Shown piece after piece: positions 1-64,000 of a stretch of 64,000 nucleotides of DNA. Made by a program: the position numbers and the translations under genes. The DNA is from Akkermansia sp. (GTDB lineage Bacteria; Verrucomicrobiota; Verrucomicrobiia; Verrucomicrobiales; Akkermansiaceae), in the NCBI GenBank assembly GCA_017471985.1, contig JAFURE010000119.1, forward strand, positions 1 through 64,000. The letters are read 5' to 3'. Every line of letters begins with the position of its first letter. Positions within the stretch are counted from its first letter, which is position 1. Below the pieces are notes generated by a model, which was given only the letters and a program-made list of their open reading frames with translations, was not told where the DNA came from and made no database searches.

Positions 1-2694
1 GAATCGGGCAGAATTAGCATTGTACACATATCGAGTACGCTTCTTGCCGCCGTTACCCCAGGGAGACGTTTCCTTAGTCACGCGACCATCCGAATCGTAT
101 TCATACTCAACATAACCACCATCCGGGCGTAGTACTTTCTGAAGGTGGTATTCTGCATCGTACACATAATAAGTGGTGCGTGCAAGCGGAGTGCCGAAAG
201 CCTCCGTGGTTTCCAGAGTGAGCCAGCCACCGGCGGTGCGACAGCGCAGCGTGCGCGAACAGCTGACGGGAGACTCATCCCCAACCCGGCTCACCGATTC
301 AATCTCCTCAAGCAAGTTATCTGCCGGAGTGTTTTTCACGAAGGTGCGAACGATTGCCTCATTACCCTCACCCTTGGTTATCGTAATTGTGTTACCATTT
401 TCGACGCGAGTGAGCGTATGAGCCGGAAGCCCCTGCTGTTGGCGGGTAATCGTTATAGTTTTCACACCGTCAGTCAGCGTTGTCAGCACAGACTCCGTCT
501 TGTAGGGAAGCCCGGTCACTTCATAAGCCTCACCGTTAATAGTAACCTGCTGCGGAGCAAACCACTCGTAAAGAGTAGCCCCATTTTCCATAATCGAAGC
601 TCGCATCAAGCCCTCGGTAGCAGAGTATACGGACTCCAGATACCCGGCGGCATTCTCGCGGTATACCACAGCAGCATGTTGTTCAGCAGTAGTCTGACGC
701 CCTTCGGCGGTCAGAACGGACATCACGTCACCCTGGGAGTTAAAGCAAACCTGAATCCCCTGAGCATTTTTCAGGCAGAAGCGAGTGGGTGTATTATCAG
801 TACAAGGATTACCGAGATTATCCTGAAGCTGCAGAGCGTAGTTATACTTACGGGCACCACCGGTCAGGATGGCCATTGCATTGCCGGATTGTTCGAGGAA
901 ATGCAACGGAGTTGCATACGGCGGAGTGATGGTAATGATGCCGGACTCGGCATTTCGAGAGAGCTTCCACTGCCATACGGAATTGGGTTTCAGACCGGAT
1001 GTCAGCACCACGGGAGAATCGCCGGAGTCTGCCAACATGGCAGCTGCTGTATCATCGCTACCGAACTCAGCAGAAGGGGCACAAATATCCTGCGCTTGGT
1101 CACCGGGAATTCCGGCACTACCGGCAGAGTCCGCGTCACCATCAGATGTATTGCCACAGCCGCAATCCGGGCAGACTTCCGGCTCCTTACCGGGTTCATC
1201 CGGCGGGGTTGTGTCATCGGGAGGAGTCGGGCCGTCCGGGGGAGTAGGACCATCGGGAGGCGTGGGGCCATCGGGCAGACAAGCTTCGATAGTAAGGTCG
1301 TATTTACCATAAGATGCATTGGCCACAGCTGTGATGGGTTCATTTTCCTGTTCAATTACCAGAATATAGTCGCCGGGAGGCAGGAATGCATTTGAAATAG
1401 TACCACCCCAACGGGCATGACCACCGTATGTACCCTGATTACCCGTACGTTTGCGGCAATCGATTTTGCAATCCTCGCGAGTTTCGCTGCGGGTCTTCCC
1501 AACAGGCACAGCCCCGAGGAAGCCCCAGTCATCCACTTGGAATGAAGAAACGTTCATCAGAGCACCGCCGACAGGAACCGTGAATACAGCCGGTTGATAG
1601 CTCAGTACAGTACCCGCGGCAGAAGTGTTGGCGGATTTTTCCTCAGCGATTGCAATGGGTAGGCTCAGACTACGCTCCGGGGTAGGCACAACGGTGTCCA
1701 ATTCCGGATTGACGAGTTCGCCATCGGGATGAGAACCGGACTGGTTGGAATCTTCGGAAGCGGGCGCAACTGCGTTTTCAGGGGTGATGTTGGTAACATC
1801 GGCGGCATTCACGTCAGAGACGGAACCATTGGCGGGGGTGTCGTTATCTGTAGACATAGTTGTAATAGTGTTGTAATTGTTGTTATCGGCTTCAGCGGAA
1901 GCGGGAGCTTCGGCTGCGGCGTCAGAGTTAATGGAATCGGTGGAAACAGCGCATGCGTTGAGTTCAACGGAGGGCTGCACGGTCTGCTCGCAGGAGTTAC
2001 CCTGGGCATCTTCCTCGGCTTTGCCAGAGGAAACTTTTTCGATTTGATTAGCATTCATCGCTTTAGTTTGATTTGAGTTTGTGGCAGCAGAGCTACCGAA
2101 TTCAGCTTCAGCAGAGGGCTCCCCCTCAGCTGCGACAGGAAGGTTAACACCTTCGGGCTTGTTCTCAGACGTATTGCTGAGAGTTGACACGGGGCTGCCG
2201 GAAGCAACCTCGGGAGTACAGCCATTGAAAGATTGGGGCTGTACGCTAGGTGCGGAAGCAGGCTTCTGCACCTCATCCTCACTCGGGGTGAGGGCGGAAT
2301 TTGAATCAGTTGTCATGTTCTGAACAATGTTAGATTCGGCAGGAATAAGAGTCCTGCCAGCTCTTGCTTCGAGTGAAGCGGCGATACCTTGCCCGGTGGG
2401 CTCGACCACGAGTTCGCAGTCGTGAGAACCTGCTTGCTCGTAGGTATGCTGCCCAGCCGGAGCTTCGGCACCAATCTCGCCGTTGGCGAGCCTGTCGGTG
2501 GCATCGGTAGACATAGTGGACTGCCTACTTTCTGCCGGGGTGGGCTCAATGCTAAGCCCGGATTCTTCTCGCTGCGGCTCGCTTGTCTCGGCGTCTCGGG
2601 TGGGCGTACCATCGGGAAGCCCCCAGCTTTTCAGCGTAGCCGGATGAGATTCAGCACAGCTTGAGGAAAATTGCGTGGATGTGATATGAAACAT
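1..2694 (-). CDS. RHS/YD-repeat protein, N-terminal part (runs off left edge)
   Basis: An open frame of 898 codons begins at an ATG at 2694 and has no stop before the window edge, so the C-terminal part is missing. The first ~400 residues are low in complexity (Ser, Thr, Glu, Pro, Ala) with three short M(S/T)TD-type motifs. A beta-type stretch with GRW-like segments follows near residues 410-470, then a Pro-Asp linker (repeated PPDGPT, about residues 475-490) and a CPDCGCGN cysteine motif near 507. The last ~300 residues look like the start of an RHS core, ending in YD-type repeats such as YYVYDAEYHLQKVLRPDGG and YEYDSDGRVTKE. RHS proteins form large shells that usually carry a variable C-terminal toxin or adhesin; that part is not visible. 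No signal peptide is obvious. The start is uncertain: the first ~60 codons overlap a sequence resembling the intergenic repeat near 56.85 kb, and in-frame ATGs at 2514, 2316 and 2058 are alternatives. Confidence 0.85.
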   Translation of the reverse strand, partial: MFHITSTQFSSSCAESHPATLKSWGLPDGTPTRDAETSEPQREESGLSIEPTPAESRQSTMSTDATDRLANGEIGAEAPAGQHTYEQAGSHDCELVVEPTGQGIAASLEARAGRTLIPAESNIVQNMTTDSNSALTPSEDEVQKPASAPSVQPQSFNGCTPEVASGSPVSTLSNTSENKPEGVNLPVAAEGEPSAEAEFGSSAATNSNQTKAMNANQIEKVSSGKAEEDAQGNSCEQTVQPSVELNACAVSTDSINSDAAAEAPASAEADNNNYNTITTMSTDNDTPANGSVSDVNAADVTNITPENAVAPASEDSNQSGSHPDGELVNPELDTVVPTPERSLSLPIAIAEEKSANTSAAGTVLSYQPAVFTVPVGGALMNVSSFQVDDWGFLGAVPVGKTRSETREDCKIDCRKRTGNQGTYGGHARWGGTISNAFLPPGDYILVIEQENEPITAVANASYGKYDLTIEACLPDGPTPPDGPTPPDGPTPPDDTTPPDEPGKEPEVCPDCGCGNTSDGDADSAGSAGIPGDQAQDICAPSAEFGSDDTAAAMLADSGDSPVVLTSGLKPNSVWQWKLSRNAESGIITITPPYATPLHFLEQSGNAMAILTGGARKYNYALQLQDNLGNPCTDNTPTRFCLKNAQGIQVCFNSQGDVMSVLTAEGRQTTAEQHAAVVYRENAAGYLESVYSATEGLMRASIMENGATLYEWFAPQQVTINGEAYEVTGLPYKTESVLTTLTDGVKTITITRQQQGLPAHTLTRVENGNTITITKGEGNEAIVRTFVKNTPADNLLEEIESVSRVGDESPVSCSRTLRCRTAGGWLTLETTEAFGTPLARTTYYVYDAEYHLQKVLRPDGGYVEYEYDSDGRVTKETSPWGNGGKKRTRYVYNANSARF

Positions 2695-2837
2695 TTTGAA
2701 TGTAACTAGTTGAGGTGTTATTATGAAGCTGTTAATAATGAGAAACAGTAGCAGAGCAGAAGGAGTATACGCCGCGAAAGCGAACGGTATTCTATCCTCC
2801 TGACATAATAGACAGAAGAATAGAGTGATAGGAAAAG

Positions 2838-3578
2838 TTATGAGTAGTTTATGGCATTAAGCAGATTAGCGTATTGCCTGGGATTCTTTTTAAGATATCG
2901 TTCTGTAGCGATTTTTGCTACAGAATAATTGACGTTAAAAGTGACTTTCAATTGGTTGTAAATCTGCTCGAGGAAAACAGCATGGTGCAGGATGTTGGGA
3001 GCCGAGGGAATGTAGCCGTGGCATAGTTCTTCCTGTATAACCATGTGAAGATATTCAGGGGGCATGAGCAAGTGTGCGGCTGCAGTGTTTGCCTGCCATT
3101 CGTACCAGTTGCTGCTGTTGTACTCTTTCAGAAAAAGAGGATGACACGAGATGCCCGATGAAATTAATGCTCCATTTCTACGAATCAAATTTCTGCACCC
3201 CTGCTGAAACAACGAATCCTGCATAATAATGTGCCCGCATTCGTGAGCAACAGTAAATAGGAATCTCCTCAGCAAGGATGGGTTATCTTCGGGTATAGGA
3301 CTGTCGCTGAAGAAAATAATGGGTTTTCCTCCGTAAATGAATTGAGTCATACCCAGTACACCTTCGTCCAACTCTTGGTAGTCGACATGATCGCTGATTA
3401 AGTCGGCGAGAGTCTCTACCTTAGCCGGTTCAGGTTTGTCGGGGTATAGACCGAATTTTTTCAGTTGGGTAATCGGCATATCCACCAGCTCTTGCTCACT
3501 GTAATACCTGTAAGCAAGGGGGAGGGGAACTGTGTTATTCAACTGCTCTGTTAGTTCATTACTGTTGGTCATGTTCAT
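2838..3578 (-). CDS. ImmA/IrrE-family metallopeptidase
   Basis: This 246-residue protein carries the zinc motif HECGH at residues 112-116 (context FTVAHECGHIIM) and a downstream WYEWQAN segment near residue 158 that supplies the third metal ligand seen in ImmA/IrrE (COG2856) peptidases. These cytoplasmic proteases usually cleave or antagonise a partner XRE-type repressor. The gene starts inside the end of the upstream XRE gene (20-base overlap), so the two are almost certainly co-translated partners. Pairs like this are common in mobile elements, but stand-alone chromosomal pairs exist. The target genes cannot be read from the sequence; the RHS gene directly downstream is a candidate. Family assignment is firm, physiological role inferred. 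Confidence 0.9.
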   Translation of the reverse strand: MNMTNSNELTEQLNNTVPLPLAYRYYSEQELVDMPITQLKKFGLYPDKPEPAKVETLADLISDHVDYQELDEGVLGMTQFIYGGKPIIFFSDSPIPEDNPSLLRRFLFTVAHECGHIIMQDSLFQQGCRNLIRRNGALISSGISCHPLFLKEYNSSNWYEWQANTAAAHLLMPPEYLHMVIQEELCHGYIPSAPNILHHAVFLEQIYNQLKVTFNVNYSVAKIATERYLKKNPRQYANLLNAINYS

Positions 3579-4017
3579 TGTTTATATGATGGGGCTGCGT
3601 ATCGCTGCTAAGACGACGCAGAACATCCTCAGGGCTTAACTTCTCGGACTTAATGAAGTTTACAGCCCTGCGGAACGCAAACCCGAACATGGGGTTAATG
3701 GCGTGGAGTCTCTGCAGGTCTTCTGTAGGCATGCGGTTGTCGTTGTTGCGTAAATCTTCTACGGTTACATCAAGAATCTCCGCTATTAGCTCCAGAACAC
3801 GCTCAGAGGGGTAGCGTCGGCCATTTTCGATATCGGAAATAAAGCCCGGGCTGTAATTGGTGGCTCGTGCATATTCCGGATCCGTAGAATTCCTGCTGAG
3901 TTCTGCGAGTTTCTTAGCGAAAGTTCGAAGGGGAATGCGCTTTTGTGTTCTCAGATCGCGAATGTAGAGTCCCAGTGTTGTTTCCGGTAACTCGCGTGTG
4001 AGGTCAGATGGTTTCAT
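3559..4017 (-). CDS. XRE-family HTH transcriptional regulator
   Basis: This 152-residue protein has an N-terminal helix-turn-helix of the Cro/CI (XRE) type at about residues 14-85, including the motif YSPGFISDIENGRRYPS, which matches the recognition-helix region of that family. The C-terminal ~65 residues are helical and may bind the partner peptidase. It overlaps the ImmA/IrrE gene by 20 bases, the usual arrangement of a repressor and its inactivating protease. A -35/-10 pair (TTGACT, 17 bases, TATCAT) lies at 4057-4085, about 40 bases upstream of the ATG, and may be autoregulated. No operator palindrome was identified. Confidence 0.9.
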   Translation of the reverse strand: MKPSDLTRELPETTLGLYIRDLRTQKRIPLRTFAKKLAELSRNSTDPEYARATNYSPGFISDIENGRRYPSERVLELIAEILDVTVEDLRNNDNRMPTEDLQRLHAINPMFGFAFRRAVNFIKSEKLSPEDVLRRLSSDTQPHHINNEHDQQ

Positions 4018-4056
4018 AATGATGAGAGATAAGCGTTTTTTGTTTGGAACAAGGCA

Positions 4057-4085
4057 ATGATACTGCGATTTAGATAATAAGTCAA
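4057..4085 (-). promoter_or_regulatory. sigma70-type promoter of the XRE-ImmA pair
   Basis: On the minus strand TTGACT (4085-4080) and TATCAT (4062-4057) are separated by 17 bases, close to the housekeeping consensus. The predicted start of transcription is about 30 bases upstream of the ATG at 4017. Confidence 0.6.
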
Positions 4086-4168
4086 GTAGAAAAATGGTAA
4101 AAAATAGAAAAAAGCGAGCGTACGCCGAAAAAGCGTAAATTAGATTGTGTTTCTATACGGATTTTGAT

Positions 4169-4197
4169 TAAAAAACCGCTCGCTGTGGAGCGAGCGG
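4169..4197 (-). terminator. intrinsic terminator after the HU gene
   Basis: A perfect 9-bp stem (CCGCTCGCT pairing with AGCGAGCGG, loop GTGG) is followed on the minus strand by a run of six T. It lies 26 bases after the HU stop codon and separates it from the XRE promoter. Confidence 0.85.
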
Positions 4198-4222
4198 CTG
4201 GGGAAGGGGATGTCAGAAGAGC

Positions 4223-4543
4223 TTACTTCTTCTTGCAGGACTTCTTGGCGCAGCCCTTCTTCTTGGGCTTAATGATGGTCTTGAAGGTGGAAGACGGCTT
4301 AAAGGCAAGAGTGGAAGAGGCCGGAATCTTCATCTCGGCACCGGTCTGCGGGTTGCGGCCGGTACGCTCAGGGCGGGTCTTCATTTCGAAGGTACCGAAA
4401 CCGATGAGCTGAACCTTGTCGCCACCCTTGACGGCATCGGAAATAGCGCCGAGAACAGCGGAGAGAGCGGCATCGGCGCACTTCTTGGTTGCGCCCTCGC
4501 CAAGCTTAGCCTGAATGCAGTCTACAAGTTGAGTCTTGTTCAT
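4223..4543 (-). CDS. HU/IHF-family DNA-binding protein
   Basis: This 106-residue protein has the full HU fold: the N-terminal helices start MNKTQLVDCIQ, the core has GFGTFE near residue 49, and the DNA-binding arm contains GRNPQTGAEMKIPA. HU-type proteins bend and compact DNA as dimers. After the usual ~90-residue body it has a short basic, cysteine-containing tail (KPKKKGCAKKSCKKK), an extra DNA-contact element of a kind seen in some HU homologues. It is transcribed divergently from fucP, with its own promoter at 4552-4579 and terminator at 4169-4197, so it is monocistronic. Whether it works as a homodimer or with a second HU subunit cannot be told. Confidence 0.95.
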   Translation of the reverse strand: MNKTQLVDCIQAKLGEGATKKCADAALSAVLGAISDAVKGGDKVQLIGFGTFEMKTRPERTGRNPQTGAEMKIPASSTLAFKPSSTFKTIIKPKKKGCAKKSCKKK

Positions 4544-4551
4544 AGGACTCT

Positions 4552-4579
4552 ATGATAGCATGCTGAGTGTTGATTTCAA
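4552..4579 (-). promoter_or_regulatory. promoter of the HU gene, probably leaderless
   Basis: On the minus strand TTGAAA (4579-4574) and TATCAT (4557-4552) are 16 bases apart. Only 8 bases separate the -10 element from the ATG at 4543, so transcription should begin at or within a couple of bases of the start codon. Confidence 0.6.
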
Positions 4580-4737
4580 GATAAAAAGTCTATAGAGGGC
4601 CGTAAATGCCCATTTTTTGAGCATTTTTTTGGGTTAGACGGGGCAGAACGGGCTTGAAAGCTGCGAAAATGGGCAAATCAGCAGTGTTATTGCAGACTTG
4701 ATGTCCACTTTGCAGGGGGTGGCTGTTAATTTATAGC

Positions 4738-4765
4738 TTGACTTGCGTGAGCAAGCTGATAAACT
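4738..4765 (+). promoter_or_regulatory. promoter of fucP, probably leaderless
   Basis: TTGACT (4738-4743) and TAAACT (4760-4765) are 16 bases apart, and only 6 bases lie between the -10 element and the ATG at 4772. An imperfect inverted repeat, AGCTTG and CAAGCT about 11 bases apart (4735-4757), spans the -35 and spacer and could be a regulator site. No Shine-Dalgarno sequence is visible. Confidence 0.55.
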
Positions 4766-4771
4766 TGCGCT

Positions 4772-6331
4772 ATGAGCAAGTACGTAAAAGGTGACATGAC
4801 TCCTGTTGTGCCGCGCCGTTTTCGTCCTGTGTTCTTCATGCTCGTGAGCTGCTTTGCGCTCTGGGGACTGCTGAACAATATGACGGATAACCTGGTGCCG
4901 GCGTTTAAGAATATCTTTACGATTCCCCAGGAGCAGGCTGCTCTGGTACAGGTTGCCTTCTACGGGGCATACGCAGTGCTGGCTATCTTTGCCTCCATCC
5001 TGATTGAGGAGTTCTCATACAAGAAGGGCGTGCTCATCGGTCTGGGTGTGTATATCGCCGGTGCGTTGGCGTATATACCTGCATGTATTCACCAGAGTTT
5101 TGAAATTTATTTCGTAGCCATCTTTGTGGTCGCTGCCGGTTGCTCCGTACTGGAAACGACGTGTAACCCCTACGTCATTTCCCTGGGGCCCGAGAAAACA
5201 GCTGTCCGCCGACTGAACTTTGCTCAGGCTTTCAACCCTGTGGGTTCCATCTGCGGTATTCTGCTGGCACAGCAGCTGATTCTCAGTAACCTCAATCCTG
5301 CTACTGCCGACGAGCGTGCCGCCATGCCGGCCGAACAGTTGGCTGAGATTGTGCACAACGAGCTCTTCTGGGTATGTGCTCCGTATGTGGGCCTTTGTGC
5401 TATTGCTTTCTTAATCTGGCTGTTCTTCCTGCGTACCAAGGATGAGCAGGGCGAGGAAAGTGCTGAGGAACAGGTCGGGAAAAAAGACAGCGCCAAGGGC
5501 GGCATTCGTGTGCTGGTTGCTGCGCTGTTTGCCGTGCTTCCCCTCACGGTGCTCTATTTCCTGTTCCCCGACATGGATAAGGTGCAGTGGGTGCTTTGTG
5601 GTACGCTGGGACCGATTGTTTACCTGTTCCTGGTGGGAGATTACCGCGCCATGCTGTTCTCGCTGCTCAGCCAACCCCGCTACTGGTGTGGTGTGATTGC
5701 CCAGTTCTTCTACGTAGGTGTGCAGATTGCCGCCTGGACCTACCTGAATGTGTACTGCTGCAAGGAGCTGGGGGTCACTCCCGCCACGGCTGCTACGTAC
5801 TACCTCATTTCCATCGTGCTCTTCATTGCCTGCCGCTGGGTGGCTACTTACTACATGAAGAAGTTCAACCCCGCCGGTATGATGAGCCTGTTTGCCGTGG
5901 CTGCTATCGCTGCCTGCGCCGGTGTGATTTACCTGCCGTCGGACATTCTGTTCAGCATCGGCGGGCTTGGATTCTCTGCCAATGTGCTGAGCCTGATTGC
6001 TATGTCCGGTTGCATGAGCCTGATGTTCCCGACCATTTACGGTATTGCACTCGGTGGTCTGAACCAGCGCGATGTGAAGCTGGGCGCTGCCGGTCTGATT
6101 ATGGCTATTCTGGGTGGTGCTCTCATCACTCCCTGGATGGCCGGTATCATTGGCGATGCTGACTCCTGCTGGCTGTTCCTGACTGCCGGTATGGACAACA
6201 CCTGGGATACGAACCTGGGCACCAGCTCTGCTGCTGTGCGTGCTTCGTTCATTGTTCCTGCCATCTGCTTTGCGGTTGTGTTGCTCTACAGCCTCATTTT
6301 CCGCAAGCCCACCACATCTTCCGACAAATAA
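4772..6331 (+). CDS. fucP: L-fucose:H+ symporter FucP (MFS)
   Basis: This 519-residue polytopic protein follows Escherichia coli FucP closely through the first half (LWGLLNNMTDNLVPAFKN, then ETTCNPYVISLGPE with conserved N, P and E, then LNFAQAFNPVG). It is about 80 residues longer than the E. coli protein (438), mostly through an extra segment near residues 235-300 that includes a charged loop (EEQVGKKDSAKG) and more hydrophobic sequence. It would import L-fucose with a proton across the inner membrane. It starts a same-strand cluster with fucI (27-base gap) and fucK, which makes the substrate assignment strong. The start codon lies 6 bases after a -10 element. Shorter starts such as the Met at 4796 are possible but less well placed. 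Confidence 0.93.
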   Translation: MSKYVKGDMTPVVPRRFRPVFFMLVSCFALWGLLNNMTDNLVPAFKNIFTIPQEQAALVQVAFYGAYAVLAIFASILIEEFSYKKGVLIGLGVYIAGALAYIPACIHQSFEIYFVAIFVVAAGCSVLETTCNPYVISLGPEKTAVRRLNFAQAFNPVGSICGILLAQQLILSNLNPATADERAAMPAEQLAEIVHNELFWVCAPYVGLCAIAFLIWLFFLRTKDEQGEESAEEQVGKKDSAKGGIRVLVAALFAVLPLTVLYFLFPDMDKVQWVLCGTLGPIVYLFLVGDYRAMLFSLLSQPRYWCGVIAQFFYVGVQIAAWTYLNVYCCKELGVTPATAATYYLISIVLFIACRWVATYYMKKFNPAGMMSLFAVAAIAACAGVIYLPSDILFSIGGLGFSANVLSLIAMSGCMSLMFPTIYGIALGGLNQRDVKLGAAGLIMAILGGALITPWMAGIIGDADSCWLFLTAGMDNTWDTNLGTSSAAVRASFIVPAICFAVVLLYSLIFRKPTTSSDK

Positions 6332-6358
6332 ACATTTAACCCCAAAAAACAAACGTAT

Positions 6359-8140
6359 ATGAAATACGATACATTACCGACCATCGGCATTCGCCCCACG
6401 ATTGACGGTCGCCGTCTGGGTGTTCGTGAGTCCCTGGAGGACCAGACCATGAACATGGCCAAGGCTGCTGCAGCCCTCATCGAGGCCAATGTGACCCACG
6501 CTAACGGCCAGCCCGTGAAGTGCATCATTGCCGACACCACTATCGGTGGCCCCGCTGAGGCAGCCGCCTGCAACCAGAAGTTCGCTGAGAACAACGTAGG
6601 CTGCTCCCTCATCGTGACTCCCTGCTGGTGCTATATCACTGAGACTTTCGAGACCGATGCCACTACGCCCAAGGCTATCTGGGGCTTCAACGGTACCGAG
6701 CGCCCCGGTGCTGTGTACCTAGCCGCTGCTCTGGCCGGTTATGCTCAGAAGGGTGTACCTGCATTCTCCATCTACGGTCACGACGTGCAGGATGCCGACG
6801 ATACCTCCATTCCCGAGGACGTGGCTGAGAAGATTCTGCGCTTTGCCCGTGCCGGTCTGACTGTGGCTACCCTGCGTGGCAAGGGCTACCTCTCCATTGG
6901 TGGCTGCTCCATGGGTATTGCCGGTTCTATACTCGACCACTCCTTCTGGGAGGCCTACCTCGGCATGCGCGTGCAGCCGGTCGATATGACCGAGGTTCGC
7001 CGCCGCATGGAGCTGGGCATCTACGACAAGGCTGAGTTCGACCTCGCCATGGAGTGGGCCAAGAAGTATGTGAAGATCGGTCCGGATCGCAACCGCCCCG
7101 ACCTTGTACTTTCCCCTGAGGAGAAGGAGCGCACCCTGCGCGAGAGTATCCTGATGACCATCATCTTCCGCGACATGATGCACGGCAACCCCTACCTCAA
7201 GACCATCGATCGCGAGGAGGAAGGCCTGGGCTTCAACGCTATCTGCGGTGGTTTCCAGGGTCAGCGTCACTGGACGGACTTCTATCCGAACGGCGATATG
7301 GCTGAGTCCCTGCTCAACAGCACCTTCGACTGGAACGGCCCCCGCGAGGCTATTCCCTTCGCCACTGAGAACGACGCCATGAACGGCGTGTGCATGCTCC
7401 TGCTGCACCAGCTGACCGGTCGTGCCGCCTGCTTCTCCGATATCCGCACCTACTGGAGCCCCGCTGCTGTTAAGCGCGTGACCGGCTACACCATGGAAGG
7501 TCTGGCCAAGGACGGCATCATGCACCTCATCAATTCCGGTTCCACCGCTCTGGACGGCAACATGCAGTCCACCGCTGCCGATGGCACCCCCATCATGAAG
7601 AAGACCGGTGAGACCACTCAGGCCGACATCGAGGCCATGATGGCTGCCTCCGAGTGGTGCCCGGCTAACCGCGAGTACTTCCGCGGCGGCGGCTACAGCC
7701 TGCACTTCGTTTCCAAGGGCAATGTGCCCGTGACCATGATTCGCATGAACCTGGTGAAGGGGCAGGGCCCCGTGCTCACAATCGTTGAAGGTTGGACCTG
7801 CGACCTGCCTCAGGACGTGAACGACAAGCTCGACCAGCGCACTGACCCGGGTTGGCCCACCACCTGGTTCGCCCCGCGCCTGACCGGTAAGGGCGGTTTC
7901 AAGGATGTGTACACCGTCATGGCCAACATGGGTGCTAACCACGGCGCCTGGACCTATGGCCATATCGGCGCCGATATCATCACTCTGGCTTCCATGCTCC
8001 GCATCCCGGTATACGCTCACAACGTACCCGAGGACAAGGTGTATCGCCCCGCCGCCTGGGATCTGTTCGGCACAGCCGACCCCGAGGGTGCAGACTTCCG
8101 CGCCTGCGCCAACTTCGGTCCCATCTACGGCAAGTACTAA
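6359..8140 (+). CDS. fucI: L-fucose isomerase
   Basis: At 593 residues it matches the length of E. coli FucI (591) and agrees with it along its whole length from [19 protein letters not shown] onward. It converts L-fucose to L-fuculose in the cytoplasm using Mn2+. The metal-binding residues Glu337 (in ATENDAMNG) and Asp361 (in [10 protein letters not shown]) fall at exactly the positions known for the E. coli enzyme, and the His of NMGANHGAW is also kept. The gene lies 27 bases after fucP and is probably co-transcribed with it. A strong intrinsic terminator follows immediately (8153-8190), so less transcript should reach fucK. Confidence 0.97.
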
Positions 8141-8152
8141 GATGAATTTACC

Positions 8153-8190
8153 GCAAGCTGTCGGAAGGAATTCCGGCAGCTTGCTTTTTT
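8153..8190 (+). terminator. intrinsic terminator between fucI and fucK
   Basis: A 12-bp stem (GCAAGCTGTCGG with CCGGCAGCTTGC, one G-U pair) with loop AAGGAATT is followed by six T. It ends only 11 bases before the fucK ATG. Confidence 0.85.
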
Positions 8191-8201
8191 GTTGAAGCAT
8201 T

Positions 8202-9623
8202 ATGTCTTACGTACTTTGTCTGGATTGCGGCGCGACCAATGTGCGCGCCATCCTTGTAGATGACAAGGGAAATCTGATTTCCAAGGCCAGTCAGCCCAAT
8301 TCCACCGATGCCGGCAGTGAGAACGCCGACTTTCATGTGTGGAACGCCGACCGAATTCTTAATCAACTGGCTGAGTGCGCCCGCAAAATTCTGCCTGAGG
8401 TAGATGCTACGCAGGTAAAGGGCGTAACCATAACGACCTTTGGCGTGGATGGCGCTCTTGTGAACGAGGCCGGCGAGTTGCTCTACCCCGTGATTTCCTG
8501 GAAGTGCCCGCGCACTGCCGAGGTCATGAAGAATATCGGCAAATACCTGCCGCAGAGCAAGCTCAATGAGATTTCGGGTGTGGGTGAGTTCGCCTTCAAC
8601 ACGATATACAAGCTCATCTGGCTGAAGGAGAACCGCCCCGAACTGCTGGAGCAGGCTCATGCCTGGCTGTTTATTTCCAATATCCTGGCTTATCGTCTGA
8701 CGGGCGTGATGGCTACAGACCGTACCATGGCCGGCACCTCGCAGATGACTGACCTGAGCACAGGTGACTGGAGCGATGAAATTCTGGGTACTCTGGGTAT
8801 CAGTAAGAGCCTGTTCCCGCCCATGGTGAATGCCGGCGATGTTATCGGCACGCTCACACCTGCCGCCTGTGAATTGCTCGGTCTGCCCTCAGCTGTGCCG
8901 GTTGTCTCTACCGGGCATGATACGCAGTTCGCTCTTTTCGGTAGCGGTGTGAAGGAAAATCAGCCCTTCCTGTCCAGCGGTACCTGGGAAATCCTGATGC
9001 TGCGCACGGCAAAGGCCACTCTCTCGGCCGAGGATTATGCAGCCGGTGCCACGGTTGAGTATGACAGCCGTGCCGGGCTCCTCAATCCCGGTCTGCAGTG
9101 GATTGCCAGTGGCATTATCGAGTGGGTAAAGGCCACCTGCTACAATGGCGAGAGTTTCGATACCATGGATGCCGAGGCCGAGAAGATTGCCCCCGGTTGC
9201 GATGGCGTGAAGCTCGTGCCTGATTTCCTGCCCAGCGATGCCGTGCCTGGCAGCATTCAGGGGCTTGTTCTGGGCCGTACTCGTGCGCACATTTACCGCG
9301 CCGCCATGGAGGCCCTGACCCTGCGCCTGAAGAGCCGTCTGGAGAAGCTGGAGAAGGTGGGCGGATTTAAGTCTGCTGACCTGCTGTTGGTTGGCGGCGG
9401 TGCCCGCAACAAGATATGGACTCAGATGCGTGCCGACATCCTCGGCTTGCCGATTCGCATTTCCAATGTATCGGAGAGTACGGTGCTGGGGGCCGCTATG
9501 TATGCCTTTGCCGGTGCCGGTGTATATGCCGATGCCGAATCCTGTCGGGATGCTTTCGGTATAAGCTATACCACCATCAATCCCGGTGAGCAGCAGACCG
9601 CCTATGCGGCGCTGTATTGCTGA
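8202..9623 (+). CDS. fucK: L-fuculokinase FucK (FGGY family)
   Basis: This 473-residue protein matches E. coli FucK (472) from LCLDCGATNVRAI through TTFGVDGALV, YPVISWKCPRTAEVM, WLFISNILAYRLTG, STGHDTQFALFGSG and the C-terminal VGGGARN motif of FGGY kinases. It phosphorylates L-fuculose to L-fuculose-1-phosphate with ATP in the cytoplasm. The rhamnulokinase branch is a neighbour in the family, but the FucK-specific agreement and the fucP-fucI context settle the substrate. It starts 61 bases after fucI across a terminator, so its expression depends on read-through or a weak internal promoter. No fuculose-1-phosphate aldolase (fucA) is present in the window. Confidence 0.95.
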   Translation: MSYVLCLDCGATNVRAILVDDKGNLISKASQPNSTDAGSENADFHVWNADRILNQLAECARKILPEVDATQVKGVTITTFGVDGALVNEAGELLYPVISWKCPRTAEVMKNIGKYLPQSKLNEISGVGEFAFNTIYKLIWLKENRPELLEQAHAWLFISNILAYRLTGVMATDRTMAGTSQMTDLSTGDWSDEILGTLGISKSLFPPMVNAGDVIGTLTPAACELLGLPSAVPVVSTGHDTQFALFGSGVKENQPFLSSGTWEILMLRTAKATLSAEDYAAGATVEYDSRAGLLNPGLQWIASGIIEWVKATCYNGESFDTMDAEAEKIAPGCDGVKLVPDFLPSDAVPGSIQGLVLGRTRAHIYRAAMEALTLRLKSRLEKLEKVGGFKSADLLLVGGGARNKIWTQMRADILGLPIRISNVSESTVLGAAMYAFAGAGVYADAESCRDAFGISYTTINPGEQQTAYAALYC

Positions 9624-9645
9624 AACATATTGCATTTATAATAAC

Positions 9646-9686
9646 AAGAAGGCCCCCCATCTTCTTTCGGTGGGAGGCCTTCTTTC
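9646..9686. terminator. bidirectional terminator between fucK and the PP2C gene
   Basis: A long stem (AAGAAGGCC pairing with GGCCTTCTT, extended by further pairs with one mismatch) lies between two convergent genes. It has T-rich sequence on both sides, so it can end fucK and the six-gene minus-strand cluster. Confidence 0.8.
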
Positions 9687-9711
9687 TATATTCTAAAGGT
9701 CAGCTTACCAT

Positions 9712-11331
9712 TCAGTACGCAAACCTGTAGCAGTAGATAACTTGCTGCGAGTAACCGCAGTTGTTGCCATTGGATCCATAATTAATAGATATGGTGGCCG
9801 AACAGACATTACAGGTGTCGTCTATCAGAACATAGCCCTGAACCCCTTCACATGAATAATAGTACTGAGTGGAGGTGCCGTTCCCTCTGCCGCTGCTGCT
9901 AGTGATATTGATAGCTACATCTTTCGGCAGCTGAATCGTGGCTGGCTCAGGTGTGGGCTCAGGAGTAGGCTCAGGAGTGGGCTCAGGTGTGGGCTCAGGT
10001 GTGGGCTCAGGAGTGGGCTCAGGAGTGGGCTCAGGAGTGGGCTCAGGTGTGGGCTCAGGAGTGGGCTCAGGTGTGGGCTCAGGTGTGGGCTCAGGAGTGG
10101 GCTCAGGTGTGGGCTCAGGTGTGGGCTCAGGTGTGGGCTCAGGAGTGGGCTCAGGTGTGGGCTCAGGTGTGGGCTCAGGAGTGGGCTCAGAAGTGGGCTC
10201 AGAAGTGGGCTCAGAAGTGGGCTCAGAAGCGGGGTTGCCTTCGGTTATAATGTTGGGGGAGGGAGGCGTTACTGTGGTGCCCGATAAAGGGGTGGGAGTT
10301 TGTTGCGTATCCGTTTTATCGTTTCCGGTAAGACTCACAATTGCCGTTGCTGCAATGGCGCAAAGTCCTACGGCTCCAGCAATCAGGAGGGGCAGTGGCA
10401 ATGAGCATGGGAGTTTGTTCTCGGTGTTACACCCATCTTGGGTGACTGTGGCGGGGAGGGCGGTCTCTGTTAATTGGGGCGCATCGAGAATAGGGGCAAC
10501 CTCTTTATCCTGAGCTGTTGGTATGGCCCAGATGGCGGAAACATTGTCGGAGCGTCCGTCTGCTGCTTTAATGGATTCTTCTGCCATGTTTGCAAGGGTT
10601 TTGCCGATGTCAGTTGTATCCCACGCCGGGAGAGCCATGAGAGGTTTGGGCAGCTGGTTCCAGAGCCCATCACAGCAAAGAAGGAATGAGGAACCTGGGG
10701 TATAGATACCGCTTTCGACATGAGGCTTGAGTCTGCTTTGTGAGCCGAGAGCCTGTGTCAGCGTGTTTTGATCCGGGTGTCCTTCTGCGTCTTCAGGCTT
10801 TACCTGACCACTCAGAATCAGCAGTCGCAGCAGAGAGTCATCCGTCGAAAGCTGTTTCCACGCATTATTGTCGGAGATATAGGCTCTGCAATCACCTACA
10901 TTTACCATGGTATATCTGTAATTGTGCAGATAGAGTAGCACGATGGCAGCCTTGCCGCTCAATGCTGCATTGCCACCGAACCTCGCTATGACAGCTTCGT
11001 GAGCTTGTAAAATGGCCTCCTTGAGCAGTTCATCGCATTTGTCGGCATCCAGGCCGTCCTTAAGGAACTCATTCCAGTATCGCTCCAGACTTTCCACGGC
11101 CGTGCGAGAGGCCTCGGCACCGCCTATATGGCCACCGGCACCGTCTGCCACGACAAGGAGGGTGGCTTTCTCTGAATACCAGGATTTCAGATAATCCTGT
11201 TGAGAGTCACGGTCGCCCTGCTTGGAGATTTCAGCCAGCTTGAAAAAGGGGCTTTCTTTGAGTCTGAGATCAGAATCGGCGGGGTGGGTTGACTGATCTG
11301 ACGGGCTATTGTCTGTTGTGGGGGATGACAT
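9712..11331 (-). CDS. membrane-anchored PP2C-type Ser/Thr phosphatase with Glu-Pro-Thr-Pro linker
   Basis: This 539-residue protein has a cytoplasmic PP2C/PPM phosphatase domain at residues ~30-270. The metal-binding motifs are all present: [15 protein letters not shown] (61-68), GDCRAY (146-151), CDGLWN (220-225) and GRSDNV (259-264). One membrane helix follows at ~311-335, then a linker of about 20 EPTP units preceded by three or four EPTS units (~369-461). A ~78-residue C-terminal domain with five cysteines would lie outside the membrane. PP2C enzymes remove phosphate from Ser/Thr; here the likely partners are proteins bound by the FHA domains encoded just upstream. No kinase is visible in the cluster. 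The stiff linker could span the periplasm or peptidoglycan. It is the last gene of the six-gene cluster, 292 bases after the preceding FHA gene. Confidence 0.92.
9943..10236 (-). repeat. tandem 12-bp repeat encoding the EPTP linker
   Basis: About 24 in-frame 12-base units encode EPTP or EPTS. The units differ mainly at one synonymous base of the second proline codon (CCT or CCA) in an irregular order, while the encoded peptide is kept. This suggests an old expansion held by selection on the protein, although length change by slippage remains possible. Confidence 0.95.
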
Positions 11332-11623
11332 AATATCTATAATGATAATTGAAAGGTTGTCTTGATTGGGGGAATTGATGGATTTGATTTCTTGTATGAG
11401 AATGTCGCAAGTGCTGTCGGTCAGGGGGCTGTTTTAAATTCTTCTTGTATGTTGGTACCGCGTACGAAAGAGGTGAACCTCTATCTCGTATTCATGCGCT
11501 GCTGGTCAACAACAGCGTTCTCCTGCTTATCTCTGCCGCCTTGCCTCTGGGCAGATGCAGCAGAGGTGGAGAAGCTCCCGAACGCTGTGATGACGGAGGG
11601 CATGCCCGGATAATGAGTTACAG
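11332..11623. other. intergenic stretch inside the FHA/PP2C cluster
   Basis: These 292 bases lie between the FHA gene stop at 11624 and the PP2C start at 11331. I see no convincing gene on either strand, no terminator with a T-run and no clear -35/-10 pair. TATAG-containing AT-rich sequence just before the PP2C ATG could hold a weak promoter. Confidence 0.5.
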
Positions 11624-12280
11624 TCAGCTTTCGTAATCCCAATTGAAGTAGTCGCCGCAGAAGGGCATGAAGCGCAGCTTGGTATGGGACGATAGGCGAA
11701 TAATTTCACCTGCTTCCAACGGGACTGTGCTGCCATCAACAAGGGTTCCATCGCTGAGGCGGGTTTCCTGAGTGCATTGATCGAACTTTTTAATGTAAAA
11801 AATCCGTTTATCGCGATCATAGTGAACGACACACTGAACCGAAGAAACTCCGGGATCCTCACTCAGACATATTTTGTTGCTTGCGTCCCTGCCTATGTGG
11901 TTATAACCGTACGAAATCGGGAAAGTCCGACCTTGCATCGGGCCCTCAACAGCAACCAACCAACCCTGGGGCCAATCTTTCTGCGGAACTGAGGTCGAAT
12001 TATCAATCTTTCTATCGAGGCCGATTACCACCGTAGGTTGCCGCCTCTTCATAACATGGGACATCATGTTGTCGCCTTGTTGCTCAGAACTGGGTTTCAT
12101 TTCGGTTTTGGGGGCGTAGCGATTAATTTCACTTTGCGTCAGGAGTCGTGTTCGCGGAATATTCTGCTCGGTATTTGTCTTTCTATCCTCATCGATGATT
12201 TGAGTCTTGCCGATGTGTACACCATGTATGATAACAGTGTCGCGTTTGGCAGAAATCTGTTTATTTTGAGATTTTTTCAT
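11624..12280 (-). CDS. soluble FHA-domain protein (218 aa)
   Basis: The first ~100 residues are polar, probably disordered and rich in Lys, Thr and Gln. The C-terminal ~105 residues form an FHA domain with the signature Gly-Arg at 130-131 (in YNHIGRDASN) and a Ser-Ser pair at 146-147 (in GVSSVQC), the residues that contact phosphothreonine in this family. No membrane segment or signal peptide is seen, so it should be cytoplasmic. It lies between the metzincin-FHA gene (142 bases upstream) and the PP2C gene. It probably reads the phosphorylation state of a partner, perhaps itself, since its Thr-rich N-terminus could be a phosphorylation target. Function beyond phosphopeptide binding is unknown. 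Confidence 0.88.
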   Translation of the reverse strand: MKKSQNKQISAKRDTVIIHGVHIGKTQIIDEDRKTNTEQNIPRTRLLTQSEINRYAPKTEMKPSSEQQGDNMMSHVMKRRQPTVVIGLDRKIDNSTSVPQKDWPQGWLVAVEGPMQGRTFPISYGYNHIGRDASNKICLSEDPGVSSVQCVVHYDRDKRIFYIKKFDQCTQETRLSDGTLVDGSTVPLEAGEIIRLSSHTKLRFMPFCGDYFNWDYES

Positions 12281-12422
12281 ATCTGTGACTGTTTGCGTTT
12301 ATCTGCGGGCGATAACTCCCTTTGTTCTCTTTGACGAATGAAAAGTTTATTTGTTCAAGGAAATTAAAGAGGTATTGAGTAAAAGTCTGGCGAGTGAAGA
12401 AGTTTGTTTTCAGTTGTGGGAA

Positions 12423-15400
12423 TTATTCTGTTCTACTATTTGTGGGTGTTTGTGTGTTCGACTCGTCATTCAGCAACAGTGGGGTGCTGCGTGCAACCAG
12501 GCGCGGGTCGATTTCTTGAACAATGTAGATTTCCGGACCATCCTTGTCTGTGTATTCCTCTGCAAAACTGACATTGTACACTCTGGGCTCATCGGGATTG
12601 GTATCCTCAATCTGCATTAATAAGCGTTTATCGAGTAACATCATGGTGACATTGCCATCTGCTGTCAGCAGTTTGCCATGAACTACTATTTTCTTGTATG
12701 GCTCCTCCTCAATATCGACAGACGTTACCTCAAAGCTGTATTTCTTGGTATCCAGCAAACTGATTTTGATAACATCTCCGCACGCGGGTTCCTGCATGGG
12801 TTGTGTCCAGTTGAGCGCACCTTCGGGCAAGGGAACCTGGCATATTCTCAACGTGCCCTCAGAATCCGGCTTGTCGTATTTGATTTCATCGGTATGTTGG
12901 AATGCGCCGAGATCAATATATTTTATCTTAGGGGAAATGGCATCACTCTCTGAATCAATAACAATGAGTGTGGAGTTTTTTTCGTAGACTTGATGGGGCG
13001 AGGTGGCAGCCATCTCTTCGGGCTGAGATGTTTGTTCGGTACTGTCGCGGCCTGCTAAATCTTTTGCTTCCCGTTCTTTTCTGTTTTCATAGAGAACTAC
13101 GATGGCTAATATGGCAAAAATGAGGGAGGTTATAAAAAATATGAGACGAAGTAAGCTGGCAAACTTAAGGAGCACGACTTTAAACATAGAGGGAGCTACT
13201 GTAGTGATTTTAAAATGACATTTGCCGAGAATAAGTTCCGAACCATCCGTTACTTTCACGCTTGCATTGGCAACAGTGAGTTTGATTTTGTCGATGATGG
13301 TTCCTGTTTCTGTACCCCTGTCTGCTACAAGAAGTACGAGATTGTTGTCTACGTGCCTTATTTTAAATATACAATGATTTTTTTCTACTGTTTTGTCATG
13401 GATGACGAGGGCGTTTGACGAATCTCTACCTATGGTGAAGTTGTCTTGTTCATCGAAGTCCTTCATCGCGATGGTATAGGTTCTCTTTTTACCATCGGAA
13501 AGTTTACCGGAGAGCACAAACCTGCGGTCTTTTTTTGTAATAGGGGAGCGAAGTCGTTTAGGGGCACCTATCTGGATATTGCCAAACTGCATTTTCTTGT
13601 CCTTCACTTTGCCGACAAGTGGGTCAGAATTTACTGAAAATCCGGCCGATATAATCTGAATGGCCGAAATAATAGCAGCTGTGATACAACCTATAGCAAA
13701 CGTCAGTATGACAGAATCTTTCAATACCCACTCAGTCTGATTGTCAGTCGATAACGACTGCTTTTCACGGATAAGAATCCCATCAGAATCCGAGACTTCA
13801 TCGGGCTCTTCCGCTCTTTCAGATGTGTGGACTTCGTCAGGGGGCGCAATACTGTTGTCACTTTGCTCTGTCAGTGTGACAAGGAGGTTGAATTGATTAA
13901 TGGAGGGAGTTATGTTATCAATCGCAATGTAAAGAGTTTCGCTTGTGTTTACATTTGTCTTTACGCGTTTTATGAAGTAATCACTTCTATCATCTGCCAC
14001 CGGTGAAATGGGCAATTGTCGTAATGTACTGAGAGTATCCCCTTGGAATATCCCCATTACCGGTTCAAACCCGGGAGTTGTGTTCGTTTTGCGAATGCCA
14101 AGCTCGAGAGTTCCGCTGACAGGAGGGGTCAGTTTGTACCATACGGTGTTACCGCAACCATTCTTTAACTCGGGTTCTCCTTCTTCGGTCTCGCGTTTTG
14201 CGCCGGTCGTTGTACCGATGATACATGCGAGCCTGACCTTACCTTGCTCGTCAGCAGCAGGCAGAGCAGGGGATATGTATTTGCTCTCTAGGCATTTTTC
14301 CTCAATAATTTTATCGATTACCTGATCGAGTTTTTTCCAGTATTCGCGCAGTTTTTTGTTCGTTTCGGTCCCATGTTTTTCTTGCGCGTATTCCAGTAAT
14401 TTCGAATGGGCTATTGCTCGCAGCAGTCGTGATTTTTTATCTTTCCAACATGTTAATGGCGGCAGTGGCAGAGCTGCTGAAAAATCATCGTTAATGGCTA
14501 TTTCGTCGCCGCTGTAATGATAAAGTGCTACGACCGATGCATGACGCAATACAACGGCAGTATTGTTTTCCTTATCCGTATTCCCGAGTTGAAGCTCTAT
14601 TTTGTTGAAATCGAATGGAATTGGCCCCGAGAGTACCTTGTGAATGGTTGCATCCTTATAATAGGCATCGCTTAATTCTTTTTTTCGGGTATCGTACTCC
14701 GATACATAGCCCATCAGGCTGGTGTGAGCCTTGCCGTCATCTGTATAACAAAGGGCAGCTGCAGCATCTGTCTCAGATTGAGGGCCGGGGTTGAAGTAAA
14801 GCATGTCTGCATGGCCGGCGCCCAGTAAGTGACAAACTTCATGACTGAAGGTTGCTGAGGCCGTGTTAAGCGTTTCGATATTGAATACCGCATGTCTGGA
14901 AGGCTCCTCTATATCTGCTGTTAATGCGCCGATATTATAGCAGCCGGCCACACCCAGAATGCATGGTTTTTGGGGGATAAGTTTGTTCCATACAAACATA
15001 ATGGCGAGGTCGGCACCGCTATTTTCAATTGCTGCTTCCAGACTCGGGAGCGGAGCTTTCACCACCTCCGTGGGCTGGGGCGTTTTCTTTTGGTAATGAG
15101 TGAGCGTTCCTCCCGGTGCATTTTCTGCGCGGATTGCCTCTAAATCCTTTGCGAGTTCGTAGCCACTGTCACCGGCCTGAGTTGTATAGTTGAGTTCGAA
15201 TATACCGCAGCAGCGAAAGTTGATGAAATCACCGAGGCCTGATTCCTGGAGAATCTGGTTGATTTCTTCCATTGCAGCTTCGGCCTTGCCATTTAACGTG
15301 GCGTCCCCTTTGTTTCTTTCCCTGTCCCGTATGTATTCTCTGGCCGATGTGTCGAAAACAACCAGTACATCGATATTGGCTCTTCCGGAGCTCGTCTGTT

Positions 15401-15482
15401 CCTCTTCTGCACACAGGCTGAGGCTACAGCCCAGTATCAGGAGCAGTAGTAATATCAATCGACTGTGTGCACTGTTGAACAT
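12423..15482 (-). CDS. secreted metzincin protease fused through the membrane to an FHA domain (1019 aa)
   Basis: A signal peptide (residues 1-24, ending LSLCA) leads into a metzincin-type zinc protease. HEVCHLLGAGH at 214-224 gives the HExxHxxGxxH signature, and SLMGY at 255-259 fits the Met-turn. Residues ~405-535 resemble a PPC-like beta-sandwich (GNTVWYKLTPPVSGTLELGI). One membrane helix at ~589-612 leads to a cytoplasmic FHA domain at ~655-760 (TIGRDSSN at 683-690, HDKTVEKNHC). A second helix at ~775-798 returns the ~220-residue C-terminus outside; I do not recognise that part. The layout couples an extracytoplasmic protease to intracellular phosphothreonine reading, which I do not know from any described family. 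It lies 9 bases after the TolQ-like gene. Confidence 0.88.
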   Translation of the reverse strand: MFNSAHSRLILLLLLILGCSLSLCAEEEQTSSGRANIDVLVVFDTSAREYIRDRERNKGDATLNGKAEAAMEEINQILQESGLGDFINFRCCGIFELNYTTQAGDSGYELAKDLEAIRAENAPGGTLTHYQKKTPQPTEVVKAPLPSLEAAIENSGADLAIMFVWNKLIPQKPCILGVAGCYNIGALTADIEEPSRHAVFNIETLNTASATFSHEVCHLLGAGHADMLYFNPGPQSETDAAAALCYTDDGKAHTSLMGYVSEYDTRKKELSDAYYKDATIHKVLSGPIPFDFNKIELQLGNTDKENNTAVVLRHASVVALYHYSGDEIAINDDFSAALPLPPLTCWKDKKSRLLRAIAHSKLLEYAQEKHGTETNKKLREYWKKLDQVIDKIIEEKCLESKYISPALPAADEQGKVRLACIIGTTTGAKRETEEGEPELKNGCGNTVWYKLTPPVSGTLELGIRKTNTTPGFEPVMGIFQGDTLSTLRQLPISPVADDRSDYFIKRVKTNVNTSETLYIAIDNITPSINQFNLLVTLTEQSDNSIAPPDEVHTSERAEEPDEVSDSDGILIREKQSLSTDNQTEWVLKDSVILTFAIGCITAAIISAIQIISAGFSVNSDPLVGKVKDKKMQFGNIQIGAPKRLRSPITKKDRRFVLSGKLSDGKKRTYTIAMKDFDEQDNFTIGRDSSNALVIHDKTVEKNHCIFKIRHVDNNLVLLVADRGTETGTIIDKIKLTVANASVKVTDGSELILGKCHFKITTVAPSMFKVVLLKFASLLRLIFFITSLIFAILAIVVLYENRKEREAKDLAGRDSTEQTSQPEEMAATSPHQVYEKNSTLIVIDSESDAISPKIKYIDLGAFQHTDEIKYDKPDSEGTLRICQVPLPEGALNWTQPMQEPACGDVIKISLLDTKKYSFEVTSVDIEEEPYKKIVVHGKLLTADGNVTMMLLDKRLLMQIEDTNPDEPRVYNVSFAEEYTDKDGPEIYIVQEIDPRLVARSTPLLLNDESNTQTPTNSRTE

Positions 15483-15491
15483 CTGAAAGAA

Positions 15492-16250
15492 TTAATTTTG
15501 TCGTTCGTACAGTTTGTTGACAAACTTATTTAAACAGTATTTGTGACAGTAGTTGAGGTGGGTCTCCTCCCTGCATTGAACATACTGCATAAGGTACATG
15601 ATGATACTGGTCAGAACAAGCGCTAACAGGGTTGTCCAGAATGCAACGCTCATTCTGTCGGTGATGATTGTGAGCAAGGCGTCGCTTTCCATGTCGACCT
15701 TAAGCGCATGGAGAATTCCCCATACCGTTCCCATAAAGCCCAAGGTCGGGAGCATCCATACAATATATCGCAGAATGGAGTATGCTCTGTCGATATCATT
15801 TGAGCGTAACTGAATCTGTGAGTTAAGCAGGTCGTTGCAAATGGTTGTTGATAAGTTAGTTTGGAAATTCTGAACTAACGGGCGCAAAATTTCCGAGAGC
15901 ATACCACCTTGCCCGGAGTTTTCGATATCTGCCATCAGAGTCTCCATTTGTTCTGCTGCGAGAAGGGTATTTGCGTTTCCTCGCAGGAACTCCAATTCTA
16001 TTTCCTGTTCCTGTGCACGTACGAAAAGAAAACGAATCAGAATTTCGGACAATCCCCAGAAGAAAAGAATCCACATGAGGTACTGGAAGGCAAAGAGCTT
16101 TACGCCATCAGACCCCGGCTCCCTATCAACCAGACATCGTGCCAGATTTTCTTCGAGTGGTATCGTATTGCACAACAAAATAAACAGTATTGCACATACT
16201 ACGGAAATCGCAAACCCTACAAGTCTATATTTGTTAAGTTTATCAGCCAT
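15492..16250 (-). CDS. MotA/TolQ/ExbB-family proton-channel protein
   Basis: This 252-residue protein has hydrophobic segments at ~10-28, 51-76, 162-182 and 200-222. The third contains PTLGFMGTVWGI (168-179), the hallmark of the MotA/TolQ/ExbB family. A cytoplasmic helical region lies at ~85-155. These proteins form a pentameric channel around a dimeric TolR/ExbD/MotB partner and convert proton or sodium flow into mechanical work. The partner is probably the product of 16690-17358. It is 48 bases after a small FHA gene and 9 bases before the metzincin-FHA gene, so the channel is likely to drive or be gated by those proteins. No ton, tol or flagellar genes are nearby. Confidence 0.87.
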   Translation of the reverse strand: MADKLNKYRLVGFAISVVCAILFILLCNTIPLEENLARCLVDREPGSDGVKLFAFQYLMWILFFWGLSEILIRFLFVRAQEQEIELEFLRGNANTLLAAEQMETLMADIENSGQGGMLSEILRPLVQNFQTNLSTTICNDLLNSQIQLRSNDIDRAYSILRYIVWMLPTLGFMGTVWGILHALKVDMESDALLTIITDRMSVAFWTTLLALVLTSIIMYLMQYVQCREETHLNYCHKYCLNKFVNKLYERQN

Positions 16251-16298
16251 TGTTGATATTGAGTAATTTCAGATGATTAGATGACCTCCATGCATTGT

Positions 16299-16664
16299 TC
16301 AGAATCGGGGATCAACGATTTTGCGGGTTTCAGGGTGAAAGAACGGTGGGTTCTTTCTATTGTATTGTTTAACGATTTCTTCTATGGTTACTTCAGCTTT
16401 GCCGAATCGCACCTTAGTTTGTTTGGTGACTCTGCTTTCCTGCGCAGGTACCCAATTCTCTGAATCGTCCTGATACTTAGTGCCGTTTGTGCTACCGATA
16501 TCGGTCAGAATATATTCGCCTGATTTTTCGGTGCGGGAAAGACTTGCATGACGGCGGCTGACTGTTTCGTTGCCTTGCCCGGTAATTTGGATGTCGGGCT
16601 GAAATGAATTTTTCGCAGCAAGGTCAGGGCGACCTATAATGAGGGTATCCTTTCGTTCATTCAT
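16299..16664 (-). CDS. small single-domain FHA protein (121 aa)
   Basis: Almost the whole protein is one FHA domain with all signature residues: IIGRPD (Gly-Arg at 11-12), SRRHA at 36-40 and DIGSTNGT ending at residue 62. There is no membrane segment. A ~25-residue basic tail follows. It should bind phosphothreonine peptides in the cytoplasm. It sits between the TolR-like and TolQ-like genes (25- and 48-base gaps), an unusual position that suggests it works on the motor pair itself, for example as a phosphorylation-dependent gate. That role is inferred; the fold is clear. Confidence 0.9.
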   Translation of the reverse strand: MNERKDTLIIGRPDLAAKNSFQPDIQITGQGNETVSRRHASLSRTEKSGEYILTDIGSTNGTKYQDDSENWVPAQESRVTKQTKVRFGKAEVTIEEIVKQYNRKNPPFFHPETRKIVDPRF

Positions 16665-16689
16665 CGTTTGAATTAGCGGGGGAAGGGGA

Positions 16690-17358
16690 TTATTGCAGTT
16701 TAGCGGTGGTAGTGAGGGGGTGTTCTGTTAACTGTACATTACCACTGGAATCGATTTGAATGTCAGATATTGGTATGAGCTTATCGCTTTGGCAAAAATC
16801 ATCACTACTGTATATGTGGTCAATTGTTTGGTGGCCGTTGGGTGTAATCACCCTCAGTGTGACTTTGAATTGTTTGTACTTTAAGGAGATATCTTTCCCG
16901 TTACTCCTTTTTTTATGGCATTTTACTATTTTTTCACCGCCATGGTCCTGATGGATGAGGTAGGAAATATTATAGGTACCTGTAGGTGCCAATGTTACCA
17001 TCCACACATCTGCTCCTCCCTGTACAGAATCTGATATATATGAGGCATTGGCGTACTCCTTGTGATTTTTCTTAGCGGGTGTGTATAGCAGCTGTTTTCC
17101 ATCAACAGGCATTTGAACATACAGGTCGAGGTCACCAATGGCAATGGAGTGCCATTTTGAATCGTTTTCGAAGTTCGCCTCGAGGGATAAAACAAGGGTA
17201 AGACTGTTCATCACTTTAACGTCAGAGGGAACTTCTACCATTTTGGGCTCTTTCTCCATGATAACAAAGCACAGAATCATAAAAACACCCATTGCTGAGC
17301 AGAATAAGTCTAGCGCAGATATGGAGAAAACTGATATTTCACGATTCTTCCTTTTCAT
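16690..17358 (-). CDS. TolR/ExbD/MotB-like single-pass membrane protein (222 aa)
   Basis: The N-terminus has a short basic cytoplasmic tail and one membrane helix at ~15-34 (ALDLFCSAMGVFMILCFVI). Asp17 stands at its cytoplasmic end, as the ion-binding Asp does in TolR, ExbD and MotB. The ~185-residue periplasmic part is beta-rich and does not look like an OmpA/MotB peptidoglycan-binding domain; I do not recognise it. With the TolQ-like protein it would form the stator of a small ion-driven motor. It is the first gene of the six-gene cluster, with a -10-like TATAAT about 47 bases upstream. The lack of an OmpA domain separates it from typical ZorB and MotB. Assignment rests on the helix motif and the context. 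Confidence 0.7.
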   Translation of the reverse strand: MKRKNREISVFSISALDLFCSAMGVFMILCFVIMEKEPKMVEVPSDVKVMNSLTLVLSLEANFENDSKWHSIAIGDLDLYVQMPVDGKQLLYTPAKKNHKEYANASYISDSVQGGADVWMVTLAPTGTYNISYLIHQDHGGEKIVKCHKKRSNGKDISLKYKQFKVTLRVITPNGHQTIDHIYSSDDFCQSDKLIPISDIQIDSSGNVQLTEHPLTTTAKLQ

Positions 17359-17404
17359 GCTAACGTGCCGTAGTATTTATTTTCTCTCGTGATGAACAGC
17401 TAAT

Positions 17405-17410
17405 ATTATA
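17405..17410 (-). promoter_or_regulatory. candidate -10 element of the FHA/TolQR/PP2C cluster
   Basis: A perfect TATAAT reads on the minus strand 46 bases before the first ATG of the cluster. No good -35 hexamer is seen at 16-18 bases, so the promoter may be weak or activator-dependent. Confidence 0.35.
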
Positions 17411-17575
17411 CTGATAATAGAAGGTAAGTACAGTCTAATTTTTCCAGGAGTGTGGCGGTTTAACTGTTTTTCGTGCCTGTTTAAAGTCGAGATGACGGTT
17501 TCCTACACGCAGAACCCGATTCTCACCTTAACAAAGTAGACGTTGGATTGAAGAAATTGTTGTTTGTAATCTGTA

Positions 17576-19768
17576 TTATTGGAGAATTTGTTCTGCAAGT
17601 GAGAGGATGTCGCCCCTTGGTGTGGTGAGCATGGGGATATCGGAGCAGCGGAACTTTAACTGAAAGTTTTCCATCTCCGGATTGCGTATAATCTCGAGCT
17701 CGACGGCTTCTCCATTGTTATGGGTGATTTCCCTCTCAATTTTTTTATCCTGCGCACCCCCTGTCTTCAGTTCATTGAGTCGGGCATTGAAGTACATCTG
17801 CCAGCGGGGCAGGTAGTAGTGCTCCATCATCTCTGCGAACTGGCGGTGAGAGTAGTCGTTGAGCACGCTGATATCCGGGCGCCAGGTGGTGATAAGTTGG
17901 AGCAGGGCCCGTTCCATGGCTTCTTTATCTTGCGGTGTTGTTCCTCGTTTGCGCGCTCCATCAACAAAGCGGCCGAGCAGGAAATGCTCTGAAGTGGCAA
18001 GTACGGCTGCTGTATCTCTGATGTGAGTCAGGAACAACTGGCTTTCTTTGCGGAATGCTGCTTCATCCTTACGTTCAAAGGCGTTTTTGCACCGAGCCAG
18101 AGTAGCACGGGCTCTATCTGCAAGCACCTGGCGGCAAAGGTCTGCCAAGTCGTGGCGATAGGTGATTCGCGAGGTGAGCTGTTCTCCCAGTTGCTTGCCG
18201 GCTTCGAGGTACAGTTCAGCCGCAGTGTGAACTGACAGGGGGGAATAGTACATGGTGGGGTCGGCCCAGGTCGTAGCCTTTCGAGCTTTTAAGTCAGGGC
18301 GGGCACAGATGATGTTTTCAAGGCTTCCTTCACGCTTCTTGTCAGTGTTGTAAATGCTGTTTGCCAGCAGGTGCAGCGCCTTGTGTAGTTGTTGATTACT
18401 GACACCGTAACGGCTCTGAGTATAGCGCTGGATGTAACTTGCGCGTTCAATGGCTCCTGCCGTGTTCATACGGGTCCAGAGCAGTTCGTAGTAGAAGGGG
18501 CTGGTTTCCAGACCTTCGGATATCATGCCGATTCCTATGGCCTTGCTTTTATCGCGTGTAAAGTTTTCGAGCAGTTCCATTCCGCCGAACATTCCGTGCT
18601 TGCCGCCGAAATTGGAGAGTTCACACCATACAAAGGGGCGACCTGCATAGTCAAAATTGGTTTCTGCCTTCGGGCTGAGGTTTTTCTGCAGTGCCAGAAT
18701 GACGGTGTGCTGCGGGTCAGTACCGTTCAGCAATTTTCTGTCCGGGTTATGCCCCCAGGCCTGAATCAGCCAGTTTGAACCGGGCGAGGCCTTTTGCATG
18801 GCTCGCTGAACCGCCTGAGCCGCTCTCCCGAGATCGGTATCTCCCTTTCTGCCGCCCTCGTGGAAAAGATCGCCACCGTATGCCTTGGCTGTAGTTCCGT
18901 ATACCGCGTGCAAGTGCTTGTACCACAGTTCGGCTATGCTGTCAAAGCCCGGTGCGGTGGGTTGCAGTACGGCCGGTCTGTGGTATCCGCACCACTTACC
19001 CTGGGGCAGTAGCTTGCCGTTGATTCCGGCCTTTGGGAAGTCATGTGGCAGAAAACCGACATAGCCCTGCAGCACCGGTTCCATACCAAGTGATTTAAGC
19101 CGCTTTACAAGAAAACGCCCTAATTCCGCTTCGCTATCGATGAGCGTTTGGCTGAGCGGTCCACCTTCTCCTTCCAGATTCCCCATGTTCCACCAGGCCG
19201 CATAGCAGGGATTGGGGATGAATGCTGCGATTTTATCCTGCGGATATTCCAGTTCCGTCAGGAAATTCTGCCAGACTTTTTCCAGACCGGAGGTCACCAG
19301 CACATATTTAACCCCGTTAAGCGCCATTATATCCAGCTCGCGTTCCCATCGCTTTTTGTCCCAGGTTACGGTGGTGTAACTGAGGGTGCAGTAGTTGAGC
19401 GCGTAGTTGAACGGCAGTGCTGCCGGAACTGTGATACGGCGTGTAGGCACGATGAAGGATGAGCCTGCGGTACAATCTCCGTTCCATGAGAAATGCACCC
19501 TGGCAATGTGCCGGAGGTAATAGCCATAGGCGCGTATGCACTCGCTCACATCGGGCGCATTGATGTATACATATCGCCCATTCCCCTCTATATACGCTGA
19601 TTGTAGTTGCGGAACTATATTGAAGTGTATACGGCCTGCATATTGAGGTGTGACTCGTGTAACAAGTTTTTGCGCAATCAGTTCAGAATACTCAGCAGCA
19701 GGTGCTATATCTGCTGCGATGGGGAGTATGCATGCCAGAGCCAGAGGGGAATAGGGGGAGTAATTCAT
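17576..19768 (-). CDS. secreted GH89 alpha-N-acetylglucosaminidase
   Basis: A signal peptide (residues 1-24) precedes a GH89 (NAGLU-type) enzyme of 730 residues. Family blocks are clear: NYALNYCTLSYTTVTWD at ~121-137, RWERELDIMALNGVKYVL, NMGNLEGEGGPL at ~195-206, and GYVGFLPHDFP. The two likely catalytic glutamates are Glu304 (GGDLFHEGG) and Glu383 (FVWCELSNFGGKHG). GH89 enzymes remove terminal alpha-linked GlcNAc, which in the gut occurs on gastric-type mucin O-glycans; heparan sulfate is the human substrate. It stands alone on its strand between the phospho-signalling cluster and the pilin genes. No PEP-CTERM tail is seen, so the product is probably periplasmic or released. Confidence 0.93.
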   Translation of the reverse strand: MNYSPYSPLALACILPIAADIAPAAEYSELIAQKLVTRVTPQYAGRIHFNIVPQLQSAYIEGNGRYVYINAPDVSECIRAYGYYLRHIARVHFSWNGDCTAGSSFIVPTRRITVPAALPFNYALNYCTLSYTTVTWDKKRWERELDIMALNGVKYVLVTSGLEKVWQNFLTELEYPQDKIAAFIPNPCYAAWWNMGNLEGEGGPLSQTLIDSEAELGRFLVKRLKSLGMEPVLQGYVGFLPHDFPKAGINGKLLPQGKWCGYHRPAVLQPTAPGFDSIAELWYKHLHAVYGTTAKAYGGDLFHEGGRKGDTDLGRAAQAVQRAMQKASPGSNWLIQAWGHNPDRKLLNGTDPQHTVILALQKNLSPKAETNFDYAGRPFVWCELSNFGGKHGMFGGMELLENFTRDKSKAIGIGMISEGLETSPFYYELLWTRMNTAGAIERASYIQRYTQSRYGVSNQQLHKALHLLANSIYNTDKKREGSLENIICARPDLKARKATTWADPTMYYSPLSVHTAAELYLEAGKQLGEQLTSRITYRHDLADLCRQVLADRARATLARCKNAFERKDEAAFRKESQLFLTHIRDTAAVLATSEHFLLGRFVDGARKRGTTPQDKEAMERALLQLITTWRPDISVLNDYSHRQFAEMMEHYYLPRWQMYFNARLNELKTGGAQDKKIEREITHNNGEAVELEIIRNPEMENFQLKFRCSDIPMLTTPRGDILSLAEQILQ

Positions 19769-19788
19769 GTGATTTTTGTGTACGAAGA

Positions 19789-19820
19789 GCGCCCGTACCT
19801 CGGTTGGGGGATACGGGCGC
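19789..19820 (-). terminator. stem-loop after the pseudopilin gene
   Basis: A 9-bp stem (GCGCCCGTA pairing with TACGGGCGC) around a 14-base loop lies 34 bases after the pseudopilin stop. The following T-run is short (TCTT), so termination may be weak or factor-assisted. Confidence 0.5.
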
Positions 19821-19854
19821 GCAGAAGGTTTGAGTTTCTATGGCAAGCTTGCGA

Positions 19855-20493
19855 TTACCAAGCTCTGATATTGGAAATGTTGTCGGCGTTTTCCGCATCC
19901 TTGGTCAGCCCATCGCCCTTGCCATCCGGGCCGAGCGAGAAGATGTCGAAATCGGGGTTAATGCCCATGCCGGTCTTGTTGTTCTCATCGAGGGCTTCGC
20001 AACCCAGTCGATAGCGATAAGGCTGATTCCACGGGTCAATGATGGCGTAACGCTTGCCTTTCAGTCGCTTGCCGCCGGCGGCCTTGCCCGAAATCTTAAC
20101 CTTAATGCAGGGAATGCCCTCCTCACGCTCCTTTGACTTGGTGTTGTCAATGATGATGAGCTGCTCACAGTAGGGCATGCGTGTCACGCCGGTGGAGTCC
20201 TTATCAGGCTCGCCGTCGCTGTCCTCATCGCAATACAATGCAGAATAGAGAACAGCTGCGCTCACAGCATCGCCCTTGCCATGGGGGAGCACGTCACCGT
20301 TGTCTGCACGGTAGGCATTCATGGCAAGCTCCAGCTGACCGACCTGAGTCGTTGCCACTGTTACGAGCTGCTTGTTATCCAGCCATGCCTTGGCCTGCCA
20401 TCCGCCTGCGGCAAGCATGGCAAGGATGGCAATGGCAACAAGAATCTCAATTAGGGTGAATCCCTTAGCGGAACTGGTAGTCTTAAACTTCAT
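19855..20493 (-). CDS. type II secretion GspG-like pseudopilin
   Basis: This 212-residue protein begins with a short basic leader and the class III prepilin motif KGFTLIEILVAI, in which cleavage follows Gly and Glu5 of the mature protein is kept, then a single hydrophobic helix. The globular part has features of major pseudopilins, including a proline-containing IIDPWNQPYRYR segment like the WGxPY region of GspG, and a DIFSLGPDGKGDG loop that resembles the calcium site. It would be exported, cleaved by a prepilin peptidase (not in the window) and assembled into a short pseudopilus. It begins 9 bases after gspF, so the two are co-transcribed. A type IV pilin role cannot be excluded. Confidence 0.9.
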   Translation of the reverse strand: MKFKTTSSAKGFTLIEILVAIAILAMLAAGGWQAKAWLDNKQLVTVATTQVGQLELAMNAYRADNGDVLPHGKGDAVSAAVLYSALYCDEDSDGEPDKDSTGVTRMPYCEQLIIIDNTKSKEREEGIPCIKVKISGKAAGGKRLKGKRYAIIDPWNQPYRYRLGCEALDENNKTGMGINPDFDIFSLGPDGKGDGLTKDAENADNISNIRAW

Positions 20494-20502
20494 GGCTTTC
20501 GT

Positions 20503-21789
20503 TTATACGCTTTCCATGATTTTCATCATCGGCATGAACATAGCCAGCACGATACCACCGACCACAACGGCGAGGAACACAATCATGAGCGGTTCCAGCA
20601 TGGCGGTAAGAGCGGTCACGCTGTTGTCCACCTCTTCATCGTACACCTCGGCTACCTTCATGAGCATGTCGGGCAGCTGACCGGTTTCTTCACCCACGTC
20701 CACCATGGAAATCATCATGGGCGGGAAGATGTTCGAGGCTGAGCTCATGGGGGTGACGATGGACTCACCTTCACGCACGGAGTCGTGAATCTTGTTCACG
20801 GCGTCAGCCACAACGATGTTACCGGCTGTGTCGCGGGTAATCATGAGAGCCTGCAGAATCGGCACACCGGAGGATACGAGAGTACCGAAAGTACGGGAGA
20901 AGCGGGCCACGGCGTTCACGCGGGTAAGATGACCGAGCTTGGGAATCTTAAGCATGAAGTTGTCCATGGCGCGGGCACCCTTGGGTGTGCGCTTCCAGAA
21001 GGAAAGCCCCACGATGGCAGCCGCAATGATGGCAAGCACGACAACAGCATTGGGAATGAAGGGAACAATGCTGCAGGCCATACAGTTATCGGAGAAGCTG
21101 AACACGAACTCGGAAATAGCGGGCAGCTCCATGTTCTGACCCTCGAACATTTCCTTGAACTTGGGTACGATAACCAGCATGAGGAAGATAAGAATACCCA
21201 CAGCAATCACCATAATGATGAGCGGGTAAACCATGGCAGATGTTACCTTGCCACGCAGCTTGTTGGCTTTTTCCTGATATTCGGCCAGTCGGTTAAGCAC
21301 AACTTCGAGCACACCGCCAATCTCACCGGCCTTCACCATGTTGACGAACAGGCGGTTGAACATCTTGGGGTAGGCTGAGAGGGCTTCGGAGAACGTGGAA
21401 CCGCCTTGTACGGATTCACCAATGGCACCGATGGTGGCACGAAGGTTCGGGTTGGGCTCCTGTTTGTTGAGCACGTTAAGGCTTTGCAGCAAGGGCAGAC
21501 CTGCATCAATCAGCGTAGCAAGCTGACGGGTGAAAATCATGAGCTCCTTCTGCTTAACGGCACCGCCGGCCTTGCCGCCCTTGGCCTCCTTCTTTTTGCC
21601 TTTGGCTCCTTTTTTCTTAGGCTCTTTGGCGGGGCCGGGTTTGGCACCCTTGGCTGCTTCTTCGCATTCACGCAGAAGCAGGCCCTGAGCACGAATCATC
21701 TCGGCGGCAGCAATCTTGCTGTCAGCCGTAATGATGCCGGTCTTTTCCACGCCGTTCTGATCCAGTGCGGTATATTTGAAATTAGGCAT
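20503..21789 (-). CDS. GspF/PilC-type inner-membrane platform protein
   Basis: This 428-residue protein has the usual two repeated GspF domains, each ending in membrane helices: MVYPLIIMVIAVGILIFLML near residue 190, FIPNAVVVLAIIAAAIVGL near 245 and a final MIVFLAVVVGGIVLAMFMP. The ELMIFTRQLATLIDAGLPLL segment is typical of the family. An unusually Lys-rich, Ala-rich insert (~residues 45-75) precedes it. The protein is the membrane platform that transmits ATPase motion to pseudopilin assembly. It lies between the second gspE-type gene and the pseudopilin gene in one minus-strand operon. Confidence 0.95.
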   Translation of the reverse strand: MPNFKYTALDQNGVEKTGIITADSKIAAAEMIRAQGLLLRECEEAAKGAKPGPAKEPKKKGAKGKKKEAKGGKAGGAVKQKELMIFTRQLATLIDAGLPLLQSLNVLNKQEPNPNLRATIGAIGESVQGGSTFSEALSAYPKMFNRLFVNMVKAGEIGGVLEVVLNRLAEYQEKANKLRGKVTSAMVYPLIIMVIAVGILIFLMLVIVPKFKEMFEGQNMELPAISEFVFSFSDNCMACSIVPFIPNAVVVLAIIAAAIVGLSFWKRTPKGARAMDNFMLKIPKLGHLTRVNAVARFSRTFGTLVSSGVPILQALMITRDTAGNIVVADAVNKIHDSVREGESIVTPMSSASNIFPPMMISMVDVGEETGQLPDMLMKVAEVYDEEVDNSVTALTAMLEPLMIVFLAVVVGGIVLAMFMPMMKIMESV

Positions 21790-21865
21790 AATAGTGGTGT
21801 AAGTTTACGGAAAATTGTTGATGACGATTAAAAAATAGCAGATGTTTTCTCTCGCGTCAAGCTTA

Positions 21866-23530
21866 TTAGGTGTATTTGAGCACTTCTTCGATGGTGGTAT
21901 TACCTTCGAAGATGTTCTGAATGCCGTCATCTCGCAGGGTTGTCATACCCAGCTCGATAGCTTTCTGCTTGAGGACGATGGACGGTACGTTTTCGGTGAT
22001 AAGGTCACGAATGGGGTCGCTTGCATTGAGCAACTCATGAATACCTTTTCGGCCCTTGTAGCCGGTGTTGGCGCATTTGTCACAGCGTGCACCGGTGTAG
22101 AACTGCTGGCTGCCGAGCAGGGCGGGGTTGATGCCGAGCTGGTTGAGCAGGGAGTTCGAGGGCTTGTACGGGGTCTTGCAGTAGGGGCAGATGGTTCGTA
22201 CAAGTCGCTGAGCCAGTACACCCAGAATGGTGGCGGAGAGCAGGAACGGCTGCACGCCCATATCGATGAATCGGGTTACTGCACCGGCGGCATCGTTGGT
22301 GTGCAGGGTGGAGAGCACAAGGTGACCTGTCAGAGCAGCCTGAATGGCAATCTGGGCAGTGTCCTGGTCTCGAATTTCGCCCACCAGAATGCGGTCGGGG
22401 TCCTGACGCAGGAAGGCACGGAGTACTCGGGGGAAGGTCACGCCGATAGCCTCGTTAATCGGAACCTGCACAATGCCGTCGATGTCATATTCCACCGGGT
22501 CTTCTGCGGTGAGAATCTTGGTGTCTTCGGTATTGATTTCGCGCAGAGCTGCGTACAGTGTGGTGGTCTTACCGGAACCGGTGGGGCCTGTTACCACGAA
22601 GATGCCGTTGGGCTTATTGACGGTGTCGATAATGTACTCGTGCAGCTTGGGTGAGAGGTTGAGGTTGTCGAGGTTCAGGCTCACGCTGTTGCGGTCGAGC
22701 ACACGCATTACCACAGACTCACCGTATTGGGTGGGCAGGGAGTTCACACGCATATCCACGCCGCCCTTGCCGGTTTTCATCACGATTCGACCGTCCTGAG
22801 GTACGCGGCGCTCAGCAATGTTCATGCCGGCCATCACCTTTACACGGGAGATAATGGGGTTGGCCAGATAGGCAGGGGGAGGCGCCATTTCATAAAGTGC
22901 GCCGTCCACTCGGTAACGAATCTTGAATTCCTTTTCGAAGGGCTCGAGGTGAATATCCGAGGCTTTCTCCTTAACAGCCTGCTCAATCACCAGGTTCACG
23001 AACTTGATGATAGGGGCTGCGTTGGCTTCCTCGGAGCCATCGCCGCCTACACTCATGCCATCGAGCTCGCCGAGCAGGTCGCCCATGGCGGCATCGGCAC
23101 CACCGTAGCATTCACTTACTCGGGCGCGTACTTCGTAGTCTGCCGCCACATACAGGTAGATGTCCTGATTGGTGGCAATGCGCAGGTCATCAATGGTCTG
23201 CGGATTGAGCGGATCTTCCAGACAGACATACAGGCCCTCGCCCTCACGGTATTCAATGGGCAGTGCTCCCAGTATGCGAGCCTGAGGTGCGGGAATCATG
23301 GCAAGCAGGTCATCTGACGGCACAAAGCCCTCCAGCGATATGAACTGAGCGCCTACTTCCGTGGCGATGACACTCCAGAAATCCTCGGGGGCGCCGATAA
23401 CGCCGAAATCGATGAGGGTCTCCCACAGTTCTTTGCCGCTGTTGGACATTTCCTCCCTGACATCCTTTGCCAGGGATTTGTCCATCATGCCGTTGTTGAT
23501 GAAAACCTCAAGTGCAACATTTGTATCCAT
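21866..23530 (-). CDS. GspE/PilB-type secretion/pilus assembly ATPase (second copy)
   Basis: This 554-residue protein has the GspE N-terminal domain followed by the hexameric ATPase: Walker A GPTGSGKTTTLYAAL, an Asp box (LRAFLRQDPDRILVGEIRD), the His box (ALTGHLVLSTLHTNDA) and a tetracysteine zinc site (CPYCK with CDKCANTGYKGRKG). It powers pseudopilus extension from the cytoplasm. The protein aligns end to end with the neighbouring copy at 23572-25197 but differs enough to be an old paralogue. All catalytic elements are intact in both. It lies 41 bases after that gene and 76 bases before gspF. Confidence 0.95.
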   Translation of the reverse strand: MDTNVALEVFINNGMMDKSLAKDVREEMSNSGKELWETLIDFGVIGAPEDFWSVIATEVGAQFISLEGFVPSDDLLAMIPAPQARILGALPIEYREGEGLYVCLEDPLNPQTIDDLRIATNQDIYLYVAADYEVRARVSECYGGADAAMGDLLGELDGMSVGGDGSEEANAAPIIKFVNLVIEQAVKEKASDIHLEPFEKEFKIRYRVDGALYEMAPPPAYLANPIISRVKVMAGMNIAERRVPQDGRIVMKTGKGGVDMRVNSLPTQYGESVVMRVLDRNSVSLNLDNLNLSPKLHEYIIDTVNKPNGIFVVTGPTGSGKTTTLYAALREINTEDTKILTAEDPVEYDIDGIVQVPINEAIGVTFPRVLRAFLRQDPDRILVGEIRDQDTAQIAIQAALTGHLVLSTLHTNDAAGAVTRFIDMGVQPFLLSATILGVLAQRLVRTICPYCKTPYKPSNSLLNQLGINPALLGSQQFYTGARCDKCANTGYKGRKGIHELLNASDPIRDLITENVPSIVLKQKAIELGMTTLRDDGIQNIFEGNTTIEEVLKYT

Positions 23531-23571
23531 ACAAAATCTGAAAAATTAAAGGTGAATATGATGGTGTCGTA

Positions 23572-25197
23572 TCAGCTGGCGTCGCCGGTGGTTACGCGGA
23601 TGACTTCTTCTGCCGTGGTGCGACCGGCCAGTACTTTGCGGATGCCGTCCTCGCGCAGGGTGCGCATACCCAGCTCACGAGCGCGCTTGCGCAGCTGAGC
23701 TGAGGTGAGGTTGGAGTTGATGAGACCGCGCACATCATCGGTCACCTGGAAGATTTCGAAAATACCCATTCGGCCACGCATGCCCTTGCCCTTACACTTG
23801 GGACAGCCGCCGGGGCGAGCGACCATGACAGGGCGATTGATGTCGATGCCGAGGGTGGATGCCTGTTTCTCTGTCAGGCGGCCTTCCATCTTACATTCGG
23901 AGCAGAGGCTGCGGCACAGACGCTGTGCCATAACAGCACGCACGGCAGAGGCAATGAGGAAGCGGTCCACACCCATATCGGAAAGACGGGCTACAGAGGA
24001 GGGTGCGTCGTTGGTGTGGAGGGTCGAAAGGACGAGGTGACCGGTCATAGCTGCCTGAATGGCAATACCGGCGGTCTCCCCGTCTCGAATTTCACCAATC
24101 ATGATGATGTTGGGAGCCTGACGGAGCATGGCTCGCAGAGCTGCTGCGAATGTCATGCCGATTTCGGTGCGAATCATCACCTGGTTGATACCGGCCATTT
24201 CGTATTCCACCGGGTCTTCAGCGGTGATAATCTTCTTGTCCGGGCGGTTAAGGTGATTAAGGCAGGCGTAAAGTGTGGTGGTCTTACCGGAACCGGTGGG
24301 GCCTGTTACCAGAATCACGCCGTCGGGCAGGGTAACGAGGCGATCGAAGGTGGCCTCGTCGTCAGAAAGGAAGCCCAGCTGCGGCAGACCCAGAGCCAGT
24401 GCGGATTTATCGAGAATACGCATAACGACCGACTCGCCGTGGTTGGTAGGCACGGTGCTCACACGAAGGTCAATGTGGTTGCCATCGCGCAGATCCAGCT
24501 CAATACGGCCGTCCTGAGGTACACGCTTTTCGGCAATACTCATGGTGGTACTCATCACCTTCAGACGTGCCACAATCGGGCCAAGCAGTTTCTTGGGATG
24601 GCTGGCAACTTCAACTAAGCGGCCGTCCACGCGGAAACGGATGCGCACGCGATCCTCCATAGGCTCGATGTGAATATCTGATGTGCGCATTTCATGGGCC
24701 TCGTTGAACATGTTGTCAACCAGCTCAATGATGGGGGCCTCTGTATCACCCTTGGCGTATGTCTTCTTTTCGGGGTAATATTTGGCTATGGCCTTCTGCA
24801 GGCCGGGTTCGGAGGCTACGAAGAAGGTAATCTCGCGACCGAGGAATTGGGGCAGGCTGTCGAGGGTCTCCATCGCGAAGGGGTCGGCAATAGCCACCTG
24901 CAGGGAGTAGCCGTCATCGCCGATAGGCAGGAACCCTACGCGGCGAGCCAACTCGCCATTCACGCTGGCGATGATGTTCGGGTCTACCTCGAATGAGCCC
25001 AAATCCACATACTCCATGGCTGAGTTGTAGGCAGCCACCTGAGCTATGTATTCAGCTGTCAGGAAGTTGTTCTTAACGAGGTGGTCGATGACGCTGTCCA
25101 GCGGAGAAAGCTCGGCTCGCACGGAATCGAGGGTTCCGGGGTCAATGGCACCGGCCTCTACCAGAAGATCCAGAAGATAATTTTCGTTTGAGTACAC
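23572..25197 (-). CDS. GspE/PilB-type secretion/pilus assembly ATPase (first copy)
   Basis: The ATPase core carries Walker A (GPTGSGKTTTLYACL), LRQAPNIIMIGEIRDGETA, MTGHLVLSTLHTNDAPS and a zinc site (CSECKMEG with CPKCKGKGMRGRMG). I chose the GTG at 25197 because the product then begins like its paralogue (VYSNENYLLDLLVEAG). A longer GTG start at 25257 is also possible and lies 9 bases after a TAGAGT preceded by TTGACG at 17 bases. The longer N-terminus (RYSLRAAASRITFTY) has no family counterpart. It is the first gene of the four-gene secretion operon. No secretin, GspC, GspL or GspM homologue is in the window. Confidence 0.9.
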   Translation of the reverse strand: MYSNENYLLDLLVEAGAIDPGTLDSVRAELSPLDSVIDHLVKNNFLTAEYIAQVAAYNSAMEYVDLGSFEVDPNIIASVNGELARRVGFLPIGDDGYSLQVAIADPFAMETLDSLPQFLGREITFFVASEPGLQKAIAKYYPEKKTYAKGDTEAPIIELVDNMFNEAHEMRTSDIHIEPMEDRVRIRFRVDGRLVEVASHPKKLLGPIVARLKVMSTTMSIAEKRVPQDGRIELDLRDGNHIDLRVSTVPTNHGESVVMRILDKSALALGLPQLGFLSDDEATFDRLVTLPDGVILVTGPTGSGKTTTLYACLNHLNRPDKKIITAEDPVEYEMAGINQVMIRTEIGMTFAAALRAMLRQAPNIIMIGEIRDGETAGIAIQAAMTGHLVLSTLHTNDAPSSVARLSDMGVDRFLIASAVRAVMAQRLCRSLCSECKMEGRLTEKQASTLGIDINRPVMVARPGGCPKCKGKGMRGRMGIFEIFQVTDDVRGLINSNLTSAQLRKRARELGMRTLREDGIRKVLAGRTTAEEVIRVTTGDAS

Positions 25198-25314
25198 GGG
25201 ATGGAGAATATAGGTGAAAGTAATACGCGACGCGGCGGCGCGGAGAGAGTACCGCACCTGTCGTATACTCTACACTATAATCTGCCCTGCGTCAATCATA
25301 CTTTTTTAAAAAGG

Positions 25315-26355
25315 TTATTTTTTTGTCGTTTCGGGGGCATCGAGTTTGCTCAGGTCGATGATTTGCACCCCGGAGTTGGGCGCTGCAATGGAAACTTGAA
25401 GCACTTTGCCGGCCGGAGTGCAGTAGGCGGCTAGCTCTGCTCTGTTCTTCAGACGGAACTGGCAGGTAAGCTGCGTGCCGTTCTTCTGCTTCATAATCGG
25501 GGGACCGAGCAGCTCTGTCAGTTGAGACAGGGTCATATTGCGTGTAAGCAGATTGCGGGCTTCTTCGGCCGAGGGGCGCTTGCTGTCACGCTCCTCTATA
25601 GAGCTTATCAATTTTGCCGGGGTGAAGTTCTTGAGGGTGGCCGCTGCGATTTTCTGCAATTCGCGGGCTTTTGCTGCCGGTATACGTACGGGGCTGTTTT
25701 TCAGTCGAACCGGTATGGATGTGGCGCTTCTGCCTGTAATAGTGCTGTAGATAACGCATGCTGCCAGGTAGGTCCCTTCCGGCGTGGGGTGGGACATGTC
25801 ATCGGTGTGTAGTGGGGAGTTCGGGTGTTTGGCGTACCAGCGGCGCCATGCCTCACCCACGGGTGCTACTCGGGCTTTGCTTTGGATTGCAGCATTACAG
25901 TAGGTCAAAGCTGTGTCTTCATGCATGGATATCTGCAGGCGAACTTTGCCGCTTGTTTGTTCGGCGTGAGCCCAGGTCATGAAGAGTACGGGTTTGGCGC
26001 CGTGCTTGCGAGCCAGGTCGCTCCATCGCTGTACGGAGTCGAGCGTTTCCTCGGGCTTATATGCCGGGGTCTGGCTCTGGTCCTGCAGCAGTATATAGTC
26101 GTAGTTGCCTTTTTCCAGCATGCCAAGTCCTTTGCGATGCTGCGGGCTATTCAGAAAACCACGCAGACTCATGGCGCCTGCCGTGTATGAGTCGACCTGC
26201 ATCAACTGTCGATCGGCATTTGCCATGGCTTGGATGAGGGCAGGTAAATCGTTGCAGAAGGTGTAGCTGTTGCCGATGATGAGCAGGCGTTTTTCTTCAT
26301 CTGCGTACAGAGACAGGTGAAAAATCAAACAGAATAACAGGAGCAGGCGGTACAT
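25315..26355 (-). CDS. secreted SGNH/GDSL-family hydrolase
   Basis: This 346-residue protein has an N-terminal signal peptide (~residues 1-18, ending LYADEE). The nucleophile block is LLIIGNSYT (Ser about residue 29) and the C-terminal Asp-His block is DMSHPTPEGTYLAA. The family includes esterases acting on acetylated glycans and lipids. The C-terminal ~100 residues form a separate helical and beta region I do not recognise. It starts 1 base after the 5-formyl-THF cyclo-ligase gene, so it is the last gene of the marR-pgeF-cyclo-ligase operon. In a mucin forager a sialic acid or sugar O-acetylesterase is plausible, but the substrate cannot be read. Confidence 0.85.
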   Translation of the reverse strand: MYRLLLLFCLIFHLSLYADEEKRLLIIGNSYTFCNDLPALIQAMANADRQLMQVDSYTAGAMSLRGFLNSPQHRKGLGMLEKGNYDYILLQDQSQTPAYKPEETLDSVQRWSDLARKHGAKPVLFMTWAHAEQTSGKVRLQISMHEDTALTYCNAAIQSKARVAPVGEAWRRWYAKHPNSPLHTDDMSHPTPEGTYLAACVIYSTITGRSATSIPVRLKNSPVRIPAAKARELQKIAAATLKNFTPAKLISSIEERDSKRPSAEEARNLLTRNMTLSQLTELLGPPIMKQKNGTQLTCQFRLKNRAELAAYCTPAGKVLQVSIAAPNSGVQIIDLSKLDAPETTKK

Positions 26356-26356
26356 G

Positions 26357-26923
26357 TTATTGACGGAAATTTGAGGGGGTAATGATGTGCGGTATGGTTA
26401 GGTCGTGAGCTTCGGTGGGTATGCTCTCTAAAATCTGGCCGGGAAATGCCGCTGCTATCAGAGTGGCTTGAGGGCATTGCGGCAGATAGGTATCGTAGTA
26501 GCCACCACCGTACCCCAATCTGGCACCTTGAGCAGTGAAAGCTACACCGGGTACGATGATGATATCAAATTGCTGAGGGGGGATATAAGTTAATCCTTCA
26601 ATCGGGGCAGGAATGTTGCGGGAATCCGGCTGAATCTGTTCTTCCGGCCTGGTGATATGGTAGAAGTCCATCCGCCGAGCCTCTCGACAACGTGGTACTG
26701 CAAAGTGGTGTTGAGGGTACATGTTCAATAGCAGCAGCAAATTTACCTCGTGTGCCATGGGGGCGTATATGGCTACGGTGAGACTTTTCTGCCCCTTATT
26801 CAGAAAGGGGGCAAGCGCTCTACACAACTGCGCCGACTGCTCATTCCTGAGTTCAGTCGGCACGGAACGCAGGCGCTCCAGCATAACGCGCCGCAGACTG
26901 CGTTTGTTATCTTTTGTCTGCAT
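26357..26923 (-). CDS. 5-formyltetrahydrofolate cyclo-ligase
   Basis: This 188-residue protein shows the family signature IIVPGVAFTAQGARLGYGGGYYDTYL near residues 113-138, with the ATP-binding Gly-rich loop, and the expected N-terminal basic helices. It converts 5-formyl-THF to 5,10-methenyl-THF with ATP, clearing an inhibitory folate by-product. It lies 2 bases after pgeF and 1 base before the SGNH hydrolase gene. The length is normal for the family. Confidence 0.95.
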   Translation of the reverse strand: MQTKDNKRSLRRVMLERLRSVPTELRNEQSAQLCRALAPFLNKGQKSLTVAIYAPMAHEVNLLLLLNMYPQHHFAVPRCREARRMDFYHITRPEEQIQPDSRNIPAPIEGLTYIPPQQFDIIIVPGVAFTAQGARLGYGGGYYDTYLPQCPQATLIAAAFPGQILESIPTEAHDLTIPHIITPSNFRQ

Positions 26924-26925
26924 GC

Positions 26926-27597
26926 TTACTCCGGTTTGCGGCCGAAGAGGGCGAGCATGCGGCCGGTCTTTCCCTTTTCTACACGATAGGAGTAGAAGGT
27001 TTCGGTGTCGGCAGCTGTATCGAGCCCGCTGTCGATGATGTTGCCCGGCTCCAGTCCTGCCTGCTCGAGTTGTTCGCGTATGGCAGTAGGAATATCAACC
27101 TCATAATGCGGCGGGCGAATGCAGGGGGAAATGACGGCTATACAATTAGCGGCCTGTACACCCAGAGTTTTACGCATGGAGCGCAACATGGCGCCCACGA
27201 TATTCTGCTGAGTGCCAAGTTTGCCTGAGTGAGCCAGACCACGGCTGCCGGTCTCCTGATCATAAATCCATACTGCGGCACAATCGGCTACGTAGATGCC
27301 CAGGCAACAGTCGGCCTTGCCTCCGCAGAACAGGGCATCCGCCCCTTCAACGGGGAACGAACAGCCGATGTCTCCCACGAGTGCAACCTTGTTACCATGA
27401 ACCTGTTGAGCTCTGCGCAGCATTTTGGGGGGTATTCCTCCTTCCTGCAGCACCTGCTCATGGGTGGGGGTAAGGGCTGCAATAACGGCCTCGCGGTCGG
27501 TCGTTACCTCTACACCCGGAACCCGGGTAATAAAACGTGCGAAGTTTTCAGGAATGGCGTTCAGTCTGTCAAGATATGCCGGGGCGTAGGTGCTCAT
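26926..27597 (-). CDS. pgeF: peptidoglycan editing factor PgeF (YfiH/laccase-domain)
   Basis: This 223-residue protein keeps the His-Cys-His metal triad of the family: His in RAQQVHGNKV, Cys in YVADCAAVW and His in GLAHSGKLG. In E. coli this cytoplasmic enzyme is reported to remove misincorporated L-Ser from peptidoglycan precursors; older annotation as polyphenol oxidase or laccase refers to the same fold. The usual HAGWRG motif is replaced by HSGKLG, a mild divergence. It lies between marR (30 bases) and the folate cyclo-ligase gene (2 bases). Confidence 0.92.
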   Translation of the reverse strand: MSTYAPAYLDRLNAIPENFARFITRVPGVEVTTDREAVIAALTPTHEQVLQEGGIPPKMLRRAQQVHGNKVALVGDIGCSFPVEGADALFCGGKADCCLGIYVADCAAVWIYDQETGSRGLAHSGKLGTQQNIVGAMLRSMRKTLGVQAANCIAVISPCIRPPHYEVDIPTAIREQLEQAGLEPGNIIDSGLDTAADTETFYSYRVEKGKTGRMLALFGRKPE

Positions 27598-27627
27598 GGT
27601 AATTCGGGGAAACTAATTCCGGTTAAA

Positions 27628-28095
27628 TCAGTGAGATGTTGTTGTTTTTTTTCTACGGGAAATGAGTGTGCGAGCCTGTCCGGTACGGCTGGCATTGTCC
27701 TCCTTTGCCATTAAGTCAGCCAAGTCACGGGCAATGTTGCCACGCATGCGCTCGACCAGCTCCAGACCTTGTTCTGTGATTCGTACCATAATTTTGCGAC
27801 GGTCGGCGGCAGCAGTGTAGCGCTTCAGGTGACCGAGCTCCTGCAGTTTGTCAACCATGCCGGTGGCAGCTGCTGTGGAGTGGCCCATCATTCGGGCAAT
27901 GTTGCTCATGGAAAGGCTTTCTTCCTCGGCCAGATAGGTGAGAAGGAAGAACTGGGGGTAGGAAATTTTTCCTTGCGTCAGCTCAGGTGAGAGCCTGAGG
28001 ATACAGTTGCGCTGTGAAAAGAGGACGAAGTCTGCAAGGTGCTGAGCTTCATCTGTTATCAGGTTGTTCCGATTGGTGGGGAGAGAGGTTTTCAT
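27628..28095 (-). CDS. MarR-family transcriptional regulator
   Basis: This 155-residue protein has the winged helix-turn-helix of MarR proteins: SMSNIARMMGHSTAAATGMVD is the recognition region and LKRYTAAADRRKIMVRIT the wing with its DRR motif. It heads a probable four-gene operon with pgeF, the folate cyclo-ligase gene and the SGNH hydrolase gene. A promoter (28126-28153) and a 12-bp palindrome ACAATATATTGT (28238-28249) lie upstream. An AGGG sequence 6 bases before the ATG could act as a ribosome-binding site. The effector is unknown. Confidence 0.92.
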   Translation of the reverse strand: MKTSLPTNRNNLITDEAQHLADFVLFSQRNCILRLSPELTQGKISYPQFFLLTYLAEEESLSMSNIARMMGHSTAAATGMVDKLQELGHLKRYTAAADRRKIMVRITEQGLELVERMRGNIARDLADLMAKEDNASRTGQARTLISRRKKTTTSH

Positions 28096-28125
28096 GTGTT
28101 GCCCTTAGGTGTTTCGGTTACCTCA

Positions 28126-28153
28126 ATATTACGGTTTTGCTGACATTTTGCAA
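28126..28153 (-). promoter_or_regulatory. promoter of the marR operon
   Basis: On the minus strand TTGCAA (28153-28148) and TAATAT (28131-28126) are 16 bases apart, giving a 5' leader of roughly 25 bases. Confidence 0.5.
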
Positions 28154-28237
28154 GCACAAAATTCTGCCCGGTACTGCTCACGGAATGGGTGATTTTGCCC
28201 AAGACAGAGAATGTGGCACGATATTTTCTACGGGGGT

Positions 28238-28249
28238 ACAATATATTGT
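28238..28249. promoter_or_regulatory. 12-bp palindrome upstream of marR, possible operator
   Basis: ACAATATATTGT is a perfect palindrome ~85 bases upstream of the marR -35 element. MarR proteins bind AT-rich palindromes of similar size, but the distance from the promoter makes this tentative. Confidence 0.3.
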
Positions 28250-28277
28250 GCTTGGCGTGTAAAAAAATATTTTTACT

Positions 28278-28673
28278 TTAATTTGTAGTGGGCGCGATTC
28301 TCAGCACTTCGCGCAGCTCGGGTGTGAGAAGTCCGGCTGTATCGAGGCGTTCTATATGGGCGCAAATGGCACCCCAGATGAGTTGAAATTCCTGTACGAG
28401 GGTGGCGATGGAAATGTCCTCCTGAAGGGTTGAGTTGGGCAGCTTGAGCTGTCGGTCATGAATGGATTGAGCCTGTTGAGCCAGTTCTCTGAGTCTGGGC
28501 AGTGCTGCCTCTGTACTCATTTTGTCGGTGCAGCTACTGAGTACGAGTTCCGTTTCGGAGAGTAAATGAATGATTTCCTGAGCCAGAATGTGGTGAGTAT
28601 CTATCTGTTCCGCTGCGGCGTGGCATGCCGCAGCAGGAATAAGTAGAGCGCAGGTATACGGTAAGATCTTCAT
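28278..28673 (-). CDS. small exported protein of unknown function
   Basis: This 131-residue protein has a clear N-terminal signal peptide (MKILPYTCALLIPAAACHAAA) and a wholly helical mature part of ~110 residues with several Gln/Glu heptad-like segments. I recognise no family. A Cys in the signal peptide is not in a proper lipobox. It lies 15 bases after the zinc-ribbon membrane protein gene, in the same direction as valS, and ends the valS-led gene string. Confidence 0.75.
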   Translation of the reverse strand: MKILPYTCALLIPAAACHAAAEQIDTHHILAQEIIHLLSETELVLSSCTDKMSTEAALPRLRELAQQAQSIHDRQLKLPNSTLQEDISIATLVQEFQLIWGAICAHIERLDTAGLLTPELREVLRIAPTTN

Positions 28674-28688
28674 CGGAGAGGTTGTTTA

Positions 28689-29438
28689 TCAGTTATGTTT
28701 ATGCCGACGAATAAGGTGTTGAGGTGTACCGCAGCCCGGGCACCTAAACCAGAAGCAGAACAGGATATGCAGGGCAGTACAGAAAACGTGGCCTAGAAGT
28801 GGGAAGTTGTGAGCGTCTTTGTTACGGGAAAAATGTCGCCTGTTAAGTATAGGCATGCTACAGACCGGGCATTTGGTGTGCTTGGCATATGCAATATAAG
28901 GCAGAGCCCCTGCAACCAGAACTGCAAGTACCAGCTTGGCATTCAGTTCCGCCAATAAACCCATGAAGATGAGCAGTGGAACTGTTATCCAAGCCAAAAT
29001 ATCAACATAGAATAATATGGTGAAAATGGCTGATAAATAGGTTCGCAGAGGTCGGCTGTTATGGATACAGCGCCCTTTATCATACCCATTTTTCTGTTCT
29101 TCTCTGAGTGCTCCCTGTCTGGTCCTTCTATGGTGAGTTACAACAAGACGCGGATTGACGCGTTCGTAAGCCGTGACTTCCTTTGTTGGCTTTTGCTCAG
29201 TGTCTGTCTCGACTTGTATCTCGTGGGATGTTATTTTGCAGTGAGCAATAATCTCATCCAAACGCTGTTCGGTAAGCACCTGCATTTCCTGAGGGAAATG
29301 CTCGGTTGCTTTCAGAACATCGGTAAGCAGAGCATCGCGGCTGATTGATACCAACTGTTCGGCTTTGCTAATGCCGCAGATGGCCAGTGCCCGACGCTCT
29401 TGTTCGCTGATTTGCTGTAGATAATTACTATCAGTCAT
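28689..29438 (-). CDS. membrane protein with N-terminal helical domain and C-terminal zinc ribbon
   Basis: From the Met at 29438 the protein has ~249 residues. The N-terminal ~70 residues (LQQISEQERRALAICGISKAEQLVSISRDALL) resemble the helix-hairpin fold of DUF4332-type proteins. A polar linker follows, then two or three membrane helices (~135-180), then CPVC and CPGC pairs separated by ~45 residues, which can form a zinc ribbon. A longer start at 29471 would overlap the end of valS and adds only a non-conserved segment. The gene lies 16 bases after valS and is probably co-transcribed. Function unknown. Confidence 0.75.
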   Translation of the reverse strand: MTDSNYLQQISEQERRALAICGISKAEQLVSISRDALLTDVLKATEHFPQEMQVLTEQRLDEIIAHCKITSHEIQVETDTEQKPTKEVTAYERVNPRLVVTHHRRTRQGALREEQKNGYDKGRCIHNSRPLRTYLSAIFTILFYVDILAWITVPLLIFMGLLAELNAKLVLAVLVAGALPYIAYAKHTKCPVCSMPILNRRHFSRNKDAHNFPLLGHVFCTALHILFCFWFRCPGCGTPQHLIRRHKHN

Positions 29439-29454
29439 GTGCCCGTGAGCGCAA

Positions 29455-32124
29455 TTAGCTAAGTGCTGCAAGCATGGATTCTAACTGGGCTTTCTTGCTT
29501 TCCCATTCGGCAAGGCGTGCACGCTCCTGATCTACTACAGCGGCAGGTGCGCGGTCAACGAATGAGGCATTGCTCAGCTTAGCATTGCTCTTTGCAATTT
29601 CCTTGGTGATTTTCTCGAGCTCTTTACTTATACGGTTGCGCTCTGCTTCAACATCTACCAGACCATCCAGCGGCAGGAAGAGTTCACCGAACGGGGTGAG
29701 TGCAGTGGGAGTACCCTTGGGCGCCTCGTAATCCGGCTCGGCTGTAGCACTCTGAGCACCGGCCAGCAGAGCCAGTCGGGACATCAAATCCCCGTTGACA
29801 GGCAGTGCCGGTTTCACGATAAAGCGTACCTTCTTGTTAGTGGCCAGATTGTACTCCGCCTTGAGGTTTCGGGCTCTGTTGGCCGTATCATACAGGGCGG
29901 TGGACAGTGCGCGGGCTTTGGAAATGTCGGTATCGCTCAGTCCGGCCAGCAGGCTGTCGGCAGAGGGCAGCGGGGTGCTCATAAGGGGCTTGCCTTCATT
30001 GCGGGCGGCAAAGCCCAGGCTCTGCCACAGCTCCTCAGTAATGTGGGGCATAATGGGGGAGAGCAGGGCCAGATAGTGGCGAAGCACGGTATCGATAGTG
30101 TACAGCGTGGCGTTCTTTACAGCAGGTTCGCCCTCGCGCAGGTCGTTCTTCACGGCCTCGAGGAACAGGGAGCAGTATTCATTCCAGAAGAAGCTGTAGA
30201 GCGCCTGAGTGTAGGTGTTGAACTCATACTTGCTCAGGGCATCTGCCACGGTGATGTGCAGTTCTTTGAGCTTGGAGAGGATATCGATGTGCACCGGGGC
30301 AAACTTGGGAGCCTCGGTACCGGCCTCACCCTGCATCATGCGGAATCGGGCGGCATTGTACAGTTTGTTGGCGAAGTTCTTGCCCTCTTCAATCTGTTTT
30401 TCGTCGAACTTCACATCGGTACCGGTGGGGGCTATGCGCATGAGCCCGAATCGCAGGCCGTCTGCACCGTAGTGGGCGATGAGGTCGAGCGGGTCGGGGC
30501 TGTTGCCCAGACTCTTGCTCATCTTACGTCCCTGCAGGTCACGCACAATGGAGGTGAAGAACACGTTGCTGAAGGGCTTGCCATCGGCAAAACGATAGCC
30601 GGCCATAATCATGCGTGCCACCCAGAAGAAAATGATATCGGGGCCGGTTACGAGGTCACTGGTCGGGTAGAACTTGGCACGGCATTCATCGTCCATGGTG
30701 GCAAAGGGCCACAGCCAGCTGCTGAACCAGGTGTCGAGGGCATCTTCATCCTGTACCCAGTTTTCCGGGTCAGCCGGGGGCTCTACCCCCACGTAGATGT
30801 CACCGGCGGCAGCATCTGCTGCGTCGAGCTTAGCGGCCTCCTGCAGTTCGGCTGCCTTGTCCTTGCGGTACCATACGGGAATGCGGTGTCCCCACCACAG
30901 CTGTCGGGAAATGCACCAGTCCTGAATTCCCTCGAGCCAGTGAGCGTATGTCTTGGCCCAGTGGGCAGGGCGGAACACGATGTCACCGTTGGCTACGGCT
31001 TCAGCCGCTTCCTTCACGCAGGGGTATTTCAGGAACCACTGCATGCTCAGGCGGGGCTCGATGGGTACATCGGAACGCTGGGAAATGCCGACGTTGTTCT
31101 CATAGTCCTCCACCTTCTCCAGCAGCCCCTTGGCTTCAATCAGCTCGATGGACTTGTCGCGTGCAACAAATCGGTCGAGCCCGTGCAATTCGGGGCAGGC
31201 GGGGCAGTTGATGTGGCCATCGGCTGTCAGAATGTCAATGATTTCGAGGTTGTTCTTCATGCCGACCTCAAAGTCGGTGCGGTCGTGAGCCGGGGTAATC
31301 TTAAGTGCACCCGTACCGAAGTCAATTTCCACATGATCATCGGCAATGATGGGAATCTCGGTTTCAACGAGGGGGCGGATAACGGTCTTGCCCACCAGGT
31401 GGCCGAAGCGCGGGTCTTTGGGGTTCACCGCTACGGCAACGTCGGCCATGATGGTCTCGGGACGAGTGGTCGAAACGAGCAGTTGCCCACTGCCGTCGGC
31501 CAGTTTGTAACGAATGGTGTAAAGCTTGCTCTTGGAGGGTGTCATGATTACCTCCTCGTCAGAAAGCGCCGTACGGAGCACGGGATCCCAGTTCACCATG
31601 CGGTGCCCGCGATAGATAAGTCCCTCATGGAAAAGCTCGGTGAACACGCGAGCCACCTCGGGGGCATACACGTTGTCCATGGTGAAACGCTCGCGCTCCC
31701 AGTCGCAGGAGCAACCGAGTTTCTTGAGCTGGTTAATGATGATGCCGCCGTGTTTTTCCTTCCACTCCCACACCATCTTCATGAAGTCTTCGCGACCTAC
31801 ATCGTAGCGGGTACGGGGCGGGGTCTCTTTAGCCAGTTCTTTTTCAACTCGGGCCTGAGTGGCAATACCGGCGTGGTCGGTGCCGGGCAGCCAGAGCACT
31901 TCCTTGCCTTCCTGACGGGCGCGGCGAACCAGAATATCCTGAATTGTGTTGTTAAGTACGTGACCCATGTGCAGCACACCTGTCACATTGGGCGGGGGAA
32001 TGACAATACTGTATGCCGGTTTGTCAGATTTGGGGTCTGCGTGAAAGCAACCCTCTGACATCCAGCGGTTCTGCCATTTTTCTTCTACAACAGTCGGTTC
32101 GTAAGCCTTGGGCAATTCAGTCAT
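29455..32124 (-). CDS. valS: valyl-tRNA synthetase
   Basis: This class I synthetase of ~889 residues has PNVTGVLHMGHVLN (HIGH motif), the editing domain, a KMSKS motif (GRKMSKSLGN) and a C-terminal coiled coil (VDVEAERNRISKELEKITKE) that contacts tRNA. It charges tRNA-Val in the cytoplasm. I chose the start MTELPKAYEPT at 32124: it begins like other ValS proteins and lies 10 bases after a strong promoter (TTGCAT, 17 bases, TATAGT at 32135-32163). A start at 32163 would put the -35 and -10 elements inside the gene. Confidence 0.97.
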   Translation of the reverse strand: MTELPKAYEPTVVEEKWQNRWMSEGCFHADPKSDKPAYSIVIPPPNVTGVLHMGHVLNNTIQDILVRRARQEGKEVLWLPGTDHAGIATQARVEKELAKETPPRTRYDVGREDFMKMVWEWKEKHGGIIINQLKKLGCSCDWERERFTMDNVYAPEVARVFTELFHEGLIYRGHRMVNWDPVLRTALSDEEVIMTPSKSKLYTIRYKLADGSGQLLVSTTRPETIMADVAVAVNPKDPRFGHLVGKTVIRPLVETEIPIIADDHVEIDFGTGALKITPAHDRTDFEVGMKNNLEIIDILTADGHINCPACPELHGLDRFVARDKSIELIEAKGLLEKVEDYENNVGISQRSDVPIEPRLSMQWFLKYPCVKEAAEAVANGDIVFRPAHWAKTYAHWLEGIQDWCISRQLWWGHRIPVWYRKDKAAELQEAAKLDAADAAAGDIYVGVEPPADPENWVQDEDALDTWFSSWLWPFATMDDECRAKFYPTSDLVTGPDIIFFWVARMIMAGYRFADGKPFSNVFFTSIVRDLQGRKMSKSLGNSPDPLDLIAHYGADGLRFGLMRIAPTGTDVKFDEKQIEEGKNFANKLYNAARFRMMQGEAGTEAPKFAPVHIDILSKLKELHITVADALSKYEFNTYTQALYSFFWNEYCSLFLEAVKNDLREGEPAVKNATLYTIDTVLRHYLALLSPIMPHITEELWQSLGFAARNEGKPLMSTPLPSADSLLAGLSDTDISKARALSTALYDTANRARNLKAEYNLATNKKVRFIVKPALPVNGDLMSRLALLAGAQSATAEPDYEAPKGTPTALTPFGELFLPLDGLVDVEAERNRISKELEKITKEIAKSNAKLSNASFVDRAPAAVVDQERARLAEWESKKAQLESMLAALS

Positions 32125-32134
32125 GACGCGCGCA

Positions 32135-32163
32135 ACTATACAGTATTGCTCTCTGAAATGCAA
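32135..32163 (-). promoter_or_regulatory. promoter of valS with a very short leader
   Basis: On the minus strand TTGCAT (32163-32158) and TATAGT (32140-32135) are 17 bases apart, and the ATG at 32124 follows the -10 after 10 bases, implying a leader of only about 3-4 bases. Confidence 0.65.
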
Positions 32164-32184
32164 GCTTAATTGCTGTTATGATAC

Positions 32185-32222
32185 AAAATACGCTGTGCTT
32201 ATGTCACAACATAAGCACAGCG
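32185..32222 (-). terminator. intrinsic terminator after pdxJ
   Basis: A perfect 14-bp stem (CGCTGTGCTTATGT with ACATAAGCACAGCG) and 4-base loop lies 25 bases after the pdxJ stop; the following minus-strand sequence TATTTTGTAT is T-rich. Confidence 0.75.
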
Positions 32223-32247
32223 CAAAATGACAATTTATGGTGAGTCC

Positions 32248-32988
32248 TTACCACTCGTAGCCATCAATAGCAGCTCTCATTTCCTGAACAGCTGTCGTAA
32301 GTCCGGTGAAAATGGCTCGGGCTATGATGGTGTGGCCGATATTCAGCTCGGTGAGGTGGGGGACGGCGTTCAGTTCTGCCAGATTGGCTATCTGAATGCC
32401 GTGGCCGGCGTGTACCTCCAGCCCCAATTCGTGCCCCAGAGTGGCGGCGGCAATCAGTCGCTTGGTTTCGGCGGCTCGCTCTTCGCCCAGAGTGTTGGCG
32501 AACTTACCGGTATGCAGCTCAATCATGGCTGCTCCTATGGCGGCAGAGGCCCGCACCTGTTCCTCCTCGGGGTCGATGAACATGCTGACTTTGCTCCCAT
32601 TGGCCTGCAGGGCGGCAACAAGCGGTTGCAGGTCAGCTTCGTGCCCGGCTACACTCAATCCTCCTTCTGTGGTGATTTCCTCGCGACGCTCCGGCACCAG
32701 GCATACAAAGTCGGGTTTGAGTTTGAGGGCGAACTCGAGCATGGCCGGTGTTGCGCCCATCTCGAGGTTGAGGGGAAGTGGGATTTCGCGCCGTACGGTC
32801 ATGGCATCCGCGTCCTGCATGTGGCGGCGATCTTCTCGGACATGCAGAGTGATGGAGTCTGCTCCTCCCTGCATGGCAGCACGTGCGGCCTCGAGCACCG
32901 AGGGCTCAGTGTTGTGGGAATCGAGCATGGTCGCATAGCGCGCCTGTCGCAGAGTGGCTACGTGGTCTATGTTTACTCCGAGGTGCAT
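32248..32988 (-). CDS. pdxJ: pyridoxine 5'-phosphate synthase PdxJ
   Basis: At 246 residues it has the length and motifs of PdxJ: LGVNIDHVATLRQAR at the start, GADSITLHVREDRRHMQD, NLEMGATPAM, VPERREEITTEGGL and the C-terminal LNIGHTIIARAIFTGL. It condenses 1-deoxyxylulose-5-phosphate with 3-amino-2-oxopropyl phosphate to pyridoxine 5'-phosphate. PdxA, the preceding enzyme, is encoded ~12 kb away at 44110. The gene is flanked by terminators on both sides (33008 and 32185), so it is transcribed alone. Confidence 0.96.
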   Translation of the reverse strand: MHLGVNIDHVATLRQARYATMLDSHNTEPSVLEAARAAMQGGADSITLHVREDRRHMQDADAMTVRREIPLPLNLEMGATPAMLEFALKLKPDFVCLVPERREEITTEGGLSVAGHEADLQPLVAALQANGSKVSMFIDPEEEQVRASAAIGAAMIELHTGKFANTLGEERAAETKRLIAAATLGHELGLEVHAGHGIQIANLAELNAVPHLTELNIGHTIIARAIFTGLTTAVQEMRAAIDGYEW

Positions 32989-33007
32989 AGTGGCTTTGGT
33001 GGTTTAA

Positions 33008-33041
33008 TAAAAAAAGCCCTGCGGACTCGCGCCCGCAGGGC
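33008..33041 (-). terminator. intrinsic terminator after purH
   Basis: A 9-bp GC stem (GCCCTGCGG with CCGCAGGGC) is followed on the minus strand by seven T, directly after the purH stop and before the pdxJ ATG. Confidence 0.9.
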
Positions 33042-33051
33042 AGAGATTTTA

Positions 33052-34599
33052 TCAGTGCAGGAAGTGGCGGGCGCCGGTGAATACCATGGCGATACCCGCT
33101 GCGTTTGCTGCGTCAATAACCTCCTGGTCGCGGATGGAGCCGCCGGGCTGGATGCAGGCTGTAGCGCCGGCATCGATAGCGGTCTGCAGACCATCGGCGA
33201 AGGGGAACAGGCCGTCGGAGGCAATCACGCTGCCCTTCAGGCTGAGCCCGGCCTGACCGGCCTTCCATACGGCAATCTTGGCGGAGTCTACGCGGCTCAT
33301 CTGGCCGGCGCCGATACCCAGAGTACCGTTCTTGTCGGTGAAGACGATAGCGTTGGAGTGTACCTGCTTGCACACACGCCAGGCAAAGCGCATGGCCTCG
33401 AGCTCTTCAGCGGTGGGGATTCGCTCAGTCACAACCTTGGCTTCGAGATTGTCCAGCCCCATGACTTCGTCGTCACGCTGCATGGTCATGATACCACCGG
33501 GAGCGGTGCGCAGCATGGGGGTCTTGCAGAACTCGCGCCAGGCATCCATATCGATGCGCATGACTCGGCAGTTCTTCTTCTTCTGCAGAATGGCGCGAGC
33601 CTCGGGCTCGTAGTCGGGAGCAATGATAACATCGGTGAAGATGGCGCCGACGATGCGGGCCAGAGCCTCTGTCATCGGGCGGTTCATCACGATAACGCCA
33701 CCGAAGGGGGCCTGTGTGTCGGTCTGGTAGGCGCGCTTCCAGGCCTCGACCAGATCCTCATCATCCTGACCCACACCGCAGGGGTTGGTGTGCTTAAGGA
33801 TGCCGACGGTCGGACGGCGGAAGTTCATGATGAGGGAGGCTGCGGCATCCAGATCAAGAATGTTGGTGTAGGAGAGCTCCTTGCCCTGAAGCTGAGTGAA
33901 GATAGAGTCAAAATCACCGTAGAGCACGCTGGTCTGATGGGGATTGTCGCCGTAACGCAGGCTCTGATTGAAAGGCAGGGACAGGGAAAGGTTGTTCTTG
34001 GTGCTGTCCTCGGCGCGGTGACCCAGATAGTTGGAGATGGCGTTGTCGTATGAGGAGGTACGCATGAATACCTTCACGGCGAGCTTTTCGCGGGTGCGCA
34101 GGGTGGTGTTGCCCTGGTGGTTTTCCATTTCCTCGAGAATGGTGTCGTAGTCAGCGGGGTCGCTCACCACGGTGACCGATGCGTAGTTCTTGGCTGCGGA
34201 GCGCAGCATGGAGGGACCACCGATGTCAATCTTCTCAATGGCTTCGGCAAGGGTCACACCCTCCTTGGCGATTGTTTCCTCAAAGGGATAAAGATTGACG
34301 CACACAAGGTCAATGGTGGGGATGTTGTTATCGGCTGCCTGCTGCTGGTGCTCAGCAAGGTCGCGGCGCTGCAGAAGACCACCGTGCACTTTGGGGTGCA
34401 GGGTTTTCACGCGGCCGTCAAAGAGCTCGGGGGCACCTGTGTAGTCCGAGATTTCCGTCACCGGCAGGCCCAACTCCTGCAGGTACTTGCAGGTACCGCC
34501 CGTGGAGATGAGCTGTACATTCTGGGCCACAAGGCCCTTGGCAAACTTATCAAGCCCGGTCTTGTCGGATACGGACAGCAGGGCGCGCTCAATTTTCAT
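33052..34599 (-). CDS. purH: bifunctional AICAR transformylase / IMP cyclohydrolase PurH
   Basis: From MKIERALLSVSDKTGL the protein has 515 residues, the normal PurH length. The N-terminal IMP cyclohydrolase (MGS-like) domain has STGGTCKYLQELGLPV and DGRVKTLHPKVHGGLL; the C-terminal transformylase has RYGDNPHQT and LKHTNPCGVGQ with the catalytic Lys-His pair. It performs the last two steps of purine synthesis, using 10-formyl-THF. Starts at 34608 (METMKIERA) or 34656 are possible but add residues not kept in the family. A TATAGT element lies ~23 bases upstream of the METMKI codon. Confidence 0.96.
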   Translation of the reverse strand: MKIERALLSVSDKTGLDKFAKGLVAQNVQLISTGGTCKYLQELGLPVTEISDYTGAPELFDGRVKTLHPKVHGGLLQRRDLAEHQQQAADNNIPTIDLVCVNLYPFEETIAKEGVTLAEAIEKIDIGGPSMLRSAAKNYASVTVVSDPADYDTILEEMENHQGNTTLRTREKLAVKVFMRTSSYDNAISNYLGHRAEDSTKNNLSLSLPFNQSLRYGDNPHQTSVLYGDFDSIFTQLQGKELSYTNILDLDAAASLIMNFRRPTVGILKHTNPCGVGQDDEDLVEAWKRAYQTDTQAPFGGVIVMNRPMTEALARIVGAIFTDVIIAPDYEPEARAILQKKKNCRVMRIDMDAWREFCKTPMLRTAPGGIMTMQRDDEVMGLDNLEAKVVTERIPTAEELEAMRFAWRVCKQVHSNAIVFTDKNGTLGIGAGQMSRVDSAKIAVWKAGQAGLSLKGSVIASDGLFPFADGLQTAIDAGATACIQPGGSIRDQEVIDAANAAGIAMVFTGARHFLH

Positions 34600-34710
34600 C
34601 GTTTCCATGTCAATGTGATTCGATTTGTTTACTATACCCGCCGGCGGCGGTGCCACAGCTTACACGCAAACGCACCGATTTGCAAGCCCAAAATATGGCG
34701 AATGTGAATT

Positions 34711-34750
34711 TAAAAAGCCCGGGTCTCATCTGAACGGTGAGCCCCGGGCT
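34711..34750 (-). terminator. intrinsic terminator after the FHA-TM protein gene
   Basis: A 13-bp stem with one mismatch (AGCCCGGGGCTCA with TGAGACCCGGGCT) is followed on the minus strand by TTTTTA, 24 bases after the stop codon at 34775. Confidence 0.85.
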
Positions 34751-34774
34751 GTCGAAAAGTTGTCTGTGCAGGTA

Positions 34775-35392
34775 TTACTGGATGAAAATGGGCAGGGGAT
34801 TCCCCGTCTTCTGCCAGCTGTAGAGAGCCATGCCGGCGTAGAAGGCAGCTATGAGCACCAGAATGACGTAGACGGCGTTAATCTGCTGCATCTTCTTGTT
34901 GTACTGCAGGGTGGCCGTGGTGCGATCGGGAGAGGCTGCGCGGGGGGCGACCCGCTTGCCGGCGGCGGTACCGGTCTTCTTTTTCTTAACAACCTTTTTC
35001 TTGGGTGCCGCTGCCGGAGCTGTTGCGGCGGGGGTAGCCTCTGTCGGTGCGGCGGGGGCGGCTTCTGCTGCTGCCACGGGCGCGGGTGCTGCAGCCACAT
35101 CGGGTACAAAGGTGATAGTGGCTTTACCTATCCGGTATACTACACCGGGGCGCATGTACTCATTCTCCACCGGCTGATCGTCTGCAAATGTGCCGAGGCC
35201 GGAAGCGAGGTCTGATATGGCATAGCCATCTGCAAAAAGGGTTATGCAGCAGTGCTCAGCAGCCAGCCCCTCAACCTCGGGCATATCGATGCTGCAATCT
35301 TCGGATGTACCAATGACTACCTCCTCGCCGATTTCATCGGGCAGGTCATAGGTGGCGGTAATGTCGGAGTATGTTACGTTGATAGAGGCCAT
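34775..35392 (-). CDS. FHA-domain protein with Ala/Pro/Lys linker and C-terminal membrane helix
   Basis: This 205-residue protein has a divergent FHA-like domain at residues ~5-95 (VVIGTSEDCSIDMP, LAAEHCCITLF, LGTFADDQPV); the usual Gly-Arg is Gly-Thr, so phosphothreonine binding may be lost. A ~75-residue Ala/Pro-rich then Lys-rich linker follows (KKKVVKKKKTG), and a membrane helix near the C-terminus (~175-193: VYVILVLIAAFYAGMALY). It would be a tail-anchored inner-membrane protein facing the cytoplasm. It is transcribed alone. It is the fourth FHA-type protein in the window but is not linked to the 9.7-17.4 kb cluster. Partner unknown. Confidence 0.82.
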   Translation of the reverse strand: MASINVTYSDITATYDLPDEIGEEVVIGTSEDCSIDMPEVEGLAAEHCCITLFADGYAISDLASGLGTFADDQPVENEYMRPGVVYRIGKATITFVPDVAAAPAPVAAAEAAPAAPTEATPAATAPAAAPKKKVVKKKKTGTAAGKRVAPRAASPDRTTATLQYNKKMQQINAVYVILVLIAAFYAGMALYSWQKTGNPLPIFIQ

Positions 35393-35496
35393 GTCTGACT
35401 CTCAGTATGCCAGATATTGCGTGAAAATCAATCATAAAGTGAAGATTGGTTCCGTTTTTTTATGATTTCCGCACGGCTAACATGATTTCTGCGGAT

Positions 35497-37044
35497 TCAG
35501 CTGCGCAACCATTCGCAGAATTTCTCAGCCCAGGCGAGGGATATACCGGGGAGTTCTGCAATCTCTTGTGGGCTGCGGGTTCGGAGGTTCGGCAGGGTGT
35601 GAAAGCGGGCGAGCAATAACTCTTTGCGCTTGGGTGTCATGCCGGGGTAGGCATCGAGCCTGCTTTCGCGCACTCGCCGACGTACCAACAGTTCGTTGTA
35701 GTTATTGGCAAAGCGGTGGGCTTCGTCTCTCAGGCGTTGCAGCAGGCGCAGAGCTCCGCTTTCTCGGCTGAGCACCAAGGGTTCACTTCTGCCGGGAAAG
35801 TAGATTTCCTCATCTCGCTTAGCAAGCCCCACTACCGGCATGTCGTTCAGCCCTACCTCAGTCAGTACTTGCATGGCTGTGGCCAGTTGTCCCTTGCCGC
35901 CGTCCACTACTACCAGATTCGGTACGGTGATGGGGGCTTTCCCTTCTGCGCTTAGTTGCAGTAGCCATGCGTACGTTCCCATTCCCTCCGGCTTGTCATA
36001 TAGGGCGCTGCTCTCGTTGACGATTCGGGAGTAACGGCGGCGCACAACCTCGAGCATACTGGCAAAGTCGTTTTGCCCGTCTACTCCGCGAATTCGGTAG
36101 CGACGGTAGGCTTTGTTGTCGGGGCGCCCATTGGTAAAGCGCACCATGGAGGCGACAATGTGGTTATCTGACAGGTTGGAGATGTCAAAACACTCCATGA
36201 TGGCGGGAGGTGAGGCCATGCCCAACGCTTCACCCAGTTCCGCCAGATCTTTGTCGGGGTTGACAGTGCCGGGCAGGTCTGTCATGCTGCGGGTGAAACG
36301 GCGAGCGGGTTCGAGGGTCTTGAGTATGTTTTCCCGAATGTCGCGCAGACGCGCCGCACGCTCGAAGTCGAGCTCTTCTGCTGCCTGCGTCATTTCCTGG
36401 GTGAGGGCATCGATGTGTTCCTTGCGACCTCTGCCTTCCAGTAGTCCCAGGGCAGTCTCGAACTGAGCTCGGTAATCCTCGGGTGATATGCGGCCTATGC
36501 ATGGGGCGGAGCAGCAGCGTATCACATCATCATGGCAGTGGCGGTATTGTTCTTTCCCCGGGTGGCGACAGGTGCAGGTGCGCAACCGGAATCGGTGATT
36601 GAGCCATTCCACAGTTTCTTTCAGGGCTGTGGAATGGACAAAGGGGCCGATATATCGGGCACCATCGTCTTTTTTGAGGCGTACTAGGGAGAAGCGGGGC
36701 AGCTCCTCCTGTCGGCTGGCTCTCAGCAGCAGGTAGCGCTTGTCATCCCTGAGTTGTACGTTGTAGTGGGGTCGATATTCCTTAATGAGCTTTTGCTCGA
36801 GAATCAGTGCCTCCTGGTCATTGCGAACTTCGTAGTAGTCAAAGTCTTCTATGGCTGCAATGAGTGCGCGGGTTTTGCTGTTTTCGAGGGTGGCACGCGA
36901 GGGGGAGAAGTAGTTGGCCAGTCGTCGGTGTAAATCTTTGGCTTTACCCACGTATATGATGCCGCCGCCGCTACCCTTCATGAGGTACACTCCGGGGCGG
37001 TGTGGGGTTTTGCGCCATTTCTCCTTCAGGTTGATAACAGCCAT
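35497..37044 (-). CDS. uvrC: UvrABC system protein C
   Basis: This 515-residue protein has the GIY-YIG nuclease domain (PGVYLMKGSGGGIIYVGKAK, ~residues 18-38), the four-Cys segment (CTCRHPGKEQYRHC), a UVR motif (DALTQEMTQAAEELDFERAARLRD) for UvrB binding, the RNase H-like domain (MECFDISNL, VVVDGGKGQL, GLAKRDEEI) and a terminal helix-hairpin-helix. It makes both cuts in nucleotide excision repair. It is shorter than E. coli UvrC (610) but has all domains. It lies 16 bases after an unknown gene and follows sufT in the same operon. Confidence 0.96.
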   Translation of the reverse strand: MAVINLKEKWRKTPHRPGVYLMKGSGGGIIYVGKAKDLHRRLANYFSPSRATLENSKTRALIAAIEDFDYYEVRNDQEALILEQKLIKEYRPHYNVQLRDDKRYLLLRASRQEELPRFSLVRLKKDDGARYIGPFVHSTALKETVEWLNHRFRLRTCTCRHPGKEQYRHCHDDVIRCCSAPCIGRISPEDYRAQFETALGLLEGRGRKEHIDALTQEMTQAAEELDFERAARLRDIRENILKTLEPARRFTRSMTDLPGTVNPDKDLAELGEALGMASPPAIMECFDISNLSDNHIVASMVRFTNGRPDNKAYRRYRIRGVDGQNDFASMLEVVRRRYSRIVNESSALYDKPEGMGTYAWLLQLSAEGKAPITVPNLVVVDGGKGQLATAMQVLTEVGLNDMPVVGLAKRDEEIYFPGRSEPLVLSRESGALRLLQRLRDEAHRFANNYNELLVRRRVRESRLDAYPGMTPKRKELLLARFHTLPNLRTRSPQEIAELPGISLAWAEKFCEWLRS

Positions 37045-37060
37045 GGCGGTGCAGGGGGGC

Positions 37061-37537
37061 TCAGCTTTCGGTGGGCGGCAGCATGAACAGCAGGCGCTCC
37101 ATGCCGTGCGTACTTACTTCATTCCACAGGGCTTTTTCGAGTGTTGACACCCGTGCTGCTCTCTCCTCATCACTCATGAGGTTTACCGCTTCATCCCCGA
37201 AGTTTTCAACCAGACTCTGTTCAGCACAGCGGCTGACCAATTCGGCCCAGAATGTGTTGTCCCGGTAGTCATCCAGCACGTCCGAATAGAATGCACGGTC
37301 GATGTAGGCATGTTTGAAGAACCAATAACCACAGTCGGGGTTGAACTCCATGTGTCGCCCGATGGAGGGTACGCCGCGAGCCGCTTTGAGCAGGGCAACA
37401 CACAACCGCTGCCAGGCTTCCGCCTGCGGGTTATTTCCCTCAGGTTTAGCCTGTCCCAGCATGGTGAGAACCATGGCACACATCTCGGCCAGATGGTGCA
37501 TTTCGGTCTCACTCAGTTCAACATCCAGTTTGGACAC
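37061..37537 (-). CDS. conserved-looking protein of unknown function
   Basis: This 158-residue acidic, helical protein has no signal peptide or membrane segment. Aromatic-rich motifs (MEFNPDCGYWFFKHAYIDRAFY and LDDYRDNTFWAELVSRCAEQ) suggest a compact fold, but I do not recognise a family. It lies 16 bases after sufT and 16 bases before uvrC, so the three genes form a tight operon, with a possible link to Fe-S assembly or DNA repair that the sequence cannot confirm. Confidence 0.75.
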   Translation of the reverse strand: MSKLDVELSETEMHHLAEMCAMVLTMLGQAKPEGNNPQAEAWQRLCVALLKAARGVPSIGRHMEFNPDCGYWFFKHAYIDRAFYSDVLDDYRDNTFWAELVSRCAEQSLVENFGDEAVNLMSDEERAARVSTLEKALWNEVSTHGMERLLFMLPPTES

Positions 37538-37553
37538 AACGACTCTGTTTGTG

Positions 37554-38117
37554 TTAAATAAGCCCCAGTTGCATGCGGGCCTCCTCGGTCATCATGTCCT
37601 GATTCCACGGGGGATCCCATACAAACTCGATATTTACATCGCCCACGCCTTCCAGCGCAGAAATTCCGGCCTCGGCCTCGGCCATGATGTGCGGTCCCAT
37701 GCTGCAACCGGGCGCCGTGAGGGTCATGCGCACGTGTACGTAGGCTCCTTGCTCCTTCTGGGGTACAATTTCTACTTCGTAGATAAGCCCCAGATTGACA
37801 ATGTCGACAGGTATTTCGGGGTCATACACGCCACCGAGCACTTTCCAGACTTTTTCTTCGAGCGAGAGATTGCTCAAATCCTCCTGTGGCACCTCACCCT
37901 GCTCGGGGGCAATAATGCCGGCACGCACGGCCTCATGACGGGATATGCGCACCAGTCCAATATCGGTCGCTGCCGTGATGGAGTTGCCCAACATCTGGGT
38001 GATGTATATACGTGAACCCTCCGGCAAAATGACGGCATTGCCTGCCGGAACTTGTACGCCTGCGGTCTCTGCCTCTGTTATGACTTCCTGATTGAACATT
38101 GTCGTGTGAGCGCTCAT
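37554..38117 (-). CDS. sufT: Fe-S assembly protein SufT (DUF59/MIP18 family)
   Basis: This 187-residue protein has the DUF59 signature VYDPEIPVDIVNLGLIYEVE near residues 92-111 and the Cys-containing APGCSMGPHIM segment near 135-145. The ~85-residue N-terminal extension with HEAVRAG is typical of SufT rather than short DUF59 proteins. SufT helps mature Fe-S proteins in the cytoplasm. No sufBCDSU genes are adjacent; here it is the first gene of an operon with an unknown protein and uvrC. Confidence 0.92.
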   Translation of the reverse strand: MSAHTTMFNQEVITEAETAGVQVPAGNAVILPEGSRIYITQMLGNSITAATDIGLVRISRHEAVRAGIIAPEQGEVPQEDLSNLSLEEKVWKVLGGVYDPEIPVDIVNLGLIYEVEIVPQKEQGAYVHVRMTLTAPGCSMGPHIMAEAEAGISALEGVGDVNIEFVWDPPWNQDMMTEEARMQLGLI

Positions 38118-38188
38118 TATCTCAGATTTTTTGCGCTATGCAAGTCAAATCTCTGACAGGGAGTTACATAATTTCCGAGTGTGGCAAT

Positions 38189-38231
38189 ATACAAAAGCAG
38201 GTTCGGTGCTTTTGATATGCGCCGAACCTGC
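38189..38231 (-). terminator. intrinsic terminator after the PiT transporter gene
   Basis: A 13-bp stem (GCAGGTTCGGCGC with GTGCCGAACCTGC on the minus strand, one G-U pair) lies 25 bases after the stop codon at 38257 and is followed by TTTTGTATATT. Confidence 0.75.
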
Positions 38232-38256
38232 CGTAAGTTATCCGGGGAAGTGCCTA

Positions 38257-40476
38257 TCAGCCTTCGTAAAGCTCTTTGATTCGCTTAATAAGGGCGAAGG
38301 CATGGCTTACCATGGCTCGGGTTTCATTGAGCAGGGTCAGGTAAAGTATGCCGTTACGCATATCGCTTTCACTGGTGGCACTGTGCATGAGGTGACGGGT
38401 AATGCAGTCGGCAAAGTCGTCACTCAGCTGCTCGGTTGTGCCCAGCATGGCAGATATACCCTCGTAGTCACCGGCTTTGAGCATGTCGATGAGGTTCGGG
38501 TAAAAGCGACCAATCTTTTCTGTCAGGGCCAGAAGGTCTGTTGCCTGTGCTTCGCTCAGACCGGCATGGAAGTTGTCGATGTGATTGTAACTGGCTTTCA
38601 CCAGAGTCATCAGTCGCAGGCAGGTCGTCAGCGAAATTTCGGTAATGCGGAAGATGAGCTGCCCGCGGTCTGCCAGTTCAGCCGGTATGGTGGGCAGGGT
38701 GGGCAGAACTTCGTTCTCCTTAATGACCTCAAGGTCTCGGTTGATGGAGCGGGCCTTCTTTCGCAGGCGCTTCAGGTCATCCAAATCTTCCTTCAACAGA
38801 GCTTTCACCATGGCTTTGTGAATACCCACCATGCGGCCCAGTCTGCCGGCAGCGGCTGTGGCAAACTCGTGGACGGAGGCATCGTTATTCACATCAATCA
38901 GGCGAATCTCCTGCTTCTCATCGCGGGTGAAGAAAGTGGACTTAATAAGCAGTACCCCGGCAATGATAAGCATGGCCACCATGCCCCAGGTACCACCGTA
39001 GGCCATGATGAGAGCCACAATCAGGGCTGCAAGCGCAGCCGCTACACCGGTGAGCAACCAGCCGGCGATAACGGTCAGTACGCCTGTAATTCGGTATACC
39101 GCACTATCGCGTCCCCAGGCTCGGTCGGCCAATGAGGAACCCATCGAGACCATGAAAATGACGTAGGTGGTTGAGAGCGGAAGCCCCAAATCGGTACCTA
39201 CTGAAATGAGGAGTGCTGCTATTGTGAGGTTGACCGAGGCGCGAATCATGTCGTAATTGGCGCCGGTTTCCTCCTCGGGGGTGAGAGGAGCAAAGCGCCT
39301 GCCTACGAAATCAGCAATGGGCTTGGGGGTAATGCGTACTATAAAACGGGAGGTATTGATGGCTGTGCGCACAATGATGCGGGCCGGCTGGCTGGAGCCG
39401 AAGCGTTCTTTGCCGGTATTGGAGGAGGAGAGTTTCAACTCTGTCTCTGTCACCTTGCGGGCTTTCTTGGAGAAGAAGAGTGCAGCAACCATGATAAGGC
39501 CGGCAGATATGAGATAACCCACGCTGGCTGCAGCGCCATCACCGGCCAGAATTTCGCCCATCTTGAGCGTATTGACGTTTTCTGTTGTAACGGCCGGGTC
39601 AAACAGCGCGTCCTTGGAGGCCATGAATACACCAATGAAGTTTACCATGTCGTTACCGGCGAAGGCCAGAGCAAGAGAACCGGTGCCCGCCAGTACTGCG
39701 ATACGGAGCGTGTTGACTTTGCACACGTACTGCAACACTGCCGAGAAGATGACCCAGAAAACTCCTGCGGACATCACGATGGTTGCCGTCAGCCCCTGGT
39801 CAACCAGCATTTGGATGTCCTCCTTGAATACGCTGCCTTTCAAGCCCTTAAAGATGATAAAGTAGCTGATGGCAGTGAAGGCCAGACCGCACCACAGCGG
39901 GCCGATATATTTGTAAACTGTTTTGAAACGGAATGAGAAGATGAGTCGGGAAATCCACATCACGATGGCACCCACGGTGAATGCTATGGCTACGGAGGCA
40001 AAGATGGCAATTATCATCTTGAAGCAGCGCTCTTCATTGATGTAGTCAGCCAGCGGGCAGGTGAAGAACTGTCCGCTGGTGAAGACAGCCATACCAATAG
40101 CGGCACCTAACAGCGAGAATACCAGAGATACTGTGGTTGATGTCGGCAGTCCCAGCGTGTTGAAGGTGTCCAGAAGTATGATATTTCCCACCATAACAGC
40201 AAGATAGAGCACCATGACTTCGTGGAAAGTGAACATTTCGGGTTCAATCACACCATTACGCGCAACGCTCATCATGCCGCTTGAGAAACAAGCACCCAGC
40301 AGTACACCAACTGCAGCTACAGCAACTGCCTGATTGTATGTGCCGGCCCGGCTGCCGATGGAGGAGTTCAGGAAGTTACAGGCGTCGTTACTCACGCCGA
40401 CTATCAGCCCGAAGACTGACAGCAACGCCAACATACCGAAAATAATGTAGTAGATTTCCATGGTATACGCGCTCAT
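38257..40476 (-). CDS. PiT-family inorganic phosphate transporter with C-terminal PhoU-like domain
   Basis: From MSAYTMEIYY the protein has 739 residues. The PiT part (~1-520) has ~10-12 membrane helices with the duplicated signature GVSNDACNFLNSSIGSR near the start and GNDMVNFIGVFMASK in the second half, and TLGLPTSTTVS with DLGLPLSTTYV. The last ~200 residues are cytoplasmic and helical, like PhoU/DUF47 (KEDLDDLKRLRKKARSINRDLEVIKENEV). It would move phosphate with H+ or Na+ and is probably self-regulated by the tail, in place of a separate DUF47 gene. A longer TTG start at 40497 is less likely. It is divergent from ugd. Confidence 0.93.
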   Translation of the reverse strand: MSAYTMEIYYIIFGMLALLSVFGLIVGVSNDACNFLNSSIGSRAGTYNQAVAVAAVGVLLGACFSSGMMSVARNGVIEPEMFTFHEVMVLYLAVMVGNIILLDTFNTLGLPTSTTVSLVFSLLGAAIGMAVFTSGQFFTCPLADYINEERCFKMIIAIFASVAIAFTVGAIVMWISRLIFSFRFKTVYKYIGPLWCGLAFTAISYFIIFKGLKGSVFKEDIQMLVDQGLTATIVMSAGVFWVIFSAVLQYVCKVNTLRIAVLAGTGSLALAFAGNDMVNFIGVFMASKDALFDPAVTTENVNTLKMGEILAGDGAAASVGYLISAGLIMVAALFFSKKARKVTETELKLSSSNTGKERFGSSQPARIIVRTAINTSRFIVRITPKPIADFVGRRFAPLTPEEETGANYDMIRASVNLTIAALLISVGTDLGLPLSTTYVIFMVSMGSSLADRAWGRDSAVYRITGVLTVIAGWLLTGVAAALAALIVALIMAYGGTWGMVAMLIIAGVLLIKSTFFTRDEKQEIRLIDVNNDASVHEFATAAAGRLGRMVGIHKAMVKALLKEDLDDLKRLRKKARSINRDLEVIKENEVLPTLPTIPAELADRGQLIFRITEISLTTCLRLMTLVKASYNHIDNFHAGLSEAQATDLLALTEKIGRFYPNLIDMLKAGDYEGISAMLGTTEQLSDDFADCITRHLMHSATSESDMRNGILYLTLLNETRAMVSHAFALIKRIKELYEG

Positions 40477-40575
40477 ACTACCACGTGAGGGGGGCAATTA
40501 CAAGAAAAATGTCTGTTTTTGTGGGTATCTCCGATTTTTCTTTTGTCAACCCTCTGTAAGGGGGGGAGTTTGGAC

Positions 40576-40604
40576 TTGCATTTTTCCCACCCATGGAGTA
40601 GCAT
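40576..40604 (+). promoter_or_regulatory. promoter of ugd
   Basis: TTGCAT (40576-40581) and TAGCAT (40599-40604) are 17 bases apart, with the ATG 22 bases further on. Confidence 0.5.
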
Positions 40605-40626
40605 GTTGTACGGTTTTGTGAGTAAC

Positions 40627-41955
40627 ATGAATCTCGCTATCATAGGTACAGGGTATGTGGGGCTGACAACTGGCACTTGTTTTGCAGAAGTCGGTCATAG
40701 GGTTGTGTGCGTTGATAACAACGAGGAGAAGGTCGCAGCCCTGTGCCGGGGCAAGATGCCTATCTACGAGCCGGACCTGGAAGATATGATAGTTTCCAAC
40801 GTCTCTGCCGGGCGTCTGGAGTTTACGACGGACCTCGGGCGTGCCATACGTGAGTGCGAGATTGTTTTTATAGCTGTTCCCACCCCTCCGCATGAGGATG
40901 GCTCTGTTGATCTTTCGTATATCGAAGCGGTAACTCGCGAGATTGCTGCTGTTTTGTCGCCGGAATTGGGTTACAGGGTGGTGGTGGATAAGTCCACTGT
41001 ACCGGTAAGCACGGGTAGTAAGGTTTACCAGGTGATAGAACGTTATTCCCGCAAGGGGGTTCAAATTGATGTGGTTTCCAACCCTGAGTTTCTGAGGGAG
41101 GGTAGTGCCGTTCATGATTTGCTGAATCCTGACCGAATTGTAATCGGAGCCGATTCTCAGCGCGCTATGGACTTGATGAAGCGTGTTTACCAGCCTTTCA
41201 ATGCTCCTATTGTTGAAGTTGACCTTGCCTCTGCCGAGCTGATTAAACATGCGGCCAATTCATTCCTGGCTCTTAAAATCTCCTATATCAATGCCGTATC
41301 GGCTGTGTGTGAGAAAGCCGGTGCGGATGTGGAGCTGGTGGCCATGGGCATTGGTATGGATAAACGCATATCCCGCCATTTCCTCAATGCCGGTCTGGGG
41401 TATGGCGGTTCCTGTTTCCCGAAAGACGTCAAGGGATTTATCAATGTGGCGGAGCACCTGGGGGCTCCCATGGAAATTCTCAAGGAAGTGGAGCGGGTGA
41501 ATGCGGCTCAGCTGGAACGTTTTATCGGGCGTATTCGCAGGAAGATGTGGGTGCTGCGCAACAAGCGCATTGCTGTGTGGGGCATTGCCTTTAAGCAAAA
41601 TACGGATGATGTGCGCGAGTCTGTTGCTGTAAAGTTAATTCGCAGTCTGTGTGCAGAGGGGGCTATTGTGACGGCGTATGACCCGAAGGCAAGTGCGACC
41701 GGCGCTGCTGTTCTGGCTGATTGTAATGTGACGATTTGCGATGATATGTACGAGTGCACTAAAGATGCCGAGGTGCTGATTGTCGCGACGGAGTGGAAAC
41801 AATTTGCCATGGCTAATCTGGTGAAGGTGCGTGAGAATATGCGACTGCCCATTCTGTTTGATGGTCGCAACATCATTCATGGTGAGAATGCTGTACATGC
41901 CGGGTTTGAGTACCATTCTATCGGTCGTAAAACGCTTTACCCGGAGAAGTCGTAA
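40627..41955 (+). CDS. ugd: UDP-glucose 6-dehydrogenase
   Basis: From MNLAIIGTGYVGLTTGTCFAE (NAD-binding GxGxxG) the protein has 442 residues, the family size. Further blocks are FIAVPTPPHEDGSVDLSYIE, STVPVSTGSK, NPEFLREGSAVHD and the catalytic Cys motif GYGGSCFPKDVKGF. It oxidises UDP-glucose to UDP-glucuronate for capsule or lipopolysaccharide sugars. The reading frame extends upstream to 40519, but that part is not conserved and would contain the promoter. A terminator follows at 41984. It is not next to the polysaccharide cluster at the right edge, but may supply it. Confidence 0.96.
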   Translation: MNLAIIGTGYVGLTTGTCFAEVGHRVVCVDNNEEKVAALCRGKMPIYEPDLEDMIVSNVSAGRLEFTTDLGRAIRECEIVFIAVPTPPHEDGSVDLSYIEAVTREIAAVLSPELGYRVVVDKSTVPVSTGSKVYQVIERYSRKGVQIDVVSNPEFLREGSAVHDLLNPDRIVIGADSQRAMDLMKRVYQPFNAPIVEVDLASAELIKHAANSFLALKISYINAVSAVCEKAGADVELVAMGIGMDKRISRHFLNAGLGYGGSCFPKDVKGFINVAEHLGAPMEILKEVERVNAAQLERFIGRIRRKMWVLRNKRIAVWGIAFKQNTDDVRESVAVKLIRSLCAEGAIVTAYDPKASATGAAVLADCNVTICDDMYECTKDAEVLIVATEWKQFAMANLVKVRENMRLPILFDGRNIIHGENAVHAGFEYHSIGRKTLYPEKS

Positions 41956-41983
41956 GGAAAAGGATAGCTCACAACTGATTTTT

Positions 41984-42016
41984 AGCGCATGGCTCGGTGA
42001 GCTCATGCGCTTTTTT
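41984..42016 (+). terminator. intrinsic terminator after ugd
   Basis: An 8-bp stem (AGCGCATG with CATGCGCT), extended by AGCT-type pairs in the loop, is followed by six T, 28 bases after the ugd stop. Confidence 0.8.
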
Positions 42017-42025
42017 CTTGCAAAA

Positions 42026-42052
42026 GAAAAAAGCTCCCCGGTAGAGGAGCTT
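42026..42052 (-). terminator. intrinsic terminator after tRNA-Ser
   Basis: A 7-bp stem (AAGCTCC with GGAGCTT) and a minus-strand T-run lie 12 bases past the tRNA 3' end, back to back with the ugd terminator. Confidence 0.75.
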
Positions 42053-42064
42053 CTTAACTCTGAG

Positions 42065-42151
42065 CGGATGGGGTGAGATTCGAACTCACGGAAGGGATTA
42101 ACCTTCGGCGGTTTTCAAGACCGCTGCATTAAACCGCTCTGCCACCCATCC
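42065..42151 (-). tRNA. tRNA-Ser (anticodon UGA)
   Basis: An 87-base cloverleaf reads on the minus strand: acceptor GGATGGG pairs with CCCATCC, the anticodon loop is CTTGAAA (anticodon TGA), a long class II variable arm (about GCCGAAGGTTAATCCCTTCC) follows, and the T arm holds GTTCGAATC. Discriminator base G is typical of tRNA-Ser. CCA is not encoded. It reads UCA and, by wobble, other UCN codons. Confidence 0.96.
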
Positions 42152-42243
42152 CTGGTCAGCGGCAGTCACCTGCGTGCCCGTATACTATATTATTTCCTTG
42201 CTGCACGCAAGTTAATTTATGCAGAATGACACAAAATGCCGCT

Positions 42244-44022
42244 TTATTGGGCATCCGTGTGCACATATTCCTTGCCGCAATAGCGGTCGAGTATACGACG
42301 CGGGGTCTGGGGCATGTCTACCATGACCAGACAATCCAGGGTGCCACCGAAATCATTGTCGATGCCGAATGAGAGCATGCGCCCGCCCAGTCTGAGGTAC
42401 TGGCGCAGCAGAACAGGTATGCTCTTGCTGTCAGGTTCCACGTCAGCGACCAATCCGGTCAGTTGACGAAGTTCCTTTACTGCGGTGGATACCAATCGGG
42501 CATCTTCACTCTTCAGTTCTGCACCGGTGGGAGGATAGAATGCGCTGACTTCCCCCATCAGTTCACTGTTCATGCAGTGTGTTTTGAGATAGGTAAGCAT
42601 GAGTGCGCGCGATGCCGGTGTGTACTCACTCGATATGCTGACTGTTCCGTAGAGATAGCGGTACTCTGTGTGGCGCGCCAGATAGTGGCCGATACCCATC
42701 CACAGGGTGTCAAGGGAGGCCGGGTGGCGTTGGTACTCTTTGCAGATGAATGCTCGGCCCATTTCCAGACCATGAGCAAGGACTTTTAAGAGTTTGTCTG
42801 AGAAGCGGAAAAACTGTGAATTGTAAATCCCTTTTGCTCCCAGGGTCTGCAGAATTTTATCTGTTCTTCCCATGCGATAGGCTCCGGCCAGTCTGTTGGC
42901 TCGGGAATCCCACATAATAAGGTGTGTATAGTATTGGTCGTAGTCGTCGAGATCGCAGGCATTGCCGGAGCCCTCTCCAACGGCACGGAATGTGTGTTCG
43001 CGCAGTATTCCTATTTCGTGCAGAATGTGCGGAATCTGGCTAGCCTCTGCCGCGTAAACTTTCAGGCCGTTGGCAGTCTCTGCGTACAGCGCATCGGCGG
43101 GAAGAGCGTCGATTTCTGCCAGTTGAGCCTCGGCCGGGACGTGGGGCTCAATTTCTGCCATGCTGCGCTCGGGGACGGTCGTGGCTGCGGTTATCTGCGG
43201 ATACCGCAGCAGCATGCTGCTCAATCGCAGATAGTCAGAGAGAGATTCGTCATTTTCAGTCATGGCAATAGTGGCAGGGGAAATGGGTTTTCCTAACCTT
43301 ATAGTATGGCGCATGCGCCCGTCGCGCAGGATTTCGCGTGCCAGAAAGTTAGCGCGTACGCCTTTGTTGATGATGGAGAGGATTTGGAAAAAGATACCGG
43401 TGCGCCCCGATATGTGCATGGGAACAACAGTGGCACCGGTTTTGCGTATGAGACTGGCAATGTTGGTCTGCCAGGGGTCGTCTATCACCCGGCGGTCTCT
43501 GTGGGAGTAGGTCGCAGCTGAACCGCTGGGAAATACCAGTATGCAGTGCCCGCCTTTCAGCCAGCGCAGAATTTCACGCATGCCGGCCATGTTGGCGCGC
43601 TTGGCAGCTTCGCCGCCGTACACATCGACCATGATTTCGTAGGGTACCATGCCCCTTACGCATTGCAGGAATTCATTGACCACTATGCGTATATCGCTGC
43701 GTACCTTCATGGCAATATCGCCGAACATCAGGCCGTCTGACATGCCGTGCGGGTGGTTACTCACGATAACGCAGGGACCCTCCTTCGGTATATTCTCCAG
43801 CCCGGTTAAATCGTAGTTGAGACTCAGGTGTTTGCAGGCGAGCTTAAAGAAGTTGTCGGTGCTGCCGGCCTCCCAGTCATCTTCGATGTGAGCGTGTGCA
43901 ACATTCAGTGCATGTAGTCCGAGCTTCTTTTCTGCCCAGAGCACGAGCCAGTCAGGCAACTTGTCCCCACCCTTTACCAACTTGGTAAGGTCTGTGATTT
44001 TCTCTCGTTTCGGTGTGCTCAC
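42244..44022 (-). CDS. bifunctional lipid acyltransferase: PlsC-type domain fused to OlsB-type GNAT domain
   Basis: The N-terminal half (~residues 60-270) is a PlsC-type lysophospholipid acyltransferase with the HxxxxD motif in VSNHPHGMSDGLM and a FPSGSAATYSHRD block. The C-terminal half (~320-570) matches the hemolysin-like/OlsB N-acyltransferases that make lyso-aminolipids (LREHTFRAVGEGSGN, YDQYYTHLIMWD, GAYRMGRTD, ICKEYQRHPASLDTLWMGIGHYLARH). One chain could therefore perform both acylations of an ornithine- or glycine-type aminolipid. The domain order is opposite to the described OlsF (OlsB-like part first). The amino acid head group cannot be read. It lies between tRNA-Ser and pdxA with no close operon partner. 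Confidence 0.85.
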   Translation of the reverse strand: MSTPKREKITDLTKLVKGGDKLPDWLVLWAEKKLGLHALNVAHAHIEDDWEAGSTDNFFKLACKHLSLNYDLTGLENIPKEGPCVIVSNHPHGMSDGLMFGDIAMKVRSDIRIVVNEFLQCVRGMVPYEIMVDVYGGEAAKRANMAGMREILRWLKGGHCILVFPSGSAATYSHRDRRVIDDPWQTNIASLIRKTGATVVPMHISGRTGIFFQILSIINKGVRANFLAREILRDGRMRHTIRLGKPISPATIAMTENDESLSDYLRLSSMLLRYPQITAATTVPERSMAEIEPHVPAEAQLAEIDALPADALYAETANGLKVYAAEASQIPHILHEIGILREHTFRAVGEGSGNACDLDDYDQYYTHLIMWDSRANRLAGAYRMGRTDKILQTLGAKGIYNSQFFRFSDKLLKVLAHGLEMGRAFICKEYQRHPASLDTLWMGIGHYLARHTEYRYLYGTVSISSEYTPASRALMLTYLKTHCMNSELMGEVSAFYPPTGAELKSEDARLVSTAVKELRQLTGLVADVEPDSKSIPVLLRQYLRLGGRMLSFGIDNDFGGTLDCLVMVDMPQTPRRILDRYCGKEYVHTDAQ

Positions 44023-44109
44023 AATGATAAAACTGTTTACTTGGTGCTATTCTACCATACCGTTATTCTGTAGTCAAACAGGAATTGAGCGAAATAATGG
44101 TATTCTTTT

Positions 44110-44976
44110 CTAACGAACGCTGCTGAGAGCCACCTGAAAGGCCCGTATGGTACTGGACGGGGTGGCTATTCCTTTACCCGCAATCCCGAATGCCGTGCCG
44201 TGGTCGGGGCTTACTCTCAGGCGGGGCAGGCCTATAGTGGCGTTGACTGCATTGTCAAAATCAATGAGCTTGAGCGGTATGAGCGCCTGATCATGATAGG
44301 GGGCTACGATGGCATCGAACCCGCCCTGCGCGGCATCTCTGTACACACAATCCGGCACATGCGGGCCGCTGAATGTCGCTCCGGGAACGGCCTGTTGCAG
44401 CAGCGGAATCGCCAGTGCTATAATGGTGCTCTCTTCATGGCCGAATGCACCGTTCTCCCCATTGTGCGGGTTAAGGCCGGCGAGTGCTATGCGCGGATTG
44501 AGTTTCCCGGTGCGTTGCAGAAAGTTCGCTACGAGCTTACCTACTCTCACAATTTCTTCGGTTTGCAGCAATCGGGGGACATCCGCCAGAGCTACGTGGG
44601 TAGTGCAGAGGGCTACGGTCAGGTGTTTGCCGGTCAGGCACATGGCAAAATCCTTTACGCCGAGCCTGTCGGCAAAGAACTCTGTCTGTCCGGGGTAGTT
44701 GAAGCCCAGGCGGTGCAGGGCTTCCTTGCAGATGGGGGCGGTTACTACGGCATCGATACTGCCGCTGCGCAGGGCCTCCGCCGCAAGCTCAAGGTGTTCC
44801 AGCGCTGCTTTTGCCGTGTCCTCGGTCGGGCAACCCGGAGTGCAGGGTACTTCTTTCCCCATCAGACGATATTCGGCACTGTCCGGCAGGGTCTCGAGTG
44901 CAGCTCGTATGACTTCCGGGCCTATTCCCGCCTGATCTCCCAGCGTATAACCGATAACAGGGCGTTCCACACTCAT
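44110..44976 (-). CDS. pdxA: 4-hydroxythreonine-4-phosphate dehydrogenase PdxA
   Basis: This 288-residue protein has the PdxA start PVIGYTLGDQAGIGPEV, the APICKEALH and GQTEFFAD blocks, the metal-binding His motifs (TTHVALADVP, PYHDQALIPLK) and the C-terminal SPDHGTAFGIAGKG. It oxidises 4-phospho-hydroxy-threonine, giving the amino-ketone used by PdxJ. It is ~40 residues shorter than E. coli PdxA (329), with a contracted segment after the first 45 residues, but keeps the active-site residues I can see. Its ATG overlaps the stop of the 81-residue membrane protein gene (ATGA), indicating coupled translation. Confidence 0.94.
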   Translation of the reverse strand: MSVERPVIGYTLGDQAGIGPEVIRAALETLPDSAEYRLMGKEVPCTPGCPTEDTAKAALEHLELAAEALRSGSIDAVVTAPICKEALHRLGFNYPGQTEFFADRLGVKDFAMCLTGKHLTVALCTTHVALADVPRLLQTEEIVRVGKLVANFLQRTGKLNPRIALAGLNPHNGENGAFGHEESTIIALAIPLLQQAVPGATFSGPHVPDCVYRDAAQGGFDAIVAPYHDQALIPLKLIDFDNAVNATIGLPRLRVSPDHGTAFGIAGKGIATPSSTIRAFQVALSSVR

Positions 44977-45218
44977 GACTCAACCTCCTCTGGGGCATCA
45001 TCATCCTTCATATCCGGTAGTGCTGCCGGGGTGACAATAGCGCGCGGTTTCTCTTTCTTTACAGGCGGACGGTAGGAGCGGGCGGTGTTGATGTACTCAG
45101 AATCAGAGTCTCTCTGCTCAAAGCGCAGCTCGGCGTTGACAGACGCGTGGTAGACCACTGTCAGCACAACCGCTGCCAGTGTGGGTATCAGTAACAGACT
45201 GCCCAAACACGTCTTCAT
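44973..45218 (-). CDS. small single-pass membrane protein (81 aa)
   Basis: An N-terminal hydrophobic helix (LGSLLLIPTLAAVVLTVVYHA) leads into a ~55-residue polar tail rich in Lys, Pro and acidic residues. It could be a membrane anchor or an uncleaved signal. The 4-base overlap with pdxA indicates a real gene, but nothing in the sequence says what it does. Confidence 0.65.
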   Translation of the reverse strand: MKTCLGSLLLIPTLAAVVLTVVYHASVNAELRFEQRDSDSEYINTARSYRPPVKKEKPRAIVTPAALPDMKDDDAPEEVES

Positions 45219-45325
45219 GCCGCTATTTTACACATTCCGACCCGATATTCAAGTCTCAATTAAGCCATCTGCTATCGGATATGCCCGAGGCACCGCTTCC
45301 CACTGTTTTTCTCGAGCCGGACAGA

Positions 45326-45354
45326 TAAAAAACTGACCTCTTGCGAGGTCAGTT
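45326..45354 (-). terminator. intrinsic terminator after the DUF2147 gene
   Basis: A perfect 10-bp stem (AACTGACCTC with GAGGTCAGTT, loop GCAA on the minus strand) is followed by TTTT. Confidence 0.85.
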
Positions 45355-45387
45355 TGGCTCACTATATCAACTGTGTTGAACCGGAGT

Positions 45388-45843
45388 TCAATCCACTTTG
45401 GGAATTTTGGGGACGGGGACTGCGTTGCCGGCGGGCTTGAATGTGGTGTTCTTCTGCCAGGTCTGTGTGCGGAAGAAGATGCCGAGTTTGCCGCGCATCT
45501 TGAGGGTGTCGCCATCGCGCCACATGGAGCAGCGGTACACGCTACCCTTTTCGGGGTCGAGCACTTTGCCGCCGTTGTACTCATCGCCGTCCTTCTCGAG
45601 GTCCCAGATGATGTCCAGCCCCAGTGTGCTGGGGTTGCCGGGAATCTTGGCGGTGGCGTTCTTGTTCTTCAACAGCTGTACTACACGGCCATATACTTTG
45701 CCATTGTGTTTGTACACCTGCACTACGCTCTTGGCTTCGCCCGTGCTGTCATCTATCGTGGTCCAGAATCCTTCTACGTTGGCGCTTACCTGAGCCAGCA
45801 GGGTGCCGACTGCCAGTACTGCCGTCATCATTAGCTTTTTCAT
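45388..45843 (-). CDS. exported DUF2147-family protein
   Basis: From MKKLMMTAVLAVGTLLAQVSA (signal peptide) the mature part is ~130 residues with DUF2147 features: VEGFWTTIDDSTGEAKSVVQVY, YGRVVQLL, GLDIIWDLEKDGDEYNGGKVLDPEKG and YRCSMW. The family is periplasmic, lipocalin-like and without an established function. AGAAGAA just upstream of the chosen ATG may serve as a ribosome-binding site, which argues against the longer start at 45882. It is divergent from the porin gene and ends at its own terminator. Confidence 0.88.
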   Translation of the reverse strand: MKKLMMTAVLAVGTLLAQVSANVEGFWTTIDDSTGEAKSVVQVYKHNGKVYGRVVQLLKNKNATAKIPGNPSTLGLDIIWDLEKDGDEYNGGKVLDPEKGSVYRCSMWRDGDTLKMRGKLGIFFRTQTWQKNTTFKPAGNAVPVPKIPKVD

Positions 45844-45972
45844 GGTTCTTCTTTTTCTATTGTTGGTTGTTTCCAAGCGCATTAACTTGTAAGTTAGAGT
45901 GCGCTCGAAGTGAATATAGCAAAAGGTTAGAGGTAAGTCAAGCTTTTTTGCGCTGAAGGCGGTAAAATATGC

Positions 45973-46002
45973 TTGTATAGGGGGGATGTGTTATGCTAGA
46001 AT
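45973..46002 (+). promoter_or_regulatory. promoter of the porin gene, probably leaderless
   Basis: TTGTAT (45973-45978) and TAGAAT (45997-46002) are 18 bases apart, and the ATG at 46011 follows the -10 after 8 bases. Confidence 0.55.
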
Positions 46003-46010
46003 ACCCTCAC

Positions 46011-47213
46011 ATGAAAAATAGACTCTTCTCTCTTCTGGCCCTGACCGGCCTGCTGGCGGCTCCTATGAGTGCCGTGGCAGATGAGCCGACTCCCGGTAAT
46101 ATTGTGTTTGAGGGCAACATGTTTGGCCCCGGGCCTAATGGTCCTGAGTGCAAGAAAGTAGCCGATGAAAAGTATGGCACACAGTGGATTTTTGATTTGC
46201 TGTACGGCTACTGGGCTCTGGATAACGCCATGCCTGGCTATAACCACAACGAGCATATTGCCATCGTTTATACAATTCTGAATCAGCGCCTGTTTGAGGA
46301 TAAACTTAACGGTGGTACTTGGTTGCGCGTCGATTTGGCCGGTTCCTGGGGATTGAACAATGATTCCGATGACCCTTCTACATTCTACGTTAACAGCCTT
46401 GGCATGTGCTCCGGCCTGCACACCGATGTGCTCGATGCTCACGATGCCGCTCTGCTCGAGGTTTCCGTTAAGCAGTTCTTTGCCGGCAAGCGCGGTATGG
46501 TTGCCGCAGGTATGATTAAGCTCAACAACTACTTTGACCGCGTAAATCATGCTCGCTTTACCAACGATAATTTTGAGAGTTCCGGTGTGCTGCCGCTGCC
46601 CTTCAATAATCTGGCTATCGTTTCTCAGTATGAGCTGGACCGCCGTAATTGGGTAACTGCTGCTGTGACCCGCATGGGCACACGCTGGGGCATGAACCCG
46701 TTCAACCCCGATCACGCCAATGGCTATGCTGTTGTGGGTGAGTACGGCCACATTTTCGGTGAGGACGGTCGCGGTAAGGTGCGCGTGAGCCCCTTCTTCT
46801 GCTCACAGGACGGCTGGGGCAAGGATGGTCGCCTGCATGATCGTAATGCAGTGGGTATCTTCGGCAGCGTGGATTATCAGGCTTGTGACAATGCCCGAGT
46901 TTACGCCCGTGCCGGTTGGGCTTCCGGTGACTATCAGCGTTGCTCCGCTGAGCTTTCTGCCGGTGCCACTCTCAATCTCTGCCCCTCTCGTCCGAATGAC
47001 TACCTCGGTATTGGCTTCGGTCTGTTCAAGGGTGGTGAGTCCGGTGCAAATCCGCTCGTCAATGAGTTCGAGAAGATTGTTGAGTTGATGTACCGTGTGC
47101 AGCTCGATGACTACTGGTATGTCTCTGTCTATTACCAGATGATTATGGATGCTGCCTATCGTGACAAGGATTTTGCCTCTGCCACCGGTGTGCAGTTCGG
47201 TATCACGTACTGA
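46011..47213 (+). CDS. outer-membrane porin, OprB-like (carbohydrate-selective family)
   Basis: From MKNRLFSLLALTGLL (signal peptide ending SAVADE) the protein has 400 residues. It is rich in alternating amphipathic strands and ends in an aromatic residue with a typical outer-membrane tail (GVQFGITY). Segments such as LFEDKLNGGTWLRVDLAG, NYFDRVNHARFTNDNF and WVTAAVTRMGTRWGMNP suggest the OprB family of sugar-selective porins, but the match is by eye. It is transcribed alone from a promoter 8 bases before the ATG and ends at a bidirectional terminator. It may pass mono- or oligosaccharides released by the secreted hydrolases. Confidence 0.72.
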   Translation: MKNRLFSLLALTGLLAAPMSAVADEPTPGNIVFEGNMFGPGPNGPECKKVADEKYGTQWIFDLLYGYWALDNAMPGYNHNEHIAIVYTILNQRLFEDKLNGGTWLRVDLAGSWGLNNDSDDPSTFYVNSLGMCSGLHTDVLDAHDAALLEVSVKQFFAGKRGMVAAGMIKLNNYFDRVNHARFTNDNFESSGVLPLPFNNLAIVSQYELDRRNWVTAAVTRMGTRWGMNPFNPDHANGYAVVGEYGHIFGEDGRGKVRVSPFFCSQDGWGKDGRLHDRNAVGIFGSVDYQACDNARVYARAGWASGDYQRCSAELSAGATLNLCPSRPNDYLGIGFGLFKGGESGANPLVNEFEKIVELMYRVQLDDYWYVSVYYQMIMDAAYRDKDFASATGVQFGITY

Positions 47214-47223
47214 TGAAATTGTG

Positions 47224-47264
47224 AAAAACGGTGCGGGGTAAAATTACCTCGCACCGTTTTTTTT
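47224..47264. terminator. bidirectional terminator between porin and GH16 genes
   Basis: A stem of about 14 bp with one mismatch (AACGGTGCGGGGTAA with TTACCTCGCACCGTT) is followed by eight T on the plus strand and preceded by A-rich sequence, so it serves both convergent genes. Confidence 0.9.
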
Positions 47265-47285
47265 GCACACTTAGTCCCTTAAAGA

Positions 47286-48215
47286 TTATTTCCTGACGCG
47301 CCTGAAGGTGAACCCTGCCATGGCCAGTATGCTGAGCATGGCTGTGGTGGGTTCGGGAATGGAGGGCGGAGTGGAGTACACGTGTACGTAGTCGATAGTC
47401 ATGGCCACACCATCGCCTATATCACCGATTTCTCCCACCCAGTTGCCGCCCAACTGCATATCCAGCAGCAGGTAATAGGGGTTATCCTCTTTGTTGAAAG
47501 GCCAGTTCGGGTTGGCGTCCTGTGCCGAAACGGTAAGGGTTTTCCGGCCGTCCATCAGAAAGCTGAGCGTATCGGGTGTCCACTCAACGCCGTATGTGTG
47601 GTAATCGAGCTTGTCGTCCACACTGGTGTACCAGGCAGTACTGCCGCCCTGGGCATTGACCGTTCCGAGCGAAGTGTTGTTGCCGTTGGCATTATTGAAG
47701 TGCAGGGTCTGGTGGGCAATTCCCTCGTAATTGAGGTGCTCCAGAATATCAATCTCCCCGTTTGCGGGCCAGTTTGTGCCGTCTGTCGGCATCATCCAGA
47801 TGGCAGGCCAGGCACCCTGAGCACAATCAAACTTGGCGCGCACTTCGACATAGCCGTATTGAAAATTGAATGTTTTGTCGGTAAAAATACCACCGCATGC
47901 ATAACCCGGGGCAGAGCCGCTCTGGTCGCTCTGGCTGGTGTAGTTACCGTACTTACCCCAGAGCGATACGGTGCCGTCACCATTGACGGTTACCAGTTCG
48001 GCATCCTTCGACTGGTATTTGCGCCAGTCTGCAACGTTCCAACCCACGTAGTCAATATTGTTCCATTTGGTCGTATCGAGCGAGGTGCCATTGAAGTCGT
48101 CTGAGAAGACGAGCTGCCATTCGGGGTTGCTGCTTTGCCAGCCGGTGTAGTCATCTGCCGTGGCGAGGGGCAGTACTGCGGCGAGCATGGCCATGCTGAG
48201 CTGTTGTGCCTTCAT
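47286..48215 (-). CDS. secreted GH16 glycoside hydrolase with PEP-CTERM-type tail
   Basis: A signal peptide (1-20) precedes a GH16 domain with the catalytic motif GEIDILEHLN (Glu154, Asp156, Glu159) and the family blocks WQLVFSDDFNG, GYVEVRAKFD and WPAIWMMPTDG. GH16 covers laminarinases, endo-beta-galactosidases and related enzymes, including gut enzymes acting on mucin O-glycan poly-LacNAc; the subfamily cannot be fixed by eye. The C-terminus is a PEP-CTERM-like sorting signal: IPEPTTAM, a hydrophobic helix and the basic end RRVRK, as used by exosortase-dependent surface anchoring in Verrucomicrobiota. It is convergent with the porin gene. Confidence 0.92.
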   Translation of the reverse strand: MKAQQLSMAMLAAVLPLATADDYTGWQSSNPEWQLVFSDDFNGTSLDTTKWNNIDYVGWNVADWRKYQSKDAELVTVNGDGTVSLWGKYGNYTSQSDQSGSAPGYACGGIFTDKTFNFQYGYVEVRAKFDCAQGAWPAIWMMPTDGTNWPANGEIDILEHLNYEGIAHQTLHFNNANGNNTSLGTVNAQGGSTAWYTSVDDKLDYHTYGVEWTPDTLSFLMDGRKTLTVSAQDANPNWPFNKEDNPYYLLLDMQLGGNWVGEIGDIGDGVAMTIDYVHVYSTPPSIPEPTTAMLSILAMAGFTFRRVRK

Positions 48216-48310
48216 TGTCGGTATGAGGGTGTGGTGGTTATTCTACCGAGTGGGTGCTCCACTCGCCGATGAGATTACCCCGAAAATACCGAATCTGCAA
48301 GTCATATTGG

Positions 48311-48353
48311 AGTATCACAGCTAACCACTGCGGCCGGCTGTTAGTGTGATACT
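48311..48353. other. imperfect inverted repeat, possible terminator
   Basis: AGTATCACA-g-CTAAC pairs with GTTAG-TGTGATACT around a GC-rich 15-base centre. It lies 22 bases after the DUF3592 gene stop but lacks a T-run, so it may be a structured 3' end or a regulator site. Confidence 0.4.
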
Positions 48354-48374
48354 GATAACAATGCACCTGCCGGT

Positions 48375-48887
48375 TCAGGAGCTGCGACTGCGCTTCAGGT
48401 AATAGACGCCGGCTCCCAGCAGGAAGATGCCCAGCGCGGCAAAGACGCCGGGCAGGAAGTACTGCATGAAGGGTACGCCCTTGCTGAGTACGGATTTTTC
48501 GGGGCGCTGCGGGTTGAGGTAAACGGGTACTTCACCGCTATCCAGAGCCTGTTCGTACATGGCGCGGGTGAAGTTAAAGCCGACGTTGGTCACATAATAG
48601 GGGACCCCGTTGTACTCAATATCAATTTTCGCACGGTAGCTCCCTCCCTTGACGCCGGTTAGTCCCTTGCGCCGCTGCATCGTAGGCTCGAGTTGCACGA
48701 CGTGCCCGGTGATGGAGGGGGTATCTTCGGCGGCGTTGATATAGTAGATGTTCTGTGCACTGCTGCGCACCGGCACGAGCAGAATAACCAGCGCGAGCCC
48801 CCAGAGAAACAGGGCGGCGAGGAGATATTCTTTCCTGGTTTGGCGTTCGCCGTAGTCGTTATTTTCCAGCCAGTCGAGTTTTGCCAT
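48375..48887 (-). CDS. DUF3592-like membrane protein (170 aa)
   Basis: Two membrane helices (~22-42: LLAALFLWGLALVILLVPV, and ~140-162: FLPGVFAALGIFLLGAGVYYL) enclose a beta-rich extracytoplasmic domain. GHVVQLEP, AKIDIEYNGVPYYVTN and EVPVYLNPQRPEKSVL are typical of DUF3592 proteins. Function unknown. A second DUF3592-type gene lies at 52268, so the DsbD gene sits between two members of the family. Confidence 0.82.
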   Translation of the reverse strand: MAKLDWLENNDYGERQTRKEYLLAALFLWGLALVILLVPVRSSAQNIYYINAAEDTPSITGHVVQLEPTMQRRKGLTGVKGGSYRAKIDIEYNGVPYYVTNVGFNFTRAMYEQALDSGEVPVYLNPQRPEKSVLSKGVPFMQYFLPGVFAALGIFLLGAGVYYLKRSRSS

Positions 48888-48905
48888 AAGATAGTATGAG
48901 TTGAT

Positions 48906-48940
48906 GTTAAAAGCCTGCGGTGCATTTTAGCACCGCAGGC
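48906..48940 (-). terminator. intrinsic terminator after the DsbD-like gene
   Basis: A perfect 11-bp stem (GCCTGCGGTGC with GCACCGCAGGC) is followed on the minus strand by TTTTAA, 19 bases after the stop codon. Confidence 0.85.
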
Positions 48941-48959
48941 AGAGAATGGGGAGAATCGC

Positions 48960-51900
48960 TTATTTCTTCAGCCCGAGTTGCTTGGTAAGGAACCCATCCA
49001 TATAAATGGGGGTGAGCAACTCTGTGGTAATGGCCGGCTCCTTGCCGGGCGCGTACAGCACGTTGACGGGCACCGAGGAGCGGTTCAGTCGGCGCATTTC
49101 GGCGTCGATTTCCGCATCGGGGCGGGTCTTGTCGGCACGCATGAGCACAACCTTGCCTTGCTCAAAAAGGGCGCACACGTCGGCGGTGTAGGCGGTTTTT
49201 TTGTTCATTTGGCAGGTGGCACACCATTTGGCGGTGAAGTCCACATAGACAGGGTGACCATCGGCCAGAGCCTTGTCCATGAGGGCTTTGCTCCAGGTGT
49301 TCCAGGTGGGGTGCTCACCGGCAGCAACCTCGTAGCCGGCAGCTGTGGCATCTGCCGCGATGGGGGCAGCGGGGGCAGGGGTATGACTGACAGGGCGCGG
49401 CATGGAGCCCCATACACCCACGGCTATCAGTAGCACGGCAATAATGCCGCCAATCCGGCGGGTTTTCTTGCTCTGGTATATCGGGCACCAGCGGCCGTAT
49501 ACCCAGAAGGCAGAGCAGAATACCACCAGCGACATGAGAATCCACGGCTGGTCTACGCTGTAGGCCTCGGGCAGGAAGGCCAGATAGACGTCCAGCATCC
49601 ACGCAGCGGCGGCAAAGAGCAGGAAGGAAAGCCCCTGCTTGAGCGATTCCATCCAGGCACCGGGACGCGGCAGGACGTTGACGAGCGAGGGGAAGGCCCC
49701 CATCACAATGTACGGGAAGGCGAGCCCCAGCGCCATGAAGGTGAGGGCAAGCAGCATCCATACACCCGGCAGAGACATGGCTGCGGGCATGGCGGCACCC
49801 AGGAACGGAGCACTGCAGGGGGTAGCCACAACGGTGACCAGCAGGCCCTGGAAGAAGGACCCCATGAGCCCCTTTTTCTGCTGCAGCCCCTGACCGGCGC
49901 CGGTGGCCCCCACGCCGATTTCGAACAGGCCGAACATGCTCAGACCGAGCACGAGCAGCAGCAGCAAGATGCTGTAGACAATCCACTCATTCTGCATCCA
50001 TACAGCCCAGCTGCGGGTGTCGGAGCCGGCGTCATTCCAGAGCGTCTGTACCCACTGTGACCACGGGGTGTTGGCCAGTACTTCGAGGTTCGATACGACG
50101 ATGAGTGCAATGGCCAGCAGCCAGAACGATACCAGAATGCCCATCACGAATACGAGCGAGTGCATGAACACCTTGCGGCGCTCGCCGCCACCCAGCTCAA
50201 CAAAACTCATAATCTTCAGGCCGATGACGGGGAATACGCAGGGCATGAGGTTGAGGATGAGACCACCTAGGAACAGGGACCCGAAGATGCCCCAGATACC
50301 TGCGGGTATACCACCCTGAGCTGATGGGGCCTCTGCGGTCGGAGCGGGTGCAGCGGCTGCGGTGCTCACGTTCAGCGCGGCGTGCTTGCCGTCGTAAACC
50401 AGTATGCCGCTGAGGGAGGGCAGCTCTTTGCCCACCAGCGCCTCATCCTTTACGGGAGCCATGGTGTCCTTGCCATCGTTGCGGGTCAGGGTCAGGGTGT
50501 AGCCGCTGTCGGTCTTGGTCAGGGGCTGCTCGGCGGTGGGGTTGATGGAGTTGTCGGCCGAGAAGAAGTAGGCGCTCTTCACTTCGCCCTCGGCGGTGAA
50601 GCTCAGTACTACGCTGTCGGTGGTCTGGGTCATGGTGGCCGTGGTGGGTGTATCTCCCAGTACCTCGACCTTGCTTTCCTTTGCGGCCCAGTCGGCTGCG
50701 GCAGCACCGTCACCGGCGCTCAGGCTGATGGTGGCGGTCTTGGTTTCGGGCGGGTTGCAGCCGGTGTCGCTGCAGGTCTGAGCAGTGGCGCTCACTGTGA
50801 TTTCTGCCTGCTGCGGGGCATTGGCGGCAGGGGTGACTTTCCACACGATGGTGGGGGTGTTGTAGGTGTAGGCCACACCCAGCATGCCCTCGTGGCGATC
50901 AGGGGCGGACCAGTAGGGACCCTCCACAGCAAAGCCCTCGGGGGCGGTAAGCTCGGCAGTCATGGGTTCGCCCACGGTGGCGGGATTGCGGAAATAGGCG
51001 TGCCAGGGCTGGGGAATGTCGGCCTGCAGGGCTACATAGAAGGGCTCACCGGCCTTGTAACTGCTCACGCTGGCGCTGCCGGTCACGCTGAGGGTGGACT
51101 GTTGCTCGCCGCCGAACATCCCGGCACCGAAGCCGCTACCCTCCGCTCCGCCGACGGCGAAGCCACCGACAGACTCATCGCTGTCATCGGCTTCCTCCTC
51201 TTCAGCCTCCTCGTCAGTTTCCTCTTCATCGGCTTCTTCTTCGGTGTCAGCCTCCTCTTCTTCGTCAGCCGGTTCCTCGGCGGGAGCAGGGGTGACAGCC
51301 GGTGTGGCTACGCTGTCAAAGGTGATCTTCACGGCGCTGTGCTTACCATCGTAAACCAGTATGCCACCCAGTGAGGGCAGTTCCTTACCGACCAGAGTCT
51401 CATCCTTCACCGGGGCCATGCTGTCCTTGCCGTCATTGCGGGTCAGGGTCAGGCAGTAACCGCTGTCAGTCTTGGTCAGGGGCTGCTCGGCGGTGGGGTT
51501 AATGGAGTTGTCGTCCGAGAAGAAGTAGGCACTCTTCACCTCGCCCTCGGCAGTGAAGCTCAGTACCACCGCCTCGGCGGACTGGGAGGCCGTCACCGTG
51601 GCGGGGGTATCGCCCAGTACCTCAACCTTGCTTTCCTCGGCAGCCCAGTCGGCAGCAGCAGCGCCATCGCCTGCGCTCAGGCTGACTGCAGCGGTCTTTG
51701 TCTCGGGGGCATTGCAACCGGTGTCGCTGCAGGTCTGGGCCGTGGCACTCACGGCGAACTCTGCCTGTTGCGGGGCATCTGCCTGCGGGGTGACTTTCCA
51801 CACGACGGTGGGGGTGTTGTAGGTGTAGGCCACACCCAGCATACCCTCGTGGCGGTCGGGTGCCTGCCAGTACGGTCCCTCCACAGCAAAGCCCGCGGGT

Positions 51901-52163
51901 GCGGTAAGCTCGGCAGTCATGGGCTCGCCCACAGTTGCGGGGTTGCGGAAATAAGCGTGCCACGGCTGGGGAATATCCCCCTGCAGGGCAATATAGAAGC
52001 TCTCGCCGGCCTTGTAGCTGCTCACACTGGCCTTGGCGCTCACGCTGAAGGTGGGGGCCTGCTGCGCGGCAGCTCCGGGGCCGAAGGGCAGACCGCCAAA
52101 CTGAGCCTGCGCGGTGCCGGTGAACAGCGCCGCCGCCACTGTCAGAAATCTTACAATGTTCAT
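48960..52163 (-). CDS. DsbD-like thiol:disulfide interchange protein with duplicated N-terminal domain
   Basis: From MNIVRFLTVAAALF (signal peptide) the protein has 1067 residues, far longer than E. coli DsbD (~565). Two near-identical copies of a ~245-residue DsbD-alpha-like domain lie at ~39-284 and ~358-599. Each carries QTCSDTGCN, matching the alpha-domain cysteine pair. A strongly acidic linker of Glu and Asp separates them. Then follow 8 or more membrane helices with LMPCVFPVIGLK and VATPCSAPFLGAA, the two transmembrane cysteines, and a C-terminal thioredoxin domain with KWCATCQMNKK. It moves reducing power from the cytoplasm to the periplasm. The start at 52163 is 7 bases after a -10 element. 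Confidence 0.93.
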   Translation of the reverse strand: MNIVRFLTVAAALFTGTAQAQFGGLPFGPGAAAQQAPTFSVSAKASVSSYKAGESFYIALQGDIPQPWHAYFRNPATVGEPMTAELTAPAGFAVEGPYWQAPDRHEGMLGVAYTYNTPTVVWKVTPQADAPQQAEFAVSATAQTCSDTGCNAPETKTAAVSLSAGDGAAAADWAAEESKVEVLGDTPATVTASQSAEAVVLSFTAEGEVKSAYFFSDDNSINPTAEQPLTKTDSGYCLTLTRNDGKDSMAPVKDETLVGKELPSLGGILVYDGKHSAVKITFDSVATPAVTPAPAEEPADEEEEADTEEEADEEETDEEAEEEEADDSDESVGGFAVGGAEGSGFGAGMFGGEQQSTLSVTGSASVSSYKAGEPFYVALQADIPQPWHAYFRNPATVGEPMTAELTAPEGFAVEGPYWSAPDRHEGMLGVAYTYNTPTIVWKVTPAANAPQQAEITVSATAQTCSDTGCNPPETKTATISLSAGDGAAAADWAAKESKVEVLGDTPTTATMTQTTDSVVLSFTAEGEVKSAYFFSADNSINPTAEQPLTKTDSGYTLTLTRNDGKDTMAPVKDEALVGKELPSLSGILVYDGKHAALNVSTAAAAPAPTAEAPSAQGGIPAGIWGIFGSLFLGGLILNLMPCVFPVIGLKIMSFVELGGGERRKVFMHSLVFVMGILVSFWLLAIALIVVSNLEVLANTPWSQWVQTLWNDAGSDTRSWAVWMQNEWIVYSILLLLLVLGLSMFGLFEIGVGATGAGQGLQQKKGLMGSFFQGLLVTVVATPCSAPFLGAAMPAAMSLPGVWMLLALTFMALGLAFPYIVMGAFPSLVNVLPRPGAWMESLKQGLSFLLFAAAAWMLDVYLAFLPEAYSVDQPWILMSLVVFCSAFWVYGRWCPIYQSKKTRRIGGIIAVLLIAVGVWGSMPRPVSHTPAPAAPIAADATAAGYEVAAGEHPTWNTWSKALMDKALADGHPVYVDFTAKWCATCQMNKKTAYTADVCALFEQGKVVLMRADKTRPDAEIDAEMRRLNRSSVPVNVLYAPGKEPAITTELLTPIYMDGFLTKQLGLKK
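50367..51092 (-). repeat. second copy of the duplicated DsbD N-terminal domain
   Basis: This stretch repeats 51311-52049 at DNA and protein level, about 85% identical in protein by eye, with long blocks such as PQPWHAYFRNPATVGEPMTA unchanged. Confidence 0.9.
51311..52049 (-). repeat. first copy of the duplicated DsbD N-terminal domain
   Basis: Partner of 50367-51092. The two copies differ mostly near their ends and in the segment after VEVLGDTP, while the centre is almost unchanged. Confidence 0.9.
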
Positions 52164-52170
52164 GTGTCGC

Positions 52171-52199
52171 AGTTTACCTGAAAACGCACCGTACCGCAA
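52171..52199 (-). promoter_or_regulatory. promoter of the DsbD-like gene, probably leaderless
   Basis: On the minus strand TTGCGG (52199-52194) and TAAACT (52176-52171) are 17 bases apart, with 7 bases between the -10 and the ATG at 52163. The -10 is the same hexamer as at fucP. Confidence 0.6.
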
Positions 52200-52267
52200 G
52201 CATAAATCTGCGTTGCTTTTGCATTATTTTCATCAGTATGGTGGATTTTCGGTTTTTGCCGGATTTT

Positions 52268-53371
52268 CTATTCTTTCGCCGCGTCCGGGGCGATGAGATA
52301 ATAGCGCCGGTGCCGGGTGCTCCGATAGCGCCCGCAGGCTCTCAGGAACATGTAAAAACACCAGCCGCCCATACCGAGAAAGAATAGCGGCATAAGCAGT
52401 TTGTCGAAGTCGCGTCGCATGGCCCACCATGGCAGCTCGGGGGCATAGTACACGGTAACTTGCTCGCCGGGGCTGACCTTGGGTTTAGTGCTGCCGTCTA
52501 ACTCCGTATGAGCGGTGGTAGTTCCGTCAGCGTGTGTGATGAGGTAGACCGGGTAGTAAACCACCTCCACCACCGAGCTTTGTTCCTCACCGTTAATTTT
52601 GGTGGTTCTGTGGGTGGTTTTGTGGCAGTAGTCTATGACGGTGGCGGTGCTATGTTCGCCATTGAGCCACAGGTCGAGGTAGGTGATTGTCGAGTGGCTG
52701 TGGAGTTGTTGCCCGGCCGCAACGAGCATCAGTGCCATCAGGGAGAGCCAGCCAAGCATCGGCAGCAGTGGGGAGAGCCCGTCGTAGATATTCAATCGGT
52801 GGCGGACCGGGCGTCTTTCGCCAATCTCGGGCAATTTGACGCCGCATTTGCTCAGCGCCTCCTGTAGCCCCTCGTTGTCGTGCACGCGCAGAAATCCGTG
52901 GTCGCGTATACCCTGGTAGCGCCCCATGGGGAGTTCCATCATGTAGTAATCCAGGCTGCCATCAGGGTGGGGAAAAATCCGGTGTACCATATCCTGCGCT
53001 ACAGGTACGGCGTATACCACGGGCTTGCCGATGGGCACTACCTGCACGATGAGGGCGCGGCTTGACGTCAGGGCATATATCGTGTTGCGATTGCCCTTTA
53101 TCGCATAAATGACGCAGAGCAGGCAACCCACTGCTGCCATGAAGCTCAGGCCGGCGGTGTAGATGTTGCAGGCGACCGGCGGTGCAGGGGACAACGCAAG
53201 CGAGGTCAGTACGGCACTCAGCCCCAGCAGGAGCACACCCCCTATCAATACCACCCACACATTGCCATCCATGGCATATCGGCGGCGCTCCGCCCAGAGC
53301 ACGTCCTCGCCATCCGATAGGGCAAATTCGATTGCTCTCTTCAGTTCGTTGTTCTCGGTAGTCTGCAACAT
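52268..53371 (-). CDS. membrane protein with PH-like and DUF3592-like parts (367 aa)
   Basis: Membrane helices lie at ~38-60, 68-90, 205-225 and 330-350. Between the second and third is a PH-like segment (IYALTSSRALIVQVVPIGKPVVYAVP with DMVHRIFPHPDG), as in bacterial bPH proteins. Between the third and fourth is an extracytoplasmic DUF3592-like region (STATVIDYCHKTTH, VVYYPVYLITHADG, SPGEQVTVYYAPE). Function unknown; such proteins often deal with envelope stress or surface assembly, but this is only an analogy. A near-consensus promoter lies 6 bases before the ATG and overlaps the nadD stop codon. Confidence 0.82.
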   Translation of the reverse strand: MLQTTENNELKRAIEFALSDGEDVLWAERRRYAMDGNVWVVLIGGVLLLGLSAVLTSLALSPAPPVACNIYTAGLSFMAAVGCLLCVIYAIKGNRNTIYALTSSRALIVQVVPIGKPVVYAVPVAQDMVHRIFPHPDGSLDYYMMELPMGRYQGIRDHGFLRVHDNEGLQEALSKCGVKLPEIGERRPVRHRLNIYDGLSPLLPMLGWLSLMALMLVAAGQQLHSHSTITYLDLWLNGEHSTATVIDYCHKTTHRTTKINGEEQSSVVEVVYYPVYLITHADGTTTAHTELDGSTKPKVSPGEQVTVYYAPELPWWAMRRDFDKLLMPLFFLGMGGWCFYMFLRACGRYRSTRHRRYYLIAPDAAKE

Positions 53372-53377
53372 GCGCCT

Positions 53378-53405
53378 ATTATAACACCTGCCGTCGCTTT
53401 GTCAA
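53378..53405 (-). promoter_or_regulatory. near-consensus promoter, leaderless, overlapping the nadD stop
   Basis: On the minus strand TTGACA (53405-53400) and TATAAT (53383-53378), both perfect hexamers, are 16 bases apart; the ATG at 53371 follows after 6 bases. The -35 overlaps the nadD stop codon. Confidence 0.7.
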
Positions 53406-53959
53406 TGCTGACCGTTGGGCAGACAAACTCCCGCCGGAACCCACTCCGCGGGCGGATTTTGCCCCTGCTTGAGCGCCTCGCGAATGGCCGATGATGACGC
53501 CGGGTGGTGTCCCTCGATGAAGATGGCGCGTGCACCCTCGCGCGGTTGGGGAGCCGTACCACGGTGGTACACAATGAAGCGGAGCTGCTCGCAAAGGTAA
53601 TCATACCGAGCCCAGCGGTGCAGCTGCTCCCACTGGTCAGTGCCCATGAGCCAGTACAGCTCATCCCACGGGTAGAGCTCACGGCAGGCCTGCACCACGC
53701 GCCAGCTGTAGCTCGGCGGCGGCAGGGTCAAATCCAGCTCACTTACCTCGGCTTGCGGCATGTTTGCCGTCGCCGCCCGCAGCATGGCCAGTCGCTGCTC
53801 ATCGGTAAAGTAAAGTTGCCGCCCCGTCTTGAACGGTGAACACGCCGCCGGCAGGAACAATACCCTGTCCAGCCCCGCAGCTTTCACCGCCGCCGCAGCA
53901 ATAGCCAGGTGCCCGCTGTGTACCGGGTCAAACGAGCCGCCGAACAGGCAGGTTTTCAT
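53402..53959 (-). CDS. nadD: nicotinate-nucleotide adenylyltransferase
   Basis: From MKTCLFGGSFDPVHSGHLAI (the GSFDPxHxGH nucleotidyltransferase motif) the protein has 185 residues, normal for NadD. WLMGTDQWEQLHRW and the C-terminal ASSSAIREALKQG block (SxTxxR-like) agree. It transfers AMP from ATP to nicotinate mononucleotide in NAD synthesis. Its ATG overlaps the stop of the upstream M23 lipoprotein gene by one base (TGATG), so translation is coupled; the longer start at 53995 would add residues outside the family. Confidence 0.95.
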   Translation of the reverse strand: MKTCLFGGSFDPVHSGHLAIAAAAVKAAGLDRVLFLPAACSPFKTGRQLYFTDEQRLAMLRAATANMPQAEVSELDLTLPPPSYSWRVVQACRELYPWDELYWLMGTDQWEQLHRWARYDYLCEQLRFIVYHRGTAPQPREGARAIFIEGHHPASSSAIREALKQGQNPPAEWVPAGVCLPNGQH

Positions 53960-54642
53960 CACAGACCCTCCGTATCTTTGTAGGGAAGGAAACAACCGAT
54001 GGGCAGTTTCACAAACTTGCTCTCGGGGCGCAGTCGACGGTAGTGATTGATGAAAGCCGACAGGTTGCCGTAGTTCTTGGCCGTCTTGGGAATACCCTGC
54101 TGACCGCAGTTCACCAGAATATTGAAGTGCAGCTCAGCGTGCAGGTGGGCAGGGAACATACCGCGGTTGGTGCCGATGGTACCGACCTGGTCACCGCGCT
54201 TCACCAGCTGCCCCAGCTTCACATCAATGCGGTCCAGGTGCCCGTACAGCGTCTGGCAGCAGAGCACGCGCCCGCTCTTGGGCTCGCGGAAAGCATGGCG
54301 CACAATCACCACCTTGCCCCAGCGACCGCGGGCATCCGCCGCATACGTCACCAAGCCGTGGCCAATCGTGTACACCGGATCACCCAAATCCGAATTGCCA
54401 CCACCCACGCCATTCCAGTCCTCGCCCAGGTGGCGCGGCGTCTTCAGGCGCAGACCGCGAGCCTTATAATAGCCCTCACCATTCGGCTTGCCTACCGGGT
54501 AATCGAAACCATCCGCCAGCGGCACCAGCGCCCACTTGCCATCGGCCGTCTTCTGCGCCATCGTCACACCGCACGACGTACTGCCCAGCATGAAGAACAG
54601 AGCCATCGTCACCACGAAAATCTGTTGGTATAAGCGTACCAT
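53959..54642 (-). CDS. M23-family peptidase, predicted lipoprotein
   Basis: This 227-residue protein begins with a signal sequence ending in a lipobox-like GSTSCG, so it is probably lipid-anchored. The M23 (LytM) zinc site is seen as HLGEDWN (HxxxD) and HLHAELHF, with the usual GDPVYTIGHGLVTYAADARGRWGKVVIVRH beta core. M23 enzymes cut peptidoglycan peptide bridges; some lack activity and regulate amidases. The gene has its own promoter 6 bases before the ATG, and its stop codon overlaps the nadD start. Confidence 0.9.
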   Translation of the reverse strand: MVRLYQQIFVVTMALFFMLGSTSCGVTMAQKTADGKWALVPLADGFDYPVGKPNGEGYYKARGLRLKTPRHLGEDWNGVGGGNSDLGDPVYTIGHGLVTYAADARGRWGKVVIVRHAFREPKSGRVLCCQTLYGHLDRIDVKLGQLVKRGDQVGTIGTNRGMFPAHLHAELHFNILVNCGQQGIPKTAKNYGNLSAFINHYRRLRPESKFVKLPIGCFLPYKDTEGL

Positions 54643-54648
54643 GCTCGC

Positions 54649-54678
54649 AGCATATCACATAGCACCCACACATGGCAA
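54649..54678 (-). promoter_or_regulatory. promoter of the M23 lipoprotein gene, probably leaderless
   Basis: On the minus strand TTGCCA (54678-54673) and TATGCT (54654-54649) are 18 bases apart, and the ATG at 54642 follows after 6 bases. Confidence 0.5.
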
Positions 54679-54729
54679 GCCCCAAAATTGCCATACCATG
54701 ACATAGGGGGAAGGACAAGTCCTGAATAT

Positions 54730-54952
54730 CCACCGCCCATCGGGCGGTTCTTCACCACAGGCAACAGCCTGTTCTTCACCATGAGCCCCCGGCTCATTCT
54801 TCACGACGAGACCGTCAGGTCGAGTTCTTCACCGTTCGGCTAAGCCGAACTTAAGGCGAGTTGATAAAGTTCCGCGGCGGCGCAGCCGCCTAGCTCAAAG
54901 ACATTCCCGAAGGCCTCGGCGTAGGCTTGCCGAAGACGGGAAAATTCAACTT
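54730..54952. repeat. palindrome mosaic I (between gltS and the M23 gene)
   Basis: This intergenic stretch has no gene. It is a row of short palindromes joined by linkers of the form TTCTTCACC: CCGCCCATCGGGCGG (54733-54747), CAGGC-aaca-GCCTG (54758-54771), ATGAGCCCCCGGCTCAT (54781-54797), GACC-gtca-GGTC (54810-54821), GTTCGGCTAAGCCGAAC (54834-54850) and GGCGGC-gca-GCCGCC (54876-54890). Then follows a 46-base module starting GACATTCCCGAAGGCCTCGG (54900-54945), identical to 56777-56822, and an A-rich CAACTTTCAACTTT tail. Confidence 0.9.
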
Positions 54953-56311
54953 TCAACTTTGCCAGCCCTTCCTGGCAAACAGCCACGCCGCCACAATCCA
55001 CAGCACCAGCGCCGTGGCACTAATCCCCAGCATCACCGCCCAACCCAGCTTGTAGAGCAGGGTAAGAGCCACCGCTGTCCACAGACCGCCACCCATAATC
55101 GGCTCGTGCAGCAACTGCTTGTAGCCGAATGCCTGCGTGGCACAGGTCTTGGCCTCCGGGTCAGCAGCGCGCAGCAGCAGCAGACCCGTAGCCGTCACAC
55201 CCAGCGACTGGCCGAACTCCGCAATCGCGCACTCGAACCACGACTCCTTGAACAGACGCCGCGCCACCACCACCACCATGAACAGCGACAGCGCCAGACC
55301 CAGCACAATCAGAATCAGCAGGCCCACCCAGTTGTCCAGCACCACCTGTACCTTAATCGTCGCCATGGCCGACACCACCAGGAAATCCAGCGCCGCGCCG
55401 GAAACACGCTGCATCTGCCCGTGGTCAATCAAATGGTGCACCCGCACACGCTGCGCCAACTTCTGCATCAGCAGACCGCCAATCATACAGAACGGGAACA
55501 GCGGGAAACCCTTCATCAGCGTCACCACACCATCCGAACTGCAGGCCGCCTCCAGCTCCGTCAGCCCGGCGCGCATACCGAACCCCATCAGAATCGCAAT
55601 ACCCACCAGCGAAATATGCCACGCGAGCGAGTCAATCGAATCGCAGTAAACCGTCTGCACACCCGCCGCCGGCTGCTCCTCCTTCGTATAAATTCCGCGC
55701 TGCTGCAGCTTATCCTGCTCATCGAAACGGCGGATATTCGTAATATACCCCTTGCGAGCCGCCCAGTTCACCAGCACAATACCCACAATCACCGCCAGCA
55801 GCATACCCGCCGTCGCCATCGTATAGCCCAGCGCTATGCCATCCTCCCAACCGAAGGACTCAAAACTCTCCGCCATACCGCTCACCGTACCGTGACCACC
55901 CTGAAAACCAATCTCCAGCAGATTACCGAAACCCTCATTCACGCCGAAGAACGGCAGCAATATGAAACCCACCACCGAAAAACCAATCACATACTGTCCC
56001 CAGGCCAGAATCTGCCCAAAGCACAACTGCGGGAACGCCACCTGCACCACCTTCTTGAGCGGAGGAGTCACCACCCCCAGGAACAGCGTCGCAAACACCA
56101 CATTAATCATGAACCCCGGCAGCTTGCCCACCGTGCTCACCACCTCCGCCGGCACCAGCTCCGGCCAACCCTGGAAAATCGCCAACCCAATAAACCCGCC
56201 AATCACCGAACTCGGCAGATAACAACGCTGCAACAGCGGCACAAGCGTGCGCAACACCTTACCCGCTACCAACAGGGCAGACAACAAACAGAAGACAATG
56301 ATAGCCGTCAT
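54953..56311 (-). CDS. gltS: sodium/glutamate symporter GltS
   Basis: This 452-residue inner-membrane protein has ~10-12 hydrophobic segments in two inverted halves, with the family blocks YLPSSVIGGFIGLAIFQ, FQGGHGTVSGMAESFESFGW and, in the second half, EFGQSLGVTATGLLLLRAADPE. GltS imports glutamate with Na+. It is ~50 residues longer than E. coli GltS (401), mainly in the central cytoplasmic loop around ~195-215. It is framed on both sides by palindrome mosaics, and its promoter -35 lies inside one of them. The sequence points to glutamate, but related ESS transporters may take other amino acids. Confidence 0.92.
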   Translation of the reverse strand: MTAIIVFCLLSALLVAGKVLRTLVPLLQRCYLPSSVIGGFIGLAIFQGWPELVPAEVVSTVGKLPGFMINVVFATLFLGVVTPPLKKVVQVAFPQLCFGQILAWGQYVIGFSVVGFILLPFFGVNEGFGNLLEIGFQGGHGTVSGMAESFESFGWEDGIALGYTMATAGMLLAVIVGIVLVNWAARKGYITNIRRFDEQDKLQQRGIYTKEEQPAAGVQTVYCDSIDSLAWHISLVGIAILMGFGMRAGLTELEAACSSDGVVTLMKGFPLFPFCMIGGLLMQKLAQRVRVHHLIDHGQMQRVSGAALDFLVVSAMATIKVQVVLDNWVGLLILIVLGLALSLFMVVVVARRLFKESWFECAIAEFGQSLGVTATGLLLLRAADPEAKTCATQAFGYKQLLHEPIMGGGLWTAVALTLLYKLGWAVMLGISATALVLWIVAAWLFARKGWQS

Positions 56312-56354
56312 GATTCAGAAATGCGTGCAGAAGAGAGAAATACCAACGCCGCAC

Positions 56355-56383
56355 ACTATACCACAATCCCCCCCTTCCGTCAA
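56355..56383 (-). promoter_or_regulatory. promoter of gltS with its -35 inside a palindrome
   Basis: On the minus strand TTGACG (56383-56378) and TATAGT (56360-56355) are 17 bases apart. The -35 forms the right arm of the palindrome CCTTCCGTC-tt-GACGGAAGG, which begins palindrome mosaic II. The 5' leader is about 37 bases. Confidence 0.6.
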
Positions 56384-56900
56384 GACGGAAGGGGCATCCA
56401 CCGCCCACCGGGCGGTTCTTCACGACGGCTCCGTCGTTTTTCACCATGAGCCCCCGGCTCATTCTTCACCACGGCTCCGCCGTTCTTCACCGTTCGGCAA
56501 AGCCGAACTTAAAATAAGTTACGAAGTACGAGTTGTTAATTACCGCGGGCGATGCCCGCCATTTGCTATAAATCCAAAATCAAAAATTCAAAATCCAAAA
56601 TTAAACCGCCGTTCTTCACCGTTCGGCAAAGCCGAACTTAAAGAATAACGTGTTAAGCCCGTCAAGGGCGAAGGGGCAGGGGCATCGGAACCTCGGCACT
56701 TTAGTCCGAGTAAGTCCCCGCGGGCATTCGGCTTCGTCTGCGTCTACGCCGAGACAGGTTGCCCGCCAAGCTCAATGACATTCCCGAAGGCCTCGGCGTA
56801 GGCTTGCCGAAGACGGGAAAATCCAACTTTACAGACTTTCCCGAAGGCCTCGGCGTCCTGGGTGGGCGTATCAACGAGAAGCCTCCATCGCAGAGAAGCC
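56371..56900. repeat. palindrome mosaic II (upstream of gltS)
   Basis: No gene is seen here. Palindromes CCGCCC-acc-GGGCGG (56401-56415), GACGG-ct-CCGTC (56424-56435), ATGAGCCCCCGGCTCAT (56446-56462), CGGC-tcc-GCCG (56472-56482) and GTTCGGCAAAGCCGAAC (56492-56508, again at 56621-56637) are joined by TTCTTCACC linkers. Other modules follow: TTAAAATAAGTTACGAAGTA (56509-56530), an A-rich tract (56569-56605), CGGGCATTCGGCTTCGTC to GCCCGCC (56721-56767) and GACATTCCCGAAGGCCTCGG (56777-56822, partial copy 56834-56856). The end (56848-56885) resembles 2588-2625 in the RHS gene. Confidence 0.9.
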
Positions 56901-56991
56901 GGAAGACTACACGAGCTGAGCAGGGTTAATGTCTAAATATTCGAGTGTGTGCATGTAATTCATTGATAGCCAGTGTTGAAAAAAAAAGTGC

Positions 56992-57020
56992 TTGCTGTTT
57001 CTGGAATTCTGAAGCATAAT
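56992..57020 (+). promoter_or_regulatory. candidate promoter of the small Cys-rich gene
   Basis: TTGCTG (56992-56997) and CATAAT (57015-57020) are 17 bases apart, 42 bases before the ATG at 57063. Confidence 0.35.
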
Positions 57021-57062
57021 ACATGCATAGAAAGGTGTTACAAAGTTAACAATAAAGACATT

Positions 57063-57380
57063 ATGAAAAATAAAATACTAAACTTCCCTCGGACGAGCAA
57101 CGACAAAGCTCCCAAAGGACAGGCGTGGAACGATATCTTCGAGATGTGCCAAATAGACGATAGGCATTGTGCAGCATGCGGGAAACGGTGCAACACAGTT
57201 GGTGCTCATGTCTGGTCTATTGATCACGGCAGAATCATGCTTGTTCCTCTGTGTGATAAGTGCAATAATTGGAGGAACCTACGGATTATGCATGTTCTGC
57301 CGGGAAGAATGGTACCTTTAGAGAGGGGGCGCTCATTGTTACTTTGGGAATTTTTGACTCGTAAGGCCGGATTGACCTGA
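57063..57380 (+). CDS. small HNH-like/zinc-binding protein
   Basis: From MKNKILNFPRTSND the protein has 105 residues. CAACGKRC near residue 40 and VPLCDKCNN near residue 69 supply two Cys pairs, with GAHVWSIDHGRIM between them. This resembles a short HNH/zinc-finger fold in which the first catalytic His of a typical HNH is placed in GAHV; whether it cuts DNA is open. The gene stands alone between two palindrome mosaics and in low-GC DNA, which suggests acquired material. A longer start at 56973 adds 30 residues without recognisable motif. Small proteins of this kind occur in mobile and phage-related DNA. Confidence 0.7.
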   Translation: MKNKILNFPRTSNDKAPKGQAWNDIFEMCQIDDRHCAACGKRCNTVGAHVWSIDHGRIMLVPLCDKCNNWRNLRIMHVLPGRMVPLERGRSLLLWEFLTRKAGLT

Positions 57381-57406
57381 GTCGCATCGTTGAGTGCCGA
57401 ATAATG

Positions 57407-57635
57407 CAAACCCGCCGCAAAAGCGGCGGGAAATTTAAAGACATTCCCTGTCTCGGAGTAGATAGCGGGGCGAAAGGCCCGACTCGAAGCCGGAACCACG
57501 GCTCCGCCGTTCTTCACTGTTCGGCAAAGCCGAACTTAAAATAAGTTACGAAGTACGAGTTGTTAAGTACCGCGGGCATCCGGCTTCGTCTGCGTCTACG
57601 CCGAGACGGGTTGCCCGCCTAATTCTACGATTACA
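57407..57635. repeat. palindrome mosaic III
   Basis: This stretch holds the hairpin module CCCGCCGC-aaaa-GCGGCGGG followed by AAATTTAAAGACATT (57407-57445), which recurs at 59569-59607 with one changed base. It also holds CCCTGTCTCGG to GACTCGAAGCCG (57446-57492), CGGC-tcc-GCCG with a TTCTTCAC linker, GTTCGGCAAAGCCGAAC (57519-57535) with the TTAAAATAAGTTACGAAGTA module as at 56509, and CGGGCATCCGGCTTCGTC to GCCCGCC (57573-57619) as at 56721. Confidence 0.9.
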
Positions 57636-57665
57636 ATCAAAATATAACTTTACAGGTTATTATTG

Positions 57666-58790
57666 TTAATCCAAGTGGCGAAGTGCTTCGATGGGGGCTA
57701 TATCATCACGTAATCTCTTTGTAGGTATTGTTACCGGATTGCCTTGGGCATCTTTTGTTCTTATAGCTTCTTCGCATGGCTCTCCTGCCTGCATGCTGCT
57801 CATAAAATATCGTATCCCCTCATCTCCTATGTTTTGAATATAGGGATCATCTGTCGTACCTATCTTTTTCAGAACGTCGTATGCCTTTTGCCAACTGAAT
57901 AGTTCCGGGGTGTACTCAGTTAAATTTTCGGCATATTCAAACCGCAGAAAAATGATGTTCAGCAATTGCTTGTCATCATTCGTGAGGTTATATGTCACAT
58001 ATGGTGTAATGGTAATTTTGTCATCTGTAGATAAGTTCATGCTTCTGTCGATCTCTCTCAATATATAATATACTTGTGATGAAACCTGTAGATATGATGA
58101 TAGGTACTCTAAATAATCGTAAAACGCTTTTTCAACTTTGTCATTGGTGCTACTCTCTTCTGCGTAATCATGAAATTCTTTGAGGACACTATACGTTTTA
58201 TCTAATAGCAGCTGCGTCACTGCCCTTCCTCTTATTACCTCTCTTGAATCTAGTATATACGGGGTTCCGTCTCGGTTACAAGCTAAGTTCGACTTTGTCT
58301 GGACCAGCAGATTAATGGCTTCATTGATAGCAACTTTTTCACTTTGTGCAGCATTATACTGAGCCTGCCTTTTAAGTTCTTGCATCTCTTCTCCCTGTTG
58401 CCTGATCGTGACGAAAAGACCAGCAATACCTAAACCGGTAAAAAGGCAGGTGAGTGCTCCAAACATATCACCGAAAGTGCCTGCCTCTCCCCAAAATGAC
58501 TTGGTTTCATCATAATCAGGGGGATGACTATCAACTATAGTACCGGCTTCTATGTCGAGTTGCATTAATAAGCGATCGACCCAATCTTCAGCGTAGCTGG
58601 CGCAATTCGGCTTGTCGGTTGTACGCTTTACTGTGTCGGTGGTGGAACATGTAATTATACACATAATCAACAGGTATGCAGACCATGCTCCGACAACCCA
58701 ACGAGAGTATTTGAAAAATTGACCTTCCCAATTGTTTGTGTTCTTTTGATTTATCTCGTCTTTTTGTTCTCTCATATCTCTACATCCCAT
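57666..58790 (-). CDS. two-helix membrane protein resembling putative phage abortive-infection (AbiC-like) proteins
   Basis: This 374-residue protein has membrane helices at ~32-50 (VVGAWSAYLLIMCIITC) and ~106-128. The second sits in the motif WGEAGTFGDMFGALTCLFTGLGIAGLFVTIRQQ, which matches the characteristic WGxfGDffGg...tiklQ segment of putative phage abortive-infection proteins. The ~245-residue C-terminal part is cytoplasmic and helical. Such two-helix proteins act in anti-phage systems, probably as membrane effectors; the specific role here is inferred. It lies 12 bases after the helical 204-residue gene, in the same direction. The pair is flanked by repeat mosaics and has low GC, as expected for a defence cassette. 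A start at Met6 is equally possible. Confidence 0.75.
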   Translation of the reverse strand: MGCRDMREQKDEINQKNTNNWEGQFFKYSRWVVGAWSAYLLIMCIITCSTTDTVKRTTDKPNCASYAEDWVDRLLMQLDIEAGTIVDSHPPDYDETKSFWGEAGTFGDMFGALTCLFTGLGIAGLFVTIRQQGEEMQELKRQAQYNAAQSEKVAINEAINLLVQTKSNLACNRDGTPYILDSREVIRGRAVTQLLLDKTYSVLKEFHDYAEESSTNDKVEKAFYDYLEYLSSYLQVSSQVYYILREIDRSMNLSTDDKITITPYVTYNLTNDDKQLLNIIFLRFEYAENLTEYTPELFSWQKAYDVLKKIGTTDDPYIQNIGDEGIRYFMSSMQAGEPCEEAIRTKDAQGNPVTIPTKRLRDDIAPIEALRHLD

Positions 58791-58802
58791 TCTACCAGAA
58801 AA

Positions 58803-59417
58803 TTAAGGTGCGGTATTGATTGTTGAGGAAATCGTTTGTGTGAGTTTACTGATTTGTTTTAGAGCTTCTTTCTCGCATGCCTCATCTGCCATTTCACGGG
58901 CAACAGCCACGGCTCGCTGCAAACTGCGGATTTTGAACTTTGTATTCTTATAACCGTTGATATTTGCAGATTTAAGGTAATATTCGTAACTTCTGTACAA
59001 TTCGCCTAATTGCCGAAAGGTATGAGCTGCGTAGTGATGTCTGTTCGATGCTTCCTCATAATGTTCCAGAACTTCTGCAATTTCAGCAATCAGACAATTA
59101 TAGTACGCATTTCTATATTGGTCGATAATAGAGTCTCTGCCCCAGTGATAGTTCGCAAGAAATGTGGCTCGTTGCATATATTTTCTGCATATTTCCTTCG
59201 CGTACTGATCGTCTCCTCTTTCTGTCTGCGGCTGTCGTAACGTATTGAATGCATCTTGCAGAAGAGATAAACTCTTTTTCAGAATCCTCGCTTCTATTTC
59301 TGAGGGAGAACTTGGACGGAAGAAGATGTCCCTGATACCATGGGTGGTTTTAGTGACAACTGCGGCCAGTACTGTAAAATGGTTGGCAATCAAATAATCA
59401 ACTATGGCATCGTACAT
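58803..59417 (-). CDS. helical (TPR-like) protein of unknown function, partner of the AbiC-like gene
   Basis: This 204-residue protein is almost wholly helical. Its second half (LIAEIAEVLEHYEEASNRHHYAAHTFRQLGELYRSYEYYLKSAN) has the spacing of two or three TPR-like helix pairs. A short hydrophobic stretch near residues 8-22 (YLIANHFTVLAAVVT) could be a membrane anchor. No enzyme motif is visible. It is the first gene of a two-gene unit with the AbiC-like protein (12-base gap), so it could be the sensor or inhibitor of that effector. I recognise no family. Confidence 0.7.
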   Translation of the reverse strand: MYDAIVDYLIANHFTVLAAVVTKTTHGIRDIFFRPSSPSEIEARILKKSLSLLQDAFNTLRQPQTERGDDQYAKEICRKYMQRATFLANYHWGRDSIIDQYRNAYYNCLIAEIAEVLEHYEEASNRHHYAAHTFRQLGELYRSYEYYLKSANINGYKNTKFKIRSLQRAVAVAREMADEACEKEALKQISKLTQTISSTINTAP

Positions 59418-59832
59418 AGGTGTATTTTTATTTGCTGAATGTTGAATAGAAAGATTTAATTTATGTCTAACCTGAGGAGGATTACTCTCCCTATCCTAAT
59501 TTTAGCAGAAAAATACGGTATGGCAATGCTTTTTGTGGAATTTGAGGAGAATTGAGAGTGCGTAAAAGCAAACCCGCCGCATAAGCGGCGGGAAATTTAA
59601 AGACATTAAACATTCGAGATTCAACATTAAAATCCGTTTTTCACCATGAGCTCCCGCTCATTTAAGATAGTCCCTGTCTCGGCGAAGAAAGCATCGACTC
59701 GAAGCCGCACCTGTCTCGGTTTCGTCTACGGAGTCATTGCTTCCAAGATTTTGTAGGTAAAATAAATATTACACTATATTCCAATTACTTCTGTGCAATA
59801 ACTCATAAAGATTGGAGCTTTGGGAGGATATC
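59418..59832. repeat. palindrome mosaic IV and AT-rich spacer
   Basis: No complete gene is seen. The hairpin module CCCGCCGC-ataa-GCGGCGGG with AAATTTAAAGACATT (59569-59607) matches 57407-57445. A CATT/ATTCAACATT A-rich tract follows, then a degenerate palindrome TTCACCATGAGCTCCCGCTCAT (59640-59660), CCCTGTCTCGG (59652) and GACTCGAAGCCG (59676). After ~59740 the sequence is plain AT-rich spacer. Confidence 0.8.
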
Positions 59833-59976
59833 ATGTCTCGTGCAGACTTTGCGGAAAAGCTTAACTACAGATGGAGAGTAAGGTTTATTATTCTGATTTG
59901 CAGGATAAGCAGCGTTTCAGCTTTAGAAAGCTTAAGACTGAAAAGATTAACTTGTGTTTTAATAAAAAATATATAA
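59833..59976 (+). pseudogene. possible truncated gene start (47 codons)
   Basis: GGGAGGATATC gives a strong ribosome-binding site before an ATG at 59833. The first 15 residues (MSRADFAEKLNYRWR) look coding, but the frame then runs into the 3' end of the convergent GT2 gene and becomes hydrophobic nonsense before a stop at 59976. It could be the 5' remnant of a gene cut by rearrangement, or chance. Confidence 0.3.
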
Positions 59977-60886
59977 TGAATGAGCTTGGCGTAATATCGT
60001 AATACGATAATGTTAGTTTGAGAGGGGCATTTTTTAAAAATGTTTGCACGCAGGAAACTTTTTCGAAGAAAGTCTTTTCATTGCAATTTGTAATGTAATA
60101 TAAAAAAGATGAGTAGATGTTAAAAACTCTTTTTTTCCATATTGTTGAATTGTGTAATTTTTTGTATTTTGTTGTAAGGATATTGTGTATTATATTGTTG
60201 GCTTTCAATATCTTTTCATAAAAAGAGCAATCCAGATTACTTGCGCCATAAGTACTCTTCATATAAATATATGATGTTTCATTGGTGAGATTTAAAGTGT
60301 TTGACTTTGCTAGGTATTCAGCAAAAAATATAGTATCTTCTCCTATAGTTACGTCTTCTTTAAACCGTATATTGTGTCCATCGATAATTTCTTTCTTATA
60401 GCGTTTTGACCATACATATTCTAATGCTCCATTTGTAATAATCGTTTCAAGGTTCTCTTCAGCGCTAAGAAAATAATCAGAACATTGGTAGTTGATAGAG
60501 CTTAATGCGATGCCTGATTCTTCACACTTCATTATACTATTTGTACATACGATATCATATTTTTCGTCAGTTTTAATGAGTGTTTCTAGGTAATTTTGTT
60601 GCAGGTAGTCATCGCTGTCTAAGAAGGTAATATACTTACCGTTTGAGTTATCTAAACCTACGTTTCGTGCTTTGGAAACGCCGACGTTGCGAGTATGGAT
60701 AACTCTAAATCTATTATCGTTAGCTTTATATTCATCTGCAATTTGCCCTGTCTTGTCTGAAGATCCATCATTTACTATGATTGCTTCATAGTTCTTTTCT
60801 GTCTGTAGAATAAGGGAGTTTAGACATCTAGAAAGATGTTTTTCTGCGTTATACGCAGGTATTATTATAGATATTGAAGGGTTCAT
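59888..60886 (-). CDS. family 2 glycosyltransferase
   Basis: From MNPSISIIIPAYNAEKHLSR the protein has 332 residues. The GT2 fold shows as AIIVNDGSSDKTGQIADEY (nucleotide site) and GKYITFLDSDDYL with the metal-binding DxD near residue 90, plus an EDTIFFAEYLA acceptor segment. It would add one sugar from a nucleotide donor to a lipid-linked glycan on the cytoplasmic side. It is the last gene of the AT-rich polysaccharide cluster. Low GC and AT-rich codons suggest horizontal origin. The sugar cannot be read. Confidence 0.92.
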   Translation of the reverse strand: MNPSISIIIPAYNAEKHLSRCLNSLILQTEKNYEAIIVNDGSSDKTGQIADEYKANDNRFRVIHTRNVGVSKARNVGLDNSNGKYITFLDSDDYLQQNYLETLIKTDEKYDIVCTNSIMKCEESGIALSSINYQCSDYFLSAEENLETIITNGALEYVWSKRYKKEIIDGHNIRFKEDVTIGEDTIFFAEYLAKSNTLNLTNETSYIYMKSTYGASNLDCSFYEKILKANNIIHNILTTKYKKLHNSTIWKKRVFNIYSSFLYYITNCNEKTFFEKVSCVQTFLKNAPLKLTLSYYDITPSSFIIYFLLKHKLIFSVLSFLKLKRCLSCKSE

Positions 60887-60913
60887 ATTTATTGCTTCAG
60901 AAGAATATTGCAT

Positions 60914-61069
60914 TTTTGATATATTATAAACTGTCGTTGTTTTATTGGGGCTTAGATGATTTAAAAAGTATTTATTACGCTAGCCGTTAAATTTCAGTTT
61001 TGATGCTTTGGTGAATAATAAAGAGCTCCGATTTTTTAAGCGTTGTAATATTGCTTTCCATGTCAGCAA
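60914..61069. other. AT-rich spacer between flippase and GT2 genes
   Basis: These 156 bases hold no gene or clear terminator. The region is AT-rich like the rest of the cluster. Confidence 0.5.
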
Positions 61070-62515
61070 TTATTTTTTGAGATTATTTCTAATAATCTGA
61101 AGTGCTGTCCGTAACTCTGGCATACGGAGTAGGAGAGCAAGTCCTAAATATACTACAATTCCAATGGGAATACCTATAGCCAACTGAAAGATATGAGATA
61201 GTGGTAAAAAGGTAATCACGCCCCATACGATGATGCCCATTATTATGGAAAGTAGTAGTGATGGCAATAAATCACCCATTTGCTTAAAAAAGGTGACTTT
61301 AATAAGTTTACTTGTATAGTAGGTTTGGAGAAATAGGCTAATAAAAGATATTAAAACCGCGCCGTAACACATATAAGGAACACTTATAGGCACAGTGATG
61401 ATGAGCATAATGACTCCAAGAATTTTTTTTATTATTTCTAACTTTAGGAAGATGTCTGCTCGCCCTTTGACTTGCAGCAGATTAAGATTAAGCACATGAA
61501 TGGGGTTTAGCATGAGTGCAAAGCAGAGAATTTGGAGTAACGATGCACAAGGTAACCATTTTTCTGTAATAAGTACTACTATGGCGGGCTTGGCCACGGA
61601 TGCTAAACCTACAAGTAGAGGGAATACTACAAAGGCTGAAAGTCGTATTAGAAGGCGGTATTTATCACGTAGGATATCATCATTTTGTTGTAGTTTGCAA
61701 AGTATAGGATAAGTAACTCCTGCAATTAGGTTTGTAGTCGTAGTAGCAGGTAGCGACGCATATTGGTTTGCTTTTGCGTAATACCCCAGATCGGCTCCAG
61801 AGTATACCTTTCCTATGAGTAATGGCCGGATATTGTTATATGTCTGATCGATAATGGCTGCAGCCAACAGTTTTGAACCAAAGCCAAAAAGCTCACGGAA
61901 TGATTGCCATGAGAATATGCGTTGGGGAACCCAGCGCACTATAATCCATGTTAATATTACTCTTGCTATATAGGTTGCTAGCTGCATGTATGCCAGTGAC
62001 CAAACTCCCCAACCTGAGTAAGCGAAGGATAAACCTACTATACCACCAATAATGGCTGTTGTTATTGAAATTGCTGAAATTCTTTTGAATTGTAGATTAA
62101 TTGTGAGTTTTGTGTTATGCACTCCAGCGAGGGCCCCGATAATTAGAGTAAGGCTGAGTACCCTAGTTAGATTACAGAGCTCAGGCTGATTGTAGAAGCT
62201 CGCAATATGTGGAGCTGCTATAAATAGCGCTATATACATAAGTAATGCAGTGGCTACACTGAAGTAGAATACTGTGGAACAATCTGCTTCTGTTCGATTT
62301 GATTTTCGTACTAGAGCGTTACTCATACCACATTCAATCACACACCCTGCAATGGCCGTGAAGATACCTAACATTCCCACCATTCCGTAATCATCGGGTG
62401 AAAGAATACGAGCCAATTGTATCCCAACAACAAACCCAATGAGGTGGATGGATAAGTTACCCAACAAAGACCATACCATGCTTCTGAATGTCTTTTTTTG
62501 CAAAGAGTTACACAT
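61070..62515 (-). CDS. oligosaccharide flippase (Wzx/MOP superfamily)
   Basis: This 481-residue protein has ~12-14 hydrophobic segments and the start MVWSLLGNLSIHLIGFVVGIQLARILSPDDYGMVGM, typical of polysaccharide exporters (RfbX/WzxC type). It would flip lipid-linked repeat units across the inner membrane. Position between the acetyltransferase gene and a GT2 gene fits an O-antigen, capsule or exopolysaccharide locus. Gene-level base composition is low in GC. Confidence 0.92.
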   Translation of the reverse strand: MCNSLQKKTFRSMVWSLLGNLSIHLIGFVVGIQLARILSPDDYGMVGMLGIFTAIAGCVIECGMSNALVRKSNRTEADCSTVFYFSVATALLMYIALFIAAPHIASFYNQPELCNLTRVLSLTLIIGALAGVHNTKLTINLQFKRISAISITTAIIGGIVGLSFAYSGWGVWSLAYMQLATYIARVILTWIIVRWVPQRIFSWQSFRELFGFGSKLLAAAIIDQTYNNIRPLLIGKVYSGADLGYYAKANQYASLPATTTTNLIAGVTYPILCKLQQNDDILRDKYRLLIRLSAFVVFPLLVGLASVAKPAIVVLITEKWLPCASLLQILCFALMLNPIHVLNLNLLQVKGRADIFLKLEIIKKILGVIMLIITVPISVPYMCYGAVLISFISLFLQTYYTSKLIKVTFFKQMGDLLPSLLLSIIMGIIVWGVITFLPLSHIFQLAIGIPIGIVVYLGLALLLRMPELRTALQIIRNNLKK

Positions 62516-62628
62516 TGATGTTTTTATATAATATTATATTGCTTTTTCTGTAAGATATCCATTTGTTAAGGATATTGTCTGTGTTTAATTTAAATATAAA
62601 ATTAGAGAAAATTGATGATAAATTGAAA

Positions 62629-63153
62629 TTATCTATATTTTAAAATACGAGCAGGGTTTCCGCCAACAATAGCATATGAAGGTACATCTTTTGTTACAAC
62701 TGAACCCGCTCCAATTATCACGCCAGAGCTAATATGTACTCCTGGTAGAATAATAACCCGTCCTCCAATCCACACGTCGTCTCCTATCTCGACCGGCTTT
62801 TCTTCTTGGAATCCCTGTTGGCACATGGGAACAGTTATGTCCTCAAAAGCGTGATTTCGTGTATAGATGATGCATTCTGGTCCCATCATTACATTCTTAC
62901 CGATGGTTATCCGTCCATGCATTTTTGAGTTAATCCCAACACCTGAATTGTCTCCAATAGACATCAAAGAGGTAATCATAGCACCATGCTCAATGTTTAC
63001 GTTTTTACCGACGTGTATAAGAAACTTCTTCGCACAAAAAGCTCTGAACTTCTGGGAAAATGTTCCAAATCGGCCGTACGAGATAGGTAGATGTATACCT
63101 ATCTTATAATATCCGAAGCGGGCAAGAAATCGAGTTATTTTTGTTATCATCAC
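62629..63153 (-). CDS. hexapeptide-repeat acetyltransferase
   Basis: This 174-residue protein has the left-handed beta-helix repeat pattern (IGDNSGVGINSKMHGRITIGKNVMMGPECIIYTRNH, then VEIGDDVWIGGRVIILPGVHISSGVIIGAGSVVTKDVP) and ends YAIVGGNPARILKYR, typical of maltose O-acetyltransferase-like and WbbJ-like enzymes. It probably transfers an acetyl group from acetyl-CoA to a sugar of the surface glycan. Its start overlaps the stop of the GT4 gene by 4 bases (ATGA), so the two are co-translated. Confidence 0.92.
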   Translation of the reverse strand: MMITKITRFLARFGYYKIGIHLPISYGRFGTFSQKFRAFCAKKFLIHVGKNVNIEHGAMITSLMSIGDNSGVGINSKMHGRITIGKNVMMGPECIIYTRNHAFEDITVPMCQQGFQEEKPVEIGDDVWIGGRVIILPGVHISSGVIIGAGSVVTKDVPSYAIVGGNPARILKYR

Positions 63154-64000
63154 TGATTTAAAAGATTATGGATTAATACTAGCTGTTGCGCATTGTCAGT
63201 TGTGCTATCATAGAAACTTGTGCTTGCGGTAGCTTGTTCATTTTTATTGTTGAAGGTGTCGATAATTCTGTCTGCGAAAGTTTGAGGATTTAGCGCGCAC
63301 AAGGTTCCAAATTGGCCATTCCCTAGAGCTTCTCTGATAGCTGGAATATCAGAAGCGATAATAGGCTTTCGCAATACTTTTGCTTCGGCAATTGTTATAG
63401 GATCGGCTTCTATTGAAGAGGTTTGAACGTACATGTCTGCTTGATTTATAAATGGGTACGGGTTACTTTTTGCTCCTATAAATGAGCAACTACTTTCAAT
63501 GTTATATTCTTCTATGAGAGATAGACATTGAATTTTATCAGGGCCATCACCCACAAAAATCCAATGAAAGCCAAACCTCCTATTTTTTAATTCCCTTGCC
63601 ACTTTCAAAGCGAATGTTTGTCCTTTTTCTGGTGATATACGTCCTACCGTGATAATATTACACACTCCAAGTACTTTGAGATCTTCCGACGTTTTCTGAG
63701 ATTTTTTGACTATATCTTCTTTATCAATGATATTTTTGATAACGATTATCTTATTTGAAAGTTCCGGAAAGTGAGAAAGCAGCATGGCTCTGTTGGCTTC
63801 ACTTACCGTCACAATTGTGTCGTATTTGAGGTAATATGCCAAATCTTTCTGTTTCGCGCGTCCTTGTTTTTCGTATGAACCGTGGTGGTACCAAAGTATT
63901 TTCTTTGCCGCTTTAACCTTGTCAATAACATAGTAGGGTGAGTACCCATTCTGACAATAACATATTGCTATATCGTATGATTCGGAGAGCGCATCACAAG
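63150..64000 (-). CDS. GT4-type glycosyltransferase, C-terminal part (cut by right edge)
   Basis: The frame is open to the window edge, giving at least 283 residues; the N-terminus lies beyond 64000. WYHHGSYEKQG and YDTIVTVSEANRAMLLSHFP come from the N-terminal Rossmann half. VGRISPEKGQTFALKVARELK and WIFVGDGPDK, followed by MYVQTSSIEADPITIAEAKVLRKPIIASD with the E(x7)E motif, mark the GT4/GT1 nucleotide-sugar domain. It belongs to the same polysaccharide cluster and is co-translated with the acetyltransferase gene. Confidence 0.92.
   Translation of the reverse strand, partial: CDALSESYDIAICYCQNGYSPYYVIDKVKAAKKILWYHHGSYEKQGRAKQKDLAYYLKYDTIVTVSEANRAMLLSHFPELSNKIIVIKNIIDKEDIVKKSQKTSEDLKVLGVCNIITVGRISPEKGQTFALKVARELKNRRFGFHWIFVGDGPDKIQCLSLIEEYNIESSCSFIGAKSNPYPFINQADMYVQTSSIEADPITIAEAKVLRKPIIASDIPAIREALGNGQFGTLCALNPQTFADRIIDTFNNKNEQATASTSFYDSTTDNAQQLVLIHNLLNQ

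Follow-up and report, generated by a model that had tools for sequence, protein, structure and literature searches.

A membrane-anchored metzincin–FHA protein with a prodomain-like C-terminal domain, encoded beside a putative ion-driven channel pair in Akkermansia

Gene and Domain Organization of the Locus

The locus lies on contig JAFURE010000119.1 of a 2.54 Mb MAG from a gut bacterium assigned to Akkermansia sp., within a stretch of 64,000 nucleotides that was analyzed as a whole and is referred to below as the window. An open reading frame on the minus strand begins with ATG at position 15482, ends at 12423, and encodes a protein of 1019 aa; the opposite (plus) strand of this frame contains many stops. 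In its translation, the gene (12423–15482) comprises a signal peptide, a metzincin domain, a PPC-like sandwich, a TM helix, an FHA domain, a second TM helix, and a prodomain-like domain. This frame had been reported, without its strand, in a preliminary description made from the sequence, and all of the landmarks placed on it there were recovered at the same residues.

The signal peptide (residues 1–25; 15408–15482, minus strand), recognized by hydropathy and sequence, contains LILGC, which resembles a lipobox; the relative encoded in Akkermansia sp. RGIG1721 from goat cecum (genome G161, locus L080) shows no conservation there. Hydropathy and charge place TM helix 1 at about residues 589–612 (13647–13718, minus strand) and TM helix 2 at about residues 776–798 (13089–13157, minus strand). 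The hydrophobic stretches themselves cover residues 1–25, approximately 587–608, and 780–798, in agreement with the signal peptide and two further helices of the preliminary description.

Four genes are arranged head to tail on the minus strand in the order ExbD-like, FHA, MotA/ExbB, and metzincin–FHA, with gaps of 25, 48, and 9 bases. The first encodes an ExbD/MotB-like partner of 222 aa (16690–17358) with one TM helix (SALDLFCSAMGVFMILC, invariant Asp17) and a predicted periplasmic domain; because no Pfam match was obtained for it, its ExbD-like assignment rests on the TM helix, the Asp, and the gene order. It is followed by a small FHA protein of 121 aa with a canonical site (VSRRH, STNGT) (16299–16664; PF00498, E = 1.9e-9) and by a channel subunit of the MotA/TolQ/ExbB family of 252 aa (15492–16250; PF01618, E = 2.8e-13), which is conserved in L080, in Akkermansia sp. 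S3M_St_21 (genome G185, locus L079), and in genome G155. With a channel subunit and a single-TM partner carrying an Asp in its helix both present, the pair is predicted to form an ion-driven unit of the MotA/TolQ/ExbB–ExbD type.

On the other side of the metzincin–FHA gene, after gaps of 142 and 292 bases, lie the genes for an FHA protein of 218 aa, in which the His of the site is replaced by Gln (11624–12280, minus strand; PF00498, E = 1.8e-6), and for a PP2C phosphatase of 539 aa (9712–11331, minus strand; PF13672, E = 9.4e-13). In the latter, the TM helix (residues 315–333) is followed by a long (PTPE)n repeat and then by a short tail predicted to be periplasmic. No kinase gene was found within the operon of the window. 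The preliminary description had missed this context, that is, both the operon of motor, PP2C, and FHA genes and the diderm status of the organism.

The GC content is 0.45–0.49 over positions 12001–20000 of the window, where the operon lies, versus about 0.55 around it, which may mean recent acquisition; in the final 4 kb of the window (60001–64000) it is just 0.366. Upstream of the operon and separated from it by a NAGLU gene, the window carries GspG-, GspF-, and two GspE/PilB-like genes (19855–25257) of a type II secretion system or type IV pilus; in L080, such genes are not adjacent to the operon.

Relatives and Distribution

The relatives L079 and L080, the nearest carriers of the gene, were located through an alignment of the channel subunit, in genome sets with one genome per species, while single-sequence scans of genome and viral contigs with the metzincin–FHA protein confirmed no relative. 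Together with the window's own genome, they bring the metzincin–FHA chain to three of the 76 genomes of the genus. The metzincin–TM–FHA order and the zinc site are kept in both relatives, and the full-length fusion that includes the C-terminal domain (hereafter, C-domain) occurs in the window genome only. Among 388 genomes across the phylum, the only match spanning both the metzincin and FHA parts was the window's own. Matches to the FHA domain or the sandwich alone were numerous in the family and the phylum and were set aside as representing a different architecture; likewise, proteins of approximately 1390 aa in genomes G152, G158, and G171 have a similar metzincin part, but no FHA match.

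The gene set of the operon is common to L079, L080, and a further locus of the genus, L103, and the ExbD-like helix with its Asp occurs in all of these operons. A Ser/Thr kinase gene closes the operon in L079 and L103. In L103, a vWA–TM–FHA protein replaces the metzincin, and L079 encodes both. The channel subunit was detected in four of the 76 genomes, and the vWA–TM–FHA protein in seven, including all four with the channel.

Several related modules were observed besides these operons. The window's own genome carries on contig C74 (about 1–12000; L113) a cluster of vWA–TM–FHA, FHA, PP2C, a further FHA protein, and a Ser/Thr kinase, with neither channel nor metzincin. A second protease–FHA fusion in the genus is encoded at L105 (genome G100, contig C2, 7111–8811, minus strand): a 566-aa protein composed of GYF_2, a PrsW-family membrane protease (E = 6e-14), and FHA (E = 3e-19), whose gene adjoins kinase, PP2C, FHA, and vWA–TM–FHA genes. 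In L080, a TM–FHA gene followed by a gene for a TM helix and a beta-domain (1881–3145) resembles a protease-less counterpart of the metzincin–FHA/C-domain pair; homology of the product of its second gene (2576–3145) to the C-domain, considered as a second prodomain, was not supported.

Metzincin Domain and Beta-Sandwich

The catalytic domain spans about residues 36–275 (14658–15377, minus strand), with a zinc motif HEVCHLLGAGH at residues 214–224 (14811–14843) and a Met-turn SLMGY at residues 255–259 (14706–14720), exactly where the preliminary description had placed an HExxHxxGxxH motif and a Met-turn. Pfam recognized Reprolysin_3 at residues 132–224 with 22.6 bits versus a cut-off of 22.4. 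The overall identity of the window protein to its relatives in L079 and L080 is 28–38%, and His214, Glu215, His218, Gly221, His224, Met257, and Tyr259 are invariant in all three; at this level of divergence, conservation of the zinc site is more than would be expected by chance.

A profile built from the three homologues aligned over 186 columns with a profile of 32 metzincins of Verrucomicrobiota (HHalign probability 99.5, pairwise E = 1.2e-22, score 150), and the best score among 60 shuffles with the zinc motif left intact was 51.8. The same profile retrieved serralysins with the zinc motif and the Met-turn aligned (E = 0.0017). The AlphaFold model of the ectodomain, based on an alignment of three sequences, was poor (mean pLDDT 44), and a Foldseek search with it returned venom metalloproteases and CpaA among the matches. 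Thus, the metzincin fold proposed in the preliminary description, which structure prediction did not settle, was borne out by profile comparison, and by its three-His zinc motif, Met-turn, and profile-level fold the domain is classified as a metzincin.

At about residues 416–539 (13866–14237, minus strand) a beta-sandwich was modeled with pLDDT 54–85. Foldseek matched it to collagen-binding domains of collagenases and pre-peptidase C-terminal domains (3jqw, 1nqd, 5sv5), as expected for the PPC-like sandwich described earlier.

C-terminal Domain

The catalytic homology of the protein begins at approximately residue 33, and this leaves no room for a prodomain at the N-terminus. At the other end of the chain, the roughly 220-residue C-terminal part noted in the preliminary description does contain a real beta-rich domain (about residues 869–1000; 12483–12878, minus strand), although its prodomain- or CpaB-like identity had been missed. 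Its model has a mean pLDDT of 62, with core blocks at 81–90. In a Foldseek search against the PDB, chains G, H, K, L, and M of 6o38 stood out as its strong matches (probability 1.00; E-values between 1.5e-3 and 6.5e-3), and everything else fell at an E-value of 0.24 or above. Entry 6o38 is the complex of CpaA, a secreted metzincin (M72) of Acinetobacter, with its chaperone CpaB; cpaB adjoins cpaA, and CpaB is tethered to the membrane through a TM helix at its N-terminus and occludes the CpaA active site with its C-terminal tail (PMC7542363, PMC4713064). Judging by their length of 117–130 residues, the short chains of 6o38 would be CpaB. The C-domain yielded no match to CpaB in a sequence search, and nothing in a viral structure library matched its model.

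At the profile level, the C-domain and the N-terminal prodomains of 19 metzincins of Verrucomicrobiota aligned over their full lengths (HHalign probability 91.5, pairwise E = 8.8e-7, score 38.5). The top score of 200 shuffles was 16.6, and other domains of the operon scored no higher than 14.3. Single-sequence comparisons gave weaker matches that were mostly co-linear.

In both relatives, the C-domain is encoded by a separate gene directly downstream (13160–13972 in L079; 6331–6990 in L080), which begins with its own N-terminal TM helix, the same helix that is TM helix 2 in the window. A frameshift was rejected as the cause of the split in L079: the downstream reading frame there starts independently and with a TM helix of its own, and L080 is split in the same manner. 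The C-domain is present in all three operons with a metzincin and absent from the three clusters without one. The assignment of the C-domain as a metzincin prodomain or CpaB-like membrane-anchored chaperone is well supported, albeit remote. By analogy with CpaB, it may act on the protease as a chaperone or inhibitor.

FHA Domain and Membrane Topology

The FHA domain occupies residues 655–763 (13194–13520, minus strand); PF00498 matched residues 683–753 (E = 7.8e-8, 33.1 bits versus a cut-off of 20.7), inside the stretch claimed in the preliminary description. PF16697 (Yop-YscD_cpl) matched it as well, below its cut-off. The domain retains Gly685-Arg686 and His703, and its site reads VEKNH instead of VSxxH, and TETGT, so that the phosphate-contacting Ser is replaced by Glu700 and the Asn of the N-G motif by Thr. 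In a comparison of 20 FHA domains from these clusters, Glu in place of this Ser was found only in the copy on the window's metzincin; the orthologous site is fully canonical in L079, and in L080 the GR, Ser, and His are retained. The preliminary description had taken the window copy to be a phosphothreonine reader. Because the canonical Ser and Asn are missing, direct reading of phosphothreonine by this protein is doubtful; the metzincin–FHA family probably had this ability.

By virtue of the signal peptide, the metzincin lies beyond the inner membrane. In L079, L080, and the vWA relative, a basic stretch follows the single TM helix (KKDNK, SSKK, RKRRNKK), which places the FHA domain inside, and the separate C-domain gene of L079 begins with MKNKK before its helix, so that the C-domain would lie outside. 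Since protease and prodomain have to be on one side of the membrane to come together, the two TM helices of the window protein would flank a cytoplasmic FHA loop. An out–in–out topology is therefore supported, and, the organism being diderm, "outside" here means the periplasm. The positive-inside charges of the relatives, the argument from the side of the prodomain, and the phospho-signaling genes of the operon all favor the earlier claim of an extracytoplasmic metzincin and a cytoplasmic FHA domain on one chain.

Discussion

Our analysis points to an unusual architecture made from known parts, in which the anatomy, i.e., the domains, the zinc site, the FHA domain, the TM helices, and the gene order, is well supported by sequence evidence. 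The occurrence of a metzincin, an FHA domain, and a prodomain-like domain on one chain, in the neighborhood of a phosphatase gene and the genes of an ion-channel motor, suggests that periplasmic cutting could be coupled to signals from inside the cell.

We tentatively propose, at somewhat less than even odds, that a membrane-tethered prodomain on the same chain restrains this metzincin, which faces the periplasm, and that FHA joins the enzyme to an envelope complex driven by ions and regulated by phosphorylation. In this model, the protease sits in the inner membrane, and its prodomain, which in other metzincins usually comes first in the chain, would have moved to the C-terminus, beyond TM helix 2. 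The two would come together in the periplasm, with the FHA domain forming a cytoplasmic loop between them; like CpaB with CpaA, the prodomain would fold the protease and hold it in a latent state. Through the FHA loop, the enzyme would dock onto the cytoplasmic components of the operon complex, namely the soluble FHA proteins, the PP2C, and a Ser/Thr kinase encoded elsewhere in the genome, and would thereby be attached to the MotA/ExbB–ExbD-like unit. A phosphorylation-dependent rearrangement or a stroke of the ion unit might then free or position the protease. We infer the latency, the docking through FHA, and any control by phosphorylation or ion flow, and the link between protease and channel is suggested by gene order.

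A different reading, possible but rather unlikely in our estimation, is that the FHA domain of this protein no longer reads phosphothreonine and serves as an assembly module only, like the cytoplasmic domains of SctD/YscD, which have the FHA fold. The metzincin would then be built permanently into an envelope machine driven by ions, and the C-domain would be purely a folding chaperone. The replacement of Ser and Asn by Glu700 and Thr, the sub-threshold match to Yop-YscD_cpl, and the tight gene order with the channel pair all suit such a role, but the fully canonical ortholog in L079, the residues kept in L080, and the presence of PP2C and a canonical FHA protein in the same operon speak against it.

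It is less probable still that the extracytoplasmic part recognizes a substrate or ligand and reports inward via FHA, with proteolysis as the means of sensing. The occurrence of a vWA ligand-binding domain at the same place on the TM–FHA stem (L079, L103, L105, L113), as if sensors had been exchanged, would fit this; however, the complete zinc site and the retained prodomain argue for an active enzyme rather than a receptor. The least supported rival, a Zorya-like defense system in which a ZorAB-type ion-driven unit would send the signal and the metzincin would act as effector, is very improbable. In its favor, ZorA models gave weak hits to the channel subunit (E = 3e-5), the distribution of this subunit is patchy (four of 76 genomes), and GC is lower over the operon; but hits of this kind are typical of any MotA/ExbB protein, a periplasmic protease would be an odd effector against DNA phages, and the other operon proteins gave no match to the ZorB, ZorC, ZorD, or ZorE models of PADLOC, so that of the Zorya composition (ZorA and ZorB with ZorC/ZorD or ZorE) only the generic ZorA matches were found.

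The proposed prodomain-held, FHA-docked metzincin can be compared with several known systems. Like CpaA–CpaB, it combines a metzincin with a TM-anchored periplasmic partner, encoded by a neighboring gene in the relatives, whose fold matches the short chains of 6o38; unlike CpaA, which is secreted by the T2SS, the Akkermansia protease is itself predicted to be membrane-anchored, bears FHA, and in the window has its partner fused into the chain, the partner lacking a sequence match to CpaB. Bacterial M12B-like metzincins (Pfam Reprolysin) likewise pair a catalytic domain with a prodomain-type domain, but theirs is N-terminal, whereas here it is C-terminal behind a TM helix or encoded by a separate gene, and TM–FHA is added. 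The vWA–TM–FHA/PP2C/kinase modules of Akkermansia (L079, L103, L105, L113) share the stem of an extracytoplasmic domain, TM, and FHA, together with soluble FHA, PP2C, and kinase proteins; they differ in that here a metzincin stands instead of or besides vWA, and the channel pair is restricted to just four genomes of the genus. In the PpkA–PppA–Fha system of the T6SS, a kinase, a PP2C, and an FHA protein similarly act on a membrane machine (PMC3953482), but no T6SS core gene was recognized in the operon, and the machine part here would be a MotA/ExbB-type channel. In the open-licence literature on FHA in connection with metalloproteases, ExbB/TolQ/MotA, vWA, PP2C, or PrsW, and on FHA and metalloproteases in Akkermansia, we found no description of the combination seen here.

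The control of metzincins is usually exerted once, via removal of the prodomain. In the Akkermansia protein, the prodomain is apparently membrane-tethered, in cis or in trans, with a signaling-type domain across the membrane. This arrangement would also allow a reversible switch, in which phospho-signaling or ion flow through the ExbB/ExbD-like unit separates or rejoins metzincin and prodomain via the cytoplasmic loop; we consider this unlikely, though it would, if true, represent a new kind of regulated envelope proteolysis as opposed to one-way zymogen cleavage.

In conclusion, the match between the C-domain, CpaB, and metzincin prodomains suggests that CpaB-type chaperones may be detached prodomains. 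If the coupling proposed here is real, proteolysis in the periplasm could be turned on and off by the bacterium from its cytoplasmic side.
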